A stretch of 64,000 nt of DNA, from assembly GCA_018261905.1 (NCBI GenBank), contig JAGTRU010000007.1:1-64000 (forward strand), written 5' to 3'. The translations under genes and the position numbers were made by a program. Source of the stretch: Pseudomonadota bacterium. GTDB taxonomy: Bacteria > Pseudomonadota > Gammaproteobacteria > Burkholderiales > Rhodocyclaceae. Position 1 is the first letter of the stretch. Each line of letters starts with the position of its first letter. The notes beneath the pieces are model-generated. The model saw only the letters and a list, made by a program, of their open reading frames with translations, made no database searches and was not told where the DNA came from. This document shows positions 1 through 64,000 of this stretch, in pieces.

Positions 1-1740
1 GGTGCTGGAAATCAGGATGCCGTCGCCGGCGCGCACGGCGAGCCAGGCGTCGCTCCTGAATTCGAAGCCGCTGCCGCGCCAGGCGCCGCGGTGGGCGCTG
101 TCCGGGGCCTGCTGGATGAGGTGGCCGAGACCAAGCTGGCCGGCGTTCTCGCTGGTGGCGAGGCGGGTGCGTAGCTGGCCGGGCGAGTCGTCGAGTACCC
201 ACTGGTTGTGGCCTTCTTCGAAGTTGTGGCTCATCCAGCCGGAAAGCACGCCGGGGTGGTTGGCGCCGGCGTCGTGGCCGGCACTGAAGGGCGGCAGGTC
301 GGCGCCGTTGTAGGCCTGGCCGACAATGATCGGGCGGTCGATGTCACCGCCGATAAAATCGACCAGCACTTCGGTGCCGATGCGCGGCAGGAAGTGGCTG
401 CCCCAGTTGGGCCCGGCCAGCCATTCGGCGACCCGCACCCAGGTGCCGGATTGATCGTTGCCGGGCGCGTTGCCGCTCTTGCCGGCGCCGGGCGTTTCGG
501 CAAGCCCGCCGGCATTGGGCGCGGCGCCGCGTTGCCAGGGGAATTGGATCTTGATGCGGTGATCGCGCTCGGTGGTCAGCACGCTGTCGGGCAGGCCGAC
601 GACAAAGGCGGTTTGCGGGCGGGCCTGGGGCTTTTTGATGGGCAGCGGCACCACGGGGATCGTCGCCGGCTGGGCGGTGCAGCGGTTGCGGTAGCTGCCG
701 GCTTCGACGTCGGTGCTGGCGAGCAGTTCGGCGGCCCGGGCGCCAAGGTTGTTGGCGCCGTGATGTTCGATGCCGAGCACCGTGAAGCGGGCATCATCGC
801 CGCGGTAGGTATCGTGCTGGGTGAGTGTGAAGATGGTGCCTTCAGCCAGTTGGCGGACGCTGCCTTCGCCGGTGAAAGTGCGGTATTTCGCTTCGTGGGC
901 GGCGAGCCGCAGGTCAGTGCGCAACTGGGCGGCGGCGCTGTCTTCGAAGCGGTAGGCCGATGAGGCATCGTGGACTTCCAGCCGGGGGAGTTCACCGTTG
1001 TCGAGCGTACTCCGGGCTTCCGCGCCGGTGGCGACCAGGGTCTTGTAGTCCCAGCCGGCGAGCGAGACGGCGTTGGGTTGCACCGAACGCTGTTCCTGCC
1101 AGACCTGGAGGGTGTCGCTCGCTTCCGTGGCGTGGTTGCGGTGGAAACGGATCTCCGGCTGGGCAGAGGCCGGCAGTTCCGTGTCACGGTCGAAGATCAC
1201 CAGTTGGTGGCGGGCGTGGCTGGCATTGTCCCCCAAGGGGACTTCCTTCGGGGCGCCCCCGGCGCGGGCCGATTGGTCGTGTTCGAAGCGAAACGAGAGC
1301 CCTTCTTCGGCCAGTAACTGCTGGATGAAGGCCAGGTCAGTCTGGCGGTATTGCGTCGAGACGCTGTATTGGCGCAGTTTCTGGGTGACCTGGCTGGTCC
1401 AGTGGGCTTGCGGATAGTCGGCGAAAATCTGGCCGAGGATGTCGATCACCGTCTTGTCCTGGAACAGGTAGTTGTCGCGGCGCTGGCCGAGGAAAGAACG
1501 CTTGCTGCCGTCGGCCTGCAACAGGCGCAGGGTGATTTCCTCACCGACCACCGACGCCAGATCGAAATAGGCGTGGGGCGACAGGCAATCGATTTCGAAG
1601 CGGAAGGTTTCCGAGACCGCCTCGCGGCCGGAAAAGCGCTCGACGACCAGGGCAGCCTCGGGCAGGGCGGTGGTGAGCGGGCGTGCTGCGAGAGGAAGAT
1701 GTCGAGGACGGAAAGGAGGGACATCGGGCGCGCCGGACAT
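1..1740 (-). CDS. vgrG: Type VI secretion tip protein VgrG (TssI), 3' end outside window
   Basis: VgrG trimers form the puncturing tip of the type VI secretion needle. The frame opens at the ATG complementary to 1738-1740 and stays open for 580 codons to the window edge. The N-terminal part has the usual VgrG opening (LPEAALVVERFSGREAVSE) and the gp27-like domain follows. The gp5/OB-fold part contains the family motifs GTWVRVAEWLAGPNWG and FLPRIGTEVLVDFIGGD, then GRPIIVGQAYNG-type residues (read here as DRPIIVGQAYNG). The C-terminal beta-helix or any effector extension lies outside the window. Oddity: the segment from LLQADGSKRS to FLGQRRDNYLF directly joins two blocks that are normally about 30-35 residues apart, so an in-frame deletion in the gp27-like domain is likely. 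No other T6SS gene is in the window, so this may be an orphan VgrG. Confidence 0.88.
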   Translation of the reverse strand, partial: MSGAPDVPPFRPRHLPLAARPLTTALPEAALVVERFSGREAVSETFRFEIDCLSPHAYFDLASVVGEEITLRLLQADGSKRSFLGQRRDNYLFQDKTVIDILGQIFADYPQAHWTSQVTQKLRQYSVSTQYRQTDLAFIQQLLAEEGLSFRFEHDQSARAGGAPKEVPLGDNASHARHQLVIFDRDTELPASAQPEIRFHRNHATEASDTLQVWQEQRSVQPNAVSLAGWDYKTLVATGAEARSTLDNGELPRLEVHDASSAYRFEDSAAAQLRTDLRLAAHEAKYRTFTGEGSVRQLAEGTIFTLTQHDTYRGDDARFTVLGIEHHGANNLGARAAELLASTDVEAGSYRNRCTAQPATIPVVPLPIKKPQARPQTAFVVGLPDSVLTTERDHRIKIQFPWQRGAAPNAGGLAETPGAGKSGNAPGNDQSGTWVRVAEWLAGPNWGSHFLPRIGTEVLVDFIGGDIDRPIIVGQAYNGADLPPFSAGHDAGANHPGVLSGWMSHNFEEGHNQWVLDDSPGQLRTRLATSENAGQLGLGHLIQQAPDSAHRGAWRGSGFEFRSDAWLAVRAGDGILISST

Positions 1741-1892
1741 GCTTTAGGGATGGCGATTGTAGTATGACGATGGCAATCGCGCCAAGCCCTTCGGCATAGG
1801 AGAAACCGGCGGAGTAAGAACAGGGACTTTAGGCAATCACTGATTTACCGAGCGTCAGCCGACTGCCAGCCCCATCGGCAAGCCCCACCCTC

Positions 1893-2987
1893 CTACGGGC
1901 AGCTTTCCGGATCGCTGGCGTAGGCATCCAGGCCAAGGTGGCGCAGGCGTTCGAGGTAGCAGTCGTAATGCCGGCCCCAGACAAAGGCCCGGTCGTCGGC
2001 GAGGAGGCCGGGCAGATTGGTCAGATCGAGTTCGGCGACTTGCAGGGAGTCGCCGGCGGTGGCCTTGAGCAAACCTTCGACCAGCAGCATGTCGGACAAC
2101 AGGTAAGCCACATGCGGCCCGGCGCTGCCCAGCAGGGCGACGGTTTCCTGGCGACTCTGGCGGGCTAGCCGCTCGATGGCGGCACTCAGCGTCGCCAGCC
2201 GGAAGCCGCCGGGTTCGCTGCTCTCCGGGGCGATGCGGGCCAGCGCCGGCATGATGCCGCGACTGACCGGGCGGCTGATCGCCGTCATGGTGACGCTTTC
2301 CGGCAAGGCGGTGGCGACCCCCGGCAATTTTTCGCTGAGTAGCTGGCGGGCAATAGCGAGCTCGTCGCCGGTCATCGGCTGCAGCATGCAGGGGGCGCTC
2401 TCGGAATTGCGGATTTCCTGGCACAGCGTGCGGTGCCAGACCTTCTGGCCGAGCGCTTCGGCGAATGTCGTGCGCGCCCCGGCGATCTGCAGGCTGCCGC
2501 CGCCGATGTCGAGGACATGGCTGGTGGTCAGTTGCTCGCCCAGCAACTGGCGGGCGCCGAGATAGCCGTAGGCGCCTTCCTGCGCCGGCGGAATCACCAG
2601 CACGGCGACCTGACTGGCCGCCCGGAGCTTCAGCAGGAAGCCGGCCAATTCGCCGGGGTCCTGTTCGAGGGCCAGCCGCCAGGCCGAAAAACCGCCGCCG
2701 ACCCGCTCGCAGGAAGCGGCGAATTCGCCTTGCGCGGGCAGTTCCTGCAAGGCGGCGATGGTTGGCGCCAAGGTCGGTTGCAGCCCGCGCCCGGCCCACA
2801 GCGGGCTGAGGTAGTCGATCTCGGCCCGGGTCGTGACGGCGCTGTTGGAAGCCCCGGCCCGGATTCCGGAGGAGCCCATGTCGTAAGCGATCCGGCAGGC
2901 TTCATCGGCACCGGCGGGGAGCGCCAGCAGGGCGACGAGCAGGCCGGCCGCAGCCCGACCGGGGAAGCTGGCGACGGCCGCCCTCAC
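1893..2987 (-). CDS. Exported Ppx/GppA phosphatase-like protein
   Basis: A 364-residue protein with an N-terminal signal peptide (hydrophobic stretch AAGLLVALLALPAGADEA, residues about 12-29) followed by sequence resembling the actin-fold Ppx/GppA family. The phosphate-1-like loop is YDMGSSGIRAG near residue 39, and a second glycine loop DIGGGSLQIAG appears near residue 140. Classical Ppx/GppA proteins are cytoplasmic and hydrolyse polyphosphate or pppGpp; export would be unusual because the fold normally binds nucleotides. The start is a GTG that overlaps the stop of the upstream DUF4337 gene by 4 bp (GTGA), so the two are probably translationally coupled. Function is not established; the family call rests on two loop motifs. 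Confidence 0.65.
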   Translation of the reverse strand: MRAAVASFPGRAAAGLLVALLALPAGADEACRIAYDMGSSGIRAGASNSAVTTRAEIDYLSPLWAGRGLQPTLAPTIAALQELPAQGEFAASCERVGGGFSAWRLALEQDPGELAGFLLKLRAASQVAVLVIPPAQEGAYGYLGARQLLGEQLTTSHVLDIGGGSLQIAGARTTFAEALGQKVWHRTLCQEIRNSESAPCMLQPMTGDELAIARQLLSEKLPGVATALPESVTMTAISRPVSRGIMPALARIAPESSEPGGFRLATLSAAIERLARQSRQETVALLGSAGPHVAYLLSDMLLVEGLLKATAGDSLQVAELDLTNLPGLLADDRAFVWGRHYDCYLERLRHLGLDAYASDPESCP

Positions 2988-3559
2988 CAGTGCAAATAAC
3001 CCATCAGGCCAGCCAGCAGTCCGAGGCCGGTCGAGCCGAAGACGCCGACCAGCAGCCAGCGTTTGCGGGTGAGCAGGGTAATCGCGGCGAGGGCGATGGA
3101 AATTTGCAACAGCGTGGTCGCCAGCGCCCAGCGCTCATGGACGTGCATTTCCAGTTCGCTCTCGTGATCGGCTTCCTTGGCAGCGGCTTCGAGCTTGTCC
3201 GCCGCAGCCTTGATCTCTTCCTTTTCCTTCTTGTAGCGTTCAACGGCTTCCTTGAATTTCTCCTGGGCGTCGCCGCTGGTCAGCGTTACCGAAAGCTCGG
3301 CCAGATTCTGCTTGTTGCTCTTGGCCTGGTAGTAATTCCACTGGTTGGAGGCGGAGGTTTTCTGGATTGCCGCCTCGTTCTTGAAGAGCAGTGCAGCGTT
3401 TTGCGAATGGCCGCCCATGTAGCCAAAAATGGCACCGACCGTAGACAGGACGGCGGTCAACACGGCCAGGCGCGAGGTAAAGCTGTCGCCGCCATGCTCG
3501 ACGACGTGCTCGACTTCGTGGTCATGCGGCCCATGTACGTGAAATCCATGCTCGGACAT
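2984..3559 (-). CDS. DUF4337-like membrane protein
   Basis: A 191-residue protein starting at ATG 3559, which has AGGAG nine bases upstream; the longer open frame to 3661 has no such site. The N-terminus is His-rich (HGFHVHGPHDHEVEHVVEHGG), then one membrane segment (LAVLTAVLSTVGAIFGYMGG), a long charged helical region rich in Lys, Glu and Ala (residues about 80-145), and two C-terminal membrane segments. This is the architecture of DUF4337 proteins, whose role is unknown. The His-rich tail could bind metal, but that is inference. It lies upstream of, and overlaps, the exported Ppx-like gene. Confidence 0.7.
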   Translation of the reverse strand: MSEHGFHVHGPHDHEVEHVVEHGGDSFTSRLAVLTAVLSTVGAIFGYMGGHSQNAALLFKNEAAIQKTSASNQWNYYQAKSNKQNLAELSVTLTSGDAQEKFKEAVERYKKEKEEIKAAADKLEAAAKEADHESELEMHVHERWALATTLLQISIALAAITLLTRKRWLLVGVFGSTGLGLLAGLMGYLHW

Positions 3560-3654
3560 TGGTTCTACTCCTGGAAAAACAGTAAGGGTAAAGGCGGGGA
3601 GCGCGAATTCTAACCCTGCCGGGATTTTGTTTTGAGAAAAAACCATGCGAATTG

Positions 3655-3682
3655 TTGACAATAGTTCTCATCTTCTTACAAT
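3655..3682 (+). promoter_or_regulatory. Sigma-70 type promoter of bfd
   Basis: TTGACA at 3655-3660 and TACAAT at 3677-3682 are separated by 16 bp and lie upstream of the bfd start at 3728. The -35 is a perfect consensus match and the -10 matches at five of six positions. The overlapping Fur-like site supports the assignment. Confidence 0.6.
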
Positions 3683-3698
3683 AAGAACCATTCCCATT
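3680..3698 (+). promoter_or_regulatory. Fur box-like operator
   Basis: The 19-mer AATAAGAACCATTCCCATT is close to the symmetric iron-box sequence AATGAGAATCATTCTCATT (16 of 19 positions by eye). It overlaps the -10 element of the bfd promoter, as expected for iron-dependent repression. Bacterioferritin-associated ferredoxins are commonly Fur-repressed. Binding is inferred, not shown. Confidence 0.6.
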
Positions 3699-3727
3699 TG
3701 CAAACCTCCCAGTTTCCGGAGAACGCC

Positions 3728-3928
3728 ATGTATGTTTGTGTCTGCCAGGCCGTCACCGAGCGCCAGATCCGCCAAGCGGCCGAAGCCGGGGCATGTACGC
3801 TGCAAGACCTGCGGCGCGACCTCGGCGTCAGTCGCGACTGCGGTCGCTGCGCCTCCTGCGCCCGGCAATGCCTGCGGGAAGCCCTACCTGGCGTATCCGC
3901 CAGCGAGCCGCTACGGCAAGCCGCCTGA
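3728..3928 (+). CDS. bfd: Bacterioferritin-associated ferredoxin
   Basis: A 66-residue [2Fe-2S] protein beginning MYVCVCQAVTERQI, with the four cluster cysteines in the Bfd/NifU-type pattern C-x-C near the N-terminus and DCGRCASC near residue 40. Bfd reduces the ferric core of bacterioferritin so that stored iron can be released when iron is scarce. The ATG at 3728 has GGAG at a good distance (GGAGAACGCC before the start), whereas the open frame extends 10 codons further upstream without support. No bacterioferritin gene is adjacent. The upstream promoter carries a Fur-box-like site, which fits expression under iron limitation. Confidence 0.9.
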   Translation: MYVCVCQAVTERQIRQAAEAGACTLQDLRRDLGVSRDCGRCASCARQCLREALPGVSASEPLRQAA

Positions 3929-4022
3929 ATCGCGGCGCCGGAGCTGCCGAGACCGCTTTCGGGCAATCGACAATAGCTGCCCCAGGCTCGGCCCGACGGC
4001 AAAGGAATAAATCGGCGTTTCC

Positions 4023-5069
4023 CTAGACGACGTCAACGCCCGGCAATCCCTCGCCCAGCTCGCCGATCACCGAAACATGGACAAAGCCCTGTTGCAGGAA
4101 AACCGAGAGAACCTCGGTCACCGTTTCCGGCGTACAGGAAACCAGCAAGCCGCCGGAGGTTTGCGGATCGGCCAGCAGCGAACACTCCAGCTCGGCAAGC
4201 GGCGCTGCCAGAGCGACGCTTTCCCGACAGCCCGCCCAATTGCGCCGAGCCACCTCGGCCACCTGGCCCAGGCGGGCAAATTCCAGGGTTTTCGGCAAAA
4301 GCGGCAAGGCCGAGAAATCGACCCGGGCGCGCAGACCGCTGCCTTTGCAGACATCCAGCAAATGGCCGAGCAGGCCGCAGCCGCCGATATCGGTCAGGGC
4401 ATGCACGCCGTCCAGGCAGGCCAGCACCGGCCCGGGAGTATTGAGCTGGGTGGTGCACTCGATTAAGGCTTCATAGTCGCTGTCGGTCAGCAAGCCCTGC
4501 CGCTGCGCCTCGACATAGATGCCAACCCCCAGCGGCTTGCCGAGGATCAGCTTGTCGCCGGGCCGGGCGACCGAGTTGCGCTTGAGGTGGGCCGGATTGA
4601 CCAGTCCGATGACCACCAGGCCATAAATCGGCTCCGGCGCATCGATGCTGTGGCCGCCGGCGATCGGGATGCCGGCATCCCGGCAGACCTGGGCGCCGCC
4701 CTCAAAAATACCGGTGATGCAGGCGGCCGGCAGCACGTCGGCCGGCATGCCGGCCAGGGCCAGGGCGAAGAGCGGCGTACCGCCCATGGCATAGACGCTG
4801 GAAATGGCATTGGTCGCCGCGATGCGCCCGAAGTCGCAGGGATCGTCGACGATCGGCGTAAAGAAATCGGTCGTCGCCACAATGGCCTGCTGCGCATTGA
4901 GTTGATAGACCACGGCATCGTCGGCGTTTTCCCGGCCGGCCAGCAACTGCGGCGGGACGATGCCCGGCGTCACGCCGGAGAGGACCTTGCGCAACAATTC
5001 CGGCGCCAGCTTGCCGGCCGCACCGCCGGCGCGGCTGAGTTGGCTCAGTTTGATCTTGGTTTCCGACAT
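4023..5069 (-). CDS. selD: Selenide, water dikinase SelD lacking the active-site cysteine
   Basis: A 348-residue PurM/AIR-synthase-fold protein that matches SelD throughout: DDAVVY, TTDFFTPIVDDPCDFGRIAATNA, MGGTP, GGHSID and a C-terminal DPQTSGGLL. SelD makes selenophosphate from selenide and ATP for selenoprotein and selenouridine synthesis. The start at ATG 5069 is chosen because the protein then opens MSETKIKLSQLS, as SelDs do, and ACGGAG lies 7 bases upstream. Oddity: where E. coli has GAGCGCK (Cys17, Lys20), this protein has GGAAGK. The lysine is kept but both cysteines are replaced. No UGA codon is present there, so it is not a selenocysteine form. No selA, selB or selU is in the window. 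It lies 59 bp downstream of the HMA chaperone gene and may be read from the copper operon. Confidence 0.88.
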   Translation of the reverse strand: MSETKIKLSQLSRAGGAAGKLAPELLRKVLSGVTPGIVPPQLLAGRENADDAVVYQLNAQQAIVATTDFFTPIVDDPCDFGRIAATNAISSVYAMGGTPLFALALAGMPADVLPAACITGIFEGGAQVCRDAGIPIAGGHSIDAPEPIYGLVVIGLVNPAHLKRNSVARPGDKLILGKPLGVGIYVEAQRQGLLTDSDYEALIECTTQLNTPGPVLACLDGVHALTDIGGCGLLGHLLDVCKGSGLRARVDFSALPLLPKTLEFARLGQVAEVARRNWAGCRESVALAAPLAELECSLLADPQTSGGLLVSCTPETVTEVLSVFLQQGFVHVSVIGELGEGLPGVDVV

Positions 5070-5128
5070 GGCAATCTCCGTTACTCCTCGCTCGCTATCA
5101 ATCGGCAAGACGACGGGCCGACCGTCGC

Positions 5129-5338
5129 CTATTCGGCGTCGAAGCCGGCATCCTCGATGGCGCCGAGCAAGGCGGCGCGGCTCAGCACCTGCGGGTCGTA
5201 GGCGACCTTCGCTTCACCGGCGGCCAGCGACACCTCAGCCGAAGCGACGCCGGGCAAGGCGCCGAGCACGCCGCTAACGTTCTTGACGCAGCCTTGGCAG
5301 CTCATGCCGCCGACCTTGATCAGGGTTTCTTCCATCAC
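5129..5338 (-). CDS. Heavy-metal-associated (CopZ-like) chaperone
   Basis: A 69-residue single HMA domain with the metal-binding loop GGMSCQGC (MxCxxC) at residues 11-18 and the beta-alpha-beta-beta-alpha-beta length typical of CopZ/Atx1 copper chaperones. It would bind Cu+ in the cytosol and pass it to the Cu+ ATPase encoded two genes upstream. The start codons ATG-ATG overlap the stop of the GGDEF-EAL gene, implying coupled translation. The metal is inferred from context. Confidence 0.85.
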   Translation of the reverse strand: MMEETLIKVGGMSCQGCVKNVSGVLGALPGVASAEVSLAAGEAKVAYDPQVLSRAALLGAIEDAGFDAE

Positions 5339-7101
5339 GACTCCTTGTTCATAAACGGTTGTTCGTCGAGCAAACGGGCCATTTGATCGGCCGGCACGGC
5401 GCGGCTGAAATAAAAGCCCTGCGCCATGTCGCAGCCCATTTTACGCAGCAAATCGAGTTGTTCGATGGTTTCCACGCCTTCGGCCAGTACCGTCAAGCGC
5501 AGGTTGCGCCCCATGCTGACGATGGTCGAGGCAATCGCCCGATCGTCGGCATCGACATCCAGGTCATTGACGAAGGAGCGGTCGATTTTCAGCTTGCCGA
5601 CCGGAAAGCGTTTCAGATAGGCGAGCGAGGAATAGCCGGTACCGAAATCGTCGAGCGCCAGTTCAACCCCCATCCGATGCAGGGCCGACAAGGTATCGAG
5701 ATGAATCTCGGCGTCGTGCATCACCGTCCGCTCGGTCACTTCCAGCTCCAGGCGCCCCGCTTCCAGGCCCGAAGCGGCCAGCGCCCCGGCCACCAGTTCG
5801 ACGAAGCCGACCTGGCGGAACTGCACCGGCGCCACGTTGACAGCCATGCTGAGCGGCGGCAAACCGGCGGTACACCAGGCCTGGGCCTGACGGCAGGCCT
5901 CGCACAACACCCAGTCGCCGATCTGGTTGATCAATCCGGTTTCCTCGGCCACCTGAATGAAACGATCCGGCATGACCATGCCGAATTCCGGATGCCGCCA
6001 GCGGATCAAGGCCTCGACACCGATGATCAGGCCGCTCTGCAGGCTGACCAGGGGCTGGTAGTGGAGGACGAATTCCTGCTGGGCCAGGGCACGCCGCAGA
6101 TGGTTTTCCATCAACAGGCGTTCCAGCGTCGCCAGGTTCATTTCGCTGGCATAGAACTGGAAAGCGTTGCGACCGCCTTCCTTGGCCCGGTACATCGCCG
6201 CATCGGCATTCTTGAGCAGGGTTTCGAGATCCTTGCCATCCTGCGGATAGAGACTGATGCCGAGCGACGAGGTCACGGTCAGTTCGTGTCCGGCCACCGC
6301 GAAAGGCGTGACGCAAACCTCGAGCAGACGGCGCGCCACATCAATGGCGGCACCGCCGCTGATGCCCGGCAGGGCGAAGATGAATTCGTCGCCGCCCAGG
6401 CGGGCCAGGGTATCGACCCGGCGCACCACGGCACACAAACGGCGGGCGACCTCGCACAACAGGTCGTCGCCGACGCTATGGCCGAGCGAATCGTTAACCC
6501 GCTTGAAATGATCGAGATCGAGAAAGATCACGGCGATCTCGGAATTCTCGCGCTCGGCGGCGGCCAGCAACTGCGCGAAACGATCGCGCAACAGGCGACG
6601 GTTGGGCAAGCCGGTCAGGGCGTCGAAATCGGCCAGTTCGCGGATGCGCCGCTCGGCCGCTTTCTGCGCCGAGAGGTCGAGCACGGTGCCGACCGAAGCC
6701 GGCCGCCCGCCGAATACCGATGGTGAACCGGCGACCAGCAGCGGAAAACGCACGCCGTCCTGGCGGACCCCGGTCAGTTCGTAATCGTGCCCGCTGATGC
6801 CGGCCGCCCGCTGCTGCATCTGGTCGAGAAGAAAGGGGTGCTGCTCGGCAACGATTAGGTCAAGCGGCCCCATGCCGTCGAGCAATTCTTCGGCACCGTA
6901 GCCGAAAAGTTTGCAAAAGTACGGATTGACGTATTTGAACAGTCGGTCCTGCAAGACGAAGATGCCGAGCTGTGCCGATTCCATGGCGGCCAGGAAGTGG
7001 CTTTCCTTTTCGACCGGAGTCGCCCCGGCGGGCGAAGCCGCCCCGCTATCGTCGCCGCGAACTCTCGGCCCCTGCGCTCCTGCACCGCCTTCAACGGTCA
7101 T
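5335..7101 (-). CDS. PAS-GGDEF-EAL cyclic-di-GMP protein
   Basis: A 588-residue soluble protein: a PAS domain (about residues 35-150), a GGDEF domain with the intact active-site motif LGGDEF near residue 236, and an EAL domain with VEALIRW near residue 362 and DDFGTGYSSLAYL near residue 490. GGDEF domains synthesise and EAL domains degrade cyclic-di-GMP; both motifs look intact, so either activity is possible. No membrane segment is evident, so the PAS domain would sense a cytoplasmic signal such as redox state or oxygen. The gene lies 24 bp downstream of the Cu+ ATPase and overlaps the copper chaperone, an unusual position for a cyclic-di-GMP enzyme. Confidence 0.92.
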   Translation of the reverse strand: MTVEGGAGAQGPRVRGDDSGAASPAGATPVEKESHFLAAMESAQLGIFVLQDRLFKYVNPYFCKLFGYGAEELLDGMGPLDLIVAEQHPFLLDQMQQRAAGISGHDYELTGVRQDGVRFPLLVAGSPSVFGGRPASVGTVLDLSAQKAAERRIRELADFDALTGLPNRRLLRDRFAQLLAAAERENSEIAVIFLDLDHFKRVNDSLGHSVGDDLLCEVARRLCAVVRRVDTLARLGGDEFIFALPGISGGAAIDVARRLLEVCVTPFAVAGHELTVTSSLGISLYPQDGKDLETLLKNADAAMYRAKEGGRNAFQFYASEMNLATLERLLMENHLRRALAQQEFVLHYQPLVSLQSGLIIGVEALIRWRHPEFGMVMPDRFIQVAEETGLINQIGDWVLCEACRQAQAWCTAGLPPLSMAVNVAPVQFRQVGFVELVAGALAASGLEAGRLELEVTERTVMHDAEIHLDTLSALHRMGVELALDDFGTGYSSLAYLKRFPVGKLKIDRSFVNDLDVDADDRAIASTIVSMGRNLRLTVLAEGVETIEQLDLLRKMGCDMAQGFYFSRAVPADQMARLLDEQPFMNKES

Positions 7102-7125
7102 CCAAACTCCCCGCCCAAGTTTGCC

Positions 7126-9288
7126 CTAACTTTTTGCTCGCCAGCGCTTCAAGAGCAGCGAATTCGACACCACCGACACCGAACTCATCGCCATCGCCGC
7201 CCCGGCGACGACCGGATTGAGCAGCCCCAAGGCAGCCAGTGGAATTCCCGCCACATTGTAAATGAAGGCAAAGAAAAGGTTCTGCCGGATTTTCCCCAGC
7301 GTCGCCGCCGACAAATCGATGGCATCGGCAACCCCGTTCAGGTCGCTGCGGATCAGGGTCAGGTCGGCCGCTTCGATGGCCGCATCGGAACCGGCGCCGA
7401 TGGCGAAACTGACGTCGGCGGCAGCCAGCGCCGGCGCGTCGTTGATGCCGTCGCCGACCATGCCGACCAGCGCGCCGTCGGCCTTGAGAGCGGCGACGAC
7501 CGCCGCCTTGTCAGCCGGCAGGACGCCCGCCCGAAACTCGTCGATGCCGGCCTCGGCGGCAATCGTGGCAGCCGTCGACACATTGTCGCCGGTCAACATG
7601 ACGACGCGGATGCCCCGCTCTCGCAAACGCAACACCGCCTGCTTCGAGGTCGGCCGCAAGGCGTCGGCAATCGCCAGCAAGGCCAGCAAGGTTTCGCCCT
7701 CGGCCAGCGCCACCACGGTCTTGCCGGCCCGCTGCAGACGGCAGGCCGTTTCATTGTCGGCCACGCCGATCCAGTCGGGCGCCCCGAGCCGCAACTGGCG
7801 CCCGTCGACCAGGGCACTGACGCCCCGTCCGGGATGCGCCGTGAAATCCGCCACAATGGGCAACTCGGCCGCTCCGTAACGGGCCAGAATGGCCCGCCCG
7901 AGCGGATGTTCGGAACCTTGTTCGAGAGCCGCCGCCCACCGCAGCACCTCGTCCTCACTGCCGCCCAGGGCAACCACCTCGCTGAGCTGCGGCTCGCCCA
8001 GCGTCAGGGTGCCGGTCTTGTCGAGGGCCAGCACGGTGATGCGCTCGGCGCGCTCCAGGGCTTCGGCATTCTTGACCAGGATGCCGGCCCGCGCCCCCTG
8101 CCCGGTGCCGACCATGATCGCCGTCGGCGTCGCCAGCCCGAGCGCGCAAGGACAGGCGATGACCAACACGGCCACGGCATTGATCAGGGCCTCCGCCAAG
8201 AGGCCGGAATACCACCACCAGCCGGCGAAGGTAAGCAGCGCGATGGCGCACACCAGCGGCACGAATATCGCCGAGATCCGGTCGGCCAGCCGCTGGACCG
8301 GCGCCTTCGAACCCTGCGCCTCGCCCACCAGACGAATGATGCCGGCCAGCAAGGTATGCTCGCCGACCCCGGTCGCCCGACAACGCAAGGCGCCCTGCCC
8401 GTTGGCCGTGGCCGCGAAAACCTTGGCGCCGGCACTTTTCCCGATCGGCATGCTTTCCCCGGTCAGCATCGCCTCGTTGACACTGGAATCGCCATCGATC
8501 ACTTCACCGTCAACCGCCACACTTTCGCCCGGCCGGACCATGAAAACATCGCCCGGCATCAGCATCTCGACCGGCATTTCCACCCACTGACCAGCCCGCT
8601 CGACGCGCGCCGTCTTCGGCTGCAGGCGGATCAGGGATTCGATGGCTTCCGAGGTATGCGCCTTGGCGCGCGCTTCGAGCAGCTTGCCGAGAAGAACCAG
8701 GGTGATGACCGCCGCCCCGCCTTCGAAATAGACGTGCTGCGCCAGCCCAAAGAGCGTGACCACCGCAGAAAAGCCCCAGGCCATGGAAGTCCCGAGCGCC
8801 ACCAGGACATCCATGTTGGCGCCGCCGGCCCGCAGGGATTTCCAGGCCCCATCGTAGAAACGCCAGCCGATCCAGAACTGGACCGGCGTCGCCAGCAGCA
8901 ATTGCAAGCCGCGCGGCAATTCGTTGTGTTGACTGTGCTCGCCCAACATGAACAACATCTGGCCGAGGAGCGGCAAAGTCAGGCCGACGGCAATCCAGAA
9001 ACGCCGGATTTCGCGGCGATAGATCGCCTGCTTGGCCGCCTTTTCCCGTGCCCGCGTCTGCTTGTCGACCACGGCGGCCGTAAACCCGGCCTTGGCCACG
9101 GCAGCGACCACCGCCGCCTCGTCCGCCACGCCGAGCAAGCGGACCCGCGCCCGCTCGGCCGCCAGATTGACGTTGGCTTCCATACCGGGCTGCCGATTCA
9201 GCACTTTCTCCAGGCGCACCGAGCAGGCGGCACAGGTCATGCCGCCAATGGCAAATTCGACGACCCGCGCAGCGCCCGCTTCGCTCAC
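7126..9288 (-). CDS. copA: Cu+-transporting P1B-type ATPase (CopA/CcoI-like)
   Basis: A 720-residue P-type ATPase. In order: one N-terminal HMA domain (GGMTCAAC, residues 15-22), transmembrane helices, an actuator domain with TGES, the metal-path motif CPC (IACPCALGLATP, about residue 378), the phosphorylated Asp in DKTGTLT (about 421) and the hinge GDGINDAPAL (about 613). These define a Cu+ exporter. The start is a GTG at 9288 that overlaps the usp stop (GTGA); the open frame continues upstream only inside usp. The neighbouring SafE-like gene, hemN and fnr are typical partners of the ATPase CcoI, which feeds copper to cbb3 oxidase assembly, so it may do that rather than detoxify copper. No cco oxidase gene is in the window. 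Confidence 0.9.
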   Translation of the reverse strand: MSEAGAARVVEFAIGGMTCAACSVRLEKVLNRQPGMEANVNLAAERARVRLLGVADEAAVVAAVAKAGFTAAVVDKQTRAREKAAKQAIYRREIRRFWIAVGLTLPLLGQMLFMLGEHSQHNELPRGLQLLLATPVQFWIGWRFYDGAWKSLRAGGANMDVLVALGTSMAWGFSAVVTLFGLAQHVYFEGGAAVITLVLLGKLLEARAKAHTSEAIESLIRLQPKTARVERAGQWVEMPVEMLMPGDVFMVRPGESVAVDGEVIDGDSSVNEAMLTGESMPIGKSAGAKVFAATANGQGALRCRATGVGEHTLLAGIIRLVGEAQGSKAPVQRLADRISAIFVPLVCAIALLTFAGWWWYSGLLAEALINAVAVLVIACPCALGLATPTAIMVGTGQGARAGILVKNAEALERAERITVLALDKTGTLTLGEPQLSEVVALGGSEDEVLRWAAALEQGSEHPLGRAILARYGAAELPIVADFTAHPGRGVSALVDGRQLRLGAPDWIGVADNETACRLQRAGKTVVALAEGETLLALLAIADALRPTSKQAVLRLRERGIRVVMLTGDNVSTAATIAAEAGIDEFRAGVLPADKAAVVAALKADGALVGMVGDGINDAPALAAADVSFAIGAGSDAAIEAADLTLIRSDLNGVADAIDLSAATLGKIRQNLFFAFIYNVAGIPLAALGLLNPVVAGAAMAMSSVSVVSNSLLLKRWRAKS

Positions 9289-9716
9289 TTGACCAGCAAC
9301 ACCGGACAGTTCGCCAGATGCAGAACGCGACTCGCCACCGAGCCGGTGACGACGCCGGCCAGCGCCCCCAGACCGTGGGCCCCCAGGCAAATCAGGTCGC
9401 AGCCCAGCTCGCCGGCGAGACGGACGATGACCTCGGCCGGCTGACCGACATGAATATGGGTCGTATGGAAACGTCCCGCCGCATCCAGCTTGTCCTGGGC
9501 TTCTTTTAGCTGGACCTGACTTTCTTCACGGTAGTAGGCGTGCAAGGTTTCCTTGCCGATATGGGCCTGGACGCGACCAATCGGAATCGGCGGATGGACG
9601 TGCAGCAGATGGATTTCCGGCAGGTCGCGAAACCAGTTGCTGTGCGCGATCAAATGATCGACGGCGCGCAAGGCGCAAGGGGAGCCGTCAACCGGCAGCA
9701 AAATTTTTATCGTCAT
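9285..9716 (-). CDS. Universal stress protein, UspA family
   Basis: A 143-residue single Usp domain starting MTIKILLPVDGS and ending with the nucleotide-binding motif GAHGLGALAGVVTGS (G-x2-G-x9-G-S/T), so it is predicted to bind ATP. Usp proteins of this class are often induced by low oxygen or stress. It sits between the SafE-like gene (9 bp gap) and copA (4 bp overlap), so it is probably co-expressed with copper handling. Confidence 0.88.
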   Translation of the reverse strand: MTIKILLPVDGSPCALRAVDHLIAHSNWFRDLPEIHLLHVHPPIPIGRVQAHIGKETLHAYYREESQVQLKEAQDKLDAAGRFHTTHIHVGQPAEVIVRLAGELGCDLICLGAHGLGALAGVVTGSVASRVLHLANCPVLLVK

Positions 9717-9725
9717 GGCGTCATC

Positions 9726-10397
9726 CTAAATCCAGTGCAACAAGCGCAGCAGGCCAAGCAGGCCGTAAAGACCGAAGCCAAGGACCAGCAAACCGGAGGC
9801 CGTGCGCACCCAGGGCCGGCGCACAAACTCGTTCAGCCTCGCCAACACGATGCCTGCGAGCAGCAGATTTGGCAAGGTACCCAGCCCGAACGCCAGCATC
9901 AGCAAGGCACCGCGCCCGGCCGAGGCAGCCGTCAAAGCACTCGCCAAGGCGCTATAGACCAGACCGCAGGGCAACCAGCCCCACAGCAAACCGAGCGGCA
10001 GAGCCTGGGCCACGCTGCGTGCCGGCAAGAACCGCCGGGTCAGGGGCTGCAGGCGACGCCATAGATGCTGGCCGAAACGTTCGGTAAAGGCCAGGGCCCG
10101 GGTCAGCCCGAGCAGATACAGGCCGAGTGCCACCAACATCAGGTTGGCCAGCAAGTACAGGACGAGACGCACCGGCACCTGTCCTTCGAGCCCCAGGCTG
10201 GCCGCCCCCAGGGCGCCGGCGATGGCGCCCGCCGCTGAATAGGAAAGAATACGTCCGGCGTTGTAGGCGAGGTGCATCGACCAACGGGCCGGCGCCCCGA
10301 GCGACAGGGCGCCGACAATGCCGCCGCACATGCCGACACAGTGGGTACCGCCAAGCAGGCCAACCAGGAAAAGCGCGAGATAGCCGGAATCGGGCAT
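9726..10397 (-). CDS. Sulfite exporter TauE/SafE-type (CcoH2-like) membrane protein
   Basis: A 223-residue polytopic membrane protein, about six helices. It has two cysteine motifs typical of the family found beside cbb3 oxidase maturation genes: GGTHCVGMCGG near the start and WLPCGLVYSAL mid-protein. The equivalent in other proteobacteria is implicated in copper or haem supply to cytochrome oxidase. ATG 10397 is preferred because the longer TTG start at 10418 lies inside the hemN terminator hairpin. It heads a probable operon with usp, copA, the GGDEF-EAL gene and the HMA chaperone. Confidence 0.8.
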   Translation of the reverse strand: MPDSGYLALFLVGLLGGTHCVGMCGGIVGALSLGAPARWSMHLAYNAGRILSYSAAGAIAGALGAASLGLEGQVPVRLVLYLLANLMLVALGLYLLGLTRALAFTERFGQHLWRRLQPLTRRFLPARSVAQALPLGLLWGWLPCGLVYSALASALTAASAGRGALLMLAFGLGTLPNLLLAGIVLARLNEFVRRPWVRTASGLLVLGFGLYGLLGLLRLLHWI

Positions 10398-10415
10398 GGG
10401 GAAGAGGCCAATAAA

Positions 10416-10444
10416 CAAGAGCGGCAGTTTAACCTGCCGCTCTT
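10416..10444 (-). terminator. Terminator of hemN
   Basis: An 11-bp perfect inverted repeat (AAGAGCGGCAG, loop of six, CTGCCGCTCTT) lies 17 bp downstream of the hemN stop. On the minus strand it is followed by GTTTATT, a short T-rich run. The strong stem argues for a terminator separating hemN from the SafE-like gene. Confidence 0.6.
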
Positions 10445-10461
10445 CCCGTACGTTGACTCGC

Positions 10462-11865
10462 TTAGATCACTTTCGAGTAACGCGTGCGCTGCCGGTCGGC
10501 CCGCAGGTAACGGTCGAAAACCATGGAAATCACGCGCACCAGCATGCGTCCGGGAGGCAGCACGGTGATCCATTCGCGATCGATCTTGAGCAGGCCGCCA
10601 CGCTCCATTTCCTTCATGTCTTCGAGTTCGGCTGCGAAATACTTGTGGAAATCGATCAGGTGCGAGCTTTCGATGGATTCGATCGACAACTCGAAATGAC
10701 ACATCAGGGCCTGGATGATCGAACGGCGCAGAATGTCGTCGGCGGTCAGCTCGATGCCGCGGAACACCGGCAGCAGATCGGCATCCAGCCGGTCGTAGTA
10801 TTCGTCCGCCGTCTTGACGTTCTGGCTGTAGGTCGGCCCGACCTTGCTGATCGACGAAATGCCGAAGGACAGCATGTCGCAGTCGGCATAGGTCGAATAG
10901 CCCTGGAAATTGCGGTGCAGGCGACCCTGGCGCTGAGCGACGGCGAGTTCGTCATCCGGCTTGGCGAAGTGGTCCATGCCGATATAGACGTAGCCGGCTT
11001 CGGTCAGCTTCTTGATGGCCAGGGCCAGAATCTGCAGCTTGGTGTCGGCCGACGGCAGGTCGCCATCGTTGATCCGGCGCTGCGGCTTGAACAGGCTCGG
11101 CATGTGCGCATAGTTGTAGATCGACAGACGATCCGGATCCATCGCCAGGACACGTTCCAGCGTCCGGTTGAAGCCCATCACCGACTGGTGCGGCAGACCG
11201 TAGATCAGGTCGATCGAGATCGACTTGAAGCCGTTGGCGCGCGCATCCTTGATCACGCTGTAGGTTTCTTCCTCGCTCTGCACGCGGTTGACGGCAACCT
11301 GCACCTTCTCGTCGAAATCCTGGACGCCGACGCTCATGCGGTTGAAACCGAGTTCGCCGAGCAGCGCCACGGTGGCCGTATCGACCTTGCGCGGATCGAC
11401 TTCGATCGAGTATTCGCCGCCTTCGAGCAGCTTGAAGTGCTTTCTCGTCTCACCCATTAGCTGGCGCATTTCATCGTGCGTCAGGAAGGTCGGCGTGCCG
11501 CCGCCCCAATGCAACTGGATGACTTCATGCTCGCCGTCGCGCCCTTCCAGGCTGGCCGCCTGCAAGTCGAGTTCCTTGGCCAGGTACTTCAGGTACTTGG
11601 CACTGCGTCCGTGATCCTTGGTGATGATCTTGTTACAGGCACAGTAGTAACAGATGGTGTTACAGAACGGGATGTGGAAGTATAATGACAAGGGTCGGCT
11701 GATACCGCCGATGTTGCGCTTGCCCAGCCAGAGTTTGGCAGCTTCCGAGTCGAAAGCCTCCACGAAGCGGTCCGCTGTTGGGTACGATGTGTAACGGGGG
11801 CCGTTCACATCGAAGCGGCGAATGATCTGAGGATCGAAGACGAGGTTGTCAGTTGCGAAATTCAT
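10462..11865 (-). CDS. hemN: Oxygen-independent coproporphyrinogen III dehydrogenase
   Basis: A 467-residue radical SAM enzyme. It carries the 4Fe-4S motif C-x3-C-x2-C at residues 68-75 within HIPFCNTICYYC plus the extra cysteine in YCAC, and HWGGGTPTFL, both diagnostic of HemN. It decarboxylates coproporphyrinogen III to protoporphyrinogen IX without oxygen, supporting haem synthesis under anaerobic or microaerobic growth. ATG 11865 (MNFATDN) is chosen over an upstream TTG at 11880; the ribosome binding site is weak. The gene is divergent from fnr, and the shared intergenic region carries an FNR-box-like site, consistent with oxygen control. Confidence 0.95.
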   Translation of the reverse strand: MNFATDNLVFDPQIIRRFDVNGPRYTSYPTADRFVEAFDSEAAKLWLGKRNIGGISRPLSLYFHIPFCNTICYYCACNKIITKDHGRSAKYLKYLAKELDLQAASLEGRDGEHEVIQLHWGGGTPTFLTHDEMRQLMGETRKHFKLLEGGEYSIEVDPRKVDTATVALLGELGFNRMSVGVQDFDEKVQVAVNRVQSEEETYSVIKDARANGFKSISIDLIYGLPHQSVMGFNRTLERVLAMDPDRLSIYNYAHMPSLFKPQRRINDGDLPSADTKLQILALAIKKLTEAGYVYIGMDHFAKPDDELAVAQRQGRLHRNFQGYSTYADCDMLSFGISSISKVGPTYSQNVKTADEYYDRLDADLLPVFRGIELTADDILRRSIIQALMCHFELSIESIESSHLIDFHKYFAAELEDMKEMERGGLLKIDREWITVLPPGRMLVRVISMVFDRYLRADRQRTRYSKVI

Positions 11866-11919
11866 TAAACATACCGTCAAGTTTTGATTGGATTATGTTG
11901 CGGCGCCGCACAATCACGG

Positions 11920-11933
11920 TTGACTTGGATCAA
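11920..11933. promoter_or_regulatory. FNR box between hemN and fnr
   Basis: TTGAC-TTGG-ATCAA differs from the FNR consensus TTGAT-N4-ATCAA at one position. It lies 18 bp before the fnr start codon and about 55 bp before that of hemN, so it may repress fnr and activate hemN. Function is inferred from position. Confidence 0.6.
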
Positions 11934-11950
11934 GCTAACGCAGGTTGATA

Positions 11951-12691
11951 ATGCCCCAAAACAGCGCTTCACAGGAAATTTCCCTCTCTCTGATCAAGAC
12001 GGCTTGTTCCAACTGCAATCTGCGTGAACTGTGCCTGCCTTTCGGACTCAGTCTGGAAGAACTGGAACGTCTCGACGACCTGATTTCGACCCGCCGCCGG
12101 ATCAAGCGCGGCGACCACCTGTACCGTGCCGGCGAGGCATTTGATTCCATTTACGCCATTCGCAGCGGCTTCTTCAAGACCGACGTACTGCTCGAAGACG
12201 GCCGCGACCAGGTGACCGGCTTTCAGATGGCCGGCGAACTGCTCGGCCTCGATGGCATCTGTACCGAAGCCCATACCTGCAACGCCATCGCGCTCGAAGA
12301 CAGCGAAATCTGCTCGATCCCCTTTTCTCGGCTGGAAGGCCTGTCGCGGGAAATCCACAACCTGCAGCACCATTTCCACAAGGTGATGAGCCGCGAGATC
12401 GTCCGCGACCATGGCGTCATGATGCTGCTCGGCACGATGCGCGCCGAGGAACGCCTGGCCGCCTTCCTCCTCAACCTGTCACAGCGTTTCACGGCCCGCG
12501 GCTTCTCGCACGCCGAGTTCTACCTGCGCATGACGCGCGAGGAAATCGGCAGCTACCTTGGCCTCAAGCTGGAAACCGTATCGCGCGCCTTCTCGCGCTT
12601 CCAGGAAGAAGGCTATATTGCAGTGCAGCAGAAACACATCCGCATTCTTGACGTCAACGGCCTCAAGGCCCTGATGACGCACCGCACCTAA
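11951..12691 (+). CDS. fnr: Fumarate/nitrate reduction regulator Fnr
   Basis: A 246-residue Crp/Fnr-family regulator. The N-terminal cysteines C19, C22 and C28 (CSNCNLRELC) plus a fourth cysteine in the cyclic-nucleotide-like domain (GICTEAHTC region) are the ligands of the oxygen-labile [4Fe-4S] cluster. The C-terminal winged helix contains REEIGSYLGLKLETVSRAFSRF, with the E-x2-S-R recognition residues of FNR. ATG 11951 is used; an in-frame TTG six bases earlier is less likely. It is divergent from hemN. Its predicted sites in this window are at 11920 and 50978. Confidence 0.95.
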   Translation: MPQNSASQEISLSLIKTACSNCNLRELCLPFGLSLEELERLDDLISTRRRIKRGDHLYRAGEAFDSIYAIRSGFFKTDVLLEDGRDQVTGFQMAGELLGLDGICTEAHTCNAIALEDSEICSIPFSRLEGLSREIHNLQHHFHKVMSREIVRDHGVMMLLGTMRAEERLAAFLLNLSQRFTARGFSHAEFYLRMTREEIGSYLGLKLETVSRAFSRFQEEGYIAVQQKHIRILDVNGLKALMTHRT

Positions 12692-12708
12692 CAGCCCCGG
12701 CGCCCGGC

Positions 12709-13230
12709 TCAGCGCCGGCGCTGGCCGATGTCGACGGCGCGCTCGACCAGTTTCTGCAGCAACTCTCCGGCCCGCCGCCGCCCGGCCGTAGCCTGCCCCG
12801 GCGAGCGCCAGGCGAGCGTCACCCGATCCGGTTCGGCATGGCTCAGCAAAATAACGACGGACAGCGGACAGAGCGCGATCTGCGTGACATCCTCTTCGAG
12901 CATCTGCCAGGACAGCGCGCTACTGCAGAACTGCACGATCTCGACATTGACAAAAGGACTGCCGGTCTTGCCGAGGGCGGCCGCCGTCCGCTCCAGCATG
13001 CGGTTGAAGGGGATGACTTCCCTGACCGTCAGCCCTTCCGCCTCGATGCTTTCGACCAGCGCCTCGCGCGCCACTGAAAAATCGGCCACCGGCAATTGCC
13101 GGCTGAGCACATCCTCGGCAGCCAAGGCGAGGGTATTCAGGCCCGCGGCAAGGAGCAGGCCGGCCACCGCGAAACCTAGGCAAACAGACGCCCGACGCCG
13201 TCCCCAAAAGCATTTCAGAATATTGATCAT
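12709..13230 (-). CDS. Exported DUF302-like protein
   Basis: A 173-residue protein with a signal sequence (about residues 14-38, ending ALAAED) and a mature part resembling DUF302: a region like FSVAREALVESIEAEGLTV followed by a segment ending in an aliphatic core (TQIALCPLSVVILLSH). DUF302 proteins are small periplasmic or membrane-associated domains of unknown role, often next to redox genes. It is convergent with fnr, the stop codons being 17 bp apart. Confidence 0.65.
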   Translation of the reverse strand: MINILKCFWGRRRASVCLGFAVAGLLLAAGLNTLALAAEDVLSRQLPVADFSVAREALVESIEAEGLTVREVIPFNRMLERTAAALGKTGSPFVNVEIVQFCSSALSWQMLEEDVTQIALCPLSVVILLSHAEPDRVTLAWRSPGQATAGRRRAGELLQKLVERAVDIGQRRR

Positions 13231-13268
13231 TGCCTTCGCCCTCGTTAAACCGCCCCTGATCTGCGCGC

Positions 13269-15374
13269 TCAGAAGGAATACCGGGCGCTGACCCCGGCCA
13301 GCCAGGTGCGCCCGGGGGCCGACTCGTAATAGCGGTTATTGCTGTCGCCGACGATCACCGAGCCGACGTACTGGCGATCGAAAATATTGTCGAACCGCAG
13401 GAAGCCGCGGATATTCAAGGCCCCGTACTGGCGGGCCAGGCCAAAACGCAGATTGGCGATGGCGTAGGCCGGCGCTGCCGGCTGCTCATTGGTATCCTCG
13501 ACATAGACCTTGCTGCGGGCGATTCCCTCCACGGCGGCATGGAAACCGCTGGCCGGATGCTTCCATACCACTTCACCGAACAGGCTGTGCGCCGCGACGC
13601 CGGGCAGACGGTTGCCGGCATTGACCGTTTTGGTCAGCGGCGCGGGCGGCGCCGTGGTAAAGGTGAAGGTCTCGTCATAGCGGGCCTGCAGAGCAGTGTA
13701 AGCGAGGCGGCTGGTGAAATTATTGGGCCACCGACTGTCGAGCCCCACTTCCAGACCCCGGCGGGTGGTGCCGCTGGCATTTTGATAGGCGGTGCGGCCA
13801 CCGCTGCTCGACAAGACGACCAGTTCGTTCTTGGTATCGATCTCGAACAAGGCGACATCCAGGCGGTGATGGTCGCCGAGATAAGCCTTGAGGCCGGTTT
13901 CGTAATGCGTACTGGTCGACGGTTTCAGAGCGAAATTGAACGAACCGCCGGCGCTCGAATAGAACATTTCGTTGAAGGTCGGCGCCTCGAATCCCTGGGC
14001 GGCACTGGCGTAGAGATTGAGCGTATCGGTCAGGCGATAAAGCGCCGCAACGGTCGGCGTCGTCTTGTCGTACGTCACCGTGCCACTGTCGTCGCCATTG
14101 CTCAGGTAATTGTCCTCGACCTTGAAGGCGACGCGACTATGACGCAGCCCGCCGCTCAAGCTCCACCGCTCGCCCTGCCACTCGGCCTGTGCGTACTGGT
14201 CGAAACTAGCTACCCGGTCCCGCTCCTGGCGCCGCAGCGCACCCTTGACGCCGAGCGTTGCGCCGATGAAATTCTCGTAACCGCGCCGGTCGTCGGTCGA
14301 TTGCTCGTAATCGAAGCCAACGGTGCCGGTCAGTTTGCCGCCGGCCAAATCGTAACGACTGATCCAGCGCCCGGAAAGACCGGCGAAATCGCGGTCGAAA
14401 TCGATGATACCCCCCGAGTGCCGAGCGCTGAATTGCTGCGAACTGACCGGAATCGACTGGTACTGTAGGGTTGAACGCTGCCCGGCATAGGCCGAAAGCT
14501 GCACGACCTGCTGGCCGAAACGCTGTTCGTAGGTCACCCCGCCCTGCTGGTGGTCAATACTTTTGCGCGTGTTGAAATCGAGCGCCCCCTGGGCGACGCT
14601 GCGCGGCGCGCTGCGGTAGGCGTCCCAGGTCAGCCCCTGCGGGTCCAGGGCTTCCTGGCGAAAACTGTTGGCGAGCAAGGTCAGCTTGCCATCCGGATGG
14701 GGCTTGAACGTCAGCTTGACCATCGACTGGTCGCGCTCGGCAGCACTGTGCTGACGGTAGCCGTCGGTCGAAAAGCGCGACGTATCGATGACGTAGCCAA
14801 CACCGCCGCTTTCCCCCTGGAGTGCAGCATCGGCTTTCCAGGTACCGTAGCTGCCGGCGGAAAAACTCGTTTCGACGCTGGGCGCCCCCTTGCCGTCGGC
14901 GGTAAACATCTGGATGACACCGCCGGCATTGTTGCCGTAGATTGAGGAGAGCGGACCACGCATCACCTCGATGCGCTCGGCCCGATCAAGATTGAATGTC
15001 GCCACCTGTCCCTGGCCGTCCGGCATCGAAGCCGGGATGCCATCGCTGATCAGGCGAATGCCGCGCACGCCGAAGGCCGAACGGGCGCCGAAACCGCGCG
15101 AGGAAATCTGCAGATCCTGGGCGTAGTTCTGCCGGTTCTGCACGGTGATGCCGGGCACCGCCACCAGCGCCTCGGAGGCATTGACCCGCGCCTGATCGGC
15201 GCCGAGGCGCTCGGCATCGACGAGATCGACGGCGGCCGGCAGATCGAAACTGCTGTGCTCGACGCGGCTACCGGTAACGACAACGGTATCGAGGCTGATG
15301 GCTTCGCTCGCGGCACCGGCCAGGCAGGGAAAGAGGGCGGCAACGAGGGTAGCCAGGCGGGTCGGGCGATGCAT
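13269..15374 (-). CDS. TonB-dependent outer-membrane receptor
   Basis: A 701-residue receptor with a signal peptide (cleavage after about residue 22), a plug domain containing VVTGSR, SRGFGARSAFGVRGIRL and IEVMRGPLSSIYGNNAGGVI, and a C-terminal barrel ending in the aromatic residue typical of outer-membrane insertion (SARYSF). Family members import ferric siderophores, vitamins or other chelates using TonB-ExbB-ExbD energy. The substrate cannot be told from sequence. It is divergent from a second receptor gene at 15607, with a perfect palindrome between them. Confidence 0.9.
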   Translation of the reverse strand: MHRPTRLATLVAALFPCLAGAASEAISLDTVVVTGSRVEHSSFDLPAAVDLVDAERLGADQARVNASEALVAVPGITVQNRQNYAQDLQISSRGFGARSAFGVRGIRLISDGIPASMPDGQGQVATFNLDRAERIEVMRGPLSSIYGNNAGGVIQMFTADGKGAPSVETSFSAGSYGTWKADAALQGESGGVGYVIDTSRFSTDGYRQHSAAERDQSMVKLTFKPHPDGKLTLLANSFRQEALDPQGLTWDAYRSAPRSVAQGALDFNTRKSIDHQQGGVTYEQRFGQQVVQLSAYAGQRSTLQYQSIPVSSQQFSARHSGGIIDFDRDFAGLSGRWISRYDLAGGKLTGTVGFDYEQSTDDRRGYENFIGATLGVKGALRRQERDRVASFDQYAQAEWQGERWSLSGGLRHSRVAFKVEDNYLSNGDDSGTVTYDKTTPTVAALYRLTDTLNLYASAAQGFEAPTFNEMFYSSAGGSFNFALKPSTSTHYETGLKAYLGDHHRLDVALFEIDTKNELVVLSSSGGRTAYQNASGTTRRGLEVGLDSRWPNNFTSRLAYTALQARYDETFTFTTAPPAPLTKTVNAGNRLPGVAAHSLFGEVVWKHPASGFHAAVEGIARSKVYVEDTNEQPAAPAYAIANLRFGLARQYGALNIRGFLRFDNIFDRQYVGSVIVGDSNNRYYESAPGRTWLAGVSARYSF

Positions 15375-15472
15375 AACGGTTCTCCGGTCAGGGTCGGGAG
15401 CAGGAAACCTACTCCCTGGTCAATTATTCGCTTTGCGGCTGCCCCGGGCGCCCTGACTTTCGCCAAAGAGAT

Positions 15473-15489
15473 CTCATGAAAATCATGAG
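15473..15489. promoter_or_regulatory. Palindromic operator candidate
   Basis: CTCATGA-AAA-TCATGAG is a perfect 7-3-7 inverted repeat in the 232-bp region between the two divergent receptor genes. There is no T-tract and no gene end here, so an operator is more likely than a terminator. The binding protein is unknown. Confidence 0.45.
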
Positions 15490-15606
15490 CCTGGCCTTTT
15501 CGCCAACGCCCGCAGGGCGCCCCTGCGACAATTTGCCACATTCCCAAGGCGGCCCACCGAACAGAGAATGCCCGGTTTAAAAAATAAACCATTCAGGGGA
15601 ATCTCG

Positions 15607-17868
15607 ATGAACTTGCCTTGCCGTCCGCTCGCCGCGGCGATAGCGCTCGCCTTTTCTTCAACCGCCATCGGCCAAAGCTCGCCGCAACCCACCACAACCC
15701 TGGACAACGTACGGGTTAGCGCCAGCAAGGTAAAAACCGCCGACCCCGAATCGACCACCGTCAGCCGCGGCGAAATCGCCGCCCAGCGCGCCGCCACCAG
15801 CGATACCGCGGGCCTGCTGAAAGATGTTCCGGGTGTCAGCCTGTCCTCTGCCGGCGGCGTTTCCAGCCTGCCCAGCATTCACGGCATGGCCGACGACCGC
15901 AACCGTATCAAGGTCGACGGCATGGACCTGATTTCGGCCTGCGCCAACCACATGAATTCGCCGCTCTCCTACATCGACCCGAGCAATGTCGACAGCATCA
16001 AGGTCTACGCCGGCATCAGCCCGGTCAGCCTGGGCGGCGACAGCATCGGTGGCAGCATCATCGTCAAATCCCGCGCCCCGCGCTTTGCCACGGCCGGCGA
16101 AGGCCTCCTGAGCGGCGGCGAACTGGGCAGTTTCTACCGTTCCAACGGCAACGCCTGGGGCGTCAATGCCTCGGCCACCCTGGCCAGCGAAAATCTCAGC
16201 CTGCGCTATACCGGCTCAACCGCCGAATCCGGCAATTACAAGTCGGCCAAGGATTTCAAGCCGGGCGCGCTGGCCACCAACACGCTGCCCGGTGACCATT
16301 GGATCGCCGGTAACGAAGTCGGATCATCCGCCTACAAGACCGAAAATCATGCGCTGAACCTTGCCTACCGACTCGACAACCACCTCTTCGACTTGAAATT
16401 GGCTTACCAGCACATCCCCTACCAGGGGTTTCCCAACCAGCACATGGACATGACGAAGAACGAGAGCACCCAGGTAAATTTCGGCTACACCGGAAAATTT
16501 GCCTGGGGCAATCTTGAAGCCCGCGTCTATCACGAGGAAACCCGGCATGAGATGAATTTCCTCAACGACAAACGCTACTGGTACCACTCCAGCTTCACCA
16601 TTCCGGGCATGCCGATGAACACCGAGGGCAAGAATACCGGCGCCCAGGTCAAGGCGGAAATCCAACTGTCGAACCGCGACCTGCTGCGCGTCGGCGGAGA
16701 ATATCAGCGCTATCGTCTCAACGACTGGTGGCCAGCCTCCTTCGCGATAGTCGGTGGCGTACCAGTCGGCGGCATGCAGCCCAATACCTTCGTCAACATC
16801 AACGACGGCCAGCGCGACCGTTTCGATATTTTTGGCGAATGGGAAGCAACTTGGAATGCCGACTGGCAGACCCTGCTCGGTGCTCGCAGCAGCACGGTCA
16901 TGATGGACAGCGGCAACGTCGGCGGCTACAACGCCAGCTACACTGCTGAGGCCAATGCCTTCAACAACGCCGAACGTTCGCGCACCGACAACAATATCGA
17001 CCTGACCGCCCTCGCCCGCTACACCGCTAATGAACGACTGGACTACGAAGGCGGCTATGCCCGCAAGACCCGTTCGCCGAGCCTTTACGAACGCTACACC
17101 TGGTCCACCGGCGGCATGGCGATGGCCATGAACAACTGGATCAACGACGGCAACGGCTATGTCGGCAACCCCGACTTGCAGCCGGAAGTCGCGCACACCC
17201 TGAGCTTTACTGCCGACTGGCACGACGCGACGCGCCGCACCTGGGGGATCAAGGTTACGCCGTACTACAGCCATGTCGACAACTACATCGACGCCAAGCG
17301 CTGTTTCACCGCTGCCGCATCCGGCACCTGTGGCACGGCCAACCAGACGGCCACCGGCAAGTTCGTCTACCTGACCCTGGCCAACAACGATGCCCGCCTC
17401 TACGGCCTCGACCTCTCCGGCTTTGCCACGCTGGGCAAGATTGAGGGAGTGGGCAGTTTCATCGCTCGCGGCCTGCTCGGCTACGTCAAGGGCGAAAACC
17501 GGAGCACCGGCGACAACCTGTACAACATCATGCCGCTCAATGCCAAACTGGCACTGGAACACCGTCTCGGCAACTGGACCAATACCGCCGAAAGCGTTCT
17601 TGTCGGTGGCAAACACGATACTTCCCAAGTCCGCAACGAGGTGCCGACCAGCGGCTATGGCCTGCTCCACCTACGCAGCAGCTACGAATGGAAGAATGTG
17701 CGTCTCGACCTCGGCCTGGAAAACGTCTTCGACAAGCAATATGCCTTGCCGCTGGGCGGCGCCTACATCGGCCAAGGCACAACCATGTCGCTCGGCGGGC
17801 CTGCCTACGGCATCACCGTTCCCGGCATGGGTCGTTCGCTGTACGCCGGCATCAATATCAAGTTCTGA
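15607..17868 (+). CDS. TonB-dependent outer-membrane receptor, possibly for copper
   Basis: A 753-residue receptor. The start at ATG 15607 gives a clean signal peptide (PLAAAIALAFSSTAIGQ) and has AGGGGA upstream. The plug contains LKDVPGVSLSSAGG, IHGMADDRNRIKVDGMDL and VKVYAG-type residues; the barrel ends in NIKF. The plug segment around CANHMNS and the Met/His-rich QHMDMTKNES resemble a subgroup linked to copper, but this is a weak inference. A strong terminator follows the gene, so it is transcribed alone. Confidence 0.85.
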   Translation: MNLPCRPLAAAIALAFSSTAIGQSSPQPTTTLDNVRVSASKVKTADPESTTVSRGEIAAQRAATSDTAGLLKDVPGVSLSSAGGVSSLPSIHGMADDRNRIKVDGMDLISACANHMNSPLSYIDPSNVDSIKVYAGISPVSLGGDSIGGSIIVKSRAPRFATAGEGLLSGGELGSFYRSNGNAWGVNASATLASENLSLRYTGSTAESGNYKSAKDFKPGALATNTLPGDHWIAGNEVGSSAYKTENHALNLAYRLDNHLFDLKLAYQHIPYQGFPNQHMDMTKNESTQVNFGYTGKFAWGNLEARVYHEETRHEMNFLNDKRYWYHSSFTIPGMPMNTEGKNTGAQVKAEIQLSNRDLLRVGGEYQRYRLNDWWPASFAIVGGVPVGGMQPNTFVNINDGQRDRFDIFGEWEATWNADWQTLLGARSSTVMMDSGNVGGYNASYTAEANAFNNAERSRTDNNIDLTALARYTANERLDYEGGYARKTRSPSLYERYTWSTGGMAMAMNNWINDGNGYVGNPDLQPEVAHTLSFTADWHDATRRTWGIKVTPYYSHVDNYIDAKRCFTAAASGTCGTANQTATGKFVYLTLANNDARLYGLDLSGFATLGKIEGVGSFIARGLLGYVKGENRSTGDNLYNIMPLNAKLALEHRLGNWTNTAESVLVGGKHDTSQVRNEVPTSGYGLLHLRSSYEWKNVRLDLGLENVFDKQYALPLGGAYIGQGTTMSLGGPAYGITVPGMGRSLYAGINIKF

Positions 17869-17888
17869 GCGCCACGCCGAGCGCTGCC

Positions 17889-17917
17889 AAAGCCCCGGAG
17901 CAAACCGGGGCTTTTTC
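17889..17917 (+). terminator. Intrinsic terminator of the receptor gene
   Basis: A 10-bp perfect stem (AAAGCCCCGG / CCGGGGCTTT) with a six-base loop, ending in TTTTTC, 20 bp after the receptor stop. Confidence 0.85.
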
Positions 17918-18141
17918 ATTTCCGGCCCTTTTTCCCGAATCGTTGGCACAGCCTAGATGCCGGCCTGCGCCCCCTCAAGTCAAAGCGCACCAGACACCGG
18001 CAAAACCGGCAAAAACCGCGGTGTCTCAAATTGACACACCTTCTTGCATAATTCGGCCGGCGCCTGGTTTTTTGCGATCAAGTCCTAGAATGAAACTCTC
18101 TTTATCCGTCTTTGTTTCATTTATCGTGAGGTGTCAGGGCC

Positions 18142-18828
18142 ATGAAAGCAGACGAACTGCTGTACCAATTACTGGGTGTCGAAGCGCCCTGGCAAATTGT
18201 GCAGATTCGCGGCGATCTCGGGAAGGACCAGATCGATGTCTGGATCGCACAACAAACCGGCCGCAGCGGCTGGTTCTTCGGCAGCAAACCGAATATCCCG
18301 CCCGGCCAGGAACAGGTCTGGCGCCACATCAATCTCGGCAGTTCGCGCTGCGTCATTCATTCCGTCGTCAGCACCAGCGCCCCGCCGTGGAACGGCCAGG
18401 CCGGCCAGCCCTTCACGCACGCCATGGCGCAACTGGTCGGGGCGATGATGCGCGACGGTATCAAGCTGCAAAGTATTTGCGCCATTCTCGACATCACCGT
18501 TGCCGATCTGTGGAAATTCAAGCACTCCCTCGACAGCGGCAAGGCGGGTCTGGCCGACCATGCGCCGGCCGCGGCGACGGAGAGCGATGAACGGAAGTCG
18601 CGGGTGGCCGACCAGGACGATCCGATCTGGCTAAAATTGCTCGATGGCGCGGTCAATATCGACATTCGCCTGCTCAGCCTGAAATTCCTCATGACCAAGC
18701 TCCGCGAACAGATCCGCCACATTACCGACGACGAGGTCCGCACGCTCAAGGCCTACGAACTGCATCGCTTCGTGGTCCGTCACGAACAGATGCTCGACCA
18801 CGAACTGAGCCAACTGGCCAAGCTTTGA
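18142..18828 (+). CDS. Protein with ISL3-transposase-like N-terminal domain
   Basis: A 228-residue protein. Residues 1-135 follow the order of the N-terminal region of ISL3/IS204 transposases: LLxLLGVEAPWQI, then VWRHINLG where transposases have WRHLDF, then FTHAMAQLVGAMMR and an HTH-like stretch ICAILDITVADLWKFKH. The zinc-finger cysteines of the transposases are missing and there is no DDE catalytic domain; the C-terminal 90 residues are helical and unfamiliar. It looks like a domesticated DNA- or protein-binding domain rather than a transposase fragment, since the frame is intact and it has its own start. The next gene begins 21 bp later and is probably co-transcribed. Confidence 0.6.
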   Translation: MKADELLYQLLGVEAPWQIVQIRGDLGKDQIDVWIAQQTGRSGWFFGSKPNIPPGQEQVWRHINLGSSRCVIHSVVSTSAPPWNGQAGQPFTHAMAQLVGAMMRDGIKLQSICAILDITVADLWKFKHSLDSGKAGLADHAPAAATESDERKSRVADQDDPIWLKLLDGAVNIDIRLLSLKFLMTKLREQIRHITDDEVRTLKAYELHRFVVRHEQMLDHELSQLAKL

Positions 18829-18849
18829 CCCCGCCCCACAAGGAATTCC

Positions 18850-19842
18850 ATGATGAAAGCTACTACTGGACTGATGTCCGTCGGGCGCGCCGCTGAGTTG
18901 ATCAGCGCCGGCAAGTACCTCAACATCGCCGGCGACGAGGAAGCCTTGAAGCAATTGCCCAAGGGCAACTGGATCGGCGGCACCATCCCCTATTTCATGG
19001 CCGACGACGGCGGTGTGATCTCCCGCGACCGGGTCTTCGTCAACGAAATCGAGGTCTTCGGCGCGGCGCCGAGCATCCGCCTGCTCGACGTCGATTCCCT
19101 GCCGCAAATCTGTCGCAACGCCCCGGAAAACGGCTACACCATCCTCGTCGTACCGGCCTTCGGCCCCTGCCACAGCAGCTTTGCCGAAAACGCGCCGAAT
19201 TACGAAGAGATGTACATGAAGCCGCTGATCGGCTGGGTGGCCGGCGTCCATCTCGACGATCTCGGCCAGCGCACGCCCAAGGTCGCGCTCGGCACCACCG
19301 GCGAACTCTCCGACCAGCATGCGGTGGTCATCGACGTTCCCCTGCCGGCGGAAAAGTTTGCCCGCATCGACATCGTCAATCTCTTCAAGCCCGGCCGTGG
19401 CGCCGCCATCACCTTCGAGAACACCGGCTTTGCCGCCGGCGACTGTCGCCTGGGCGGCCAGCCGGCCAATCTGGCCGACTACCTGCTGGCCGGCAAAATC
19501 GATACCCGCCTGCCGCTGGTCGCCGACTACTGCGGCGCGGCGATCAACGTCAGCATCAAGGCCATCGACGCCGCGGCCAAAAGGGTCGAGTTCTACGCCC
19601 CGGTCTTCCCCGGCGTCGAATACCGCATCGCCGAGCCGCTCGCCGACTACGTCAGCGCCTTCCAGTCGGCGCTGCCGCGGATCGAAGGCAGCATCACCTT
19701 TTCCTGCAACTGCATCCTCAATTTCCTGTACTCCGAACTGGCGGGGAAACGCACTGGCCATATCACCGGACCAATCACCTTCGGTGAAATCGCCTACCAG
19801 TTGCTCAACCAGACGCTGGTCTACCTGACCATCGAGGGCTGA
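18850..19842 (+). CDS. DUF6976-like protein of unknown function
   Basis: A 330-residue soluble protein with no signal peptide or membrane helices. It contains PKGNWIGGTIPYFMADDGG, a cysteine-containing segment GPCHSSFAENAPNYEEMY, and FSCNCILNFLYSELAG near the C-terminus. The layout recalls FIST-type sensory domains, and I associate it with the DUF6976 family, but only tentatively. AAGGA precedes the start. It is paired with the ISL3-like domain gene 21 bp upstream. Confidence 0.6.
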   Translation: MMKATTGLMSVGRAAELISAGKYLNIAGDEEALKQLPKGNWIGGTIPYFMADDGGVISRDRVFVNEIEVFGAAPSIRLLDVDSLPQICRNAPENGYTILVVPAFGPCHSSFAENAPNYEEMYMKPLIGWVAGVHLDDLGQRTPKVALGTTGELSDQHAVVIDVPLPAEKFARIDIVNLFKPGRGAAITFENTGFAAGDCRLGGQPANLADYLLAGKIDTRLPLVADYCGAAINVSIKAIDAAAKRVEFYAPVFPGVEYRIAEPLADYVSAFQSALPRIEGSITFSCNCILNFLYSELAGKRTGHITGPITFGEIAYQLLNQTLVYLTIEG

Positions 19843-20041
19843 AAACAAGCGTCCCCGGCCGCCGGTCCACCTGCCACGGCGAGCCAGGGAGGCCGGCGGG
19901 CGTATTGCGTTTGCCGGCCGTTGCTGCAATGCTTCGTCGTTGCCCGCGGACTGACGATCATGCCGCTGCGAAAATCACCGTGGCGAATGATCGTGCGCCA
20001 GAGCATTCCGTCACCCCCAACGACAGAGAAAGTTGCATTCG

Positions 20042-20668
20042 ATGACAAGCACGACGCCGCGCAAGCCCTTCTCGATGATTCGCGAATTCCAGCTCGCCGA
20101 CTGGTTCACCCTCGGCAATGCCATCTGCGGCACCGGAGCGCTGTTTTCCATCATGAGCTATCTGGAATTCCGCGATGTCCGGCACATCTACTTTGCCTGC
20201 ACCCTGGTCTTCGCCGCGCTGATCTTCGATATCCTGGACGGCCGCATCGCCCGCTGGCGGCAGAAATCGTCGCTGCTCGGCCAGGAACTCGACTCGCTGG
20301 CCGACGTCATTTCCTTCGGCGTGGCACCGGCCATCATCGCCTACGGCTGCGGCATGCAGGGCCTCTACGACCGTATCGTGCTGGTCTACTTCGTGACCTG
20401 CGGCGTCTCCCGCCTGGCCCGCTACAACGTCACCGCTGCCGAGCTGTCCGAGGGCGGCGACAAGGTCAAGTATTTCGAAGGCACGCCGATCCCGACCTCG
20501 ATCCTGCTCGTCCTCGTCCTCGCCATTGCCGCCAGCTTCGATGCCGTGCGCCAGGGTCTGTGGTTCGGCGAAATCACCCTGCTCGGCTTCACGCTGCACC
20601 CGCTGGTCCTGATGTTCGCCCTCTCCGGTTCGCTGATGATCAGCCGTTTCCGCATTCCCAAGCTGTGA
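20042..20668 (+). CDS. pssA: CDP-diacylglycerol-serine O-phosphatidyltransferase
   Basis: A 208-residue membrane enzyme of the CDP-alcohol phosphatidyltransferase family, with the signature D-x2-D-G-x2-A-R-x8-G-x3-D-x3-D read as DILDGRIAR followed by LGQELDSLAD. It forms phosphatidylserine from CDP-diacylglycerol and serine, the precursor of phosphatidylethanolamine. Several hydrophobic helices follow. The ATG at 20042 is preferred to a TTG nine bases earlier. Its length fits the short PssA subclass. Confidence 0.85.
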   Translation: MTSTTPRKPFSMIREFQLADWFTLGNAICGTGALFSIMSYLEFRDVRHIYFACTLVFAALIFDILDGRIARWRQKSSLLGQELDSLADVISFGVAPAIIAYGCGMQGLYDRIVLVYFVTCGVSRLARYNVTAAELSEGGDKVKYFEGTPIPTSILLVLVLAIAASFDAVRQGLWFGEITLLGFTLHPLVLMFALSGSLMISRFRIPKL

Positions 20669-20707
20669 GCGACGAAGAATAACCGGACACCACCCACCGG
20701 AACCAGC

Positions 20708-21046
20708 ATGATCCCTACTCCCGACTACGCCAGCAACCAGCCCGAGCGCGCCGCAATCGACGCCCTGGCCGGGCCGACCCTGCTTGAATTCGGTGCCGAT
20801 TGGTGCGGCCATTGCCAGGCGGCGCAGCAACCATTGGCCGAGGCCCTGGCCGGAGCGCTCACCATTCGTCACCTGAAAATCGAGGACGGTCCCGGCCGGC
20901 CGCTCGGCCGATCTTTTCGCGTCAAGCTGTGGCCGACCTTGATCTTTCTTCAGGATGGCCGGGAAATCGCTCGTCTGGTCCGGCCGACGGCCGCGCCGGA
21001 AATTGCCGAAGCGCTGGCCAAACTCGCCAGCCAAGCCGGCGGCTAA
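20708..21046 (+). CDS. Thioredoxin-family protein
   Basis: A 112-residue thioredoxin fold with the active-site motif WCGHC (residues 32-36) in EFGADWCGHCQAA and the cis-proline region LWPTLIFLQDG. Classical thioredoxin has WCGPC; the WCGHC form is more oxidising and PDI-like. No signal peptide, so cytoplasmic. It follows pssA by 39 bp, and its stop overlaps that of the convergent aminopeptidase gene. Confidence 0.85.
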   Translation: MIPTPDYASNQPERAAIDALAGPTLLEFGADWCGHCQAAQQPLAEALAGALTIRHLKIEDGPGRPLGRSFRVKLWPTLIFLQDGREIARLVRPTAAPEIAEALAKLASQAGG

Positions 21047-21984
21047 GCTTCCACCGCTTCCGCCACCCAACCCAGGGCCTTGATGCAGGCGCTGGCGATC
21101 GGCGTAGATAAACCGCCGTGACCGGCGCCGGCCACCGGCATCCAGATCGCTTCCGGCCAGGCATTGTGCAGTTGCTTGGCAATCTGCGGCGGGCAGACCG
21201 GGTCGGCCATGCCTTGCACGATGCTGGTCGGGATGTGGCGCAGGCGGTCGATACCGGCCAGTAACTGGCCGGGCGCCAGGAAACAGTGATGCACCAGGTA
21301 ATGCAACTGGATGCGCGCCTTGGCCAGGTGCACGGCGTCGGGCGGCGCGGCCAGCGGCGCCTCGCCCATCAGGGCCCGCTCGTAATCGAGCCAGGCGCGG
21401 GCGGCGGTGGTGGCGACCGCGGGATCGTCGGCCAGGATGCGGGCGGCGTAGGCCGCCAGCAGGTCGTCGCGCTCGGCCACCGGCAGGGCGCCGGCAAATG
21501 CCCGCCAGGCTTTCGGCACGGCGCCATGACTGCCCTGCACGTAGGCCCGGACTTCTTCCGGCGTGCCGAGGAAAATGCCGCGCAACACCAGGCCGAGCAC
21601 GTTTTCCGGGTAGCTCTGGGCATAGGCCAGGGCCAGCAGACTGCCCCAGGAGCCGCCGAAAACGATCCAGGCGGAAATGCCGAGGGCTTGGCGCAGGTAT
21701 TCCAGATCGGCCACCAGGTGTGCCGTGGTATTCGCTTCGATACTGCCGAGCGGCTGGCTGCGGCCGCAGCCGCGCTGGTCGAACAATACCGCGTGGAAAC
21801 GCTGCGGATCGAATAGCCGACGCTGGGTAGCCGAGCAGCCGCTGCCCGGGCCGCCGTGCAGGAAAAGCACCGGCAGGCCGTGTTCGGCGGCGCATTCTTC
21901 GACGTAGACGACGTGGCCATCGCCGACATTCATCTGCCGGGCATAGCGGGGCTGGCTGACGGGAAACAAGGGATCGACTGGCAA
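21043..21984 (-). CDS. pip: Prolyl aminopeptidase (alpha/beta hydrolase)
   Basis: A 313-residue enzyme with the proline iminopeptidase landmarks HGGPGSG (oxyanion-hole region), DQRGCGRS, the nucleophile elbow GGSWGS, and a C-terminal catalytic His in GAGHGG. It removes N-terminal proline from peptides. The start is a TTG directly abutting the TGA of the upstream response regulator; homology supports this start because the N-terminus aligns with the family from MPVDPLFP. It is the last gene of the SoxYZ-like/TonB/receptor/kinase operon, where a link to PQQ or metal uptake is not obvious. Confidence 0.85.
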   Translation of the reverse strand: MPVDPLFPVSQPRYARQMNVGDGHVVYVEECAAEHGLPVLFLHGGPGSGCSATQRRLFDPQRFHAVLFDQRGCGRSQPLGSIEANTTAHLVADLEYLRQALGISAWIVFGGSWGSLLALAYAQSYPENVLGLVLRGIFLGTPEEVRAYVQGSHGAVPKAWRAFAGALPVAERDDLLAAYAARILADDPAVATTAARAWLDYERALMGEAPLAAPPDAVHLAKARIQLHYLVHHCFLAPGQLLAGIDRLRHIPTSIVQGMADPVCPPQIAKQLHNAWPEAIWMPVAGAGHGGLSTPIASACIKALGWVAEAVEA

Positions 21985-22638
21985 TCAGGCCTCGATCAGG
22001 CCGTTGCGCACGGCGACCAGCGCCAGTTCCGCGGAGTTCTGGACATTGAGCTTCTGCTTGATGTTGTAGAGATGGGTGCCGACCGTGCTCGGGCTGAGGC
22101 AGAAATCACCGGCCACTTCGTTCACCGAGCGCCCTTCGGCGAGCTTGATGAACACCGCGAGTTCGCGCTCGCTCAGGGTTTCCAGCGGATTGCTCGAGCC
22201 CGACAACTGGCCGAGTGCCACCGCCGCCGCCAGTTCCGGATCGAGATAGCGGCGGTTGCCGGCAACCTGGCCGACGGCACGCAGGAACTCTTCCGGCGCT
22301 GCCCGCTTGCACAGGTAGCCGAGCGCCCCCAGACGCAAGGCACGCACCGGCACGATATCGTCGTGGTGCGCCGAGAGCATCAGCACGCGGGCCTTGCCAT
22401 CCCAGGCGATCAGGCGCTCGAGGGCGACCAGACCGCCGATGCCGGGCATCGAGACATCCATCACCACCAGCGTCGGCGCCGGTACCAGTTCGGCATAGCG
22501 CTGGACGGCCCGCTCGCCGTTCTCGGCCTCACCGACCACCGTCGCGCCGGCCCCTTCGAGGAGCAGGCGAAAACCGAGGCGGACGACGGCGTGGTCATCG
22601 GCCAGCAAGACCCGGATGCCTTGCAGATCATGGTTCAT
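21985..22638 (-). CDS. NarL/FixJ-family response regulator
   Basis: A 217-residue regulator: receiver domain with phospho-acceptor Asp61 (VVMDVSMPG) and acidic pair at residues 14-15 (LLADDH), then a LuxR-type HTH with LSERELAVFIKLAEG and CLSPSTVGTHLYNIKQKL. The ATG at 22638 overlaps the kinase stop (ATGA). It is the output partner of the histidine kinase upstream and, being in an operon with a TonB receptor and quinoprotein accessory genes, probably controls alcohol dehydrogenase or uptake genes. Regulators of this class act in the exaE/pedR2/agmR-type control of quinoprotein genes. Confidence 0.88.
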   Translation of the reverse strand: MNHDLQGIRVLLADDHAVVRLGFRLLLEGAGATVVGEAENGERAVQRYAELVPAPTLVVMDVSMPGIGGLVALERLIAWDGKARVLMLSAHHDDIVPVRALRLGALGYLCKRAAPEEFLRAVGQVAGNRRYLDPELAAAVALGQLSGSSNPLETLSERELAVFIKLAEGRSVNEVAGDFCLSPSTVGTHLYNIKQKLNVQNSAELALVAVRNGLIEA

Positions 22639-24026
22639 GGTTCTTCCTCCAAAATAATGGCGGCGACCGGTTCGGGGAAACCGGCGCGCAGCCGAAAACC
22701 GCCGGCGGCCGGCGATTCGCGTTGCAAATAGCCACCCAAGACGGCCAGCCGTTCGGTCATACCCTGCAAACCGAGGCCGCAGCCGGCCTGCGGCGATGCG
22801 TGGCAGTGCTGGCCGTGCCCGTTGTCGGCCAGGGAAATTTCCCACTCGCCGTCGTGCCGGAGGATTTTCAGATCGACCCGGCTGGCCGCGGCATGGCGAA
22901 CGACATTGGTCAGCCCTTCCTGCACGATGCGGAGCACCGTCTGCCCCCGGACATCGCCCGCCACCTGGTCGCCGCAACGCAGTTCCACGGCCAGTTCGAT
23001 TTCCTCGTGCTGCCGGCGCCAGGCGGCGAGTTGCCGCTCAAGCGCGGTTTGCAGGCTACCGGCGGCCGGCGGCCGCAGACGGAGCAGGATATTCTTGACG
23101 CCGTCCTGCATCTCGCCGGTCACCGCAACGATGCTTTGGGCGTGGCTGTGCAGCGCCGGCTGCTCACCGGTGCGCTGGACGATGGCGCCGGCCAGGGCGC
23201 GCACGGCGGTGATGCCCTGGGCCAGTTCGTCGTGCAGTTCGCGGGCAATGCCGCGCCGCTCGGCTTCGAGCCGGCCCTGCAGACAGCGCGCCAGTTCCTG
23301 TTCGGTTTCCAGGCGCACGTTGTCATTGACCGCTTCCGTCAGGCGGTCGGCCATGCCGTTGAAGGCGCGCGACAGGCGGCCGAGTTCCGGCGTCGCAAAA
23401 ACCGGCAAACGGGTGTCGAAACGCCCGGAACCAGTCCGGTCGAGCGCCGTCATGACCTGTTCCAGCGGGCGCAGGGCGCGGTCCAGGGCGCGCCGGCTGA
23501 CGACAAAAATCACCGCGAGCAGGGCCAACGCCCAGCCGGCCATGGCCAGCAGATCGTCCCAGGCGTCGATCACCGAGCGCGAGGCATCGGGGTAAAGCAC
23601 CAGTTGCAGCTCGCCGACCACCAGGTGGCGCGGCGCGAATTCCGGCGTCAGCAAGCCGGCGAACCAGTCCGGCACGCGGCGCCCGGCCTTGTAGCTCGGC
23701 GGCGGCGAACGGTAGAGCCGGCGGCCATCGGCGGCGAGCACTTCGAGCGCATTGGCGCGGATTCGGCCGAGCGGCTGGACGACCGCCAGCAGGCGCCCCG
23801 GCAGCGCATCCGGCGGCACGCCCTGCAACTCGCCGGCCAGGGCCTGCAGCCACTGCACCGAGACCCGGTTCGCCGCTTCAACTTCCTCGTGGATGGCGTT
23901 GCGCGACCCGTGCAGCCACAAGCCGGCGAGGACCAGCAGCAGACTGGCGGCCAGGCCGGTGAACACCAGGCCGACGCGGGTATGCAGGTTGAGACGTTCG
24001 CGGCTCGGCAGCAGTTGGCGCATCAT
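22635..24026 (-). CDS. Sensor histidine kinase, NarX/HisKA_3 type
   Basis: A 463-residue membrane kinase: first membrane helix near residues 18-40, a periplasmic domain of about 115 residues, second helix near 160-180, HAMP, then the HisKA_3 phospho-acceptor box ARELHDELAQ (His near 265) and an ATPase domain with EGLTNVVRHA and GLGLQGMTERL. The periplasmic part has no recognised fold. It overlaps the receptor gene before it and the regulator after it by 4 bp each, so it is part of one translationally coupled unit. The signal may be an alcohol or a metal such as a lanthanide; that is inference from context. Confidence 0.88.
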   Translation of the reverse strand: MMRQLLPSRERLNLHTRVGLVFTGLAASLLLVLAGLWLHGSRNAIHEEVEAANRVSVQWLQALAGELQGVPPDALPGRLLAVVQPLGRIRANALEVLAADGRRLYRSPPPSYKAGRRVPDWFAGLLTPEFAPRHLVVGELQLVLYPDASRSVIDAWDDLLAMAGWALALLAVIFVVSRRALDRALRPLEQVMTALDRTGSGRFDTRLPVFATPELGRLSRAFNGMADRLTEAVNDNVRLETEQELARCLQGRLEAERRGIARELHDELAQGITAVRALAGAIVQRTGEQPALHSHAQSIVAVTGEMQDGVKNILLRLRPPAAGSLQTALERQLAAWRRQHEEIELAVELRCGDQVAGDVRGQTVLRIVQEGLTNVVRHAAASRVDLKILRHDGEWEISLADNGHGQHCHASPQAGCGLGLQGMTERLAVLGGYLQRESPAAGGFRLRAGFPEPVAAIILEEEP

Positions 24027-26332
24027 TTGCCGCCGAACACGTAACGCACGCCGAGCCAGGCAGCGCGCGGCGCACCGGGCGCGACGAAGGTTTCCCGGCG
24101 CCAGGTGCCGGAATCGTTCTGAAAACTGCCATCGGCCGCAAAGGGATTTTCGGCGAGCGCGGCGGCCGTCGCGTAGCGCTTGTCGAACACGTTGTTCACC
24201 TTGGCGAATAGCTGCCAGCCACCGCCCAGCTTCGCCTCGGCATTGAGATTCAGGATGGCGTAGCCGGGCAGCTTGCCGGCGCCCTCGAAGGTCCGCCCGC
24301 CGAAGGTCCCGGCCTGGTGCTGGTTGTTTTCATTGCCGCGCGCGTACTGGCTGGAGAAGGCCTGGACATCGCCGCCCAGGCGCAGCCAGTCGGCGGCCTT
24401 CCAGGACAGGCCGAGTTTCAGGCTGTGGGCCGGCAAACCGGGCAGGCGGTTGCCCTTCTTGACGTAGATTTCGTCATCCTGACCGCCCGCCGTGCATTCC
24501 GGCGCCGTGCCGCGCGTGCTGTTGTTGGCGCCGAGCAGGCAGGCCGCCGACTGGAAAGTAGCGTGCAGGTAGCTGTAATTGGCAAACCAGTCGACGCGGC
24601 GCTGGCTGCCGCGCAGGCCGAGTTCGATGCCCTGGCGCAGGGTCTTGCCGAAATTGGTGAAATAGCCGGCGCTGGTCGAGGTGCCGACAAACAGGATGTC
24701 GTCCGACGACTGCGTGCGATAGACCCCGGCATTCCACTCGAGGTTGCCGGCCAGCTTGCCGCGCAGGCCGGCCTCGACGGTGCGCGCGATGACCTGTTTC
24801 AGGTAGGGATCGGCGGCCATGGCATTGGGCAGGGTGCAGGGGTTGGCCGGGTCGGCACAGCCCAGCTCGATCGGTGTCGGCACGCGGTTGCCCTGGCTGA
24901 AACCGGCATAGGCATTGAGCGCCGGCAGGGCCTGCCAGGTCAGGCCAAGCGCCGGATTCAGGCTGCGATAGCTGTGCTGGCCGTCGAGATTGGGCGCCGT
25001 GCGGTTGAGTTCGTCGAAGGTCGTGACGCGGCTCATGTTGTAGCGGGCAGCGGCCGTCAGGTGCAATTTGTCGCTCAGGGCAATGGTGTCGGTCACGTAG
25101 AGGCTGGTCGTACGCGTCGTGCCGTGCAGGCGGTTTTCCTCGGTGGCCGGCTGCAATTGCGAAACGCCGCGCGTCGCGTCGATCACGCCGATTTCCTGGG
25201 TCTGCGTGAAATGCATGCGGGCATGATCGAAGGAGGCGCCGATGGCCAGTTGCTGCCGCCCCGTGCTCAGGTTCCACTGGCCGGAAAAGCCGTTGCCCTG
25301 CTGCGTCGTGCGCGTCCGGTTGTTGGCGCCGGATTCGTCGTTCGAGAGGCCATCGAAGGGGCCATCCTCAAACTCGTCGTTCATGTCGCCGTTCAGCGTG
25401 CGTGTCTTGCTGCGCCGATGGTAGATGTTGCCCGACAGGCTCTGCGTGTCGCTGAGCCAGAGGCGGCCGTTGAGCGCCAGCTGGGTAAGGTCGTTGCGCG
25501 TCTGGTCGGGGTGGGTGAATATCTGGTCGCGGCGGGCGGCGTACATCGACTCGGGCAACAGGCCGTTGCCGGTCATTTTGGTCACGGCGCGACTCAGCGT
25601 CAGGTCGGCCTCACCGCTGGCGCTCTTGTGCGACAGCTTGGCGAACAACTGCTTGGCGTCGGATTTGGAGTAATCGCGCCAGCCGTCCTCACGGAACCAG
25701 TCGGCGGCGACATACCAGGCCCAGGTGCCGTTATTGCCGCCATGTTCGAGCTCAAGATTGCTGCGTCCGAAACTACCGCCGGACAGCTCGAACTTGCTGC
25801 CGGGATGGCTGAAGCCGCTCTTGGTGCGGATGGCCAGTGCGCCGCCCAGGGTGTTCAGGCCGAACACCGGGTTGGAGCCGGGAATCAGGTCCATGCCGGC
25901 AATCGCCGAATGCGGCAGGAGATCCCAATTGACCGTATCGCCGAACGGCTCGTTGATGCGCACGCCGTCGAGGTAGACCGACATGCCCTGGGCCGTGCCG
26001 AGCAGCGGCGAAGCCGTGAAACCGCGGTAATTGAGGTCGGCCTGGAAGGGATTGCCCTGGACTTCGTTGAGATTGACGCTGGGCAGTTGGCGGGCCATGA
26101 ATTCCGGCAGGTTCAGGCTTTCCTGTTCTTCGAGCTGCTCGCCGCTCACCGTCTGGACATTGGCCGGCATCTGCAGGCGCGCCACGCCGACGCCGGCGAG
26201 CGGCGTGTTGCCGATGATTTCGATGGTTTCGGCCTGGATCACCGGCTCGGCGGCCAGCACCGGGGAAAAAGCCGGGGCAAAGGCGGCGGCGACGGCCAGG
26301 GCGAGCAAACTGCGTTGCGGGTTGTGTCTCAT
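24023..26332 (-). CDS. TonB-dependent receptor of the quinoprotein island
   Basis: A 769-residue outer-membrane receptor with signal peptide (LALAVAAAFAPAFSPVLAAE), plug with VQTVSGEQLEEQESLNLPEFMARQ, VNLNEVQGNPFQADLNYRGF and IPGSNPVFGLNTLGGALAIRTKSG, and a barrel ending in VRYVFGGK. It is encoded between its own TonB (4 bp overlap) and a two-component system (4 bp overlap), in an operon divergent from the lanthanide-type PQQ dehydrogenase. TonB receptors near lanthanide-dependent dehydrogenases in methylotrophs (LutH, LanA) import lanthanides, probably as chelates. That role is proposed here by context only. Alternatives are PQQ or iron-chelate uptake. Confidence 0.9.
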   Translation of the reverse strand: MRHNPQRSLLALAVAAAFAPAFSPVLAAEPVIQAETIEIIGNTPLAGVGVARLQMPANVQTVSGEQLEEQESLNLPEFMARQLPSVNLNEVQGNPFQADLNYRGFTASPLLGTAQGMSVYLDGVRINEPFGDTVNWDLLPHSAIAGMDLIPGSNPVFGLNTLGGALAIRTKSGFSHPGSKFELSGGSFGRSNLELEHGGNNGTWAWYVAADWFREDGWRDYSKSDAKQLFAKLSHKSASGEADLTLSRAVTKMTGNGLLPESMYAARRDQIFTHPDQTRNDLTQLALNGRLWLSDTQSLSGNIYHRRSKTRTLNGDMNDEFEDGPFDGLSNDESGANNRTRTTQQGNGFSGQWNLSTGRQQLAIGASFDHARMHFTQTQEIGVIDATRGVSQLQPATEENRLHGTTRTTSLYVTDTIALSDKLHLTAAARYNMSRVTTFDELNRTAPNLDGQHSYRSLNPALGLTWQALPALNAYAGFSQGNRVPTPIELGCADPANPCTLPNAMAADPYLKQVIARTVEAGLRGKLAGNLEWNAGVYRTQSSDDILFVGTSTSAGYFTNFGKTLRQGIELGLRGSQRRVDWFANYSYLHATFQSAACLLGANNSTRGTAPECTAGGQDDEIYVKKGNRLPGLPAHSLKLGLSWKAADWLRLGGDVQAFSSQYARGNENNQHQAGTFGGRTFEGAGKLPGYAILNLNAEAKLGGGWQLFAKVNNVFDKRYATAAALAENPFAADGSFQNDSGTWRRETFVAPGAPRAAWLGVRYVFGGK

Positions 26333-27063
26333 GTTGATTTTTTTAATTTGTAATTGATCGGCACGACGACCTGGATTTCATTGGCCTCCAGCGCCTCGGG
26401 CAGCGGCGGCAGGCTGGCCAGGGCTTCGAGCATGGCCACGGCGTGCTGGTCGAGCACGGCAAAGCCGCTCGACTGATCGAGCTGCACGCCAAGCAGATTG
26501 CCCTTCCTGGCGACCCGCAGGCGCAGGCGGACTTCGCCCTCCCAGCCGCGCAGCGCGGCGATACGGGGATATTCCTGCTGGCCGGCGAGCAAGGCGGTCA
26601 GGCGCTGACGGTAGGCGGCCAGCACGTCGCCCAGGGGTCGGGCCGGTGCCGTGTCCGGCGCGGCGACGGGAACAGGCGAAGCGGCGGAAACTGGCACCGC
26701 AAGCGCTGCTTCGCCCGGCGCTACGCGGCTGGCGGCGACTTCGGCAGCAACCGGGGCCACGGCAATGGTCGGCCCGGCCGCCCCGTTCATCCGGGGAGCC
26801 AAGGGGTGCTCCGCGAACGATGGGGACGGCCGAGCCTTCTCGGGGACGGCAGCCGGCGCCACCTGGCGGGGCGTCTCGGCTGCCGGTCCGGCATGCGGTG
26901 AAACTTCGGGGGCCAGCGCGTAGCGCAGCGTTGCAACGATGGTCAGCGGCAGCACGGGCCGCGCTTGGCGCTGCCATGAAAGCGCGGCGAAGATCAGCCC
27001 ATGGAGGACCAGCGACAGGCCGCAGATCCAGGCCAAACGGCGATCCGGTGCGTAAGCCATCAT
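26329..27063 (-). CDS. tonB: Energy transducer TonB
   Basis: A 244-residue TonB-like protein: N-terminal membrane anchor (AWICGLSLVLHGLIFAAL, residues about 12-29), a long Pro/Ala/Val-rich periplasmic spacer (about 50-150), and a C-terminal TonB domain containing YPRIAALRGWEGEV and a stretch like LDQSSGFAVLDQHAVAML. It would transmit proton-motive force from ExbBD to the receptor encoded immediately downstream. No exbB or exbD is nearby, so it must use those encoded elsewhere. Overlaps of 4 bp on both sides suggest fixed stoichiometric expression with the receptor. Confidence 0.88.
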   Translation of the reverse strand: MMAYAPDRRLAWICGLSLVLHGLIFAALSWQRQARPVLPLTIVATLRYALAPEVSPHAGPAAETPRQVAPAAVPEKARPSPSFAEHPLAPRMNGAAGPTIAVAPVAAEVAASRVAPGEAALAVPVSAASPVPVAAPDTAPARPLGDVLAAYRQRLTALLAGQQEYPRIAALRGWEGEVRLRLRVARKGNLLGVQLDQSSGFAVLDQHAVAMLEALASLPPLPEALEANEIQVVVPINYKLKKST

Positions 27064-27989
27064 TTCAGCGCCGCCTGCTCGGCGGCCGGGAACAGGTGGC
27101 CGACCGAGCGCCGGTACTCACTGGCCGCCACCGGCAGGTCGGCGAATTCGGGCGGCAGCGGCCGGGCCAGCACTTCGTTCATGTCCAGCCCGGCCTCGGC
27201 GGCCTGGTGCAGGCTTTCCCGCAGCCAGGTGAGCCACGCCCGCGTCTGACGGATCGGCGCCGCATCGGGCGTCGGCGCGCCATGCCCGGGCACCAGCGTC
27301 GTGAAGCCGGGCCGCCGGGTCAACGCCTCAAGCTGATCAAGGGCGGTCAGCCAGTGGCCGATGTCGGCATGCGGCGTGGTCGGCGCGCGCCCATTGAAGA
27401 CCAGGTCCCCGGCAAAGAGCACGCCGCTGGCGCTGTCGTAGATGGCCAGATCGGCCCCGGTATGGCCGTCGAGGGCGATCAGTTCGAGCTGCCGGCCGGC
27501 CACGGCGAGCGGCCCGGCGGCCAGCGCCTGCGTCGGGACGAGGACTTCGGTGCCGAGCAGCCAGTCGCCACTCAGGCGGAAGAGATTTTCGGCGAAGGCA
27601 TTACCATCGGCGGCGATACCCCGGATGGTGCTCGGCAGGGCGGCGATCGGCAACCCGGAAAAAGCCTGGTTGCCGAGAAAATGATCGGGATGGTGATGGG
27701 TATTGATGAGCAGCACCGGCGGCCGCGGCGTCACGGCGGCGATGGCCTGGCGCATCTGCTGGCCGTAGCGCAGCGAAGGGCCGCTGTCGATGACGATGAC
27801 GCCCTGCGCCGCGACGATGAAGCCGGTATTGACGATATTGCCGCCGTTGGCCGTAGTGAAGTCCTCGCTGCGGCCGATGAAGACATGAACATCCGGCGCC
27901 ACCGGCCGGGCGCTCAGACCGTAATCGAAGCCGGCCGCCTGCACCGCCCCGGCCAGCCACAACGCGCAGCACAGGAAGCGGCGTTTCAC
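27060..27989 (-). CDS. Quinoprotein relay system metallo-beta-lactamase-fold hydrolase
   Basis: A 309-residue exported protein (signal sequence FLCCALWLAGAVQA) with the metallo-beta-lactamase zinc motif HHHPDH (in LLINTHHHPDHFLGN), a distal Asp in VLFAGDLVFNG, and His in LVPGHG. It fits the protein family annotated as quinoprotein relay system zinc metallohydrolase 1, which is found only with PQQ dehydrogenases and SoxYZ-like carriers. Substrate unknown; a thioester or thiol adduct on the SoxYZ-like carrier is a reasonable guess from Sox chemistry. The GTG start at 27989 overlaps the previous stop (GTGA). Confidence 0.82.
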   Translation of the reverse strand: MKRRFLCCALWLAGAVQAAGFDYGLSARPVAPDVHVFIGRSEDFTTANGGNIVNTGFIVAAQGVIVIDSGPSLRYGQQMRQAIAAVTPRPPVLLINTHHHPDHFLGNQAFSGLPIAALPSTIRGIAADGNAFAENLFRLSGDWLLGTEVLVPTQALAAGPLAVAGRQLELIALDGHTGADLAIYDSASGVLFAGDLVFNGRAPTTPHADIGHWLTALDQLEALTRRPGFTTLVPGHGAPTPDAAPIRQTRAWLTWLRESLHQAAEAGLDMNEVLARPLPPEFADLPVAASEYRRSVGHLFPAAEQAALK

Positions 27990-28756
27990 GGGGCGATCCG
28001 GGCCTGAAAGAGGTTGCCGTTGTTGTCGCGACCGCGCGCTTCGATCGGCCCGGCCAGCGCGCCACGCTGCAGAGTAAAGACCGGGTTTTCCGCCACCGGC
28101 TCGTAGGTCTGCAGGCGCATCAGGGGTTGCCCGGCAGCATCGGCGAAAGCGATTTCCTCCAGGTAAAATGCCGGCGTTCCAGCCACCAGGCCGGTGTCCA
28201 TGGGATGCACGATGCGCAGCCGGAGGCGGCCGCTGGCCGGCCCTTCCGACCACTGGCGACCGCTCACTTCATTGAGCCGCTGCTGCCATTCGGGCGAGCT
28301 GGCGGCAGCGGAAGGCGCCGTGCAGCCACCGCCCACCGTATTGACCCAGGTGCCGCCGACATGCCACAGCCCGTCGGCGGTGCGTACCGCGGCGCGGACC
28401 GGGGTCGATTGCTGCAGCTTGACGCGAAAGCCGAGGTAGGCGCCGCTGCCGGCCGGGTAGAAACGCAGGACCTGGACGATCGGATTGAAATCGGCAAAGA
28501 CGATCACTTCCCGAACATTGGACAGCGCCGTGGCATCGACCGTGACCGGCACCTGCAGAGGATTCTCGGCGGTAGACGGGGCGCTGACCTTGACCCGCGG
28601 ATCGAAGAGCACCTGCTGACCGGCCAGGAAGGCCTTCTGCATCTCCCCCCAGCGCGCCGAAGCCAGCGGATCGCCGCTTTCCTGCAGGGCCGCCGCATCG
28701 GCCGGCGGCATCAGCGCCGCCAGTGCAATGGCGGCCATGGTCAAAGGAAATTTCAT
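27986..28756 (-). CDS. Quinoprotein dehydrogenase-associated SoxYZ-like carrier
   Basis: A 256-residue exported protein (signal TMAAIALAALMPPADAAA). It combines a SoxY-like part, with the cysteine in VGGGCTAPSA recalling the SoxY GGCG swinging-arm tail, and a SoxZ-like immunoglobulin fold with LRIVHPMDTG. SoxYZ carries sulfur intermediates in thiosulfate oxidation; this fused version is known only next to PQQ dehydrogenases and its cargo is unknown. GAGGAG precedes the start. It is the first gene of the operon running down to pip, behind a sigma-54 promoter match at 28802. Confidence 0.85.
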   Translation of the reverse strand: MKFPLTMAAIALAALMPPADAAALQESGDPLASARWGEMQKAFLAGQQVLFDPRVKVSAPSTAENPLQVPVTVDATALSNVREVIVFADFNPIVQVLRFYPAGSGAYLGFRVKLQQSTPVRAAVRTADGLWHVGGTWVNTVGGGCTAPSAAASSPEWQQRLNEVSGRQWSEGPASGRLRLRIVHPMDTGLVAGTPAFYLEEIAFADAAGQPLMRLQTYEPVAENPVFTLQRGALAGPIEARGRDNNGNLFQARIAP

Positions 28757-28801
28757 CGGTTCGTTCTCCTCTTGCCCTGGCGGGCGGTTGGCGAAAACGG
28801 T

Positions 28802-28817
28802 CGCAAGCCCCGTGCCA
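28802..28817 (-). promoter_or_regulatory. Sigma-54 promoter of the SoxYZ-like/TonB/receptor operon
   Basis: On the minus strand the sequence reads TGGCAC-GGGGC-TTGCG, matching the -24/-12 consensus TGGCAC-N5-TTGC. The -12 element lies about 47 bp before the start codon at 28756. The paired match on the other strand at 29010 and the dyad halfway between them strengthen the call. Confidence 0.7.
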
Positions 28818-28902
28818 AAGCGGCAAACAGGCTTGGCGAGGCGTTTTCGCCCGCGTCAGGGGGGCCGTGCAGCACTGCGGTTGCGCAACTTTGGAGCACC
28901 TG

Positions 28903-28922
28903 TGTTCATTTGCAGCAGAACA
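28903..28922. promoter_or_regulatory. Candidate activator site between two divergent sigma-54 promoters
   Basis: TGTTC-N10-GAACA is a perfect inverted repeat, 86 bp from the minus-strand sigma-54 element and 88 bp from the plus-strand one. An inverted near-copy pair GAGCAC/GTGTTC lies at 28894-28907, and short palindromes GTGCAGCAC (28867) and GTTGCGCAAC (28880) are nearby. Bound enhancer proteins typically act from this distance. The rest of the 397-bp region 28757-29153 shows no gene. Confidence 0.5.
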
Positions 28923-29009
28923 GCGGCCACTCCGCCGGCCGCGGCCAAATTTGCCCAAAAGCGCGGCGCGGCCCGACGGCAGGCCGCCGGCGGGGCGAAT
29001 TGCCCGACA

Positions 29010-29025
29010 TGGCACAGGCCTTGCA
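29010..29025 (+). promoter_or_regulatory. Sigma-54 promoter of the lanthanide-type PQQ dehydrogenase
   Basis: TGGCAC-AGGCC-TTGCA is an exact match to the -24/-12 consensus, 129 bp upstream of the ATG at 29154. It differs only in the spacer from the element before pedF at 46894. Confidence 0.75.
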
Positions 29026-29153
29026 GACCGCCTTTCTCGCCAGGGGTCGCTTCAGGGAAAGGAAGCCGGCCCCCGGCTTTCATTCCGCCCCGGACGCCGA
29101 CGAGCGACGCTGGCCCCGACCCCGGAACCAATGGATAACCTAGGAGACAATCC

Positions 29154-30941
29154 ATGCACCAACACAACAATCATCTCCGGCAGCGCGCGCTCAGCATCGC
29201 GCTCCTTGCCGCCGCGGTCATGGCCGGTAATCCGGCCCTGGCCAAGGACGTCACCGATGCCGACATCCTCAACGACGCCAAGAGCACCGGCGACGTCGTC
29301 AGCTTCGGCCTCGGCACCCAGGGCCAGCGTTTCAGCCCGGCCACCCAGATCAATGCCAAGACCGTGAAGAACCTGGTCCCGGCCTGGTCGATGTCCTTCG
29401 GCGGCGAGAAGCAGCGTGGCCAGGAGTCGCAGCCGGTGATATCCGACGGCAAGATGTTCGTCACAGCCTCCTACAGCCGCCTGTTCGCCGTCGATGCGAA
29501 GACCGGCAAGAAATTGTGGAAGTACGAACACCGCCTGCCCGACGGCATCATGCCCTGTTGTGACGTGATCAACCGCGGCGCCGCGCTGTACGGCAACGTG
29601 GTCATTTTCGCGACGCTCGATGCCCAACTCGTCGCCCTCAACCGCGACACCGGCAAGGTCGTCTGGAAGGAAAAGATCGGCGACTACGCCGCCGGCTATT
29701 CCGCCACAGCCGCCCCGATCATCGCCCGCGGCAAGCTGATCACCGGCATTTCCGGCGGCGAATTCGGCGCTGTCGGCCGCATCGACGCGCGCGATCCGCT
29801 GACCGGCAAGCTCGTCTGGACGCGCCCGACCGTCGAAGGCCACATGGGCTATCGCTACGAGAACGGCAAGGAAGTCGAAAACGGCATTTCCGGCACGACC
29901 AACGCCACCTGGGAAGGTGACCTGTGGAAGACCGGCGGCGCCGCCACCTGGAATGGCGCCACCTACGACCCGGAAACCAACCTGATCTTCGCCGGCACCG
30001 GCAACCCGGCCCCGTGGAACAGCCACCTGCGCCCGGGCGACAACCTGTTCTCGTCCTCCACCGTCGCCATCGACGCCGACACCGGCAAGATCGCCTGGCA
30101 CTACCAGAACACCCCGCACGACGGCTGGGACTTTGACGGTGTGAACGAATTCGTTTCCTTCGACTACAAGGATCCGAAGAGCGGCAAGATCGTCAAGGCT
30201 GGCGGCAAGGCCGACCGCAACGGCTTCTTCTACGTTAATGACCGGACCAACGGCAAGCTGCTCAACGCCTTCCCCTTCGTGAACAAGATCACCTGGGCCA
30301 AGAGCATCAACCTCGAAACCGGCCGTCCGAACTACATCGAAGAAGGCCGCCCTGGCGACCCGACGCAAGGTGTAGACGGCAAGAAGGGCAAGGTCGTCTT
30401 CTCGGCTCCGTCCTTCCTCGGCGGCAAGAACCAGATGCAGATGGCCTACAACCCGGGCACCGGCCTGTTCTACGTGCCCTCGAACGAGTGGTCGATGGAC
30501 ATCTGGAATGAACCGGTGTCGTACAAGAAGGGTGCCGCCTACCTCGGCGCCGGCTTCACCATCAAGGCCCTGAACGACGACTACATCGGCTCGCTGCGCG
30601 CCATGGACCCGCAGACCGGCAAGATGGTCTGGGAAAACAAGAACTACGCTCCGCTCTGGGGCGGCGTCCTGACCACCGCTGGCGGACTGGTCTTCTACGG
30701 TACGCCGGAAGGCTTCCTGAAGGCGCTCGATGCCAAGACGGGCAAGGAACTGTGGTCCTTCCAGACCGGTACCGGCATCGTTGCACCGCCGGTCACCTGG
30801 GAACAGGATGGCGAACAGATGATCGCCGTGACCACCGGCTGGGGCGGCGCCGTGCCGCTCTGGGGCGGCGACGTCGCCAAGCGCGTGAATTACCTCGAAC
30901 AGGGTGGTTCCGTCTGGGTGTTCAAGCTGCACAAGGGCTAA
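29154..30941 (+). CDS. PQQ-dependent alcohol dehydrogenase, lanthanide-type signature (PedH/ExaF-like)
   Basis: A 595-residue periplasmic quinoprotein: signal peptide (residues 1-30, ending NPALA), eight-bladed propeller with repeated W-docking motifs, and the vicinal disulfide Cys135-Cys136 (MPCCDV) that stacks on PQQ. The catalytic Asp326 lies in GWDFDG; the residue two further on is Asp328. An Asp there provides the extra carboxylate ligand of lanthanide-dependent enzymes (XoxF, ExaF, PedH), whereas calcium enzymes have Ala, Ser or Thr. It oxidises primary alcohols to aldehydes and passes electrons to a c-type cytochrome. AGGAGA precedes the start. A sigma-54 promoter match lies upstream and a hairpin terminator downstream. 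Metal use is inferred from residue 328. Confidence 0.9.
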
Positions 30942-30980
30942 GTTTTGCCATCTAGCGCGGGGGCAGACGCCCCCGCCGAC

Positions 30981-31016
30981 AACGGCGTACCGGCGCAAGC
31001 GGGTACGCCGTTTTTG
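30981..31016 (+). terminator. Terminator of the lanthanide-type dehydrogenase
   Basis: An 11-bp perfect stem (AACGGCGTACC / GGTACGCCGTT) with a ten-base loop followed by T residues. A second GC-rich hairpin (GCGGGGGC / GCCCCCGC) lies just before it at about 30957-30977. Confidence 0.75.
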
Positions 31017-31045
31017 CGTGCTGGCGAGGCGTCGACCGCTAGCGC

Positions 31046-31507
31046 TCACTCGTGCCCCCGGCTCGCCTGCGCCTCGATGAAGGTCTGGATGGCCCAGGCC
31101 AGTTCCTGTTTGAGCACGCCTTGCCAGGGCGGCATGTGGGTGACGCCGACGATGACCTTGCCGTAGCGCACCGACTTGGCGAACCAGGCGTCGTTGTCGC
31201 GCAGGCAGGCAGCGTTCAGCTCGACGTCGTCGATCCGCCGGCAGTAGCGGTTGATCTGGCGCAGATCGGGGGCCGGTGCCGCATTGGTCGCCGCATCGGC
31301 GCCGTGGCAGCGGGCGCAGGCCTGGTTGTAGGCGGCCCGCCCGACGCTGACGGCGGCCGGCTGGCCGCGGTAGGGATTGGCCTCGAGCCAGGTTTCGTCG
31401 AGCGGCGCCAGACCGTCTGGCGCGACATCGGGGGCGACGGCGACTTCGCCGGCATGGACGGCAGCACTGAACAGCACCGCACAAAACAGGGGGAAAAGTT
31501 TGCGCAT
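31046..31507 (-). CDS. c-type cytochrome, PedF/c550-like
   Basis: A 153-residue monohaem cytochrome with a signal peptide (RKLFPLFCAVLFSAAVHA), haem site CARCH at residues 64-68, and a distal methionine in THMPPWQG. The spacing NPYRG...AYNQACARCHG is shared with the PedF protein at 46417, the dedicated electron acceptor family of PQQ alcohol dehydrogenases. It is the last gene of the operon calcium-type dehydrogenase, pentapeptide protein, cytochrome, and would carry electrons from the dehydrogenase towards the terminal oxidase. It has two extra cysteines (residues about 90-105) not present in the PedF copy. Confidence 0.85.
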   Translation of the reverse strand: MRKLFPLFCAVLFSAAVHAGEVAVAPDVAPDGLAPLDETWLEANPYRGQPAAVSVGRAAYNQACARCHGADAATNAAPAPDLRQINRYCRRIDDVELNAACLRDNDAWFAKSVRYGKVIVGVTHMPPWQGVLKQELAWAIQTFIEAQASRGHE

Positions 31508-31512
31508 GGATC

Positions 31513-32082
31513 TCACCAGTCGGTCGGACAGGCGCGGCAGCCTGTGAAATCGGCATCCTGGAATACCGTGTAGCGGCGGTAGCTGCCGGAAAGATCGGCA
31601 CCCTGGAAGTTGACCGTAAAGAACTTGCTCTCCTGCAGGTTGGTGTCGACCAGGCGGGCGCCGATGAACCAGGCGAAATTGGCCTTGGCCGCCTCGAGGT
31701 TGGCGCCGCTCAGGTCGGCATTGGAGAAATCGGTCCGGAAGAGGCGGGCGAATTCGAGATCGGCCCCGACCAGGCGGGCGCCGCGAAAGGTTGCGGTCGG
31801 CGCACTGACCTTGTTGAGACGGGCCGCCGTCAGGTCGGCGCCGTCGAGATTGGCGCCGGCCAGGTTGGCGCCGCGCAGATCGGCACGCGCCAGTTGCGCA
31901 CCGCGCAGGTCGGCCCCGGCCAGGTTCTTGCCGGCCAGGTTGGCGTGGCGCAGGTCGGCCCCGGCACAACGGGTATGCGGCCAGATGCCGCAACCGTTGA
32001 TGACTGTCGGCACCAAGGGCTCGGCGGCCTGGCTAGCGGTCGACACGAAAAAAAGGGCAAAAATCAGCGAACGCAAAGTCAT
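31513..32082 (-). CDS. Exported pentapeptide-repeat protein
   Basis: A 189-residue protein with a signal peptide (LIFALFFVSTASQAAE), a short cysteine-containing segment (NGCGIWPHTRCAG), then about 20 tandem A(D/N)LxX repeats that should form a right-handed beta-helix, and a C-terminal tail with CRAC. ATG 32082 is preferred, since the 16-residue upstream extension would bury the signal peptide. It sits between the calcium-type dehydrogenase and a PedF-like cytochrome, 5 bp from the latter. A role as docking scaffold or assembly factor is possible, but nothing in the sequence proves it. Confidence 0.85.
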   Translation of the reverse strand: MTLRSLIFALFFVSTASQAAEPLVPTVINGCGIWPHTRCAGADLRHANLAGKNLAGADLRGAQLARADLRGANLAGANLDGADLTAARLNKVSAPTATFRGARLVGADLEFARLFRTDFSNADLSGANLEAAKANFAWFIGARLVDTNLQESKFFTVNFQGADLSGSYRRYTVFQDADFTGCRACPTDW

Positions 32083-32206
32083 TGCAGAATCATCCATTGC
32101 CGGCCAGGCCCCCGACCCGACCGCCGACACCCCATGCCGGTGCCGGCGGCCATCGCCAACTGCCGAAGGGAGACGGCAGCTGGTTGGGCCGGAAGACTGC
32201 GCCGTG

Positions 32207-34078
32207 CTAGCGCTTGAGCGATTTAGGCAGCTTGAAGACCCACATCGAGCCGCCCTGCGTCACCTGCTTGGTCAGGTCGGCCAGGTCGCCGCCCCAGAGC
32301 GGCACGGCGCCGCCGTAACCGGACTGGATGCCGATGAACTGCTCGCCATCCATTTCCCAGGTGATCGGCACCGAAACCACGCCGGAGCCGGTCTGGAACT
32401 TCCACAGTTCCTTGCCGTTTTTCGCATCGAAGGCCTTGACGTAGCCGTCCGAGGTACCGGTGAACACGAGGCCGCCGGCGGTGGTCATGGTGCCGGCCCA
32501 GAGCGGGAATTTCTCCTTGTGCTCCCAGGCGATCTTGCCGGTCTTCGGGTCCAGCGCGCGCAGCGTGCCGACGTGGTCATCGAACAGCTTCTTGATGCGG
32601 AAACCCTGACCAAGGTAGGCCGAGCCGGCCTTGTAGGTCAGCTTTTCAGTCCAGTAGTCCATCGCCCAGTGGTTGGCGGGAATGTAGAACAGCTCGGTCT
32701 GCGGGCTGTAGCTCATCGGCATCCAGTTGGTGCCGCCCAGGAAGGGCGGCGAGACGAACACCGAGTCGCCCTTTTCGGCGCCGTCCTTGGGCAGCGGCGG
32801 CCGGTTGCCCTTCTCGATCGGCCGGCCGGTCTTGAGATCGAAACCGGAAGCCCAGGTAATGCCTTCGACAAACGGCCAGGCACCGATCAGCGCCGTCGGC
32901 TTGTTCGGGTAGCCGGCACCGCTGGTCAGCTTCTCGCGGTCGGTGACGAAGAAGAAGCCGTTGCGGTCGGCGTGCGCCGAGGCCTTGACCGGCTTGCCGG
33001 TCTTCGGATCCTTGTATTCGAAGAGCACGACCGAGTTGTTGCCGGAGAAGTCCCAGGCATCGTTCGGGGTGTGCTGGAAGAAGCCCTTCAACTCGCCGGT
33101 GCTGGCGTCGACATAGGCCTGGCCGGAGGTGAACAGGCTGTCCCAGTTGCGCGGATCGTCGCCTTCCTTGGTGCGGTGCCAGGTGTTCCACGGGGCCGGA
33201 TTGCCGGCGCCGATCACCACCATGTTCTTTTCGACGTCATAGCTGGCCGTCTGCCAGGGCGCGCCGCCGCCGTGATTCCAGGCGTCGACCAGCTTGCCCT
33301 CCTTGTCGCGCGGCCAGGACGGCGCTTCCTTGTCGCCGGTCGGGGTCGATTCCTTGCCGTTCAGGCGGCCCATGTGGCCTTCGACCATCGGTCGTGCCCA
33401 GACTTCCTCGCCGGTATCCGGATCGCGTGCGAACAACCAGCCGACGACGCCGAACTCGTCACCCGACGAACCATGCACCAGCAGCACCTTGCCGCTCTTC
33501 TCGTCCTTGACCACGAAGGGCGCGCCGGTCATCGTGTAGCCGACCTTGTGGTCGCCGAACTTCTTGCGCCAGGCGACCTTGCCGGTGTCCTTGTCGAGCG
33601 CGACGATGGCCGCGTCGAGCGTGCCGAAGTAGATCTTGTTGCCGTAGATGGCGGCGCCGCGATTGACCACGTCGCAGCACGGACGAATGTCGTCGGGCAG
33701 GCGGGCTTCATATTCCCAGAGACGTTTGCCGGTACGGGCGTCGATCGCGAAGATGCGCGAATACGACGCGGTGACGTAGATCACGCCGTCGTGCACCAGC
33801 GCCTGCGCTTCCTGGCCACGCTGCTTTTCGCCGCCGAAGGAGAAGCTCCAGGCCGGCACCAGGTGCTCGACGTTTTTGGTATTGACCTTGCTCAGCGGGC
33901 TGAAGCGCTGTGCCTTGAGGCCGAGGCCGTAGGACAGCACATCGCCGGTCGTCTTGTCGTCATTAAGGATGTCTTCCCAAGTGACATTGCTGCCGACGGC
34001 GCTGGCCGGAGCACCGAAAGTCGCAGCGACCAGCGCGGCAAGCAGAGCCTGACGGGGATTGAACCGGGTTGATTTCAT
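32207..34078 (-). CDS. exaA: PQQ-dependent alcohol dehydrogenase, calcium-type signature (ExaA/PedE-like)
   Basis: A 623-residue periplasmic quinoprotein with signal peptide (residues 1-28), the PQQ-stacking disulfide Cys134-Cys135 (RPCCDV), metal ligands in SSGDEFG and GNPAPWN, and the catalytic Asp343 in AWDFSG. The residue two on is Ser345, as in calcium-dependent ExaA/PedE, not Asp. The protein is about 28 residues longer than the lanthanide-type copy and carries an insertion near residues 245-270. It would oxidise ethanol and other primary alcohols. It starts an operon with the pentapeptide protein and a cytochrome, and is divergent from a histidine kinase gene that probably regulates it. 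Confidence 0.9.
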   Translation of the reverse strand: MKSTRFNPRQALLAALVAATFGAPASAVGSNVTWEDILNDDKTTGDVLSYGLGLKAQRFSPLSKVNTKNVEHLVPAWSFSFGGEKQRGQEAQALVHDGVIYVTASYSRIFAIDARTGKRLWEYEARLPDDIRPCCDVVNRGAAIYGNKIYFGTLDAAIVALDKDTGKVAWRKKFGDHKVGYTMTGAPFVVKDEKSGKVLLVHGSSGDEFGVVGWLFARDPDTGEEVWARPMVEGHMGRLNGKESTPTGDKEAPSWPRDKEGKLVDAWNHGGGAPWQTASYDVEKNMVVIGAGNPAPWNTWHRTKEGDDPRNWDSLFTSGQAYVDASTGELKGFFQHTPNDAWDFSGNNSVVLFEYKDPKTGKPVKASAHADRNGFFFVTDREKLTSGAGYPNKPTALIGAWPFVEGITWASGFDLKTGRPIEKGNRPPLPKDGAEKGDSVFVSPPFLGGTNWMPMSYSPQTELFYIPANHWAMDYWTEKLTYKAGSAYLGQGFRIKKLFDDHVGTLRALDPKTGKIAWEHKEKFPLWAGTMTTAGGLVFTGTSDGYVKAFDAKNGKELWKFQTGSGVVSVPITWEMDGEQFIGIQSGYGGAVPLWGGDLADLTKQVTQGGSMWVFKLPKSLKR

Positions 34079-34180
34079 TTTTCTTTCGTCTCCAGATTAT
34101 GTCGTTGAGGCCCGGGCAAGCGGACCAGCCCGTCCATTCCAACAGGCGAGCCGAGTATAGGAAGCACTTGGGCGGCAAGT

Positions 34181-34221
34181 CTCGGGACAAGCTCCCCGAC
34201 AAACCGGGAAAAATTCCCGAG
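34181..34221. promoter_or_regulatory. Inverted repeats between exaA-like gene and kinase
   Basis: CTCGGGA (34181) and TCCCGAG (34215) form a widely spaced dyad, and CGGGAA-AAA-TTCCCG at 34205-34219 is a perfect compact palindrome. They lie 100-140 bp before the dehydrogenase start and 60-100 bp before the kinase start. A response-regulator binding site is likely. No sigma-54 element is visible for this dehydrogenase. Confidence 0.4.
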
Positions 34222-34283
34222 TGCATTTCGGCCCGGTATGAAACCTGCTGTGCTGACTCCATCAACCACTGGAGGGGCACGCG

Positions 34284-35591
34284 ATGGATCTCAGAAAGCG
34301 GCTGGTCGGTCATCTTGGGGCGCTGCTTGGCGGCCTGATGCTGGTCGCCCTACTGGTCAATCTGTATTCGCTGCGCCAAGACATTGATACCGAGGTTGGC
34401 GCTTCGGAACGCCTGGTTGATGTCCTGCTCGCCGCCGGCCAGCTAGCGCCCGGACTGCCGCCGACCGTGGCAGCGCAACACCTGCACGCCATTGTCGAGG
34501 GCCGCAATTTGCGCCACCTGAACATCAGTCCGGATGCCAGTACCGCGCCAGCCGGCCCGACGCTCAGCACCCGGCTGGCCAATTGGCTCGGTGTCGAATC
34601 GACCGCCCAGGCCGGCCAATTGATCCGTCTCGGCGAGCACAGCCTGCGTATCGCCCCCAATCCGGCCTCGGAAATCGAGGAACGCCTGGGCGACACTGTT
34701 CGACTTTGTATCACCCTGTTGTTCTTTTCTGGAGCAACCCTGCTCGTCGCCTGGCGTGCCGCCGACCGGGCGCTGGCCCCGGTACGCGAACTGGAAGCCG
34801 GCCTGCAACGCCTGGCCAGGGGCGACAGCCAAGCCACCCTGCCGCCCTTCGCCTTGCGCGAATTCCGCCGGGTGGCCGCCGCCATCGACCAGTTGGCGAC
34901 CGCATTGAGCGACTCCCAGGCCGCCCGCCGCCAGCTTTCGCAACAATTGATCGAGATCCAGGAAGACGAGCGCCGGACACTGGCAAGGGAATTGCATGAC
35001 GAGATGGGGCAAACACTGACCGCCATCGGCGTGACCGCTGCCTACCTTGAGCGCCATGCCGGCCAACTCGCCGCCGGACAGATCGTCGAATGTGCCGGCG
35101 ACCTGCGGCGCGATGTGAAGACCAGTGGCGAACAGTTGCGCGCCATGCTCCGTCAGCTACGCCCGCACGGTCTGGATGCCACGGCCCTGGCCAGCGCCTT
35201 GCGGGAGTTGGTCGGCAGTTGGCAGCAGCGCACGGCGGAGATCGAGTTCAGTCTGGCCCTGCCGGGCGGTTTGCCGGTGATGGGCGAGACGGCGGGGCTG
35301 GTGCTTTACCGCGTTGTGCAGGAGGCATTGACCAATGTCGTCCGGCACAGCGGGGCGCGGCACTGCCGGGTCAGTATCGAGGTCGCGGCACAAACGCTGC
35401 AGCTCAGCGTGCAGGACGATGGCCAGGGCTTGCCGGCGACGGGCCCGGCCCGGCGTGGCGGCCTGCTGGGAATGGAAGAACGGCTGGCCATGGCAGGCGG
35501 CAGCCTGACGGTGGACAGTGGGCCGAACGGCCTGCATTTGCAGGTCAGCCTGCCGCTGAAGCGAGAAGAACAACCGGAGGAACACGCATGA
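34284..35591 (+). CDS. Sensor histidine kinase of the quinoprotein island
   Basis: A 435-residue kinase with one N-terminal membrane helix (LGALLGGLMLVALLVNLYSL), a periplasmic domain of about 110 residues, a second helix near 147-165, a HAMP domain, and a HisKA_3 core with ARELHDEMGQ (His near 238) and an ATPase domain with EALTNVVRHSGA and GLLGMEERL. It is divergent from the calcium-type dehydrogenase and overlaps its partner response regulator by 4 bp. By position it resembles PedS2/ExaD-type sensors that switch PQQ dehydrogenases. The specific signal is unknown. Its periplasmic domain differs from that of the other kinase of the island (22635-24026). Confidence 0.88.
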   Translation: MDLRKRLVGHLGALLGGLMLVALLVNLYSLRQDIDTEVGASERLVDVLLAAGQLAPGLPPTVAAQHLHAIVEGRNLRHLNISPDASTAPAGPTLSTRLANWLGVESTAQAGQLIRLGEHSLRIAPNPASEIEERLGDTVRLCITLLFFSGATLLVAWRAADRALAPVRELEAGLQRLARGDSQATLPPFALREFRRVAAAIDQLATALSDSQAARRQLSQQLIEIQEDERRTLARELHDEMGQTLTAIGVTAAYLERHAGQLAAGQIVECAGDLRRDVKTSGEQLRAMLRQLRPHGLDATALASALRELVGSWQQRTAEIEFSLALPGGLPVMGETAGLVLYRVVQEALTNVVRHSGARHCRVSIEVAAQTLQLSVQDDGQGLPATGPARRGGLLGMEERLAMAGGSLTVDSGPNGLHLQVSLPLKREEQPEEHA

Positions 35592-36235
35592 TCCGCATTA
35601 TTCTGGTCGATGACCACGCTGTCGTCAGAACCGGCTACCGCCGCCTGCTCGACGCCGAACCCGGCCTGCAGGTGGTCGGCGAAGCCGCCAGCGCCGACGA
35701 GGCCAACGCCCTGGCCTTGCGCAGCGCCGCCGATGTCGCGCTGGTCGATCTCAGCCTGCGCGGCAGCAGCGGCATCGAGGCGATCCGCGGCATGCTGGCG
35801 CGCCAGCCGGAGCTGAAAATCCTCGTCCTCTCCATGCACGAAGGCGCCGGCCACGTCACCCAGGCCCTGCGCAGCGGCGCCCGCGGCTACCTAACCAAAT
35901 ATTGCGAACCGGGCGACGTGATCGACGGCATTCGCCGGGTTGCCGCCGGCAAGCGCGTCTTCTCGCCGGAAATCGCCCTGGTCCTGGCCGAGGAAGCGGC
36001 GGCCGGCGACGGCGCCCTGGCCCACCTGACGCCACGCGAATTCGAGGTACTGCGCATGCTGGCACACGGCGAATCGGCCAATGGCATCGCCAGTTCGATG
36101 CACCTCAGCCAGAAGACGGTGCTCAACTACCTCACCCTGATCCGGCAGAAGCTCAATGCCGACAACGATTTCAAACTGCTCCACCTGGCGGCCCGGCATG
36201 GCCTGGTGGACATGAGCCATGCCATCAATGCCTGA
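35588..36235 (+). CDS. LuxR-type response regulator (AgmR/PedR2-like)
   Basis: A 215-residue regulator with receiver Asp54 (ALVDLSLRGSSG) and a C-terminal LuxR HTH (LTPREFEVLRMLAHGES, then HLSQKTVLNYLTLIRQKL). Regulators of this class control PQQ alcohol dehydrogenases in pseudomonads. It follows the kinase gene with ATGA overlap. Candidate targets are the divergent calcium-type dehydrogenase operon with its dyads at 34181-34221, and the Cache protein gene 36 bp downstream. Confidence 0.9.
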   Translation: MIRIILVDDHAVVRTGYRRLLDAEPGLQVVGEAASADEANALALRSAADVALVDLSLRGSSGIEAIRGMLARQPELKILVLSMHEGAGHVTQALRSGARGYLTKYCEPGDVIDGIRRVAAGKRVFSPEIALVLAEEAAAGDGALAHLTPREFEVLRMLAHGESANGIASSMHLSQKTVLNYLTLIRQKLNADNDFKLLHLAARHGLVDMSHAINA

Positions 36236-36271
36236 ACAACGACCCTTTCCATACCATCCGGAGACAACTCA

Positions 36272-37126
36272 ATGCAAAAGACCCACCTCAAATCCGGCCT
36301 GGCCGGGCTGCTGATGCTCGCCGCCGGCTCGCTGGCCAACGCTGCCGAGCATGCCACGCCGCGCGAAGCGCGCGCCCTCTTCGACCAGGCCGTCAAGTAC
36401 CTGCAGGCCAACGGCCCGGAACAGGCCTGGAGCGCCTTCAACAACAAGAAGGGACCGTTCGTCAAAAAGGACCTTTACGTTTATGTCATCGACCGCCAGG
36501 GCGTCTATGTCGCCAACGGCGCAGCGCCGGACAGCCTGATCGGTCTCAAGGTGCTGGACACCGTCGATGCCGCCGGCGAACCGCTGTTCCGCCAGATGAT
36601 CGCGGTCACCGAGAAACAGGAAGAAGCCAGCATCCGTTACGTCTGGCTGAACCGCAAGAGCAACCGGGTCGAACCGAAAGTAGCCTGGGTGCACCGCGAC
36701 GGCGAATACATCCTCGGCGTCGGCTACTATGCACCACGCGCGACGGCCGACGATGCCCGCCAACTGCTCGACAAGGCCAGTGCCGCGATCAAGCAACAGG
36801 GCATGGCCAAGGCCCTGAGCAGTTTCAACGACCCGCGCGGGGCCTTCGTGCACGACGACCTCTACGTTTTTGCCGTCAATCTGAAAAGCGGCAAGTTCGA
36901 GGCGCACGGCATGAATCCGAAATGGACCGGCACCGATGCCCACGACCTGCACGATGTCGAAGGCCATTCGTTGGTCAAGGAAATGCTGAGCCTGGCCAAG
37001 AGCAAGGGCGAAGGTACCGTCGATTACGTCTGGCGCAACCCGGTGACCAATGCCGTGGAAAAGAAACGCACCTTCGTCCGTCGCGAAAACGGCAGCCTGA
37101 TCGGCGTTGGCTTCTATACCGAATAA
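36272..37126 (+). CDS. Exported tandem Cache-domain protein
   Basis: A 284-residue periplasmic protein with a signal peptide (LAGLLMLAAGSLANAAE) and two tandem single-Cache-like repeats, about residues 28-155 and 158-284. Each starts with an AxxLLD/ALFDQA helix and has an AFNNKKGPFVKKDLYVYV or SFNDPRGAFVHDDLYVFA strand, and each ends in an LGVGYY or IGVGFY strand. Cache domains bind small ligands such as organic acids. With no membrane anchor or output domain it may bind ligand and interact with a sensor, for instance the Cache kinase encoded next. A strong terminator follows, so it belongs to the kinase/regulator operon upstream. Confidence 0.8.
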   Translation: MQKTHLKSGLAGLLMLAAGSLANAAEHATPREARALFDQAVKYLQANGPEQAWSAFNNKKGPFVKKDLYVYVIDRQGVYVANGAAPDSLIGLKVLDTVDAAGEPLFRQMIAVTEKQEEASIRYVWLNRKSNRVEPKVAWVHRDGEYILGVGYYAPRATADDARQLLDKASAAIKQQGMAKALSSFNDPRGAFVHDDLYVFAVNLKSGKFEAHGMNPKWTGTDAHDLHDVEGHSLVKEMLSLAKSKGEGTVDYVWRNPVTNAVEKKRTFVRRENGSLIGVGFYTE

Positions 37127-37146
37127 GCCAATTGCGCTCGCTTCCC

Positions 37147-37172
37147 AACCGGCCCGCGTGGCCGGTTTTTTT
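37147..37172 (+). terminator. Intrinsic terminator
   Basis: AACCGGCC-CGCGT-GGCCGGTT followed by TTTTT, 20 bp after the Cache protein stop. Confidence 0.85.
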
Positions 37173-37319
37173 GTTGACCAAGACCACTCGCATGTTGCCG
37201 AAGGGGGGCCGAAAGAGGATACTACTAAAGTAATATAAAAATAATTCAGCACCTTTGTTTGGCAGGGCGTGGCGGATCGGTTTTGACCAGCCCACTGCCG
37301 AAGGATGGGGGGAGGCATC

Positions 37320-39587
37320 ATGTTGGCGCTATTGAATCACCTTAGCATCCGTAACCGGATCTGGGGCATCGTCGCCATTTTCATCGGCAGCATCATCGCC
37401 GGCAGCGCGGTTGACATCGTGATGCTGAAAAAAACGCTGCAGCAGGAAAAAGAATCCACCATTCGCCAGGTCGTCGAGAACGGCTATAGCGTCGTCGCGC
37501 ACTATGAGGCGCTCCAGCGCAGTGGTCAGCTCGACCGGCAGACCGCCCAGACGGCGGCCCTCAGCGCGGTCAAGGGGATGCGCTACAACGGCCAGGAATA
37601 TTTCTGGATCAACGACGACCAGACACCGGCGCGGATGCTGATGCACCCCATCGCGAGCGAACTCGACGGCCTGCCCCTGCTCGATGCCAAGTTCAATTGC
37701 GCCACCGCCCTGCGTAGCGGCACGGAAGGCCCATTCACGCCGACCGACGGGAAAAAGAATCTGACCGAGGCCTTTGCCGAAGCGATCGCGAAAACCGGCG
37801 ACGGCTATGTCACCTATCGCTGGTCGAAGGCCTTGCCGGGTGGCGGCACAACCCCGGCACAGTTCCCCAAACTTTCCTATGTCAAGAAATTCGCCCCCTG
37901 GGGCTGGGTGATCGGCTCCGGCATCTACGTCGACGACATCGATGCCGCCATCTACAAGCGGGCCACCCAGTTCCTCATGCTCTGGCTGGGCGCCGGTGCC
38001 CTGTTGCTGCTGCTGGCCAGCCTCATTGCCCGCAGCATCACCCATCCGCTACGCGCCACGATGCAGGCGATGCATGGTATCGCCCGGGGCGAAGCCGGCC
38101 TCGATCAGCGGCTGGCGGTCGAAGGCCACAGCGAGATCGGCGAACTGGCCGGCCATTTCAATGAAATGCTCGACCAACTGCAGAGCCGGGATCTGGCGCT
38201 GCTCAAACACCAGGCCGGACTCGAACGGGAAGTCTCCAGCCGCACGGCCAGCCTGCAGGAAGCCAATCGGCAACTGGATGCGGAACTGGCCGAACGCCGA
38301 CAGGCCGAGCAAGCCCTGCAAGACAGTGAGGAACAATTCCGTGGCATCGCCAGCGTTGCCCAGGACGCCATCATCACGATCAATGAGCGGGGCGAGATTA
38401 CGTTTTGGAATCCGGCCGCCGAGAAGATATTCGGCTATCGCCGCGAGCAGGCGCTCGGCCGGGACATGCATGCCTTGATCGCCCCCGAGCGCTTTTATGC
38501 GGCCTATCACCACGGGAAGCAGCAGTTCGTCCTCTCCGGCCAAGGCCCGGCCGTCGGAAGAACCCTCGAATTGACCGCCCGCCGCCAGGATGGTCAGGAA
38601 TTCCCCATCGAGCTTTCGCTGTCGGCCATCTTCCTGCACGGGGCGTGGTCGAGCGTCGGGATCGTCCGCGACATCAGCGAACGCAAACGCCAGGAAAAGG
38701 AACAGCAGGAAAATTTCGCCCAGGTCCGGGCCTTGAACGAGCGCCTGGAAAACGCCCAGAACCAGCTTCTGCAGGCCGAGAAAATGGCTTCCATCGGCCA
38801 GTTGGCCGCCGGTGTCGCCCACGAGATCAACAATCCGATCGGCTTCATCAGTTCCAATCTGGGCACCCTGAAAACCTACGTCGACGACCTGCTGGACATC
38901 GTTCACACCTATAGCCAGGCCGAATCCCTGCTGACCGGACAAGGCGAGATCCTGAGCGCCATCCAGGCCAAGAAAGAGCAGGCCGACCTCGACTTCCTGA
39001 GTAAGGATGTTCAGGTTCTGCTCAAGGAATCGCGCGACGGGATCGTCCGGGTGACCAAGATCGTCAAGGACCTCAAGGATTTTTCCCGCATCGACAGCGA
39101 AGACTGGGGCGAAGCCGATCTCGAGCGGGGATTGGACAATACGCTCAACATCGTCTGGAACCAAATCAAGCACAAGGCCGATATCGTCAAGGAATACGGC
39201 GCGCTGCCGGCGGTCGAATGCCTCGGTTCGCAGCTCAACCAGGTCTTCATGAATCTGCTGCTCAACGCCGCCCAGGCCATCGAAACGCACGGTACCATCA
39301 GCCTGCGCACCGGCTGCAGCGGTGACCGGGTATGGGTCGAGATTGCCGATACCGGCCGCGGTATCTCGCCGGAAAACCAGAAACGCATCTTCGACCCCTT
39401 CTTCACCACCCGGGCCATCGGCCAGGGCACCGGCCTCGGTCTCTCCCTGGCCTACAGCATCGTGCGCAAACACCATGGCAAACTCGAGGTACAGAGCGAA
39501 GTCGGGCGCGGTAGCTGCTTCCGCATTGAACTGCCGTGCCACCAACCGAATCCGGTCGACGCCGTAGCCGAGCTTGCCGAAAGCTGA
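37320..39587 (+). CDS. Cache-HAMP-PAS sensor histidine kinase
   Basis: A 755-residue membrane kinase: first helix near residues 15-35, a periplasmic single Cache domain (YFWINDDQTPARMLMHP, then APWGWVIGSGIYVDDID), second helix near 220-240, HAMP, coiled coil, PAS domain (QDAIITINERGEITFWN), then histidine kinase core with GVAHEINNPIGFI and ATPase motifs VEIADTGRGISP and GTGLGLSLAYSIV. ATG 37320 has GGAGG directly upstream; the ATG at 37305 has none. No partner regulator is adjacent; the orphan receiver protein at 42812 is a candidate. Cache sensors often detect carboxylates or other small molecules. Confidence 0.88.
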   Translation: MLALLNHLSIRNRIWGIVAIFIGSIIAGSAVDIVMLKKTLQQEKESTIRQVVENGYSVVAHYEALQRSGQLDRQTAQTAALSAVKGMRYNGQEYFWINDDQTPARMLMHPIASELDGLPLLDAKFNCATALRSGTEGPFTPTDGKKNLTEAFAEAIAKTGDGYVTYRWSKALPGGGTTPAQFPKLSYVKKFAPWGWVIGSGIYVDDIDAAIYKRATQFLMLWLGAGALLLLLASLIARSITHPLRATMQAMHGIARGEAGLDQRLAVEGHSEIGELAGHFNEMLDQLQSRDLALLKHQAGLEREVSSRTASLQEANRQLDAELAERRQAEQALQDSEEQFRGIASVAQDAIITINERGEITFWNPAAEKIFGYRREQALGRDMHALIAPERFYAAYHHGKQQFVLSGQGPAVGRTLELTARRQDGQEFPIELSLSAIFLHGAWSSVGIVRDISERKRQEKEQQENFAQVRALNERLENAQNQLLQAEKMASIGQLAAGVAHEINNPIGFISSNLGTLKTYVDDLLDIVHTYSQAESLLTGQGEILSAIQAKKEQADLDFLSKDVQVLLKESRDGIVRVTKIVKDLKDFSRIDSEDWGEADLERGLDNTLNIVWNQIKHKADIVKEYGALPAVECLGSQLNQVFMNLLLNAAQAIETHGTISLRTGCSGDRVWVEIADTGRGISPENQKRIFDPFFTTRAIGQGTGLGLSLAYSIVRKHHGKLEVQSEVGRGSCFRIELPCHQPNPVDAVAELAES

Positions 39588-39670
39588 GCTGACGGCCGGG
39601 CCGGCAACGGAGGCCCCCGGCACCGCGCCAAAGCCGGGCGCCGGCAACGGGCGCCCGGCAGACCGGGGGG

Positions 39671-39913
39671 TCAGGCGGGGTAAAGCTCAATGATCCATTG
39701 AGCGAATAGTTTTATTTGCTGCCTGTCCCACTCCGGCCCGCCCATTGGCATCCCCCCACTGGCAACTTCGAGCAGGACCAGCGTTGCGTATTTTTTGACC
39801 GATTCGAGATTATGCAAGTCCAGATTCCCGCCATCCTGCATCGGGATCTTCAGCATGCAATCGCGATCGCCCGGCCGGAATAATGGTTTGATGTCCTGCT
39901 CAAAAGATGTCAT
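39671..39913 (-). CDS. Small conserved-looking protein
   Basis: An 80-residue protein with AAGGAG seven bases before ATG 39913. The opening SFEQDIKPLFRPGDRDCM and the ending GMPMGGPEWDRQQIKLFAQWI resemble a family of small proteins with FxxDIxPLFR...D, MPCDGPW and a final FRRWI-like helix, sometimes fused to oxidoreductase domains; they are distantly like cytochrome c but have no CxxCH. No haem site is present. Function unknown. Confidence 0.65.
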   Translation of the reverse strand: MTSFEQDIKPLFRPGDRDCMLKIPMQDGGNLDLHNLESVKKYATLVLLEVASGGMPMGGPEWDRQQIKLFAQWIIELYPA

Positions 39914-40100
39914 GCAAAACTCCTTCGTCGTTGGGGCAAGCAATAAATGTCCGGGCATGGCCGCTGCCCCGCCGGTCATGCGGACCTCGGATCCAAGGGC
40001 TGGATCCGTCGCCGAAAGACGGCGAATAGCCATATATCATAATTCGCACTAACCCGTCTGCCTTTTCCGGCCGAAACGGCAAGACGCCAACCCGGGCGAC

Positions 40101-40156
40101 AACAGTGCTCGGCCTGCACTGTTCCAGGTTTGAACACCTGCTGCTCAATTGAGCAC
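40101..40156. promoter_or_regulatory. Cluster of inverted repeats upstream of the aldehyde dehydrogenase
   Basis: Three adjoining dyads: AACAGTGC-N7-GCACTGTT (40101-40123), TGTTC-N7-GAACA (40120-40136) and TGCTC-AATT-GAGCA (40142-40155). The half-site GTGYTC/GARCAC recurs in them and in the 28894-28922 region. The cluster lies about 100-150 bp upstream of the sigma-54-like element at 40254, a normal enhancer position. The rest of 39914-40374 shows no gene. Confidence 0.5.
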
Positions 40157-40253
40157 ATTGGCATCAACAAAACACCCGGCGACGCCTCGCGAAAAAACAT
40201 CAACCGATTGATTTACATGAATTTTTAAAAACATGGCCCGCTCTCCATCGGGC

Positions 40254-40269
40254 TGGCACACGGCATGCG
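40254..40269 (+). promoter_or_regulatory. Probable sigma-54 promoter of the aldehyde dehydrogenase
   Basis: TGGCAC-ACGGC-ATGCG keeps the invariant GG and GC at the correct 10-bp spacing, but the -12 element reads ATGC rather than TTGC. It lies about 105 bp upstream of the start codon at 40375. Confidence 0.45.
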
Positions 40270-40374
40270 ACTTATCTGGCACGAGACAAGGCAAGACAGC
40301 CGATCAATATCCGGCTAGCCCGGCCGGTCTTCTACCTTTGTTCGCAACCCCAATCCTAGAATCAGGAGACATCT

Positions 40375-41895
<1,521 letters not shown>

Positions 41896-42040
41896 CCGGG
41901 CAATGCCGCGGCCAGGCTCGTCATGACTTGGCCGCGCCTTCCCGGCAGGCATCTCCTCCACTGGCCCAGTTGCGGGCAATTTTCGGGGGCGGGCAACCGC
42001 CCCCTTTTTTTCCGACCGTTTTCCCCGCCAGGAGAAAGCC

Positions 42041-42409
42041 ATGATTGATCGCGTCATCGCCACCCCGGCCGCACTTGAGCTGATCAGGACGCTGCAGGCG
42101 CAATACGGCGAACTGATGTTCCACCAGTCCGGCGGCTGCTGCGACAACAGTGCCGCCAACTGCTACCTGCCCGGCGACCTGACCATCGGCGCCTACGACG
42201 AGCACCTCGGCGACATCGGCGGCGTCCCCTTCTACATCAGCAAATCGCAATACGAGTACTGGAAGCATACGCAACTGATCATCGACGTGATCGATGGATC
42301 GGGCGGCACCTTCTCGCTCGAAGGCAACACCGGCCAGGCCTTCCATACCCGCTCGCGGCTGTTTACCGACGCCGAATGGGCCGAACTGCAGGCCGCCGGC
42401 CTCGTCTGA
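42041..42409 (+). CDS. DUF779 protein
   Basis: A 122-residue protein matching DUF779: an N-terminal helix, the conserved core LMFHQSGGCCDNSAANCY, then YISKSQYEYWKHTQLIIDV and a basic-aromatic end. DUF779 genes regularly sit next to AcoD/ExaC-type aldehyde dehydrogenases, yet the biochemical role is unknown; the GGCC cysteines could bind metal. AGGAG precedes the start codon. Cytoplasmic. Confidence 0.88.
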   Translation: MIDRVIATPAALELIRTLQAQYGELMFHQSGGCCDNSAANCYLPGDLTIGAYDEHLGDIGGVPFYISKSQYEYWKHTQLIIDVIDGSGGTFSLEGNTGQAFHTRSRLFTDAEWAELQAAGLV

Positions 42410-42439
42410 AAGCATCACGTAATCAAGGAATCAAAGACC

Positions 42440-42760
42440 ATGAACCAGCCCCTCATCCCCGCCCTGCTGCTCGCTGCCACCCTGCTCAGCGCCACCCAGG
42501 CCCAGGCTTCCGAAGCCATTATCAAAAAAGCCCGCTGCGTTGCCTGCCACGCCACGGACAAGAAACTGGTCGGCCCGGCCTACAAGGAGGTGGCCAGCAA
42601 GTACCGCAGCGATGCCGGCGCTCCCGAGCGCCTGTTCGCCAAGGTCCGCCAGGGCGGCAGCGGCAACTGGGGCGAGATCCCGATGCTGCCCCACCCGGCC
42701 GACAAGATCAGCGATGACGACCTGAAGTCGGCGATCCACTGGATCCTCGCCCTCGAGTAA
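42440..42760 (+). CDS. Cytochrome c551/c552-type monohaem cytochrome
   Basis: A 106-residue periplasmic cytochrome with signal peptide (residues 1-23, ending QAQAS), haem site CVACH at residues 33-37 and distal Met in IPMLPHP. Size and pattern (ARCVACHATDKKLVGPAYKEVA) fit class I cytochromes c551/c552 that carry electrons to oxidases or nitrite reductase and from quinoproteins. It lies 30 bp after DUF779 and is probably co-transcribed with the aldehyde dehydrogenase. Confidence 0.9.
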   Translation: MNQPLIPALLLAATLLSATQAQASEAIIKKARCVACHATDKKLVGPAYKEVASKYRSDAGAPERLFAKVRQGGSGNWGEIPMLPHPADKISDDDLKSAIHWILALE

Positions 42761-42811
42761 GCCAAACCCCGCCGGCTGGCCGGGTCTCTCCCCGGCCGGC
42801 CGGGCACGACG

Positions 42812-43633
42812 TCAGCCAGCCCCGTCGCGCAGGATGATCAACCAGCCCCGCGAACTATTGCCGATCCGCCGATAGCGCGTATGCCACTGGCGGACCCCGT
42901 CATGCCAGCAGCCGTCGCCCTCGCTGTGGCGCACCGTCGCCAGCAGGCTGGGCGGCAACACCTCTTCGGCGAACGCGCCGATCAGCGAACCACCATTGCC
43001 GAACAAGCCTTCCGCTTCCTGGTTGGCACTGACGATCATTCCTTCGTTATCGACGCCGAGCACCGGCAGTGGGACCAGTTGCAGGATTTCCTGAACCACG
43101 CCGAGGGCGATTTCATCGACCTGCAATTGCCGTTTCTTCTCTTCCAGCAAGCGCTGCAACTGCGCGTTGGCCTTGCCCAGTTCGATGGCCAGACGACGGT
43201 TCTCATCGGCCAGTTCCTTGAACAGGAAAGCTTCCTGGACATTGGCCCGCAACTGGTCGTCGTCCCAGGGCTTGGTCAGAAACTTGAAAATGGCGCCCTC
43301 GTTGATTGCCTCGGTGATCGAATTCAATTCGGTATACCCGGAGAGCACGATGCGCACGGTGTCTGGGTAAAGGCCTTTGACCTGGCGCAGGAACTCGACG
43401 CCGGTCATGTTCGGCATGCGCTGATCGGAAATCACCACATCCACCGCATTCTGGGCCAGTGCCGCCAGGCCGAGCTCGCCACCAGCGGCCGTCAGAATCC
43501 GGTAGCCATCACGACGGAACAGGCGCTTTAACGACGAGAGGATGCTTTCTTCGTCATCGACCAGCAGGATGGTGCGTTCTTTGGGCGTGCCGGCTGGATT
43601 GACGGATAGATTCGCTGCTGCCGGAAGACTCAT
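42812..43633 (-). CDS. Response regulator with receiver, coiled coil and PAS-like domain
   Basis: A 273-residue soluble protein. The receiver (about residues 15-135) has ILLVDDEES and the phospho-acceptor Asp in VISDQRMPNMTG; a coiled coil follows (about 140-180), then a PAS-like domain (VLGVDNEGMIVSANQEAEGLF). There is no DNA-binding or enzymatic output domain. Three consecutive start codons exist (GTG 43639, ATG 43636, ATG 43633); GAGAGG is best placed for the last. It may relay phosphate for the orphan Cache kinase at 37320, or bind a partner through the PAS domain. Confidence 0.8.
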   Translation of the reverse strand: MSLPAAANLSVNPAGTPKERTILLVDDEESILSSLKRLFRRDGYRILTAAGGELGLAALAQNAVDVVISDQRMPNMTGVEFLRQVKGLYPDTVRIVLSGYTELNSITEAINEGAIFKFLTKPWDDDQLRANVQEAFLFKELADENRRLAIELGKANAQLQRLLEEKKRQLQVDEIALGVVQEILQLVPLPVLGVDNEGMIVSANQEAEGLFGNGGSLIGAFAEEVLPPSLLATVRHSEGDGCWHDGVRQWHTRYRRIGNSSRGWLIILRDGAG

Positions 43634-43639
43634 CATCAC

Positions 43640-44017
43640 CTCTCTTCGTTACCCCAAGCGCTTAGGTCAGAAACCATCCCGAGCCAAAAGTGCCATCTTT
43701 TCGCGGTCGCTGCCGGGCCATAACGCCCGGCACTCAATATTAGCCACAAATTGCTTCCTTGTATTGCCAAAGCCCCAAGCCATGAGCCTTTCCGCTCCGG
43801 TCAACAATATCCCATTCGGATAAGCCAGCCTGGTATACCCAAGAGCCTTACCGCAGAATCGCAAAGGCGCCGAGAAAACCGCGAATACAGTCGCTCGCAT
43901 CGTTTTTTCGGCACACCCGGAAGGGGTGCCGAACAATCCGGGCAAGCCTTGGTTTTTCCTCGGCATTTCTGCCTCTCTGCGCTTCAATCACATTTTCCAG
44001 GAAGCCAGGGGTCTCGC
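43640..44017. other. Intergenic region without a convincing gene
   Basis: No supported gene in this region. A 106-codon open frame on the minus strand (43667-43987) has no ribosome binding site and a low-complexity, unfamiliar protein. Parts such as CCGCAGAATCGCAAAGGCGC and TTTCTGCCTCTCTGCG look like decayed copies of the interspersed sequence found between genes in many bacteria that translates as NRRDAE-like peptides. A GC hairpin (GGCACACC / GGGTGCC) lies near 43912. Confidence 0.35.
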
Positions 44018-44048
44018 AAAAAAAGACCTCGCGCCGGTGGCCGAGGTC
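44018..44048 (-). terminator. Terminator of the pedF-cytochrome b operon
   Basis: On the minus strand GACCTCG and CGAGGTC form a stem around a ten-base loop and are followed by seven T residues, about 67 bp after the cytochrome b561 stop. Confidence 0.8.
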
Positions 44049-44114
44049 CCAATGTTCGTCTAACGACGGGCGATCATTGCTCCAATCTGGAGCAGTTGCT
44101 CAAATCCCGGACAA

Positions 44115-44633
44115 TCAGCCGGGCAACATGCGGCGCAACATCCCGTCGCGCTGCACGATGTGCTTGGCCGCCCCCAGCAGATGCAGGGCGATCAGCCCGG
44201 CGCCGCCCCAGACGGCAATCTGGTGGATCTGCTTGAACAAGGCGTTGAGCGACTCGTCCGGCCAGCCGGCTTTGGGAATCTCGAGGCCGAACAGCTTGAT
44301 GGCGTAAGGCGTAAAGGACGAGGCGAGGTAGCCGGCCAGCGGCGCCAGCAGCAGGAAGGCATAGAGCAGGTAATGGGTGAGACGGGCCAGCCGTTCCGGC
44401 CAAGCGCCGACCACCGAAGGCGGCGCCGGATGCCGCTGCCGCCAGCCAAGACGGAGGAGGACCAGCAACAGGGTCAGCAGCCCGAGCGACTTGTGCAGGG
44501 CATAGGCGGCGCTGCGTTCGGCCCCCTTCGGCAGATCGGTCATCGTCCATCCCAGCCAGAGCAGCCAGAGAACGATGATGGCCTGCGCCCAATGCAGGGC
44601 GATGGCCGGCAGGGTATAGCGCGGCGGGTTCAT
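44115..44633 (-). CDS. Cytochrome b561-type membrane protein
   Basis: A 172-residue protein with four membrane helices and histidines for two haems: AIALHWAQA (His14), ALHKSLG, a His in LTHYLLYAFLLL, and HQIAVWGGAGLIALHLLGA. It belongs to the small cytochrome b561 (YceJ) family that exchanges electrons between quinone and periplasmic carriers. It is the last gene of the pedF operon and overlaps the propeller gene by ATGA. It could link the quinoprotein electron chain to the quinone pool. Confidence 0.85.
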   Translation of the reverse strand: MNPPRYTLPAIALHWAQAIIVLWLLWLGWTMTDLPKGAERSAAYALHKSLGLLTLLLVLLRLGWRQRHPAPPSVVGAWPERLARLTHYLLYAFLLLAPLAGYLASSFTPYAIKLFGLEIPKAGWPDESLNALFKQIHQIAVWGGAGLIALHLLGAAKHIVQRDGMLRRMLPG

Positions 44634-45571
44634 CGGATGCTCACCCCCCAGGGGAGTTCGCCGACGTCGATATCGAGCAGCTTCTTGAAACTGCCGGTAT
44701 CGATGACCGAAACGCTGCCGGAACGGCCATTGGCGACATAGAGTTTGCCGCCGTCCGGGGTCAGCGCCATGTTCCAGGGGCGTTTACCGACCTCGACCGT
44801 CGCCACCACGCTATTGCTGGCGGTATCGATGGCCATCACCGTGCCATCACGGCCATTGGAAATGTACACCCGCTTGCCGTCCGGATGCACGGCCACCCCG
44901 TTGGGGTACTGACCGGCGCTGATTTCGGCCACCACCCGGCGGCTGGCGACATCGACCGCATAGACTTTGCCGGCCATTTCGCAGGCGATATAGGCCCGGC
45001 TGCCATCGGCCAGAAAGCCGATGCCACGCGGCCGCTTGCCGACGGCAATGCTGCCCACCTGCTGGCGGGCGGCGACATCGACGATATCGACCTGTTCCGC
45101 CTCTTCGGCGCTGACGTAGAGCCAGCGCCCATCGGGACTGAACACGGCATGTTCCGGATTGCGCCCCTGCACCTTGATACGCGCCACTTCACGGCCCTCC
45201 GGGGCGCTCAGCAGGACGACGCTGTTGTCGTCCTCGACGGCCACGGCGAGCCACTTGCCGTCGGCCGAAAGACTGATCCCTTCCGGCGAATCGCCAATCC
45301 GCACGGTCCGTTCGAGCTTGCCGCTACGAGTATCGACGACCAGCAGGCTGCCGCTTTTCGCATCGGTCAGGTAGAGGTGCCCGGCATCGCTGGCCGCGCC
45401 CCGCGGCCGCTGGCCGACGACGATGTCGCCCCGGCGCTGGTCGGTCGCGGTGTCGATGACGCTGACCGTCGCCGATTTCTCGTTCGGCACGTAGGCCAGC
45501 GGTTCGCCGGTCGCCGGCCCGACGATGCCGGCCAGCAGGGCGAGGAGGAGGATGGGAGAAAGCGGGCGCAT
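44630..45571 (-). CDS. PQQ-dependent catabolism-associated beta-propeller protein
   Basis: A 313-residue exported protein (signal ILLLALLAGIVGPATGE) made of seven YVTN-type repeats, with recurrent blades such as VYISNGRDGTVMAIDTASN and LYVANGRSGSVSVIDTGS. It fits the YncE-like protein family found only with PQQ dehydrogenase clusters. Biochemical role unknown; binding of an electron carrier or cofactor is possible. It lies between the substrate-binding protein (10 bp gap) and cytochrome b561 (4 bp overlap). Confidence 0.87.
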   Translation of the reverse strand: MRPLSPILLLALLAGIVGPATGEPLAYVPNEKSATVSVIDTATDQRRGDIVVGQRPRGAASDAGHLYLTDAKSGSLLVVDTRSGKLERTVRIGDSPEGISLSADGKWLAVAVEDDNSVVLLSAPEGREVARIKVQGRNPEHAVFSPDGRWLYVSAEEAEQVDIVDVAARQQVGSIAVGKRPRGIGFLADGSRAYIACEMAGKVYAVDVASRRVVAEISAGQYPNGVAVHPDGKRVYISNGRDGTVMAIDTASNSVVATVEVGKRPWNMALTPDGGKLYVANGRSGSVSVIDTGSFKKLLDIDVGELPWGVSIR

Positions 45572-45581
45572 GCTGGGCTCC

Positions 45582-46427
45582 TCAGCCGGGCAGGTAGGAA
45601 ATGCCGTGGCGCTTGAAAATCGCCGCCAGCGTACCGTCGCGCTTCAAGTCGGCGAGCGCTCCGCCGATCGCCTCGGCAAGGCCGTCGTTCTCGGCCTTGA
45701 CCGCCATGCCGAGGGGCCAGCTATCGATTTTCAGTTCGGCAATTTTCGGCGCCTCGATGGCAAAGCGGCTCTGCCCGTGGAGCGCCGCTTCCAACTCGGC
45801 ACGCGTTCCGAGCACCGCGCTGACCCGGCCCTCGGCCAGGCCCTGCGCGGCCTCGGCGACAGTGCGGAAATGCACGACATTTTCCCGCAACCGGCCGTTG
45901 AGCACGCCGAGCAGAAAGGAATCGGCCAGGGTCGCCGTTTCGACGCCGATTTTTTCCCGGGTAAAGATTTCCAGCGCCACCGCCGCCGAACCGGCCAGTT
46001 GCGGCACGCGCTGCGGATTGCGGGCGAGGGCCAGGGATTCGCGGTGATAGGCGCCGAAGATGCGGACCTTGTCGTTGCTGCGCGCCAGGTTTTCATCTAG
46101 CGGCACGTGCAACATCACGTCAGCCGGCTGGGTACCCAGATAATGGCCTTTCCAGACCATGTTGCGGAGGTCGTCGTTCATGTCCTCATCGGCGTTGAAA
46201 GCAACGATTTCCGGGGCCAGACCGAGCTTTTCGGCGAGGGCGCGGCCGAGTTCGGCATCGATCCCCTGGCCGCCGCTCGTCGCATAAGGCGGAAAATCGT
46301 TGTAGACGGCAATGCGCAGCCGACCGCGCTGGCGGATGGCGGCCAGTTCGTCGGCCCGGGCCGGCAGGACGGCACAGAGAGGGGCGGCGGCCAGGGCCTG
46401 CAGCCAGAGGCGGCGATTATTCTTCAT
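45582..46427 (-). CDS. Quinoprotein-associated periplasmic solute-binding protein
   Basis: A 281-residue bacterial extracellular solute-binding family 3 protein with a Tat/Sec-like signal (NNRRLWLQALAAAPLCAVLPARA) and family motifs LRIAVYNDFPPYAT and GIDAELGRALAEKLG. It fits the subgroup annotated as quinoprotein dehydrogenase-associated putative ABC transporter substrate-binding protein. There are no permease or ATPase genes nearby, so it may act as a sensor or cofactor-binding protein rather than a transporter part. Its start overlaps the pedF 3' end by 11 bp. Confidence 0.87.
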   Translation of the reverse strand: MKNNRRLWLQALAAAPLCAVLPARADELAAIRQRGRLRIAVYNDFPPYATSGGQGIDAELGRALAEKLGLAPEIVAFNADEDMNDDLRNMVWKGHYLGTQPADVMLHVPLDENLARSNDKVRIFGAYHRESLALARNPQRVPQLAGSAAVALEIFTREKIGVETATLADSFLLGVLNGRLRENVVHFRTVAEAAQGLAEGRVSAVLGTRAELEAALHGQSRFAIEAPKIAELKIDSWPLGMAVKAENDGLAEAIGGALADLKRDGTLAAIFKRHGISYLPG

Positions 46428-46845
46428 GGACGGTTTCCAACCAGGCGCGGATGGTCCACATGGCTTCCTGGCTAAACAGGCCCTCGAAGGGTGGCATATA
46501 GACCCGACCATCGCGCACCGAACCATGGCGGATACGATTCATGAAAATTTCGTCGCCCTCGTCGTCCACCGGCAAGTAGCGCAGATCGGGCGCAATGCCG
46601 CCGGAGATCGCACCGAGGCCGTGGCAGCGCGCACAGTTCTGGTTGAAGGCCGAAGCACCGATGCGGATGGCCGTTTCGTTCTTGCGATAGGGGTTGCTCT
46701 TCAGCCATTCGCTACCGACATTCTTGAGGCCGCTCGTATCGACGGCTTGGGGCACCACGTCGCCGTGGGCAAAGACCTGCGGCGTGGTCGTGCCGAGAAA
46801 AAGAGCGGCGGCAACCGCGCCGAGGTATCGAAGGGGATGTTTCAC
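46417..46845 (-). CDS. pedF: Cytochrome c-550 PedF
   Basis: A 142-residue monohaem cytochrome with signal peptide (YLGAVAAALFLGTTTPQVFA), haem site CARCH at residues 71-75 (FNQNCARCHGLGAISGG) and distal Met in VYMPPFEG. It matches the PedF family, the electron acceptor for PQQ alcohol dehydrogenases. The start is GTG 46845, with AGGAG six bases upstream; the longer frame has no such site. It is first in the operon with the solute-binding protein, propeller and cytochrome b561, behind a sigma-54 promoter match. Confidence 0.9.
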   Translation of the reverse strand: MKHPLRYLGAVAAALFLGTTTPQVFAHGDVVPQAVDTSGLKNVGSEWLKSNPYRKNETAIRIGASAFNQNCARCHGLGAISGGIAPDLRYLPVDDEGDEIFMNRIRHGSVRDGRVYMPPFEGLFSQEAMWTIRAWLETVHEE

Positions 46846-46893
46846 AATGGCTCCTTTGGTGAGTACGGGATACGGCTTTTGTCCCCTCACTTC

Positions 46894-46909
46894 TGCAAGC
46901 CCTGTGCCA
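46894..46909 (-). promoter_or_regulatory. Sigma-54 promoter of the pedF operon
   Basis: On the minus strand the sequence is TGGCAC-AGGGC-TTGCA, an exact -24/-12 match, 49 bp before the GTG start of pedF. It is nearly identical to the element before the lanthanide-type dehydrogenase. The activator gene at 47127 starts 218 bp away on the opposite strand. Confidence 0.75.
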
Positions 46910-47126
46910 GGCCCCCGTCGTTTCCGGCCGCTGGCCCTGAAATTGGGCCCAACCGGTTGTCGCCGTCTTTTCGCCAGAAGCCGGCGCCCACCGCGACCAA
47001 TGGCACACTATCTGCTAGAGACAGGCTGTAGTGCACGGCGCATTGCTAATAAAATGGGCAAGTGCTACTTTATGAAGCAACAAAAAGATAATAACTAATA
47101 CAAATGCAGGAACGCCCGGAGGAGAG

Positions 47127-49115
47127 ATGGGACGACATTTACTTGCGGCCGAAGTTCACGGCCAGCAACTGCAACAGGCGCGGCAGTTGTTTTTTGATCG
47201 CGGCGAATTGCCGGAAGCGCTGGTCGATCCGCTCATTCTGCGTTCCTGGGAGCGCTGCCGACGCTTTGGGCTGACCGAAACCAGCCACCTTTCGGGGATC
47301 GAGTTTCTCGATCGCGTCGCCCTGAAAACCGAGCAGGAACGCAACCGTTACCTGCTCAGCCATGGTCGCCCGATCATGGAACACGTCTACGAACAGATCC
47401 GCGAATCGGGCAGCATGGTCGTGCTCTCCGACGCCAACGGCCTGTTGCTGGAAACCGTCGGCGACCCCGACTTCGTCGGCCGGGCCGACCGCATTGCGCT
47501 GATGACCGGCGCCTCCTGGGATGAAAACCAGCGCGGCACCAATGCCATCGGCACCGCACTGGCCGAGGAATTGCCGACCGAGGTTCTGGGCGGCGAGCAC
47601 TTTCTCGAACACAACGGTTTCCTGACCTGCTGCGCCAGCCCGATCTTCGGGCCGGATGGCCGGCTGATCGGCGTCATCGACGTTTCCGGCGATTACCGCA
47701 GCCAGCAGCGCCACACCCTGGGCCTCGTCCGCCTCTCCTCGGCGATTGTCGAAAAGCGGCTGTTCGAGGCGATGCACGCCCGCGACATCCTGGTCTGCTT
47801 CCACCCGCGCGCCGATTATCTCGGCAGCCCGAAGGAAGGGATGGCCGCCGTTTCACCGGATGGTCAGGTGCTGGCGGTCAATCGCGGCGGCCTGGAAATT
47901 CTCGGCATCCGTCAGGTCGATGCGGTGCGCCGCGATTTTTCCATGGTCTTCGAAAGCAACCTGGCGGCACTGATCGACCGCCTGCGCCACAACCCGCAGG
48001 CCAGTTGCGAGATTTCCGTAAGCGGCAAGGCGCTCCAGCTCCAGTTGCGCGGCCTGCTGCCGCCGAACCCGGTGGCCGGCCGCGTCTATGATGAAGCGCC
48101 CGCCCTGCGCAGCCCGCGGCGGCCGGAAACGCAGGCGCCGAGCGCCCCGCTCATCACCCTGGACACCCTGAATACCGGCGACCCCCGGCTGCAGGCGGCG
48201 ATCGACCGGGCCCGGCGCATTCTCGGCCGCGACATCCCGATCATGATCCAGGGCGAATCCGGCGCCGGCAAGGAAATGTTCGCCAAGGGCTTTCACAACA
48301 GCGGGCCCCGCCAGTCCGGACCCTTCGTCGCGCTGAACTGCGCCTCGATCCCCGAAAACCTGATCGAATCCGAACTCTTCGGCTACCAGGGCGGCGCCTT
48401 TACCGGTGCCCGCAAGGAAGGCGCCCCCGGCAAGATCCAGCAGGCGCACGGCGGTACGCTGTTCCTCGACGAAATCGGCGACATGCCACTCAATCTGCAG
48501 GCCCGCCTGCTGCGTGTCCTGCAGGAACGCTGCGTAACCCCGCTGGGCAGCACGCGCGCCATCCAGGTCGATATCTCGCTGGTCTGCGCCACCCACCGCA
48601 AACTGCGCGAGGAAGTGGCACGCGGCACCTTCCGCGAGGATCTCTATTACCGCCTGAACGGCCTCAGCGTCACCCTGCCCGCCCTGCGCGAGCGCACCGA
48701 CATCCGCCAGATGGTGGCCAAGCTGGCCAGCGCCGAAGCCGGCTCGCAAGTCCCGGTAGGTTTCTCGGAAAGTGCCCTGCAGGCCATGGAACGCTACGGC
48801 TGGCCGGGCAACATCCGCCAGTTGTTCAACGTCATCCGGGTCGCCATCGCCCTGCTCGACGAAGGCGAAACGCTGATCACCGAAACCCACCTGCCGGAAG
48901 AACTGTTCGAAGCGCCGCTGATCGCCCCGGCGAGCGCCGCACCGGTCTACGATCCGTGGGCCGCGGCGGCACCGGAAGGCACCGGCAGCCTGGAGGAAAT
49001 CGGTCGCCAGGCGGCACTGCGCACGCTGGAAGCGGCCGGCGGCAACATCTCGGCCGCCGCCCGCCAGTTGGGGATCAGCCGCAACACGCTGTACCGCAAG
49101 CTGGGCAAATTCTGA
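47127..49115 (+). CDS. acoR: AcoR-type sigma-54-dependent activator
   Basis: A 662-residue enhancer-binding protein. N-terminal GAF-like sensory region (about residues 50-220, with ASWDENQRGTNAIGTAL as in AcoR), a PAS-like segment, then an AAA+ domain with Walker A GESGAGKE (about 376), the sigma-54-contact loop GAFTGA (about 423), FLDEIGDMP, and a C-terminal Fis-type HTH (AAGGNISAAARQLGISRNTLYRKLG). The Walker A has Ala where Thr is usual. GGAGGAG precedes the ATG. Such proteins activate acetoin, aldehyde and alcohol oxidation genes. Four sigma-54-like promoters in the window and the divergent pedF operon make it the natural activator of the quinoprotein regulon. The effector is unknown, perhaps an alcohol or aldehyde. 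Confidence 0.93.
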   Translation: MGRHLLAAEVHGQQLQQARQLFFDRGELPEALVDPLILRSWERCRRFGLTETSHLSGIEFLDRVALKTEQERNRYLLSHGRPIMEHVYEQIRESGSMVVLSDANGLLLETVGDPDFVGRADRIALMTGASWDENQRGTNAIGTALAEELPTEVLGGEHFLEHNGFLTCCASPIFGPDGRLIGVIDVSGDYRSQQRHTLGLVRLSSAIVEKRLFEAMHARDILVCFHPRADYLGSPKEGMAAVSPDGQVLAVNRGGLEILGIRQVDAVRRDFSMVFESNLAALIDRLRHNPQASCEISVSGKALQLQLRGLLPPNPVAGRVYDEAPALRSPRRPETQAPSAPLITLDTLNTGDPRLQAAIDRARRILGRDIPIMIQGESGAGKEMFAKGFHNSGPRQSGPFVALNCASIPENLIESELFGYQGGAFTGARKEGAPGKIQQAHGGTLFLDEIGDMPLNLQARLLRVLQERCVTPLGSTRAIQVDISLVCATHRKLREEVARGTFREDLYYRLNGLSVTLPALRERTDIRQMVAKLASAEAGSQVPVGFSESALQAMERYGWPGNIRQLFNVIRVAIALLDEGETLITETHLPEELFEAPLIAPASAAPVYDPWAAAAPEGTGSLEEIGRQAALRTLEAAGGNISAAARQLGISRNTLYRKLGKF

Positions 49116-49166
49116 GGCGCCCGGCGGGCCGGGCTTAAATCCGGAAAGACTGCCGCCCCGGAGGAG

Positions 49167-49195
49167 AAATGGCCGCCGACCAAGGGCGGCCATTT
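49167..49195. terminator. Bidirectional terminator between convergent genes
   Basis: AAATGGCCGCC-N7-GGCGGCCATTT is an 11-bp perfect stem with A residues before and T residues after, between the convergent activator and chemoreceptor genes. Confidence 0.65.
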
Positions 49196-49210
49196 CACGA
49201 GCCGGTCGGT

Positions 49211-50833
49211 TCAGCGAATAAAGCGGAAATAGGCGATCAGCTCGCGCAGGCGGGCTGCCGTTTCCTTCATCTGGACGGTTTTCACCGTCACCTCGGCAAT
49301 CGACGACGAGGTCTGGTCGATGCCGCCGACGATGCCTTCGACCTGACTGGCGATTTCATTGCCGGCCGCCGATTGCTGGCGGGTGCCATCGGCGATCTGG
49401 CGCGAGATCGAGGCCACCTGCTCGCCGTGTTCGGCCACCGCATCGAGCCCCTGGCGCGCCGCCCCGACCGCCGAATCGGCCCCGGCGACATGACCGGCGG
49501 CGGTCTGCATGGTGCTCACGGCAATTTGCGTAATACGCTGGATTTCCTGGATGCTGGAGGTGATTTCGGCGGTCTGCTTGCTGGCGTTTTCGGCCAGTTT
49601 CCTGACTTCGTCCGCCACCACGGCAAAGCCGCGCCCCGATTCGCCGGCCCGCGCCGCTTCGATCGCCGCATTGAGGGCGAGAAGGTTGGTCTGCTCGGAA
49701 ATGCCGCGAATCACCTGGCTGACCCGATCGATGGCGCTGATCGAGGTGAATAGCTCGGACATCGTCTGCCCCGCACTATTGACGGTACTGACCACGTTTT
49801 GCGACGCCCCCTGGCTTTCCCCCATGCGCAGCGAAGCCGCATCGAGCAGGCCGCGCGACTCGACGACGGCCTGGGCCGCCGCCTGGGCACTACCGGCGAT
49901 CTCATCGACCGAGGTGACCAGTTCCTCGACCGCAGCGGCAATCCGACTGACGGCGCTCGACTGGATATCGGTAACCTGGCGCGTCTCATCCATCTCGCTG
50001 CTCAACACGTCGGCATTTTCGCCGACCTCGGTGGCCGCCTCGGAAATCTCGGCCATCATCGCCTTGAGATGGGTCTGCATGGTGACCAGGGCATCGTTGA
50101 GACGCCCCAGTTCGTCGACCCGGTGCAAGGGAATGGGGTCAGTCAGATCGCCCTGGGCGATATTGTTCAGCCGGCCGATGATGCGATTGACGATGAGCAT
50201 CACCTGATTCTGGATGAGCAGCAGCCAGACCCCGGCAGCGATCCCGGAAATCCCCAGGAACTGGAGGAGGCCGGCCTGCACGCCGGGGGAAATAGCGAGT
50301 GCCGGGCCGAAGCTGTGCATGACGAAACCGGCGATCTGGACAGCCAGCATCCAGAGTACGAAACCGGTCAGCTTGCTCTTCAGGGAAAGGCGCATCCAGA
50401 CCGAAGGCCGGGGTATTTTTGCCTGGCCGCTCTGCAGGTCGCGATAGAGGGCTTCGGCGGCGGCAATCTGCTGCCGGGTCGGCTCGGTCCGCACCGACAT
50501 GTAACCGATGGTCTGGTTGTTTTTCAGAATCGGCACGACCAGCGCATCGACCCAGTAGAAACTGCCATTCTTGCAGCGGTTCTTGACCAGCCCCCGCCAG
50601 GGGCGGCCTTCCTTGACGGTTGCCCACAGCCAGGCGAAAGCCCCGGGCAGCATGTCGGGGTGGCGGACCATATTATGGTTCTTACCGATCAACTCTTCCC
50701 GGGAAAAACCGCTGATATCGACAAAAGTATCGTTGGCGTAGGTGATCATTCCCTTCAGGTCGGTACGCGAAACGATGTAGCGCCCTTTCGGAAAAGGGAC
50801 TTCGACAGGGGTAACGGGGTGATTGATCTTCAA
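49211..50833 (-). CDS. aer: Aer-like methyl-accepting chemotaxis protein
   Basis: A 540-residue chemoreceptor with an N-terminal PAS domain ([20 protein letters not shown] and [15 protein letters not shown], as in the FAD-binding Aer PAS), two hydrophobic segments near 155-215, a HAMP-like region and a C-terminal signalling domain with the hairpin tip [19 protein letters not shown]. It probably reports redox or oxygen state to the flagellar chemotaxis system. No periplasmic domain is evident. The upstream region carries a perfect FNR box at 50978. Confidence 0.9.
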
Positions 50834-50977
50834 GTTGTACTTTGCGGAAAAATTGCTGCCGTAATCAATCGGATGTGCAACAAGGCACGCTAAAACTCAA
50901 GACAGAAGGCTGCGCCGATGCTATCACCTTCGTAATAGCTACAGCACTACCCAAAAATAGGTAGCACTTCGTATCAT

Positions 50978-50991
50978 TTGATTCACATCAA
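50978..50991. promoter_or_regulatory. Perfect FNR box between aer-like gene and solute-binding protein
   Basis: TTGAT-TCAC-ATCAA is an exact FNR consensus. It lies 144 bp before the chemoreceptor start and 131 bp before the solute-binding protein start. A second dyad, CTACC-N8-GGTAG (50947-50964), lies next to it. FNR is encoded in this window at 11951. Confidence 0.7.
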
Positions 50992-51122
50992 GCCCCTCCG
51001 CGCCCCCCACCCAACAGCGCCATTCCCGCGCCACAGATCGATTCCGCGCTATGGACGGCACCTCCGGCGAAGACTAGACTCAAGACATTGCACGCAAATT
51101 AACAACATGTCATGGTGACGCC

Positions 51123-51896
51123 ATGTGGAAACTGAACAGGCATTCCGCCCCCCCGCTATTTCGCTGCGGCCTCCTGCCCCGGCTGCTCTTCTGCGTCCTC
51201 GCCCTGGGTCTGGCGACGATGGGCCAGGCCGAGGAGAAGATCGTCCTGTCGACCGGCGTCCTTGAGCCTTACACGACACCCGACAAAAATGGCTTTCTCG
51301 ACCAATTGGTCGCCGCCCTGTTTCGGGAAATCGGTCGCCAGGGCGAAGTCATCGTCTATCCGACCGCGACCGAGCGCAGCATGCTCAATGCCAACGAGGG
51401 CGTAGACGACGGTCTGGCCATGCGCGTCGCCGGGCTGGAAAAACAGTATCCGAACCTGATTCGCGTCCCCGAGCCGGTCGCCGTCAATGACTTTGTCGCC
51501 TACACCACCGGCCGACGCTTCGTCACCGACCACTGGAACACCCTGTCGCCCTACATCGTGACCTACATCATCGGCTGGAAGGTGTTCGAACAAAACGTCC
51601 CCGAGGGCAAGGAAATCACCCTGGTCCGCGACGCCGATCAACTGTTCCGGCTATTGACCACGCAACGCGCCGACGTCGCCCTCTATGAGCGCTGGCAGGG
51701 CCTGGCCAAATCGCGCGCCCTGGGGATCAAGGTGCAGGTCATGGAACCGCCGCTGGTCAGGACCAACATGTACATCTATTTGCACCGGAAACATGCCGCT
51801 CTCGTCCCCCGACTTGCCGAGGCGCTGGCCAAAATGAAACGCGACGGCAGCTATCAACGCATTTTCGACCGAACTCTGCAACCTTACGCCAACTAA
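51123..51896 (+). CDS. Periplasmic solute-binding protein, family 3
   Basis: A 257-residue exported protein (signal LLPRLLFCVLALGLATMGQAEE) with a family 3 fold: LSTGVLEPYTTPDKNGFLDQLVAALFREI and a C-terminal LAEALAKMKRDGSYQRIFD. No ABC permease follows; instead a hybrid histidine kinase gene starts 6 bp later, so this protein probably serves as the soluble sensor of that kinase. Ligand unknown; amino acids or organic acids are typical. Confidence 0.85.
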   Translation: MWKLNRHSAPPLFRCGLLPRLLFCVLALGLATMGQAEEKIVLSTGVLEPYTTPDKNGFLDQLVAALFREIGRQGEVIVYPTATERSMLNANEGVDDGLAMRVAGLEKQYPNLIRVPEPVAVNDFVAYTTGRRFVTDHWNTLSPYIVTYIIGWKVFEQNVPEGKEITLVRDADQLFRLLTTQRADVALYERWQGLAKSRALGIKVQVMEPPLVRTNMYIYLHRKHAALVPRLAEALAKMKRDGSYQRIFDRTLQPYAN

Positions 51897-51902
51897 CCGG
51901 CG

Positions 51903-53861
51903 ATGCTACGTTTCTCCCAACTGCGACCGGGCAGACTGGCTCTGCACCTTGCCGCCTACGTCATAATTTTCAGCTCGCTGGTCGCCCTCGGCATTACGGC
52001 GACCGAGTTGTGGACCACTTATCGGCACGAAATTCGGCAAATCGACGAGCGCCTGCAACAGATCGAGGCGGCCTATGTCGAGAGCACGGTTGAAAATCTC
52101 TGGGTGATGGATGTCGAACGTCTGGAAACCCAGCTCCTCGGCATCACTCGCCTGCCCGACGTAGTCGGGGCGGAAATCCGGGTCGACGGCAAGACCCTGC
52201 ATAGCCAGGGCGTCGCTCTGCAAGGGGCCGGCATCAGCCGCAGCTTCCCGCTGCTGCGCATGCATCGCGGCCAGATGCAGTCGATCGGCGAACTGGTCGT
52301 CACCGCCTCCTATGAAAACGTCTATCGCCGCACCTTCGACCGCCTCTTCCTCTTTCTCGTCAGCAACGGCATCACCATCACCCTGGTTGCCATCTTCATG
52401 CTCTTTATCTTCTACCGGCTGATCGGCCGCCATATTGAGCAGATCGCCCGCTACGCCCTGGACCAGACCGCCCCGCAAGACGCCGAGCCCCTCACCCTGG
52501 AGCGCCGGGAACCGGCGGCGGCGGACGAACTGACGGTACTGACGACGGCCATCAACACCCTGCGCCAACGGCTGCTCGCCCTCAGCGAAGCGGAGAGCCG
52601 GCGGGCCGACGAGCTCGAGAAACTGGTCGCCGAACGCACCCAGCAACTGGAAACCGCCAAGGAATTCGCCGAAGCCGCCAATCGGGCGAAGAGCGACTTC
52701 CTGTCGAGCATGAGCCACGAACTGCGGACGCCGATGAACGCCATCATGGGGATGACCGACCTGGCGAAGCGCCATGCCACGGAACCGAAATTGCGCGACC
52801 AGCTGAGCAAGGTGACGCTGGCCTCGAAACACCTGCTCGGCATCATCAATGACATCCTCGACATTTCCAAGATCGAAGCCGAACGACTGACCCTCGAACA
52901 ACTCGATTTCCGGCTCGGCGAAGTCTTTGAAAACCTCAATAGCCTGATCGGCTACAAGGCCGCCGAGAAGCACCTCACCCTCGTCATCGATCTCGCCCCG
53001 GGCATCACCGGCATCACCCTGCGCGGCGACCCGGTCCGCCTCAACCAGATCCTGGTCAATCTGGCGGGGAATTCGGTCAAATTCACCGAGCACGGTTCGA
53101 TCACCCTGCTCGCCCAACTGGCCGAAGAGGACGAGCGCAGCATCCTGTTGCGCTGCGAAGTTCGCGACACCGGGATCGGTATCTCGCCGGCCGACCAGAA
53201 GCGCCTGTTTACGGCGTTCGAACAAGCCGACAGTTCGATGACCCGCAAGTACGGCGGCACCGGCCTCGGCCTGGCGATCAGCAAGCGTCTGGTCCGCCTG
53301 ATGGGCGGCGAGATCGGCGTGGACAGCAAGCCGGGCGTCGGCAGCACCTTCTGGTTCACCGTCCGCCTGGCCAAGGCCACGCCTAGCCCGGCCGACAGCG
53401 CGGGCAAGGCGGCCCGCCCGGCCGAGGAACAGATCCGCCGCGATTTCGCCGGGGCCCGTATTCTGCTGGCCGAGGACGAACCGATCAACCAGGAAGTCTC
53501 GCGCGGCCTGCTCGAGGATATCGGCCTGCACATCGAAGTGGCCGACGACGGGCGGTGCGCCGTCGACATGGCCAAGCGCAACACCTACGACCTGATCCTG
53601 ATGGACATGCAAATGCCCAACCTCAACGGCATCGATGCGACGCGGCAGATCCGGGCCTTGCCCGGCTACGCCGCCACGCCGATTCTGGCGATGACCGCCA
53701 ATGCCTTCGACGACGACCGCAAGACCTGTCTGGCGGCCGGCATGAACGACCATATCGGCAAGCCGGTCGATCCCGAGCTACTGTTCGCCACATTGCTCAA
53801 GTGGCTGCGCACGACGACGCACTCGGCGACGCCCGGCGCCAGCGCGGAGATCGAGTCGTAA
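51903..53861 (+). CDS. Hybrid sensor histidine kinase
   Basis: A 652-residue membrane protein: first helix near residues 18-36, periplasmic domain of about 115 residues, second helix near 150-170, HAMP, coiled coil, HisKA with [13 protein letters not shown], ATPase with [16 protein letters not shown] and [14 protein letters not shown], and a C-terminal receiver with phospho-acceptor Asp in [13 protein letters not shown]. It starts 6 bp after a periplasmic solute-binding protein gene, which suggests a two-protein sensor. No output regulator is adjacent. No clear ribosome binding site precedes the ATG; translation may be coupled. Confidence 0.92.
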
Positions 53862-53963
53862 GCGAACGGCGCAAATGCCCCGGGCGGGAGTAGAGTATTC
53901 CCCCGGCACCGGGCAACCGGAGATTCGTCGCCACCCCGTAACCCGTCGAGAAAGGCCTTAACC

Positions 53964-54356
53964 ATGCCCATACCCTGGCTCAGCGTATTGCAAAGCGTGC
54001 CCTGGTCCGAGGTCCTCAGCAACGCCCCCAAGGTGGCCGATGGCGCGAAAAAGCTGTGGAAATCGGTCGCCCGCCGGGCTGCCCGGACCGCCCCCGGCGA
54101 AACCGCCGACGGCACGCTGGAAGCGCCCAGCATCGCCAGCCTGGATGGCCGGCTGGCCGCCGTCGAAAACACCATCGAAGACCTGCAGGGCCAGTTGCTG
54201 GCCACCTCCGAACTGCTCAAGACGCTGGCCGATCAGAACGCCCGGCTGGTGGCGCAAGCCGAGGCGGTGCGCCGCCAGTTGCGGCGGCAAGTAATGGCCA
54301 TCGTCATTCTCGCGGGCGGCCTCGTCGGCAGCCTGTGGTTCGGGCTGGGGCGCTGA
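53964..54356 (+). CDS. Small coiled-coil membrane protein
   Basis: A 130-residue protein with a hydrophobic-amphipathic N-terminus, a probable coiled coil (about residues 60-105, SLDGRLAAVENTIEDLQGQL) and one C-terminal membrane helix (MAIVILAGGLVGSLWFGLG). I do not recognise the family. GAGAAAGG precedes the ATG. Confidence 0.7.
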   Translation: MPIPWLSVLQSVPWSEVLSNAPKVADGAKKLWKSVARRAARTAPGETADGTLEAPSIASLDGRLAAVENTIEDLQGQLLATSELLKTLADQNARLVAQAEAVRRQLRRQVMAIVILAGGLVGSLWFGLGR

Positions 54357-54372
54357 GCCAGCGGCCCAAAAA

Positions 54373-55746
54373 CTAGGGCGCCGCCTGGCGCAGGGCGCGA
54401 TGCACCGCCCCGAGATCGGGATTGCCCGGCAACACCTGGCCGTTGATCTCGAGCACCGGCAACTGGACCCGGGCGTCGCCCGCGCCGCTGCCGGCGATGA
54501 TCGAGTGCAGGCGTTCGGCCGCACTCTGGTCGCGGTCAACGGCATAGACGGTGTAATGCAAACCGTTGGCGTTGAGCCAGCTACGCATGTTGTCGCACTC
54601 GGTGCAACCGGCCATCAGGTAGATATCGATCCGGTTGGTGCTGGCATAGCGCCCGCTCCCCGGCGCGTCGACATTCTCCGTCTCGGCATCGTCAGCCACC
54701 GCCGCCGGGCCCTGCCCGGCGCTCATGGCCGCGACGAAACGCGCCGCCTTTTCCGGGTTCTGGCTGAAGCTGCGGAAACTCAGCCCGCCCACCACCAGCA
54801 CCGCGAGGAGGGCGAGCAAGGCCCGGCGACCACCGCCCTCGGCCGGCGGCGGCCCATATTCGTTAGCCTCGTCCTCGCCGTGAATGAACAGCAGGACGAA
54901 GGCCATCAGCGCGCCCAGCACCGGCACCAGGGCGACCAAGGCGAGCCAACCGGTGCGCCCGGTATCGTGCAGGCGCAAGGCAATACAGCGGATGGCGTAG
55001 ACCGCCGAAAGAAACAACCCGAAACCGGCGAAAGCCATTTTTCCCGAAACCGCCGCCAGCCACACCAGGAGCAGCCAGAGTACGCTACCGAGCAGCGAAG
55101 CGGCAAAATAATCGAGTCCCCCCAGGCGCCCGGAAAAGCCCAGCCCGAGGATCCCCGCGCCCGACTCAGCGGTCGGGCGCGAACGCCCGGCCGGCGCCGG
55201 CGACCGATTCGCCGGCGGACTGGCCCGCGCCGCGCGGGCCTCGTTTTCAGCAGCGGCCTGGGCTTCCAGGAAGCGCGGCATATCCAGTCCGCACTGCCGG
55301 CAAAGGGTCCGTTTCGGCTGCGCCTCGCCGCATTTCGGGCAAATCATCTCGGCCGCCGGCGCGCTCGGCAGCAAGCTCAACCCGCTGTCGGCAGCGCCCG
55401 GGGCAGGGGTGGCGGGGCTGGAAACGACGACCGGCGCGGCCAGGGCAAACAATTCGTCGCTGCCGCCTGCCGCGGTCGGCGGCGGCACGACGACGGCGGG
55501 CGGCACGACAATTTCTGCCAAGGGCTCGCAACGCGCTTCGAGGTCGAGCTCCTGCAAGCGGGCCCGCAGTTTTTCGGCCGCGGCAGCCGAGGCCTGGCGG
55601 GAAACGACCACCGGCTTGCCGCAAAGCATCCGTTCGAGTTGCTCGCCCTGCAGCCGGAAGACCCGCCCGACCTCGGCCTGGATTGCGGCGAGCGGAGCGC
55701 CGGACAGGGTCCGCCCGGAAATCACCACCCTGAATTGTTGCGTCAT
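54373..55746 (-). CDS. Zinc ribbon-DUF805-glutaredoxin fusion protein
   Basis: A 457-residue multi-domain protein. Residues 1-75 form a small alpha-beta domain (FRVVISGRTLSG, LDLEARCEPL); a zinc ribbon follows near 150-175 (CPKCGEAQPKRTLCRQCGLDM); then a charged Pro/Ala linker; then a DUF805-like membrane region with several helices (about 215-330); and a C-terminal glutaredoxin-like domain with the active-site motif CTEC (YLMAGCTECDNMRSWL). The position of the redox domain relative to the membrane is not clear. The combination suggests a membrane redox sensor or thiol carrier, but function is unknown. ATG 55746 is used. Confidence 0.75.
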   Translation of the reverse strand: MTQQFRVVISGRTLSGAPLAAIQAEVGRVFRLQGEQLERMLCGKPVVVSRQASAAAAEKLRARLQELDLEARCEPLAEIVVPPAVVVPPPTAAGGSDELFALAAPVVVSSPATPAPGAADSGLSLLPSAPAAEMICPKCGEAQPKRTLCRQCGLDMPRFLEAQAAAENEARAARASPPANRSPAPAGRSRPTAESGAGILGLGFSGRLGGLDYFAASLLGSVLWLLLVWLAAVSGKMAFAGFGLFLSAVYAIRCIALRLHDTGRTGWLALVALVPVLGALMAFVLLFIHGEDEANEYGPPPAEGGGRRALLALLAVLVVGGLSFRSFSQNPEKAARFVAAMSAGQGPAAVADDAETENVDAPGSGRYASTNRIDIYLMAGCTECDNMRSWLNANGLHYTVYAVDRDQSAAERLHSIIAGSGAGDARVQLPVLEINGQVLPGNPDLGAVHRALRQAAP

Positions 55747-55862
55747 GATTCTTTTGGGATATCGAAGATATCGGGCATTCTGCCCGCAAACCTGCCGCTT
55801 GACCAATTCGCCGGCATGACCGACGTATAATCAAGCGCACTTTTGCCGCCTCGCCGCCCCCC

Positions 55863-57293
55863 ATGCTGATCCTTCCCCTTCCGGCCCGTCCCGACTGGAG
55901 CCGCCCACCGCTGGCCACCCTGCTCATCATGCTGCTCTGCCTGCTCGCCTTTTTCATGCAGGGCAGCGACGACCAGCGTTATGCGCAGGCCTGGCGCTTC
56001 TATCAGCAATCGGGAACGGCCCAACTGGAAATGACCGCCTATCTGGCCGAGCTCGAGCGCCAACAAAAAACCGAGACGGCGACGAAACTGCGCCGTCTGG
56101 CCGCCGCCTCACCCATCCCGGCCTACCAGGAGATGGAGAACGACAGCGATTTCATGCGTCGCCTGCGCGGCAACCGGGTGATTACCCCGGAACGTGCCGA
56201 TTACCCGCTCTGGCGCAACAACCGCAGTCATTTCGAGAAACTTCGCCAGCGCGTGGTCACCGAAAACTATGCGCTGAACGGCCAGGAACCGCGCCTCGTC
56301 ACCTTGTTCACGCACCAGTTCCTGCACGGCGACATCATGCACCTGAGCGGCAACCTGGCCGTGCTCTTCATCGTCGGTTACACCGTCGAAGCCGCCCTTG
56401 GTCCGCTCGGCTTTCTCGCCCTCTATCTGCTCGGCGGCCTCGGTTCGGCGCTGCCCGACGTCCTCCTGCCGGCCACCGGCTACCGCCTGTCACTCGGCGC
56501 CTCGGGCGCCATCTCGGCCGTCATGGCGGCCTATCTCGTACTGTTCGGACGGCGCCGGATCAATTTCTTCTATTGGCTGTTGTTCTTTTTCGGCACCGTC
56601 CGCTGGCCGGCGCTGATCATTTTGCCGATCTGGCTGGCCAATGAACTGCTGCAAAAATTCGTCCTCGATCGTGGCGGCCACGTCAATTATCTGGCCCACT
56701 TTGCCGGCTTCCTCAGCGGCGCGCTGCTGATCGGCGCTTATCGCTGGCACCACCGGGGCCGCAGCGCCGCCCTGGTGCACCGCCAGGATACCGAGCAAGC
56801 CATCGAAGCGATCCGCCGGCAGGCCGAGAAATACGTCGCCGAGATGCAGTTCGGCCCGGCCGCCCTGCAATATCGCAAGCTGTTCGCCGAACATCGGCCG
56901 ACCGCTCCCGCCCTGGCCGCGGAATATCTGCGCATCGCCCGACTCGCCCGGCAACCCGAGCTGCAAGCCGAGGCCAACCGGCTGTTGCTGAAAGCGGCGG
57001 CCCGCGACCCGCAATCGATCGCCCCCGACCTCCTCGCCGAAGCACTCAACGGCGGCCCCGGCAGCACCCCCCGACTGACCCCGGCTCAATGGGAAAGCCT
57101 GCTTGGCCGCCTGATCGACGGCCAGCAACTGGACGCCGCCGAGCGCCTGTTGCTCCACCTCTTTGCCCACCCGGAAACCGCTGCGGCAACGCGGCGCCAG
57201 GCCCATCGCCTGGCCCAGGTCTACAGCGCGGCCGGCCAGACCGAGCGCGCCGCGCCGCTCCTCCGGCTGGCCGCCCGACCAACTGTCCCCTAA
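55863..57293 (+). CDS. Rhomboid-family intramembrane serine protease with TPR-like tail
   Basis: A 476-residue membrane protein. After one N-terminal helix and a long periplasmic segment (residues about 30-135), the rhomboid core has TLFTHQFLHGDIMHLSGN, the catalytic Ser in LSLGASGAISAVMAAY (GxSG) and the catalytic His in NYLAHFAGFLSG. The C-terminal 160 residues form TPR-like helices. It would cleave membrane proteins within the bilayer; substrates unknown. A TATAAT lies at 55826-55831. It is convergent with the next gene, stops overlapping. Confidence 0.87.
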   Translation: MLILPLPARPDWSRPPLATLLIMLLCLLAFFMQGSDDQRYAQAWRFYQQSGTAQLEMTAYLAELERQQKTETATKLRRLAAASPIPAYQEMENDSDFMRRLRGNRVITPERADYPLWRNNRSHFEKLRQRVVTENYALNGQEPRLVTLFTHQFLHGDIMHLSGNLAVLFIVGYTVEAALGPLGFLALYLLGGLGSALPDVLLPATGYRLSLGASGAISAVMAAYLVLFGRRRINFFYWLLFFFGTVRWPALIILPIWLANELLQKFVLDRGGHVNYLAHFAGFLSGALLIGAYRWHHRGRSAALVHRQDTEQAIEAIRRQAEKYVAEMQFGPAALQYRKLFAEHRPTAPALAAEYLRIARLARQPELQAEANRLLLKAAARDPQSIAPDLLAEALNGGPGSTPRLTPAQWESLLGRLIDGQQLDAAERLLLHLFAHPETAAATRRQAHRLAQVYSAAGQTERAAPLLRLAARPTVP

Positions 57294-58594
57294 ACCCGGC
57301 GCTCCGGCCTGGCGACCGCGCTCAGGCGGTCGAGCAGTTGGCCCAGGCGGACAGCCTCCGCCGCCGCCGGCGTCGCCGGAAAATGCTGACGCACGGCAGC
57401 CAGCACCCGCCGCGCCTGGGCTTCGTCACGCTGGTCTTCGATGAGCAGGCGGGCACCGAGCAGATAGATGGCGGCCGTCTCGGCATGCCCCGGAAAACGC
57501 CGGTCGAAGCCCTTCAACAGACGCCCCGCACTGGCGTAGCGGTGGGCCGCCAGACAAGCCTCGGCGAGCGGCCGGACGGAGTTCGCCAAGGGCGGCTGGT
57601 AATCCGGCTGCTGTTGCCAGATGGCTTCGAGAAGATCGATCGCCTGCCGCGACTGGCCTTCCTGCACCAGGCTCGGCAACCATTTCCCGGCATGCTCGAG
57701 CATCGCCTGCGCCTGGCCGGGGACGGCCAGCAACAGCCGGTGCAAACGCAGATTGGCCGCGGCATCGCCCGGCGTTTCGGCGAGTTCGCTGCGGGCCAGG
57801 GCGATCGCCTCGTCGTAACGCCCTTCCTTGAGCAGGCTGGCCGACTGCGCCGCCCGCCGCTTCGCCGGATCCTCGGGCCGACCGGCCGGCGTCTGCCGCT
57901 CGAAGCCGACATCGACCGCTAGTCCGAGCACATCGTGGTATTGATAGAGGGCGTAGCCCATCAGCCGGAACATGACGACGATGAAATAGGCGCCGACGAA
58001 ACCGCCGACCACGCTGACCAGCGCCTGCGGAATGATCGGCATCAGGAAATTGAGCAGCGCGCCGCTGCTCGACGAAAGCAGCAGCAGGCAGCCGCAGAGC
58101 CCGAGATAGGGCAGCCCGATGCCGTGCATCAGCGCCCACAGCCGGGGCGGCGAGATCGATTCGCCGAGATCGTCGGTCAGGGCCAGCAACATGGTATTGG
58201 CCGGCAGCGCCAGGGCGAAGAGGACGAGCAGCACCATGCCCAGATGCCGGCCGCCGAGCGTCGCCGCGTAGGCGCTCAGGGTCAGGCCGATGGCGATGAC
58301 GACGAATTGCTTGTAGGGCAGGTATTTACCGCCGTGCACCGGGTCGACGAAGACTTCCCCGTCGTCCAGGTAACCGCGCGCCGTGCGCTCCAGCACCCGG
58401 TAACCGTAACGCAGCGTGGCGACCAGCAGGACCAGTTCGAGGATCAGGTTGACCGGCACGAAAAGCAGGCTGGCCAGGCCGGCGAGCACGCCGAAAGCCA
58501 GGCAGTAGAGCAACGGCTCGAGGGCCAGCGGATAAACGAAGAAGCTGCCGAAGCGGCTCCAGTAAGGCTGAATGCTGGCGGGAGTGGTGGTCAT
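57290..58594 (-). CDS. Membrane protein with TPR-like C-terminus
   Basis: A 434-residue protein. The first 230 residues hold about six membrane helices (FVYPLALEPLLYCLAFGVL, LILELVLLVATLRYGY and others); the last 190 form TPR-like helical repeats (LLKEGRYDEAIALARSEL). It resembles a group of DUF4013-like proteins, but the match is weak. It is convergent with the rhomboid gene, and both end in TPR-like tails, so the two may act together. Confidence 0.65.
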   Translation of the reverse strand: MTTTPASIQPYWSRFGSFFVYPLALEPLLYCLAFGVLAGLASLLFVPVNLILELVLLVATLRYGYRVLERTARGYLDDGEVFVDPVHGGKYLPYKQFVVIAIGLTLSAYAATLGGRHLGMVLLVLFALALPANTMLLALTDDLGESISPPRLWALMHGIGLPYLGLCGCLLLLSSSSGALLNFLMPIIPQALVSVVGGFVGAYFIVVMFRLMGYALYQYHDVLGLAVDVGFERQTPAGRPEDPAKRRAAQSASLLKEGRYDEAIALARSELAETPGDAAANLRLHRLLLAVPGQAQAMLEHAGKWLPSLVQEGQSRQAIDLLEAIWQQQPDYQPPLANSVRPLAEACLAAHRYASAGRLLKGFDRRFPGHAETAAIYLLGARLLIEDQRDEAQARRVLAAVRQHFPATPAAAEAVRLGQLLDRLSAVARPERRV

Positions 58595-58696
58595 CGGGAG
58601 GAAATGGGCGGTTCGCCGTGGGTGGGGCGTCCAGCTTACCCGAAGTGCATCGCGGCCGCAGCCTTCCTGCCGCCGGCGATTGCCACCGACGACCCG

Positions 58697-59194
58697 TCAG
58701 AGCACGAGCGGCCGATCGGGCAGTTCGTTGGGATTGTTGGCGCCGGCCGGAAAGTGCTCGCCCAGCAAGGCGCCGGCCCGCTGGATGGCGGCCAGCGCGC
58801 CGGCCCGGTAGTCGCCCGCCGTGAACGCCGCTTCCATGCGCCGGCAGATGGCATCCCACTCGGCTTGCGGCACTTTCGCGGCGATGCCGCGGTCGGCCAG
58901 GATTTCGACCTGGCGATCGACCAGTTGGACATAGATCAGCACGCCGCAATTCTCTTCGGTATCCCAGACGCCGAGCCGGCCGAACAGTTCGGCGGCACGC
59001 TGGCGGGCGCTGCACGACCGGCAGAGATCGGCGAACGGCAGCGGGCCCTCGACGACGAAACGAAGTTCGCCGCGCTGCCCGACTTCGGCCACTTCGACGG
59101 CGGCGCCGATCTCCGCCAGCAGGCGCGGACCGAAACGGCGGGCCGCCAGCCAGGGCGGCGTCAGCAAATGTTTGAACAGACGTCGGATCGTCAT
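58697..59194 (-). CDS. TPM-domain protein
   Basis: A 165-residue protein with a TPM domain: IGAAVEVAEVGQRGELRFVVEG, then ENCGVLIYVQLVDRQVEILADRGI and a helical end ending LPDRPLVL. TPM proteins are associated with LemA and photosystem or membrane-protein maintenance; bacterial roles are unclear. Its start abuts the stop of the larger TPM gene upstream (TAG-ATG), so it forms an operon lemA, TPM, TPM. Confidence 0.83.
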   Translation of the reverse strand: MTIRRLFKHLLTPPWLAARRFGPRLLAEIGAAVEVAEVGQRGELRFVVEGPLPFADLCRSCSARQRAAELFGRLGVWDTEENCGVLIYVQLVDRQVEILADRGIAAKVPQAEWDAICRRMEAAFTAGDYRAGALAAIQRAGALLGEHFPAGANNPNELPDRPLVL

Positions 59195-60064
59195 CTACCA
59201 GCTCCCCGAGGCGCCACCGCCCCCACCCAGGCCGCCCCCGCCGCCGAAACCGCCGCCGCCACGACCGCCGCGCAGTAGGCCGCTGAGCAGGAGATCGAGA
59301 CCGAACAGCGAAAGAAAGATGCCGGCCAGGGCCCCGCCGACAATACCAAGCAGGCCGCCGACCAGCAGCCAGCCGAGGAGCGCCGTCAGGCCGCCGGCCA
59401 CGCCACAGCCGAGGAGGTTGCCGAGGAGCTGACGGAGAATGCGGCCACCGATGACCAGGGCAATCAGGATGCCGATGAACAGGCCTTCCGGGAGGTCGCT
59501 CAAACTCGTTTTGCCACCGCCATCAAGCGGGCGCCCCGGGCTCACCGCTGGCAAGGCTTCGCCATCGATCACCTTGATCAGGGCATCGACCCCGGCCTGG
59601 ATGCCGCCGGCGAAATCCCCCGCGGTGAACCGCGGGACGATCACTTCGGCAATGATGCGCTTGGCCGTGGCGTCGTTGAGCGCCCCTTCCAGACCGTAGC
59701 CGACTTCGATGCGCAGCTTGCGATCATCCTTGGCGACGATCAGCAGGGCGCCGTCATCCACTCCCCGGCGGCCGATCTTCCAGGCCTCGAGCAGGCGGGT
59801 GCCGAACTGCTCGATGCTTTCCGGGCCGGTGCTCGGCAAGATCAGGACCACTAGCTGTGCCCCCTTGCGCCCCTCGAATTCGGCCAACTGTTGTTCGAGA
59901 GCGACTTTCTGCGCCGCCGGCAAGGTCCCGGTCAGGTCGGTGAGGCGGGCCGTCAGGCTCGGCAGGGCGACCGGCCCGGCCGTCTCGAGCACCGGCGCCG
60001 CCCAGGCCAGCAGCGGCAACAGGCCGCAGAGCAAGGCAACGAGGCCGAGGCGCAGACGGCGCAT
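59195..60064 (-). CDS. TPM-domain membrane protein (YgcG-like)
   Basis: A 289-residue exported membrane protein: signal sequence (LGLVALLCGLLPLLAWA), TPM domain (about residues 33-170, QLAEFEGRKGAQLVVLIL and LRIEVGYGLEGALND), two membrane helices and a Gly-rich tail (RGGGGFGGGGGLGGGGG). This YgcG-like architecture is normally encoded beside lemA, as here, where it starts 6 bp after the lemA stop. Function unclear. Confidence 0.87.
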   Translation of the reverse strand: MRRLRLGLVALLCGLLPLLAWAAPVLETAGPVALPSLTARLTDLTGTLPAAQKVALEQQLAEFEGRKGAQLVVLILPSTGPESIEQFGTRLLEAWKIGRRGVDDGALLIVAKDDRKLRIEVGYGLEGALNDATAKRIIAEVIVPRFTAGDFAGGIQAGVDALIKVIDGEALPAVSPGRPLDGGGKTSLSDLPEGLFIGILIALVIGGRILRQLLGNLLGCGVAGGLTALLGWLLVGGLLGIVGGALAGIFLSLFGLDLLLSGLLRGGRGGGGFGGGGGLGGGGGASGSW

Positions 60065-60070
60065 CGCGAC

Positions 60071-60691
60071 TTACTTGGCCGGCGCGGCCGGGGCCGGCTT
60101 GGGCGCGGCGAAATCGATCTTCGGGGCCACGCTGATCGCCTTTTCATCATCGACCGTGAAATTGGCCTTGGTCTTCCAGCCCATGGCCATGGCGGTCAGG
60201 TTGTTGGGGAAGGTCCGCACCGAGACGTTGTAGTCCTGCACCGTCTTGATGTAACGGTTGCGGGAGACGGCGATCCGGTTCTCGGTACCTTCGATCTGGG
60301 CCTGCAGATCGCGGAAATTGGCATCGGCCTTCAACTGCGGATAATTCTCGGAAACCACCAGCAGACGACCGAGTGCGCTCGACAGATCACCTTGGGCTTT
60401 CTGGAACTTGGCAAAAGCGACTTCGTCATTGACCAGTTCCGGCGTCGCCTTGATGCTGCCGACACTGGCCCGCGCCGCCGTGACTTCGGTCAGGACATCC
60501 TTCTCGTGGGCAGCATAGCCCTGGACGACGGCGACCAGATTGGGCACCAGATCGGCCCGCCGCTGGTACTGGTTCAAAACCTCGGACCAGGCGGCGGTGA
60601 CCGCCTCGTCATTGCTCTGAATCTGGTTGTAACCGCAGCCGGAAAGCAGCGTAACGAGAAAGGCGAGGAGGACGAGCAGACGAAGCTTCAT
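60071..60691 (-). CDS. lemA: LemA family lipoprotein
   Basis: A 206-residue protein with lipobox LSGCGYN (lipid-modified Cys near residue 18) and the LemA signature YNQIQSNDEAVTAAWSEV, NQYQRRADLVPNLVAVVQGY and RNRYIKTVQDYN. ATG 60691 gives the proper lipoprotein signal; the open frame extends upstream without support. LemA proteins are helical membrane-anchored proteins of unclear function, co-transcribed with TPM genes as here. Confidence 0.92.
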   Translation of the reverse strand: MKLRLLVLLAFLVTLLSGCGYNQIQSNDEAVTAAWSEVLNQYQRRADLVPNLVAVVQGYAAHEKDVLTEVTAARASVGSIKATPELVNDEVAFAKFQKAQGDLSSALGRLLVVSENYPQLKADANFRDLQAQIEGTENRIAVSRNRYIKTVQDYNVSVRTFPNNLTAMAMGWKTKANFTVDDEKAISVAPKIDFAAPKPAPAAPAK

Positions 60692-60825
60692 GACGGAAAT
60701 CTCCAGTATTTGGGCATACCACAGCAATATGGGGCCATTGCCGCGAAAGCTCAAGACCGGAATAGCGGGCCGCGGCGACTTATGCCTTTATAATATTTGT
60801 CACTTGTTTAACAAAGGCCGTCCCC

Positions 60826-61422
60826 ATGAGCAACGACATCTATCTGGCGCCGCCCGGCAGCGGTCTTCCCGGCCCGGAACGACTGCTCGCCAGTTCCCTG
60901 CTGCAAGGCATGCGTGCCTTGCTCTCCAAAGATCGCCTGAGCCGCTGGCTGCAGCACGAAACGGCACGCAGCATCAGCCTCGCCGCCAGCCTGCCGAGGC
61001 CGCTGAGCAGCCGCCGGGTATTGACGCCCCGCCTGACCGGGCTCGAAGACGACAGCCGGAACTGGTCGGCGAACATGGTCCTGCAGCATCTGTTCATCGT
61101 CATCGGCGGCATCCGCCAGTTGAGCGAAGCGCTTGCCGACGACCAGGCCTTCGCCCGGGAAGTGCGGATCGCCGACGTCAAACCGGAGCCGGCCGCCGGC
61201 CCGGAACAACAGCTCTTGTTACGCCACGCCGTCGACGAATACACCGCCTTGATCGATAGCCTGGGCAATCTACGCAGCGCCGGCCGCCATGCCCACCCCT
61301 GGTTCGGCCGGCTCGACCTGCGCGGCTGGCACGCCTTGAGCGCCATGCACGCCACGGCCCACCGCCGCCAACTCCAACATATCGTCGGACAACTCAATCA
61401 GGCCGATATCCGCAAGTCCTGA
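60826..61422 (+). CDS. DinB-like domain protein
   Basis: A 198-residue helical protein. A DinB-type four-helix bundle is suggested by the His in LQHLFIVIGGI and the pair in WHALSAMHATAHRRQLQHI (H-x3-H spacing), with HPWFGRLDLRGWHAL preceding, which could bind a divalent metal. Function unknown. A TATAAT at 60788-60793 could be its -10 element. miaA starts 61 bp later. Confidence 0.65.
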   Translation: MSNDIYLAPPGSGLPGPERLLASSLLQGMRALLSKDRLSRWLQHETARSISLAASLPRPLSSRRVLTPRLTGLEDDSRNWSANMVLQHLFIVIGGIRQLSEALADDQAFAREVRIADVKPEPAAGPEQQLLLRHAVDEYTALIDSLGNLRSAGRHAHPWFGRLDLRGWHALSAMHATAHRRQLQHIVGQLNQADIRKS

Positions 61423-61482
61423 CCGCGCCGGCCGAGATCGTCGGCCGGCCGGAGGGCGGGGGCCGTGGTAGCATTCGCCGCC

Positions 61483-62424
61483 ATGAAGCCGCCCCGCCTG
61501 CCCCCCGCCATCCTGATCATGGGTCCCACCGCCTCCGGCAAGACCGCCGTCGCCATGGCGCTGGCCGACCGTTTCCCGGTCGAACTGATCAGCGTCGATT
61601 CGGCCCAGGTCTTTCGCGACATGGATATCGGCACCGCCAAGCCGGACCGGGCGACCCTGGCCCGCTACCCGCACCGCCTGATCGACCTCATTTCGCCGGA
61701 AGAAAGCTACTCCACCGCCCGTTTCCGCAACGACGCGCTGGCTGCGATGGAAGCCATCACGGCGGCCGGCAAGGTACCGCTGCTGGTCGGTGGCACCATG
61801 CTCTACTTCCGCAGCCTGCTCCAGGGACTGGCCGAGTTGCCGCCGGCCGATGCCGGGCTGCGCGCCGCCCTCGACGCCGAGGCCGCGATCGCCGGCTGGC
61901 CGGCAATGCATGCCAAACTCGCCTTGCTCGATCCGGCCACCGCCGCTCGCCTGCATCCGACCGACAGCCAGCGCCTGCAACGGGCACTCGAAATCTGTCA
62001 GTTGAGCGGCCGGCCGATGTCCGAATTGCTGGCCGAAAGCGAGCCCCAGAAACCGCCCTACGATTTCCTCTCGATCGGCCTGCTGCCGTCACTGCGCAGC
62101 GCACTGCACGAACGCATCGCCGAGCGCTTCACGGCCATGTTGCAAGGCGGTCTGGATGAGGAAGTCCGCCGCTTGCGGCAAAACTACCAGCTCCACCTCA
62201 ACCTGCCGTCGATGCGCTGCGTCGGCTATCGGCAGACCTGGGAAGCCCAGGAAGGCATCATTGCCACGCCGGAACTGCGCGAGCGCGGCATTTTTGCCAC
62301 CCGCCAACTTGCCAAGCGACAGATCACCTGGCTGACCAATTCGTTTGCGGCGGAAAACTTCGACTGCCTGGACCCCGCCCTGAGCGAAAAGATCGCCAGC
62401 CGGGTCGGCGCATTCCTAGCCTAA
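61483..62424 (+). CDS. miaA: tRNA dimethylallyltransferase
   Basis: A 313-residue enzyme with P-loop MGPTASGKT (residues 13-21), VDSAQVFRDMDIGTAKP, DLISPEESYS, the motif LVGGTMLYFRSLLQGL and MRCVGYRQTWE. It adds dimethylallyl to adenosine-37 of tRNAs reading UNN codons. ATG 61483 gives the standard N-terminus. The upstream DinB-like gene may be co-transcribed. Confidence 0.95.
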   Translation: MKPPRLPPAILIMGPTASGKTAVAMALADRFPVELISVDSAQVFRDMDIGTAKPDRATLARYPHRLIDLISPEESYSTARFRNDALAAMEAITAAGKVPLLVGGTMLYFRSLLQGLAELPPADAGLRAALDAEAAIAGWPAMHAKLALLDPATAARLHPTDSQRLQRALEICQLSGRPMSELLAESEPQKPPYDFLSIGLLPSLRSALHERIAERFTAMLQGGLDEEVRRLRQNYQLHLNLPSMRCVGYRQTWEAQEGIIATPELRERGIFATRQLAKRQITWLTNSFAAENFDCLDPALSEKIASRVGAFLA

Positions 62425-62677
62425 ATCACTGATTTACGCCCTCACCGTTTGAGGCCGCGCCTGACGAAGCAGTTGTCAATTGCCTTTCGACAGAAGCCCT
62501 CTAGACTTTGGTGCCATGCACTTGGCGGATTGCACCTTTGCCGGCCACGATTTCTCGGATCAAAAATCCAGCCCGGCCCGGAGCGGCTTTCTGCCGTTTT
62601 GGCATTCTCCGACTCGCGGCAACAGCGCTCGGCGACCTTGTGCTTAAGCCGGCCGCTCAGCGGTGTTCAGCCTTTCC

Positions 62678-63365
62678 CTAGCGCAACAAATCGCCACCGA
62701 ATTCGGGGAACTTGGGCGGCGGCTGCGCACAGTCGGGACAAGGCGGCTCCGCCTCGAAGGCCGAATGGCAGGCCCCCATCCCCTGCTCTTTCCAGCCTTT
62801 ACGCAACGGCGCCACGCTGACCAGGACGACGCCGGCGCGGATCATCTCGAGATATTCAGCGACACCGCGCGAAACATCGATGATGCGCCGGCGGTGCTTG
62901 GCATGCATACGGTCATTGACCTTGACGATGGCGCACAGGCTGTTATCCAGGCGGCGCACGGCGACCATGGTGCCGAGCGGAAAATGGTTGCTGGCGGCGG
63001 TGAATTCCTTGGGCTTGAACAGTTCGCCGGTGGCCGTCCGCCGCCCCTGGAAGCCGTAGGCGTAAAAACTGGCGGCACCGCGCAGGCCGGTCGCTTCGTC
63101 ATCCTTCAGTTCGGCGGTCAGCACTTCCGGGGCCAGCGCATCGTGGCGCCGATTCTTGAGATTGTTGCGGCCGAGGGTTCGCACCCCGCGAACGACGGGG
63201 CGCGCCGGTTTCTTGCCGGCTTTGGCGAGATGATGGCGGAGCGCCGATCGATTCGCCGTCGCGCTCTCGGTTTTTTTGACCGAGACCTTGCCGTTTGCCG
63301 CCGCAACCGGCGACACGTTCAGCAACAGCAGGCCGCCACAGATGATGGCGACCCACCGCAGCCGG

Positions 63366-63394
<29 letters not shown>
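62678..63394 (-). CDS. RlpA-like septal ring lytic transglycosylase family protein
   Basis: A 238-residue exported protein with a signal peptide ([22 protein letters not shown]), a basic linker and a double-psi beta-barrel: [56 protein letters not shown]. This fits the RlpA/DPBB fold that acts on peptidoglycan at the septum. The start is taken as GTG 63394, overlapping the purM end by 29 bp; upstream codons are shadow of purM. There is no lipobox, so unlike typical RlpA it is not a lipoprotein. Confidence 0.78.

Positions 63395-64000
<606 letters not shown>

Follow-up and report, generated by a model that had tools for sequence, protein, structure and literature searches.

The window (the whole stretch of DNA analysed, 64,000 nucleotides of a Rhodocyclaceae contig) carries a ped-type cluster made up of PedH-like and ExaA/PedE-like PQQ alcohol dehydrogenases, PedF, PedD, two histidine kinase/regulator pairs and a six-gene operon. 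A preliminary description of this DNA had proposed that the two dehydrogenases form a lanthanide/calcium pair distinguished by Asp328 and Ser345, and direct reading of the two intact frames bore this out. The gene at 29154..30941 (plus strand) encodes a PedH-like Asp-type (lanthanide-type) enzyme (TIGR03075, 778 bits) with Asp328 two residues past the conserved metal-site WD, as in PedH and ExaF. Its top solved matches, aligned at WDFD, are 6zcv and 6zcw (868 and 867 bits; chains titled 'Quinoprotein ethanol dehydrogenase'), which we take to be PedH of P. putida. The gene at 32207..34078 (minus strand) encodes a PedE/ExaA-like Ser-type (calcium-type) enzyme (TIGR03075, 725 bits), in which Ser345 occupies the same position after WD (context TPNDAWDFSGNN); its top solved match is 1flg (979 bits), aligned at WDFS. 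The best solved matches agree with both metal calls.

Also on the minus strand are genes for a PedF-like cytochrome c-550 (31046..31507; TIGR04494, 105 bits, just below the cut-off of 122) and a PedD-like pentapeptide-repeat protein (31513..32082; PF00805), with likely starts at 31507 and 32082. PedD belongs to the ped cluster of Pseudomonas (PMC12997753). An Rfam scan at the gathering threshold and a tRNA scan of the window were both empty.

Divergent from the PedH-like gene, and entirely on the minus strand, runs the operon, which encodes in order a quinoprotein dehydrogenase-associated SoxYZ-like carrier (27986..28756; TIGR04557, 216 bits, cut-off 140), the SoxH-like quinoprotein relay zinc metallohydrolase 1 (27060..27989, likely start 27989; TIGR04558, 410 bits, cut-off 300), a TonB-family protein predicted to couple energy to the receptor (26329..27063; TIGR01352/PF03544), a TonB-dependent receptor of 769 aa with plug and barrel (24023..26332), histidine kinase 1 (22635..24026; HAMP, HisKA_3) and LuxR-type response regulator 1 (21985..22638, likely start 22638; PF00072 and PF00196). 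Neighbouring genes overlap by exactly 4 bp at all five junctions (27986-27989, 27060-27063, 26329-26332, 24023-24026 and 22635-22638), so the overlapping operon described earlier is real. The same order from PedH to the regulator was found at loci L039, L041, L042 and L054, in records named Dechloromonas or Azonexus, and in the other relatives L040, L043, L044, L046 and L049; the arrangement is therefore not due to chance. Downstream of regulator 1 lies a prolyl aminopeptidase gene (21043..21984, minus strand; TIGR01249, 282 bits, cut-off 260), which again follows the regulator in L039, L042-L047 and other relatives and is likely a member of the operon.

The TonB gene had been described as private to this system. 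It is present in this operon, but in G026, G086 and L060 the gap between SoxH and receptor is too short for a TonB gene, and TonB was rejected as a defining part. A TonB motif scan of the relatives gave no matches even where TonB is known and is thus uninformative.

Phylogeny and distribution of the receptor

In a tree of 41 rows, the receptor fell into a clade of 30 that includes seven Methylobacterium-type receptors (bootstrap 100/SH-aLRT 99), with PqqU (100/100), BtuB and CirA all outside. A tree of 109 rows gave the same split and also placed the receptor away from FecA and FhuA, so that no grouping with these iron-siderophore or cobalamin receptors or with PqqU was found. A relative on pMNOD02 of M. 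nodulans (34.8% identity, E 7e-115) is encoded one gene from lanmodulin; near a lanmodulin-like match on pCMU01 of M. extorquens CM4 there was no annotated receptor. In M. extorquens AM1, lutH is META1p1785 and lanM is META1p1786 (PMC7391723). The lanmodulin-linked relative and P0161 (a protein named from M. extorquens) stood in for META1p1785 in the comparison. The preliminary description had suggested a LutH-like functional analogue; a clade shared with a Methylobacterium receptor linked to lanmodulin, together with the distribution described below, makes the case stronger than it was put there.

We surveyed the co-occurrence of the receptor with Asp-type enzymes, as had been proposed, and found an association in two genome samples. 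The receptor was present in 55 of 60 Asp-pattern genomes versus 25 of 329 others in the order sample (389 genomes), and in 41/50 versus 7/100 in the family sample, although the sampled genomes are related and Fisher p-values therefore overstate the association. It was missing from five Asp-pattern genomes of the order sample and from nine of the family sample. Of the genera with both Asp-pattern and other members, 7/11 (4 ties) and 4/9 (5 ties) had the receptor more often in the Asp members, and the reverse was seen in none. Nearly all receptor genomes without the strict Asp pattern (31/32) hold a PQQ dehydrogenase over the cut-off, and the top enzyme had Asp in 28 of the 30 that were read; G438 contains a relative of the receptor and no PQQ dehydrogenase at E 1e-60. 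Around the receptors, a dehydrogenase was seen at 33 of 85 loci and was of the Asp type at 30 of these 33. The Stutzerimonas locus L105 has a Ser-type enzyme only and L068 an Ala-type enzyme only.

Strict DNA patterns returned only a Ser/Ala/Gly-type motif in five genomes, namely G095, G109 and G130 (family sample) and G171 and G272 (order sample). Three of these contain the receptor: G171 and G272, which encode an Asp enzyme on direct reading, and G095, where a PedH-like piece is cut off and its metal residue is unread. By the strict DNA patterns, G109 and G130 are the only two Ser-only genomes with the receptor missing. The other operon genes, SoxYZ, SoxH, kinase and regulator, are nevertheless present in G130. 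Compared with the clusters of its genus-mates G026 and G086, that of G130 lacks both PedH and the receptor, which occupy separate places in the cluster. We conclude that lanthanide specificity does not extend to the whole operon and that sensor and receptor are not coupled.

The lanmodulin-linked relative and the tracking of Asp-type enzymes over hundreds of genomes argue for a lanthanide importer. On this comparative evidence, the gene at 24023..26332 encodes a TonB-dependent receptor of the LutH-type clade through which lanthanides, as ions or as a chelate, probably cross the outer membrane for use by the PedH-like enzyme encoded close by. We think it unlikely that the substrate is instead a siderophore or a different metal chelate (iron, copper) and that the receptor is only co-regulated with alcohol oxidation, its use of lanthanides being incidental. 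Its top general family score is to TonB-siderophore receptors (150 bits, under the cut-off of 223.5), and methylolanthanin-type receptors elsewhere group with iron receptors (PMC11996626 section 20); however, the window receptor stands apart from CirA, FecA and FhuA in the trees, follows Asp-type enzymes and is missing along with PedH in G130. The small number of known rare-earth receptors limits the finding of divergent ones (PMC11996626 section 20).

PQQ import and the PqqU-like gene

A second TonB-dependent receptor gene, overlooked in the preliminary description, lies approximately 9 kb from the first (13269..15374, minus strand). Its product is PqqU-like (NF041535, 655 bits, cut-off 1200; PqqU clade, 100/100), and the window therefore has another, separate candidate for PQQ import. 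Once this gene had been found, PQQ import was rejected as the main reading of the operon receptor.

It is rather improbable that the operon receptor takes up PQQ, the cofactor needed by both dehydrogenases, or a PQQ-metal complex. A phmmer search of this receptor against the PDB gave nothing at E 0.001, and the solved structure closest to it in fold is that of PqqU with PQQ (9c4o; TM 0.73, 20% identity). In the family sample it is present in 33 of 39 PqqE genomes, and in G142, G053, G090 and G121 it lies within 15 kb of pqqE. However, it scores only 109 bits with NF041535 as compared with 655 bits for the PqqU-like gene, PqqU-like receptors form a different clade, and PqqU-like genes occur in the receptor-less G109 and G130 and in 47/50 Asp genomes. 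Linkage to PqqE was rejected as the driver: the receptor is found in 8 of the 12 Asp genomes of the family sample without PqqE over the cut-off, and hence tracks the enzyme, not PQQ synthesis. PqqU (YncD) of E. coli is likewise TonB-dependent, and some receptors of the PqqU family are encoded next to PQQ enzymes (Rahnella), but PqqU lacks the Cys pair, the acid-rich loop and the eight conserved acids of the receptor family; these eight acids are conserved in at least 87% of that family and acidic in 0/14 PqqU-like receptors. Natural gene absences and the PqqU-like receptor, as an internal control in the window, are built-in aids for further work.

Proposed lanthanide passage across the outer membrane

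How lanthanides cross the outer membrane of P. putida, the best-studied non-methylotroph in this respect, is still unresolved (PMC12997753). The ped cluster of strain KT2440 shares with the window the PedH/PedE pair, PedD, PedF, SoxYZ-like and SoxH-like proteins and kinase/LuxR regulator pairs, whereas it has the ABC importer PedA1A2BC and reportedly no LutH homologue (PMC12997753, PMC6839425). In contrast, receptor and TonB are present in the window genome, which shows no ABC ATPase of the PedA1A2BC kind over the cut-off: the best match to the PQQ-associated family TIGR03864, our marker for lut or PedA1A2BC import, was 183 bits (cut-off 302). We infer from the family name and a beta-propeller neighbour that this family corresponds to PedB/LutE. 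LutH of the lut cluster of Methylorubrum extorquens AM1 (PMC7391723) is probably of the same lanmodulin-associated clade as the window receptor and likewise accompanies lanthanide-type PQQ dehydrogenases. The window receptor, however, belongs to a ped cluster together with PedH and has its own TonB, and its genome shows no lut-type ABC ATPase over the cut-off. LanA of Methylotuvimicrobium buryatense is a TonB receptor of the lanthanide switch, with a reported identity of <20% to the receptors of M. extorquens (PMC6839425).

As a lanthanide importer, the receptor would presumably be powered by the neighbouring TonB. The metal would need to reach only the periplasm, where PedH works, and a dedicated cytoplasmic importer would be dispensable. 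The candidate capture site is an acid-rich loop (residues 315-333), predicted to be extracellular and 25% acidic and 2% basic across 94 family members. An EF-hand motif occurs in this loop in 40 of the best 120 Methylophilaceae-type relatives (query: Methylophilus receptor), compared with 0.26-0.55% in a shuffled control; the window receptor itself contains no EF-hand.

We tentatively suggest that a large unnamed LutH-type branch (Betaproteobacteria and beyond) might capture lanthanide ions directly on the acidic extracellular loop, with an EF-hand in many Methylophilaceae, and pass them on to periplasmic PedH or XoxF, needing neither a metallophore nor cytoplasmic import. Such an outer-membrane-only route could take the place of the Ped/Lut ABC transporter across many lineages. 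The analysis yields a candidate receptor family, defined by sequence, with a candidate metal-binding loop. All strains known by that time to produce lanthanide-dependent PQQ enzymes had homologues of PedA1A2BC, as reported in PMC6839425; Asp-type enzymes in genomes without such an ABC ATPase over the cut-off go against this pattern and would allow the lanthanide needs of the periplasm to be separated from those of the cytoplasm.

The two sensor pairs

The second pair, histidine kinase 2 (34284..35591) and LuxR-type response regulator 2 (35588..36235, likely start 35588), lies on the plus strand. For the first pair, a combined system of lanthanide uptake and sensing had been proposed, in which the operon is a single unit and its kinase reads the lanthanides brought in by the receptor. 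The 4-bp overlaps across the operon agree with this, as does the finding that 55 of 85 receptor loci have a gene for a kinase or a regulator no more than 2.5 kb away, and in P. putida the PedS2/PedR2 pair responds to lanthanides (PMC6115532). Nevertheless, we regard such a unit as very unlikely: a like pair follows SoxH in G130 and G067, where the receptor is absent, and such a pair is also found in the receptor-less G139 and G009. A sensor tied to the receptor was rejected on these grounds, and both pairs are probably general regulators of the ped cluster and not parts of the receptor system. The occurrence of the kinase/regulator pair without the receptor had escaped the preliminary description.

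The dehydrogenase pair and its ped-type cluster

In the source genome of the window (4.92 Mb, completeness 99.99%), only two genes scored over the cut-off of TIGR03075 (methanol/ethanol dehydrogenase), namely the PedH-like gene (29154..30941, +) and the PedE/ExaA-like gene (32207..34078, -). The preliminary description had claimed that the two differ at the metal site, and reading of the translated genes bore this out: the former has Asp328 at the metal-site motif and the latter Ser345, within TPNDAWDFSGNN. The top solved match of the 29154 protein was chains 6zcv/6zcw (868 and 867 bits), whose table title is quinoprotein ethanol dehydrogenase and nothing more, and which we take to be P. putida PedH; that of the 32207 protein was 1flg (979 bits).

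Further ped-type genes in the window encode a SoxYZ-like carrier, a SoxH-like metallohydrolase, two kinase/LuxR-regulator pairs, a PedF-like cytochrome scoring slightly below its family cut-off and a PedD-like product, which is a pentapeptide-repeat protein. In the operon of SoxYZ-like, SoxH-like, TonB, TonB-dependent receptor (24023-26332, -), kinase 1 and regulator 1, the 4-bp gene overlaps described earlier were found at five junctions. We compared the cluster with the Pseudomonas ped cluster (PMC12997753): the gene set is the same, but the window cluster has TonB and the receptor in addition. PqqE, for PQQ synthesis, is encoded on contig C39 of this genome (505 bits, above cut-off). A prolyl aminopeptidase gene (21043-21984, -) follows the regulator and lies close to PqqU-like or PqqE genes in relatives (loci L172 and L180); a role in PQQ peptide processing would be a guess.

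In P. putida the lanthanide-reading kinase is PedS2, according to PMC6115532. Kinase/regulator pairs resembling pair 1 occur without the receptor in four genomes (G130, G139, G009 and G067), and thus the combined lanthanide uptake and sensing unit proposed earlier is not supported.

Phylogeny of the receptor

The receptor has 769 residues and a plug and barrel architecture. In a quick tree of 109 receptors it fell within a clade of 89 sequences (SH-aLRT 100), and in a careful tree of 41 within a clade of 30 (bootstrap 100, SH-aLRT 99) that includes receptors of Methylobacterium, Sphingobium, Novosphingobium, Methylophilaceae, Variovorax and Rhizobacter. PqqU of E. coli and Rahnella, BtuB, CirA and a receptor adjoining MbnP/MbnM genes lay outside, as did FecA and FhuA in the quick tree, so that no grouping with siderophore or cobalamin receptors was found. 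The Methylobacterium anchor is encoded on a plasmid of M. nodulans (34.8% identity, E 7e-115), separated by one regulator gene from a lanmodulin homologue. The genes lutH (META1p1785) and lanM (META1p1786) of M. extorquens AM1 are adjacent by locus number (PMC7391723), and we infer that the M. nodulans anchor would be LutH or a close paralogue. The window receptor shares its clade with this lanmodulin-linked receptor, in agreement with its earlier designation as LutH-like. On Sphingobium and Novosphingobium plasmids, a relative of the receptor adjoins SoxH, SoxYZ, PedF and an Asp-type dehydrogenase. LutH-like receptors are reported to be widespread in methanotrophs (PMC12482762). A literature search, with most subscription papers outside its reach, returned no report of the receptor family with PedH in non-methylotrophs, or of EF-hands in LutH-type receptors.

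Outside Pseudomonadota, a Desulfovibrionaceae MAG (L114) encodes both a LutH-type and a PqqU-like receptor together with an Asp-type dehydrogenase in a 22-kb stretch, by transfer or binning error. A third TonB-dependent receptor of the window (15568-17868, +) has ~50% identity to a receptor adjoining MbnP and MbnM in Ideonella dechloratans (L153) and is maybe copper or methanobactin related. It is followed by genes for a DUF6976 protein (18850-19842) and a thioredoxin-like protein (20708-21046); the window also encodes a copper-type P-ATPase (7126-9390).

Co-occurrence with Asp-type enzymes and rival import routes

We searched for the metal-site motif, with exact DNA patterns, and for the receptor in the same samples of 150 family genomes (receptor threshold E 1e-30) and 389 order genomes (E 1e-40). 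The receptor was concentrated in Asp-pattern genomes of both samples, the survey proposed in the preliminary description: 41/50 versus 7/100 others in the family and 55/60 versus 25/329 others in the order (Fisher values 9e-21 and 3e-41, kinship among genomes ignored). Asp-pattern genomes without the receptor (9/50 and 5/60) count against the link. Since the Asp pattern is strict, we also looked for dehydrogenases in the 32 genomes that have the receptor but lack the pattern; 31 had one over the cut-off, and the best enzyme carried Asp in 28 of the 30 read, the exceptions being G095 (Ser) and G022 (Pro). G095 has a PedH-like fragment, its metal-site residue unread, on the contig of the Ser-type enzyme. 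Genome G438 showed no PQQ dehydrogenase at E 1e-60; its LutH-type relative (G438:C1:149462-151657) has 40% identity. Among genera mixed for the pattern, Asp members had the receptor more often than the other members in 7/11 and 4/9, with ties in 4 and 5 and a reversal in none. A dehydrogenase is visible at 33 of 85 receptor loci, including an Asp type at 30; L056 and L105 have Ser and L068 Ala. In L105, from Stutzerimonas, the only enzyme near the receptor relative is Ser-type, which counts against the link.

In five genomes the DNA patterns detected a Ser/Ala/Gly motif and no Asp motif. The receptor is absent from G109 and G130, two genomes only, whose remaining dehydrogenases were judged by pattern alone. 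It is present in G095, G171 and G272, of which the last two carry Asp enzymes on direct reading. The gene order in G026 and G086 is PedE, PedD, PedF, PedH, SoxYZ, SoxH, receptor, kinase, regulator. G130, of the same genus code, has PedE, PedD, PedF, SoxYZ, SoxH, kinase, regulator: SoxYZ comes next after PedF with no PedH, and the kinase next after SoxH with no receptor. These are two separate sites, and a single deletion therefore does not account for both.

Could the receptor import PQQ? It is present in 33/39 PqqE genomes of the family sample, and its AlphaFold model (mean pLDDT 76.8, pTM 0.80) has PqqU with PQQ as its nearest solved fold (TM 0.73, 20% identity). However, the PqqU model gave it 109 bits, against 655 (strict cut-off 1200) for another TonB-dependent receptor gene of the window (13269-15374, -), which lies in the PqqU clade of the 41-receptor tree, apart from the receptor clade, and by its sequence probably imports PQQ in this bacterium. 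PqqU-like receptors occur in 65/150 family genomes, in 47/50 Asp genomes and also in receptor-less G109 and G130; among those 65 the receptor still tracks the Asp pattern (38/47 versus 6/18), and it is kept in 8/12 Asp genomes without PqqE over the cut-off. We consider PQQ import by the receptor improbable. In Sulfuritalea and a relative (L066, L069), a PqqU-like receptor with kinase and regulator lies on one side of PedH and a LutH-type receptor on the other; the two types may exchange positions within the operon.

According to PMC6839425, growth at low La requires the ABC importer PedA1A2BC, homologues of which were found in every strain then known for lanthanide-dependent PQQ enzymes. We took TIGR03864 as its putative ATPase family from its name (ATPase of PQQ alcohol dehydrogenase system) and from a neighbouring PQQ-associated beta-propeller gene in G139. 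None above cut-off was found in the window genome (best 183 bits, cut-off 302). TIGR03864 was present in 5/38 Asp-pattern genomes with the receptor (38 tested of 41) versus 6/9 without (Fisher 0.003), one further of the nine having a fragment and two others being only 52% and 81% complete; it was found in 0/3 tested genomes without the Asp pattern. Receptor and ABC routes thus tend to replace each other, a hint that the window lineage may need lanthanide only in the periplasm.

A candidate binding loop

Of 94 family members, 87% or more have acidic residues at E90, D99, D132, E215, D276, D316, D319, D415 and D508 and cysteine at Cys492/499. All are absent from 14 PqqU-like receptors except D316 (21%); D99 and D276 are not conserved in the M. 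nodulans receptor. Loop 315-333 is the most acidic of 11 (25% acidic, 2% basic) and is predicted from strand alternation to be extracellular; residues 317-332, a large part of it, are modelled at pLDDT <50. Its counterpart in four tree-set Methylophilaceae receptors holds a canonical EF-hand motif, found nowhere else in 108 scanned sequences. EF-hands usually bind calcium, and those of lanmodulin bind lanthanides. Among the 120 listed relatives of a Methylophilus receptor, the named ones being Methylophilus, Methylotenera or Methylophilaceae, 40 have the motif, versus 0.55% after shuffling of the proteins and 0.26% after shuffling of the loops; Pfam EF-hand models scored below cut-off. The motif occurred in 0/120 window-type and 0/120 Methylobacterium-type receptors, and these show NGDxN[DE][DE] (91/120) or DGNDGxFE (88/120). 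The EF-hand or acidic loop is a lead to a candidate site, with no proof of which metal. Examples of the EF-hand are loci L095, L096, L101 and L104, where the loop follows an NGDxND motif, and the 40 of 120 found among proteins P0242-P0361.
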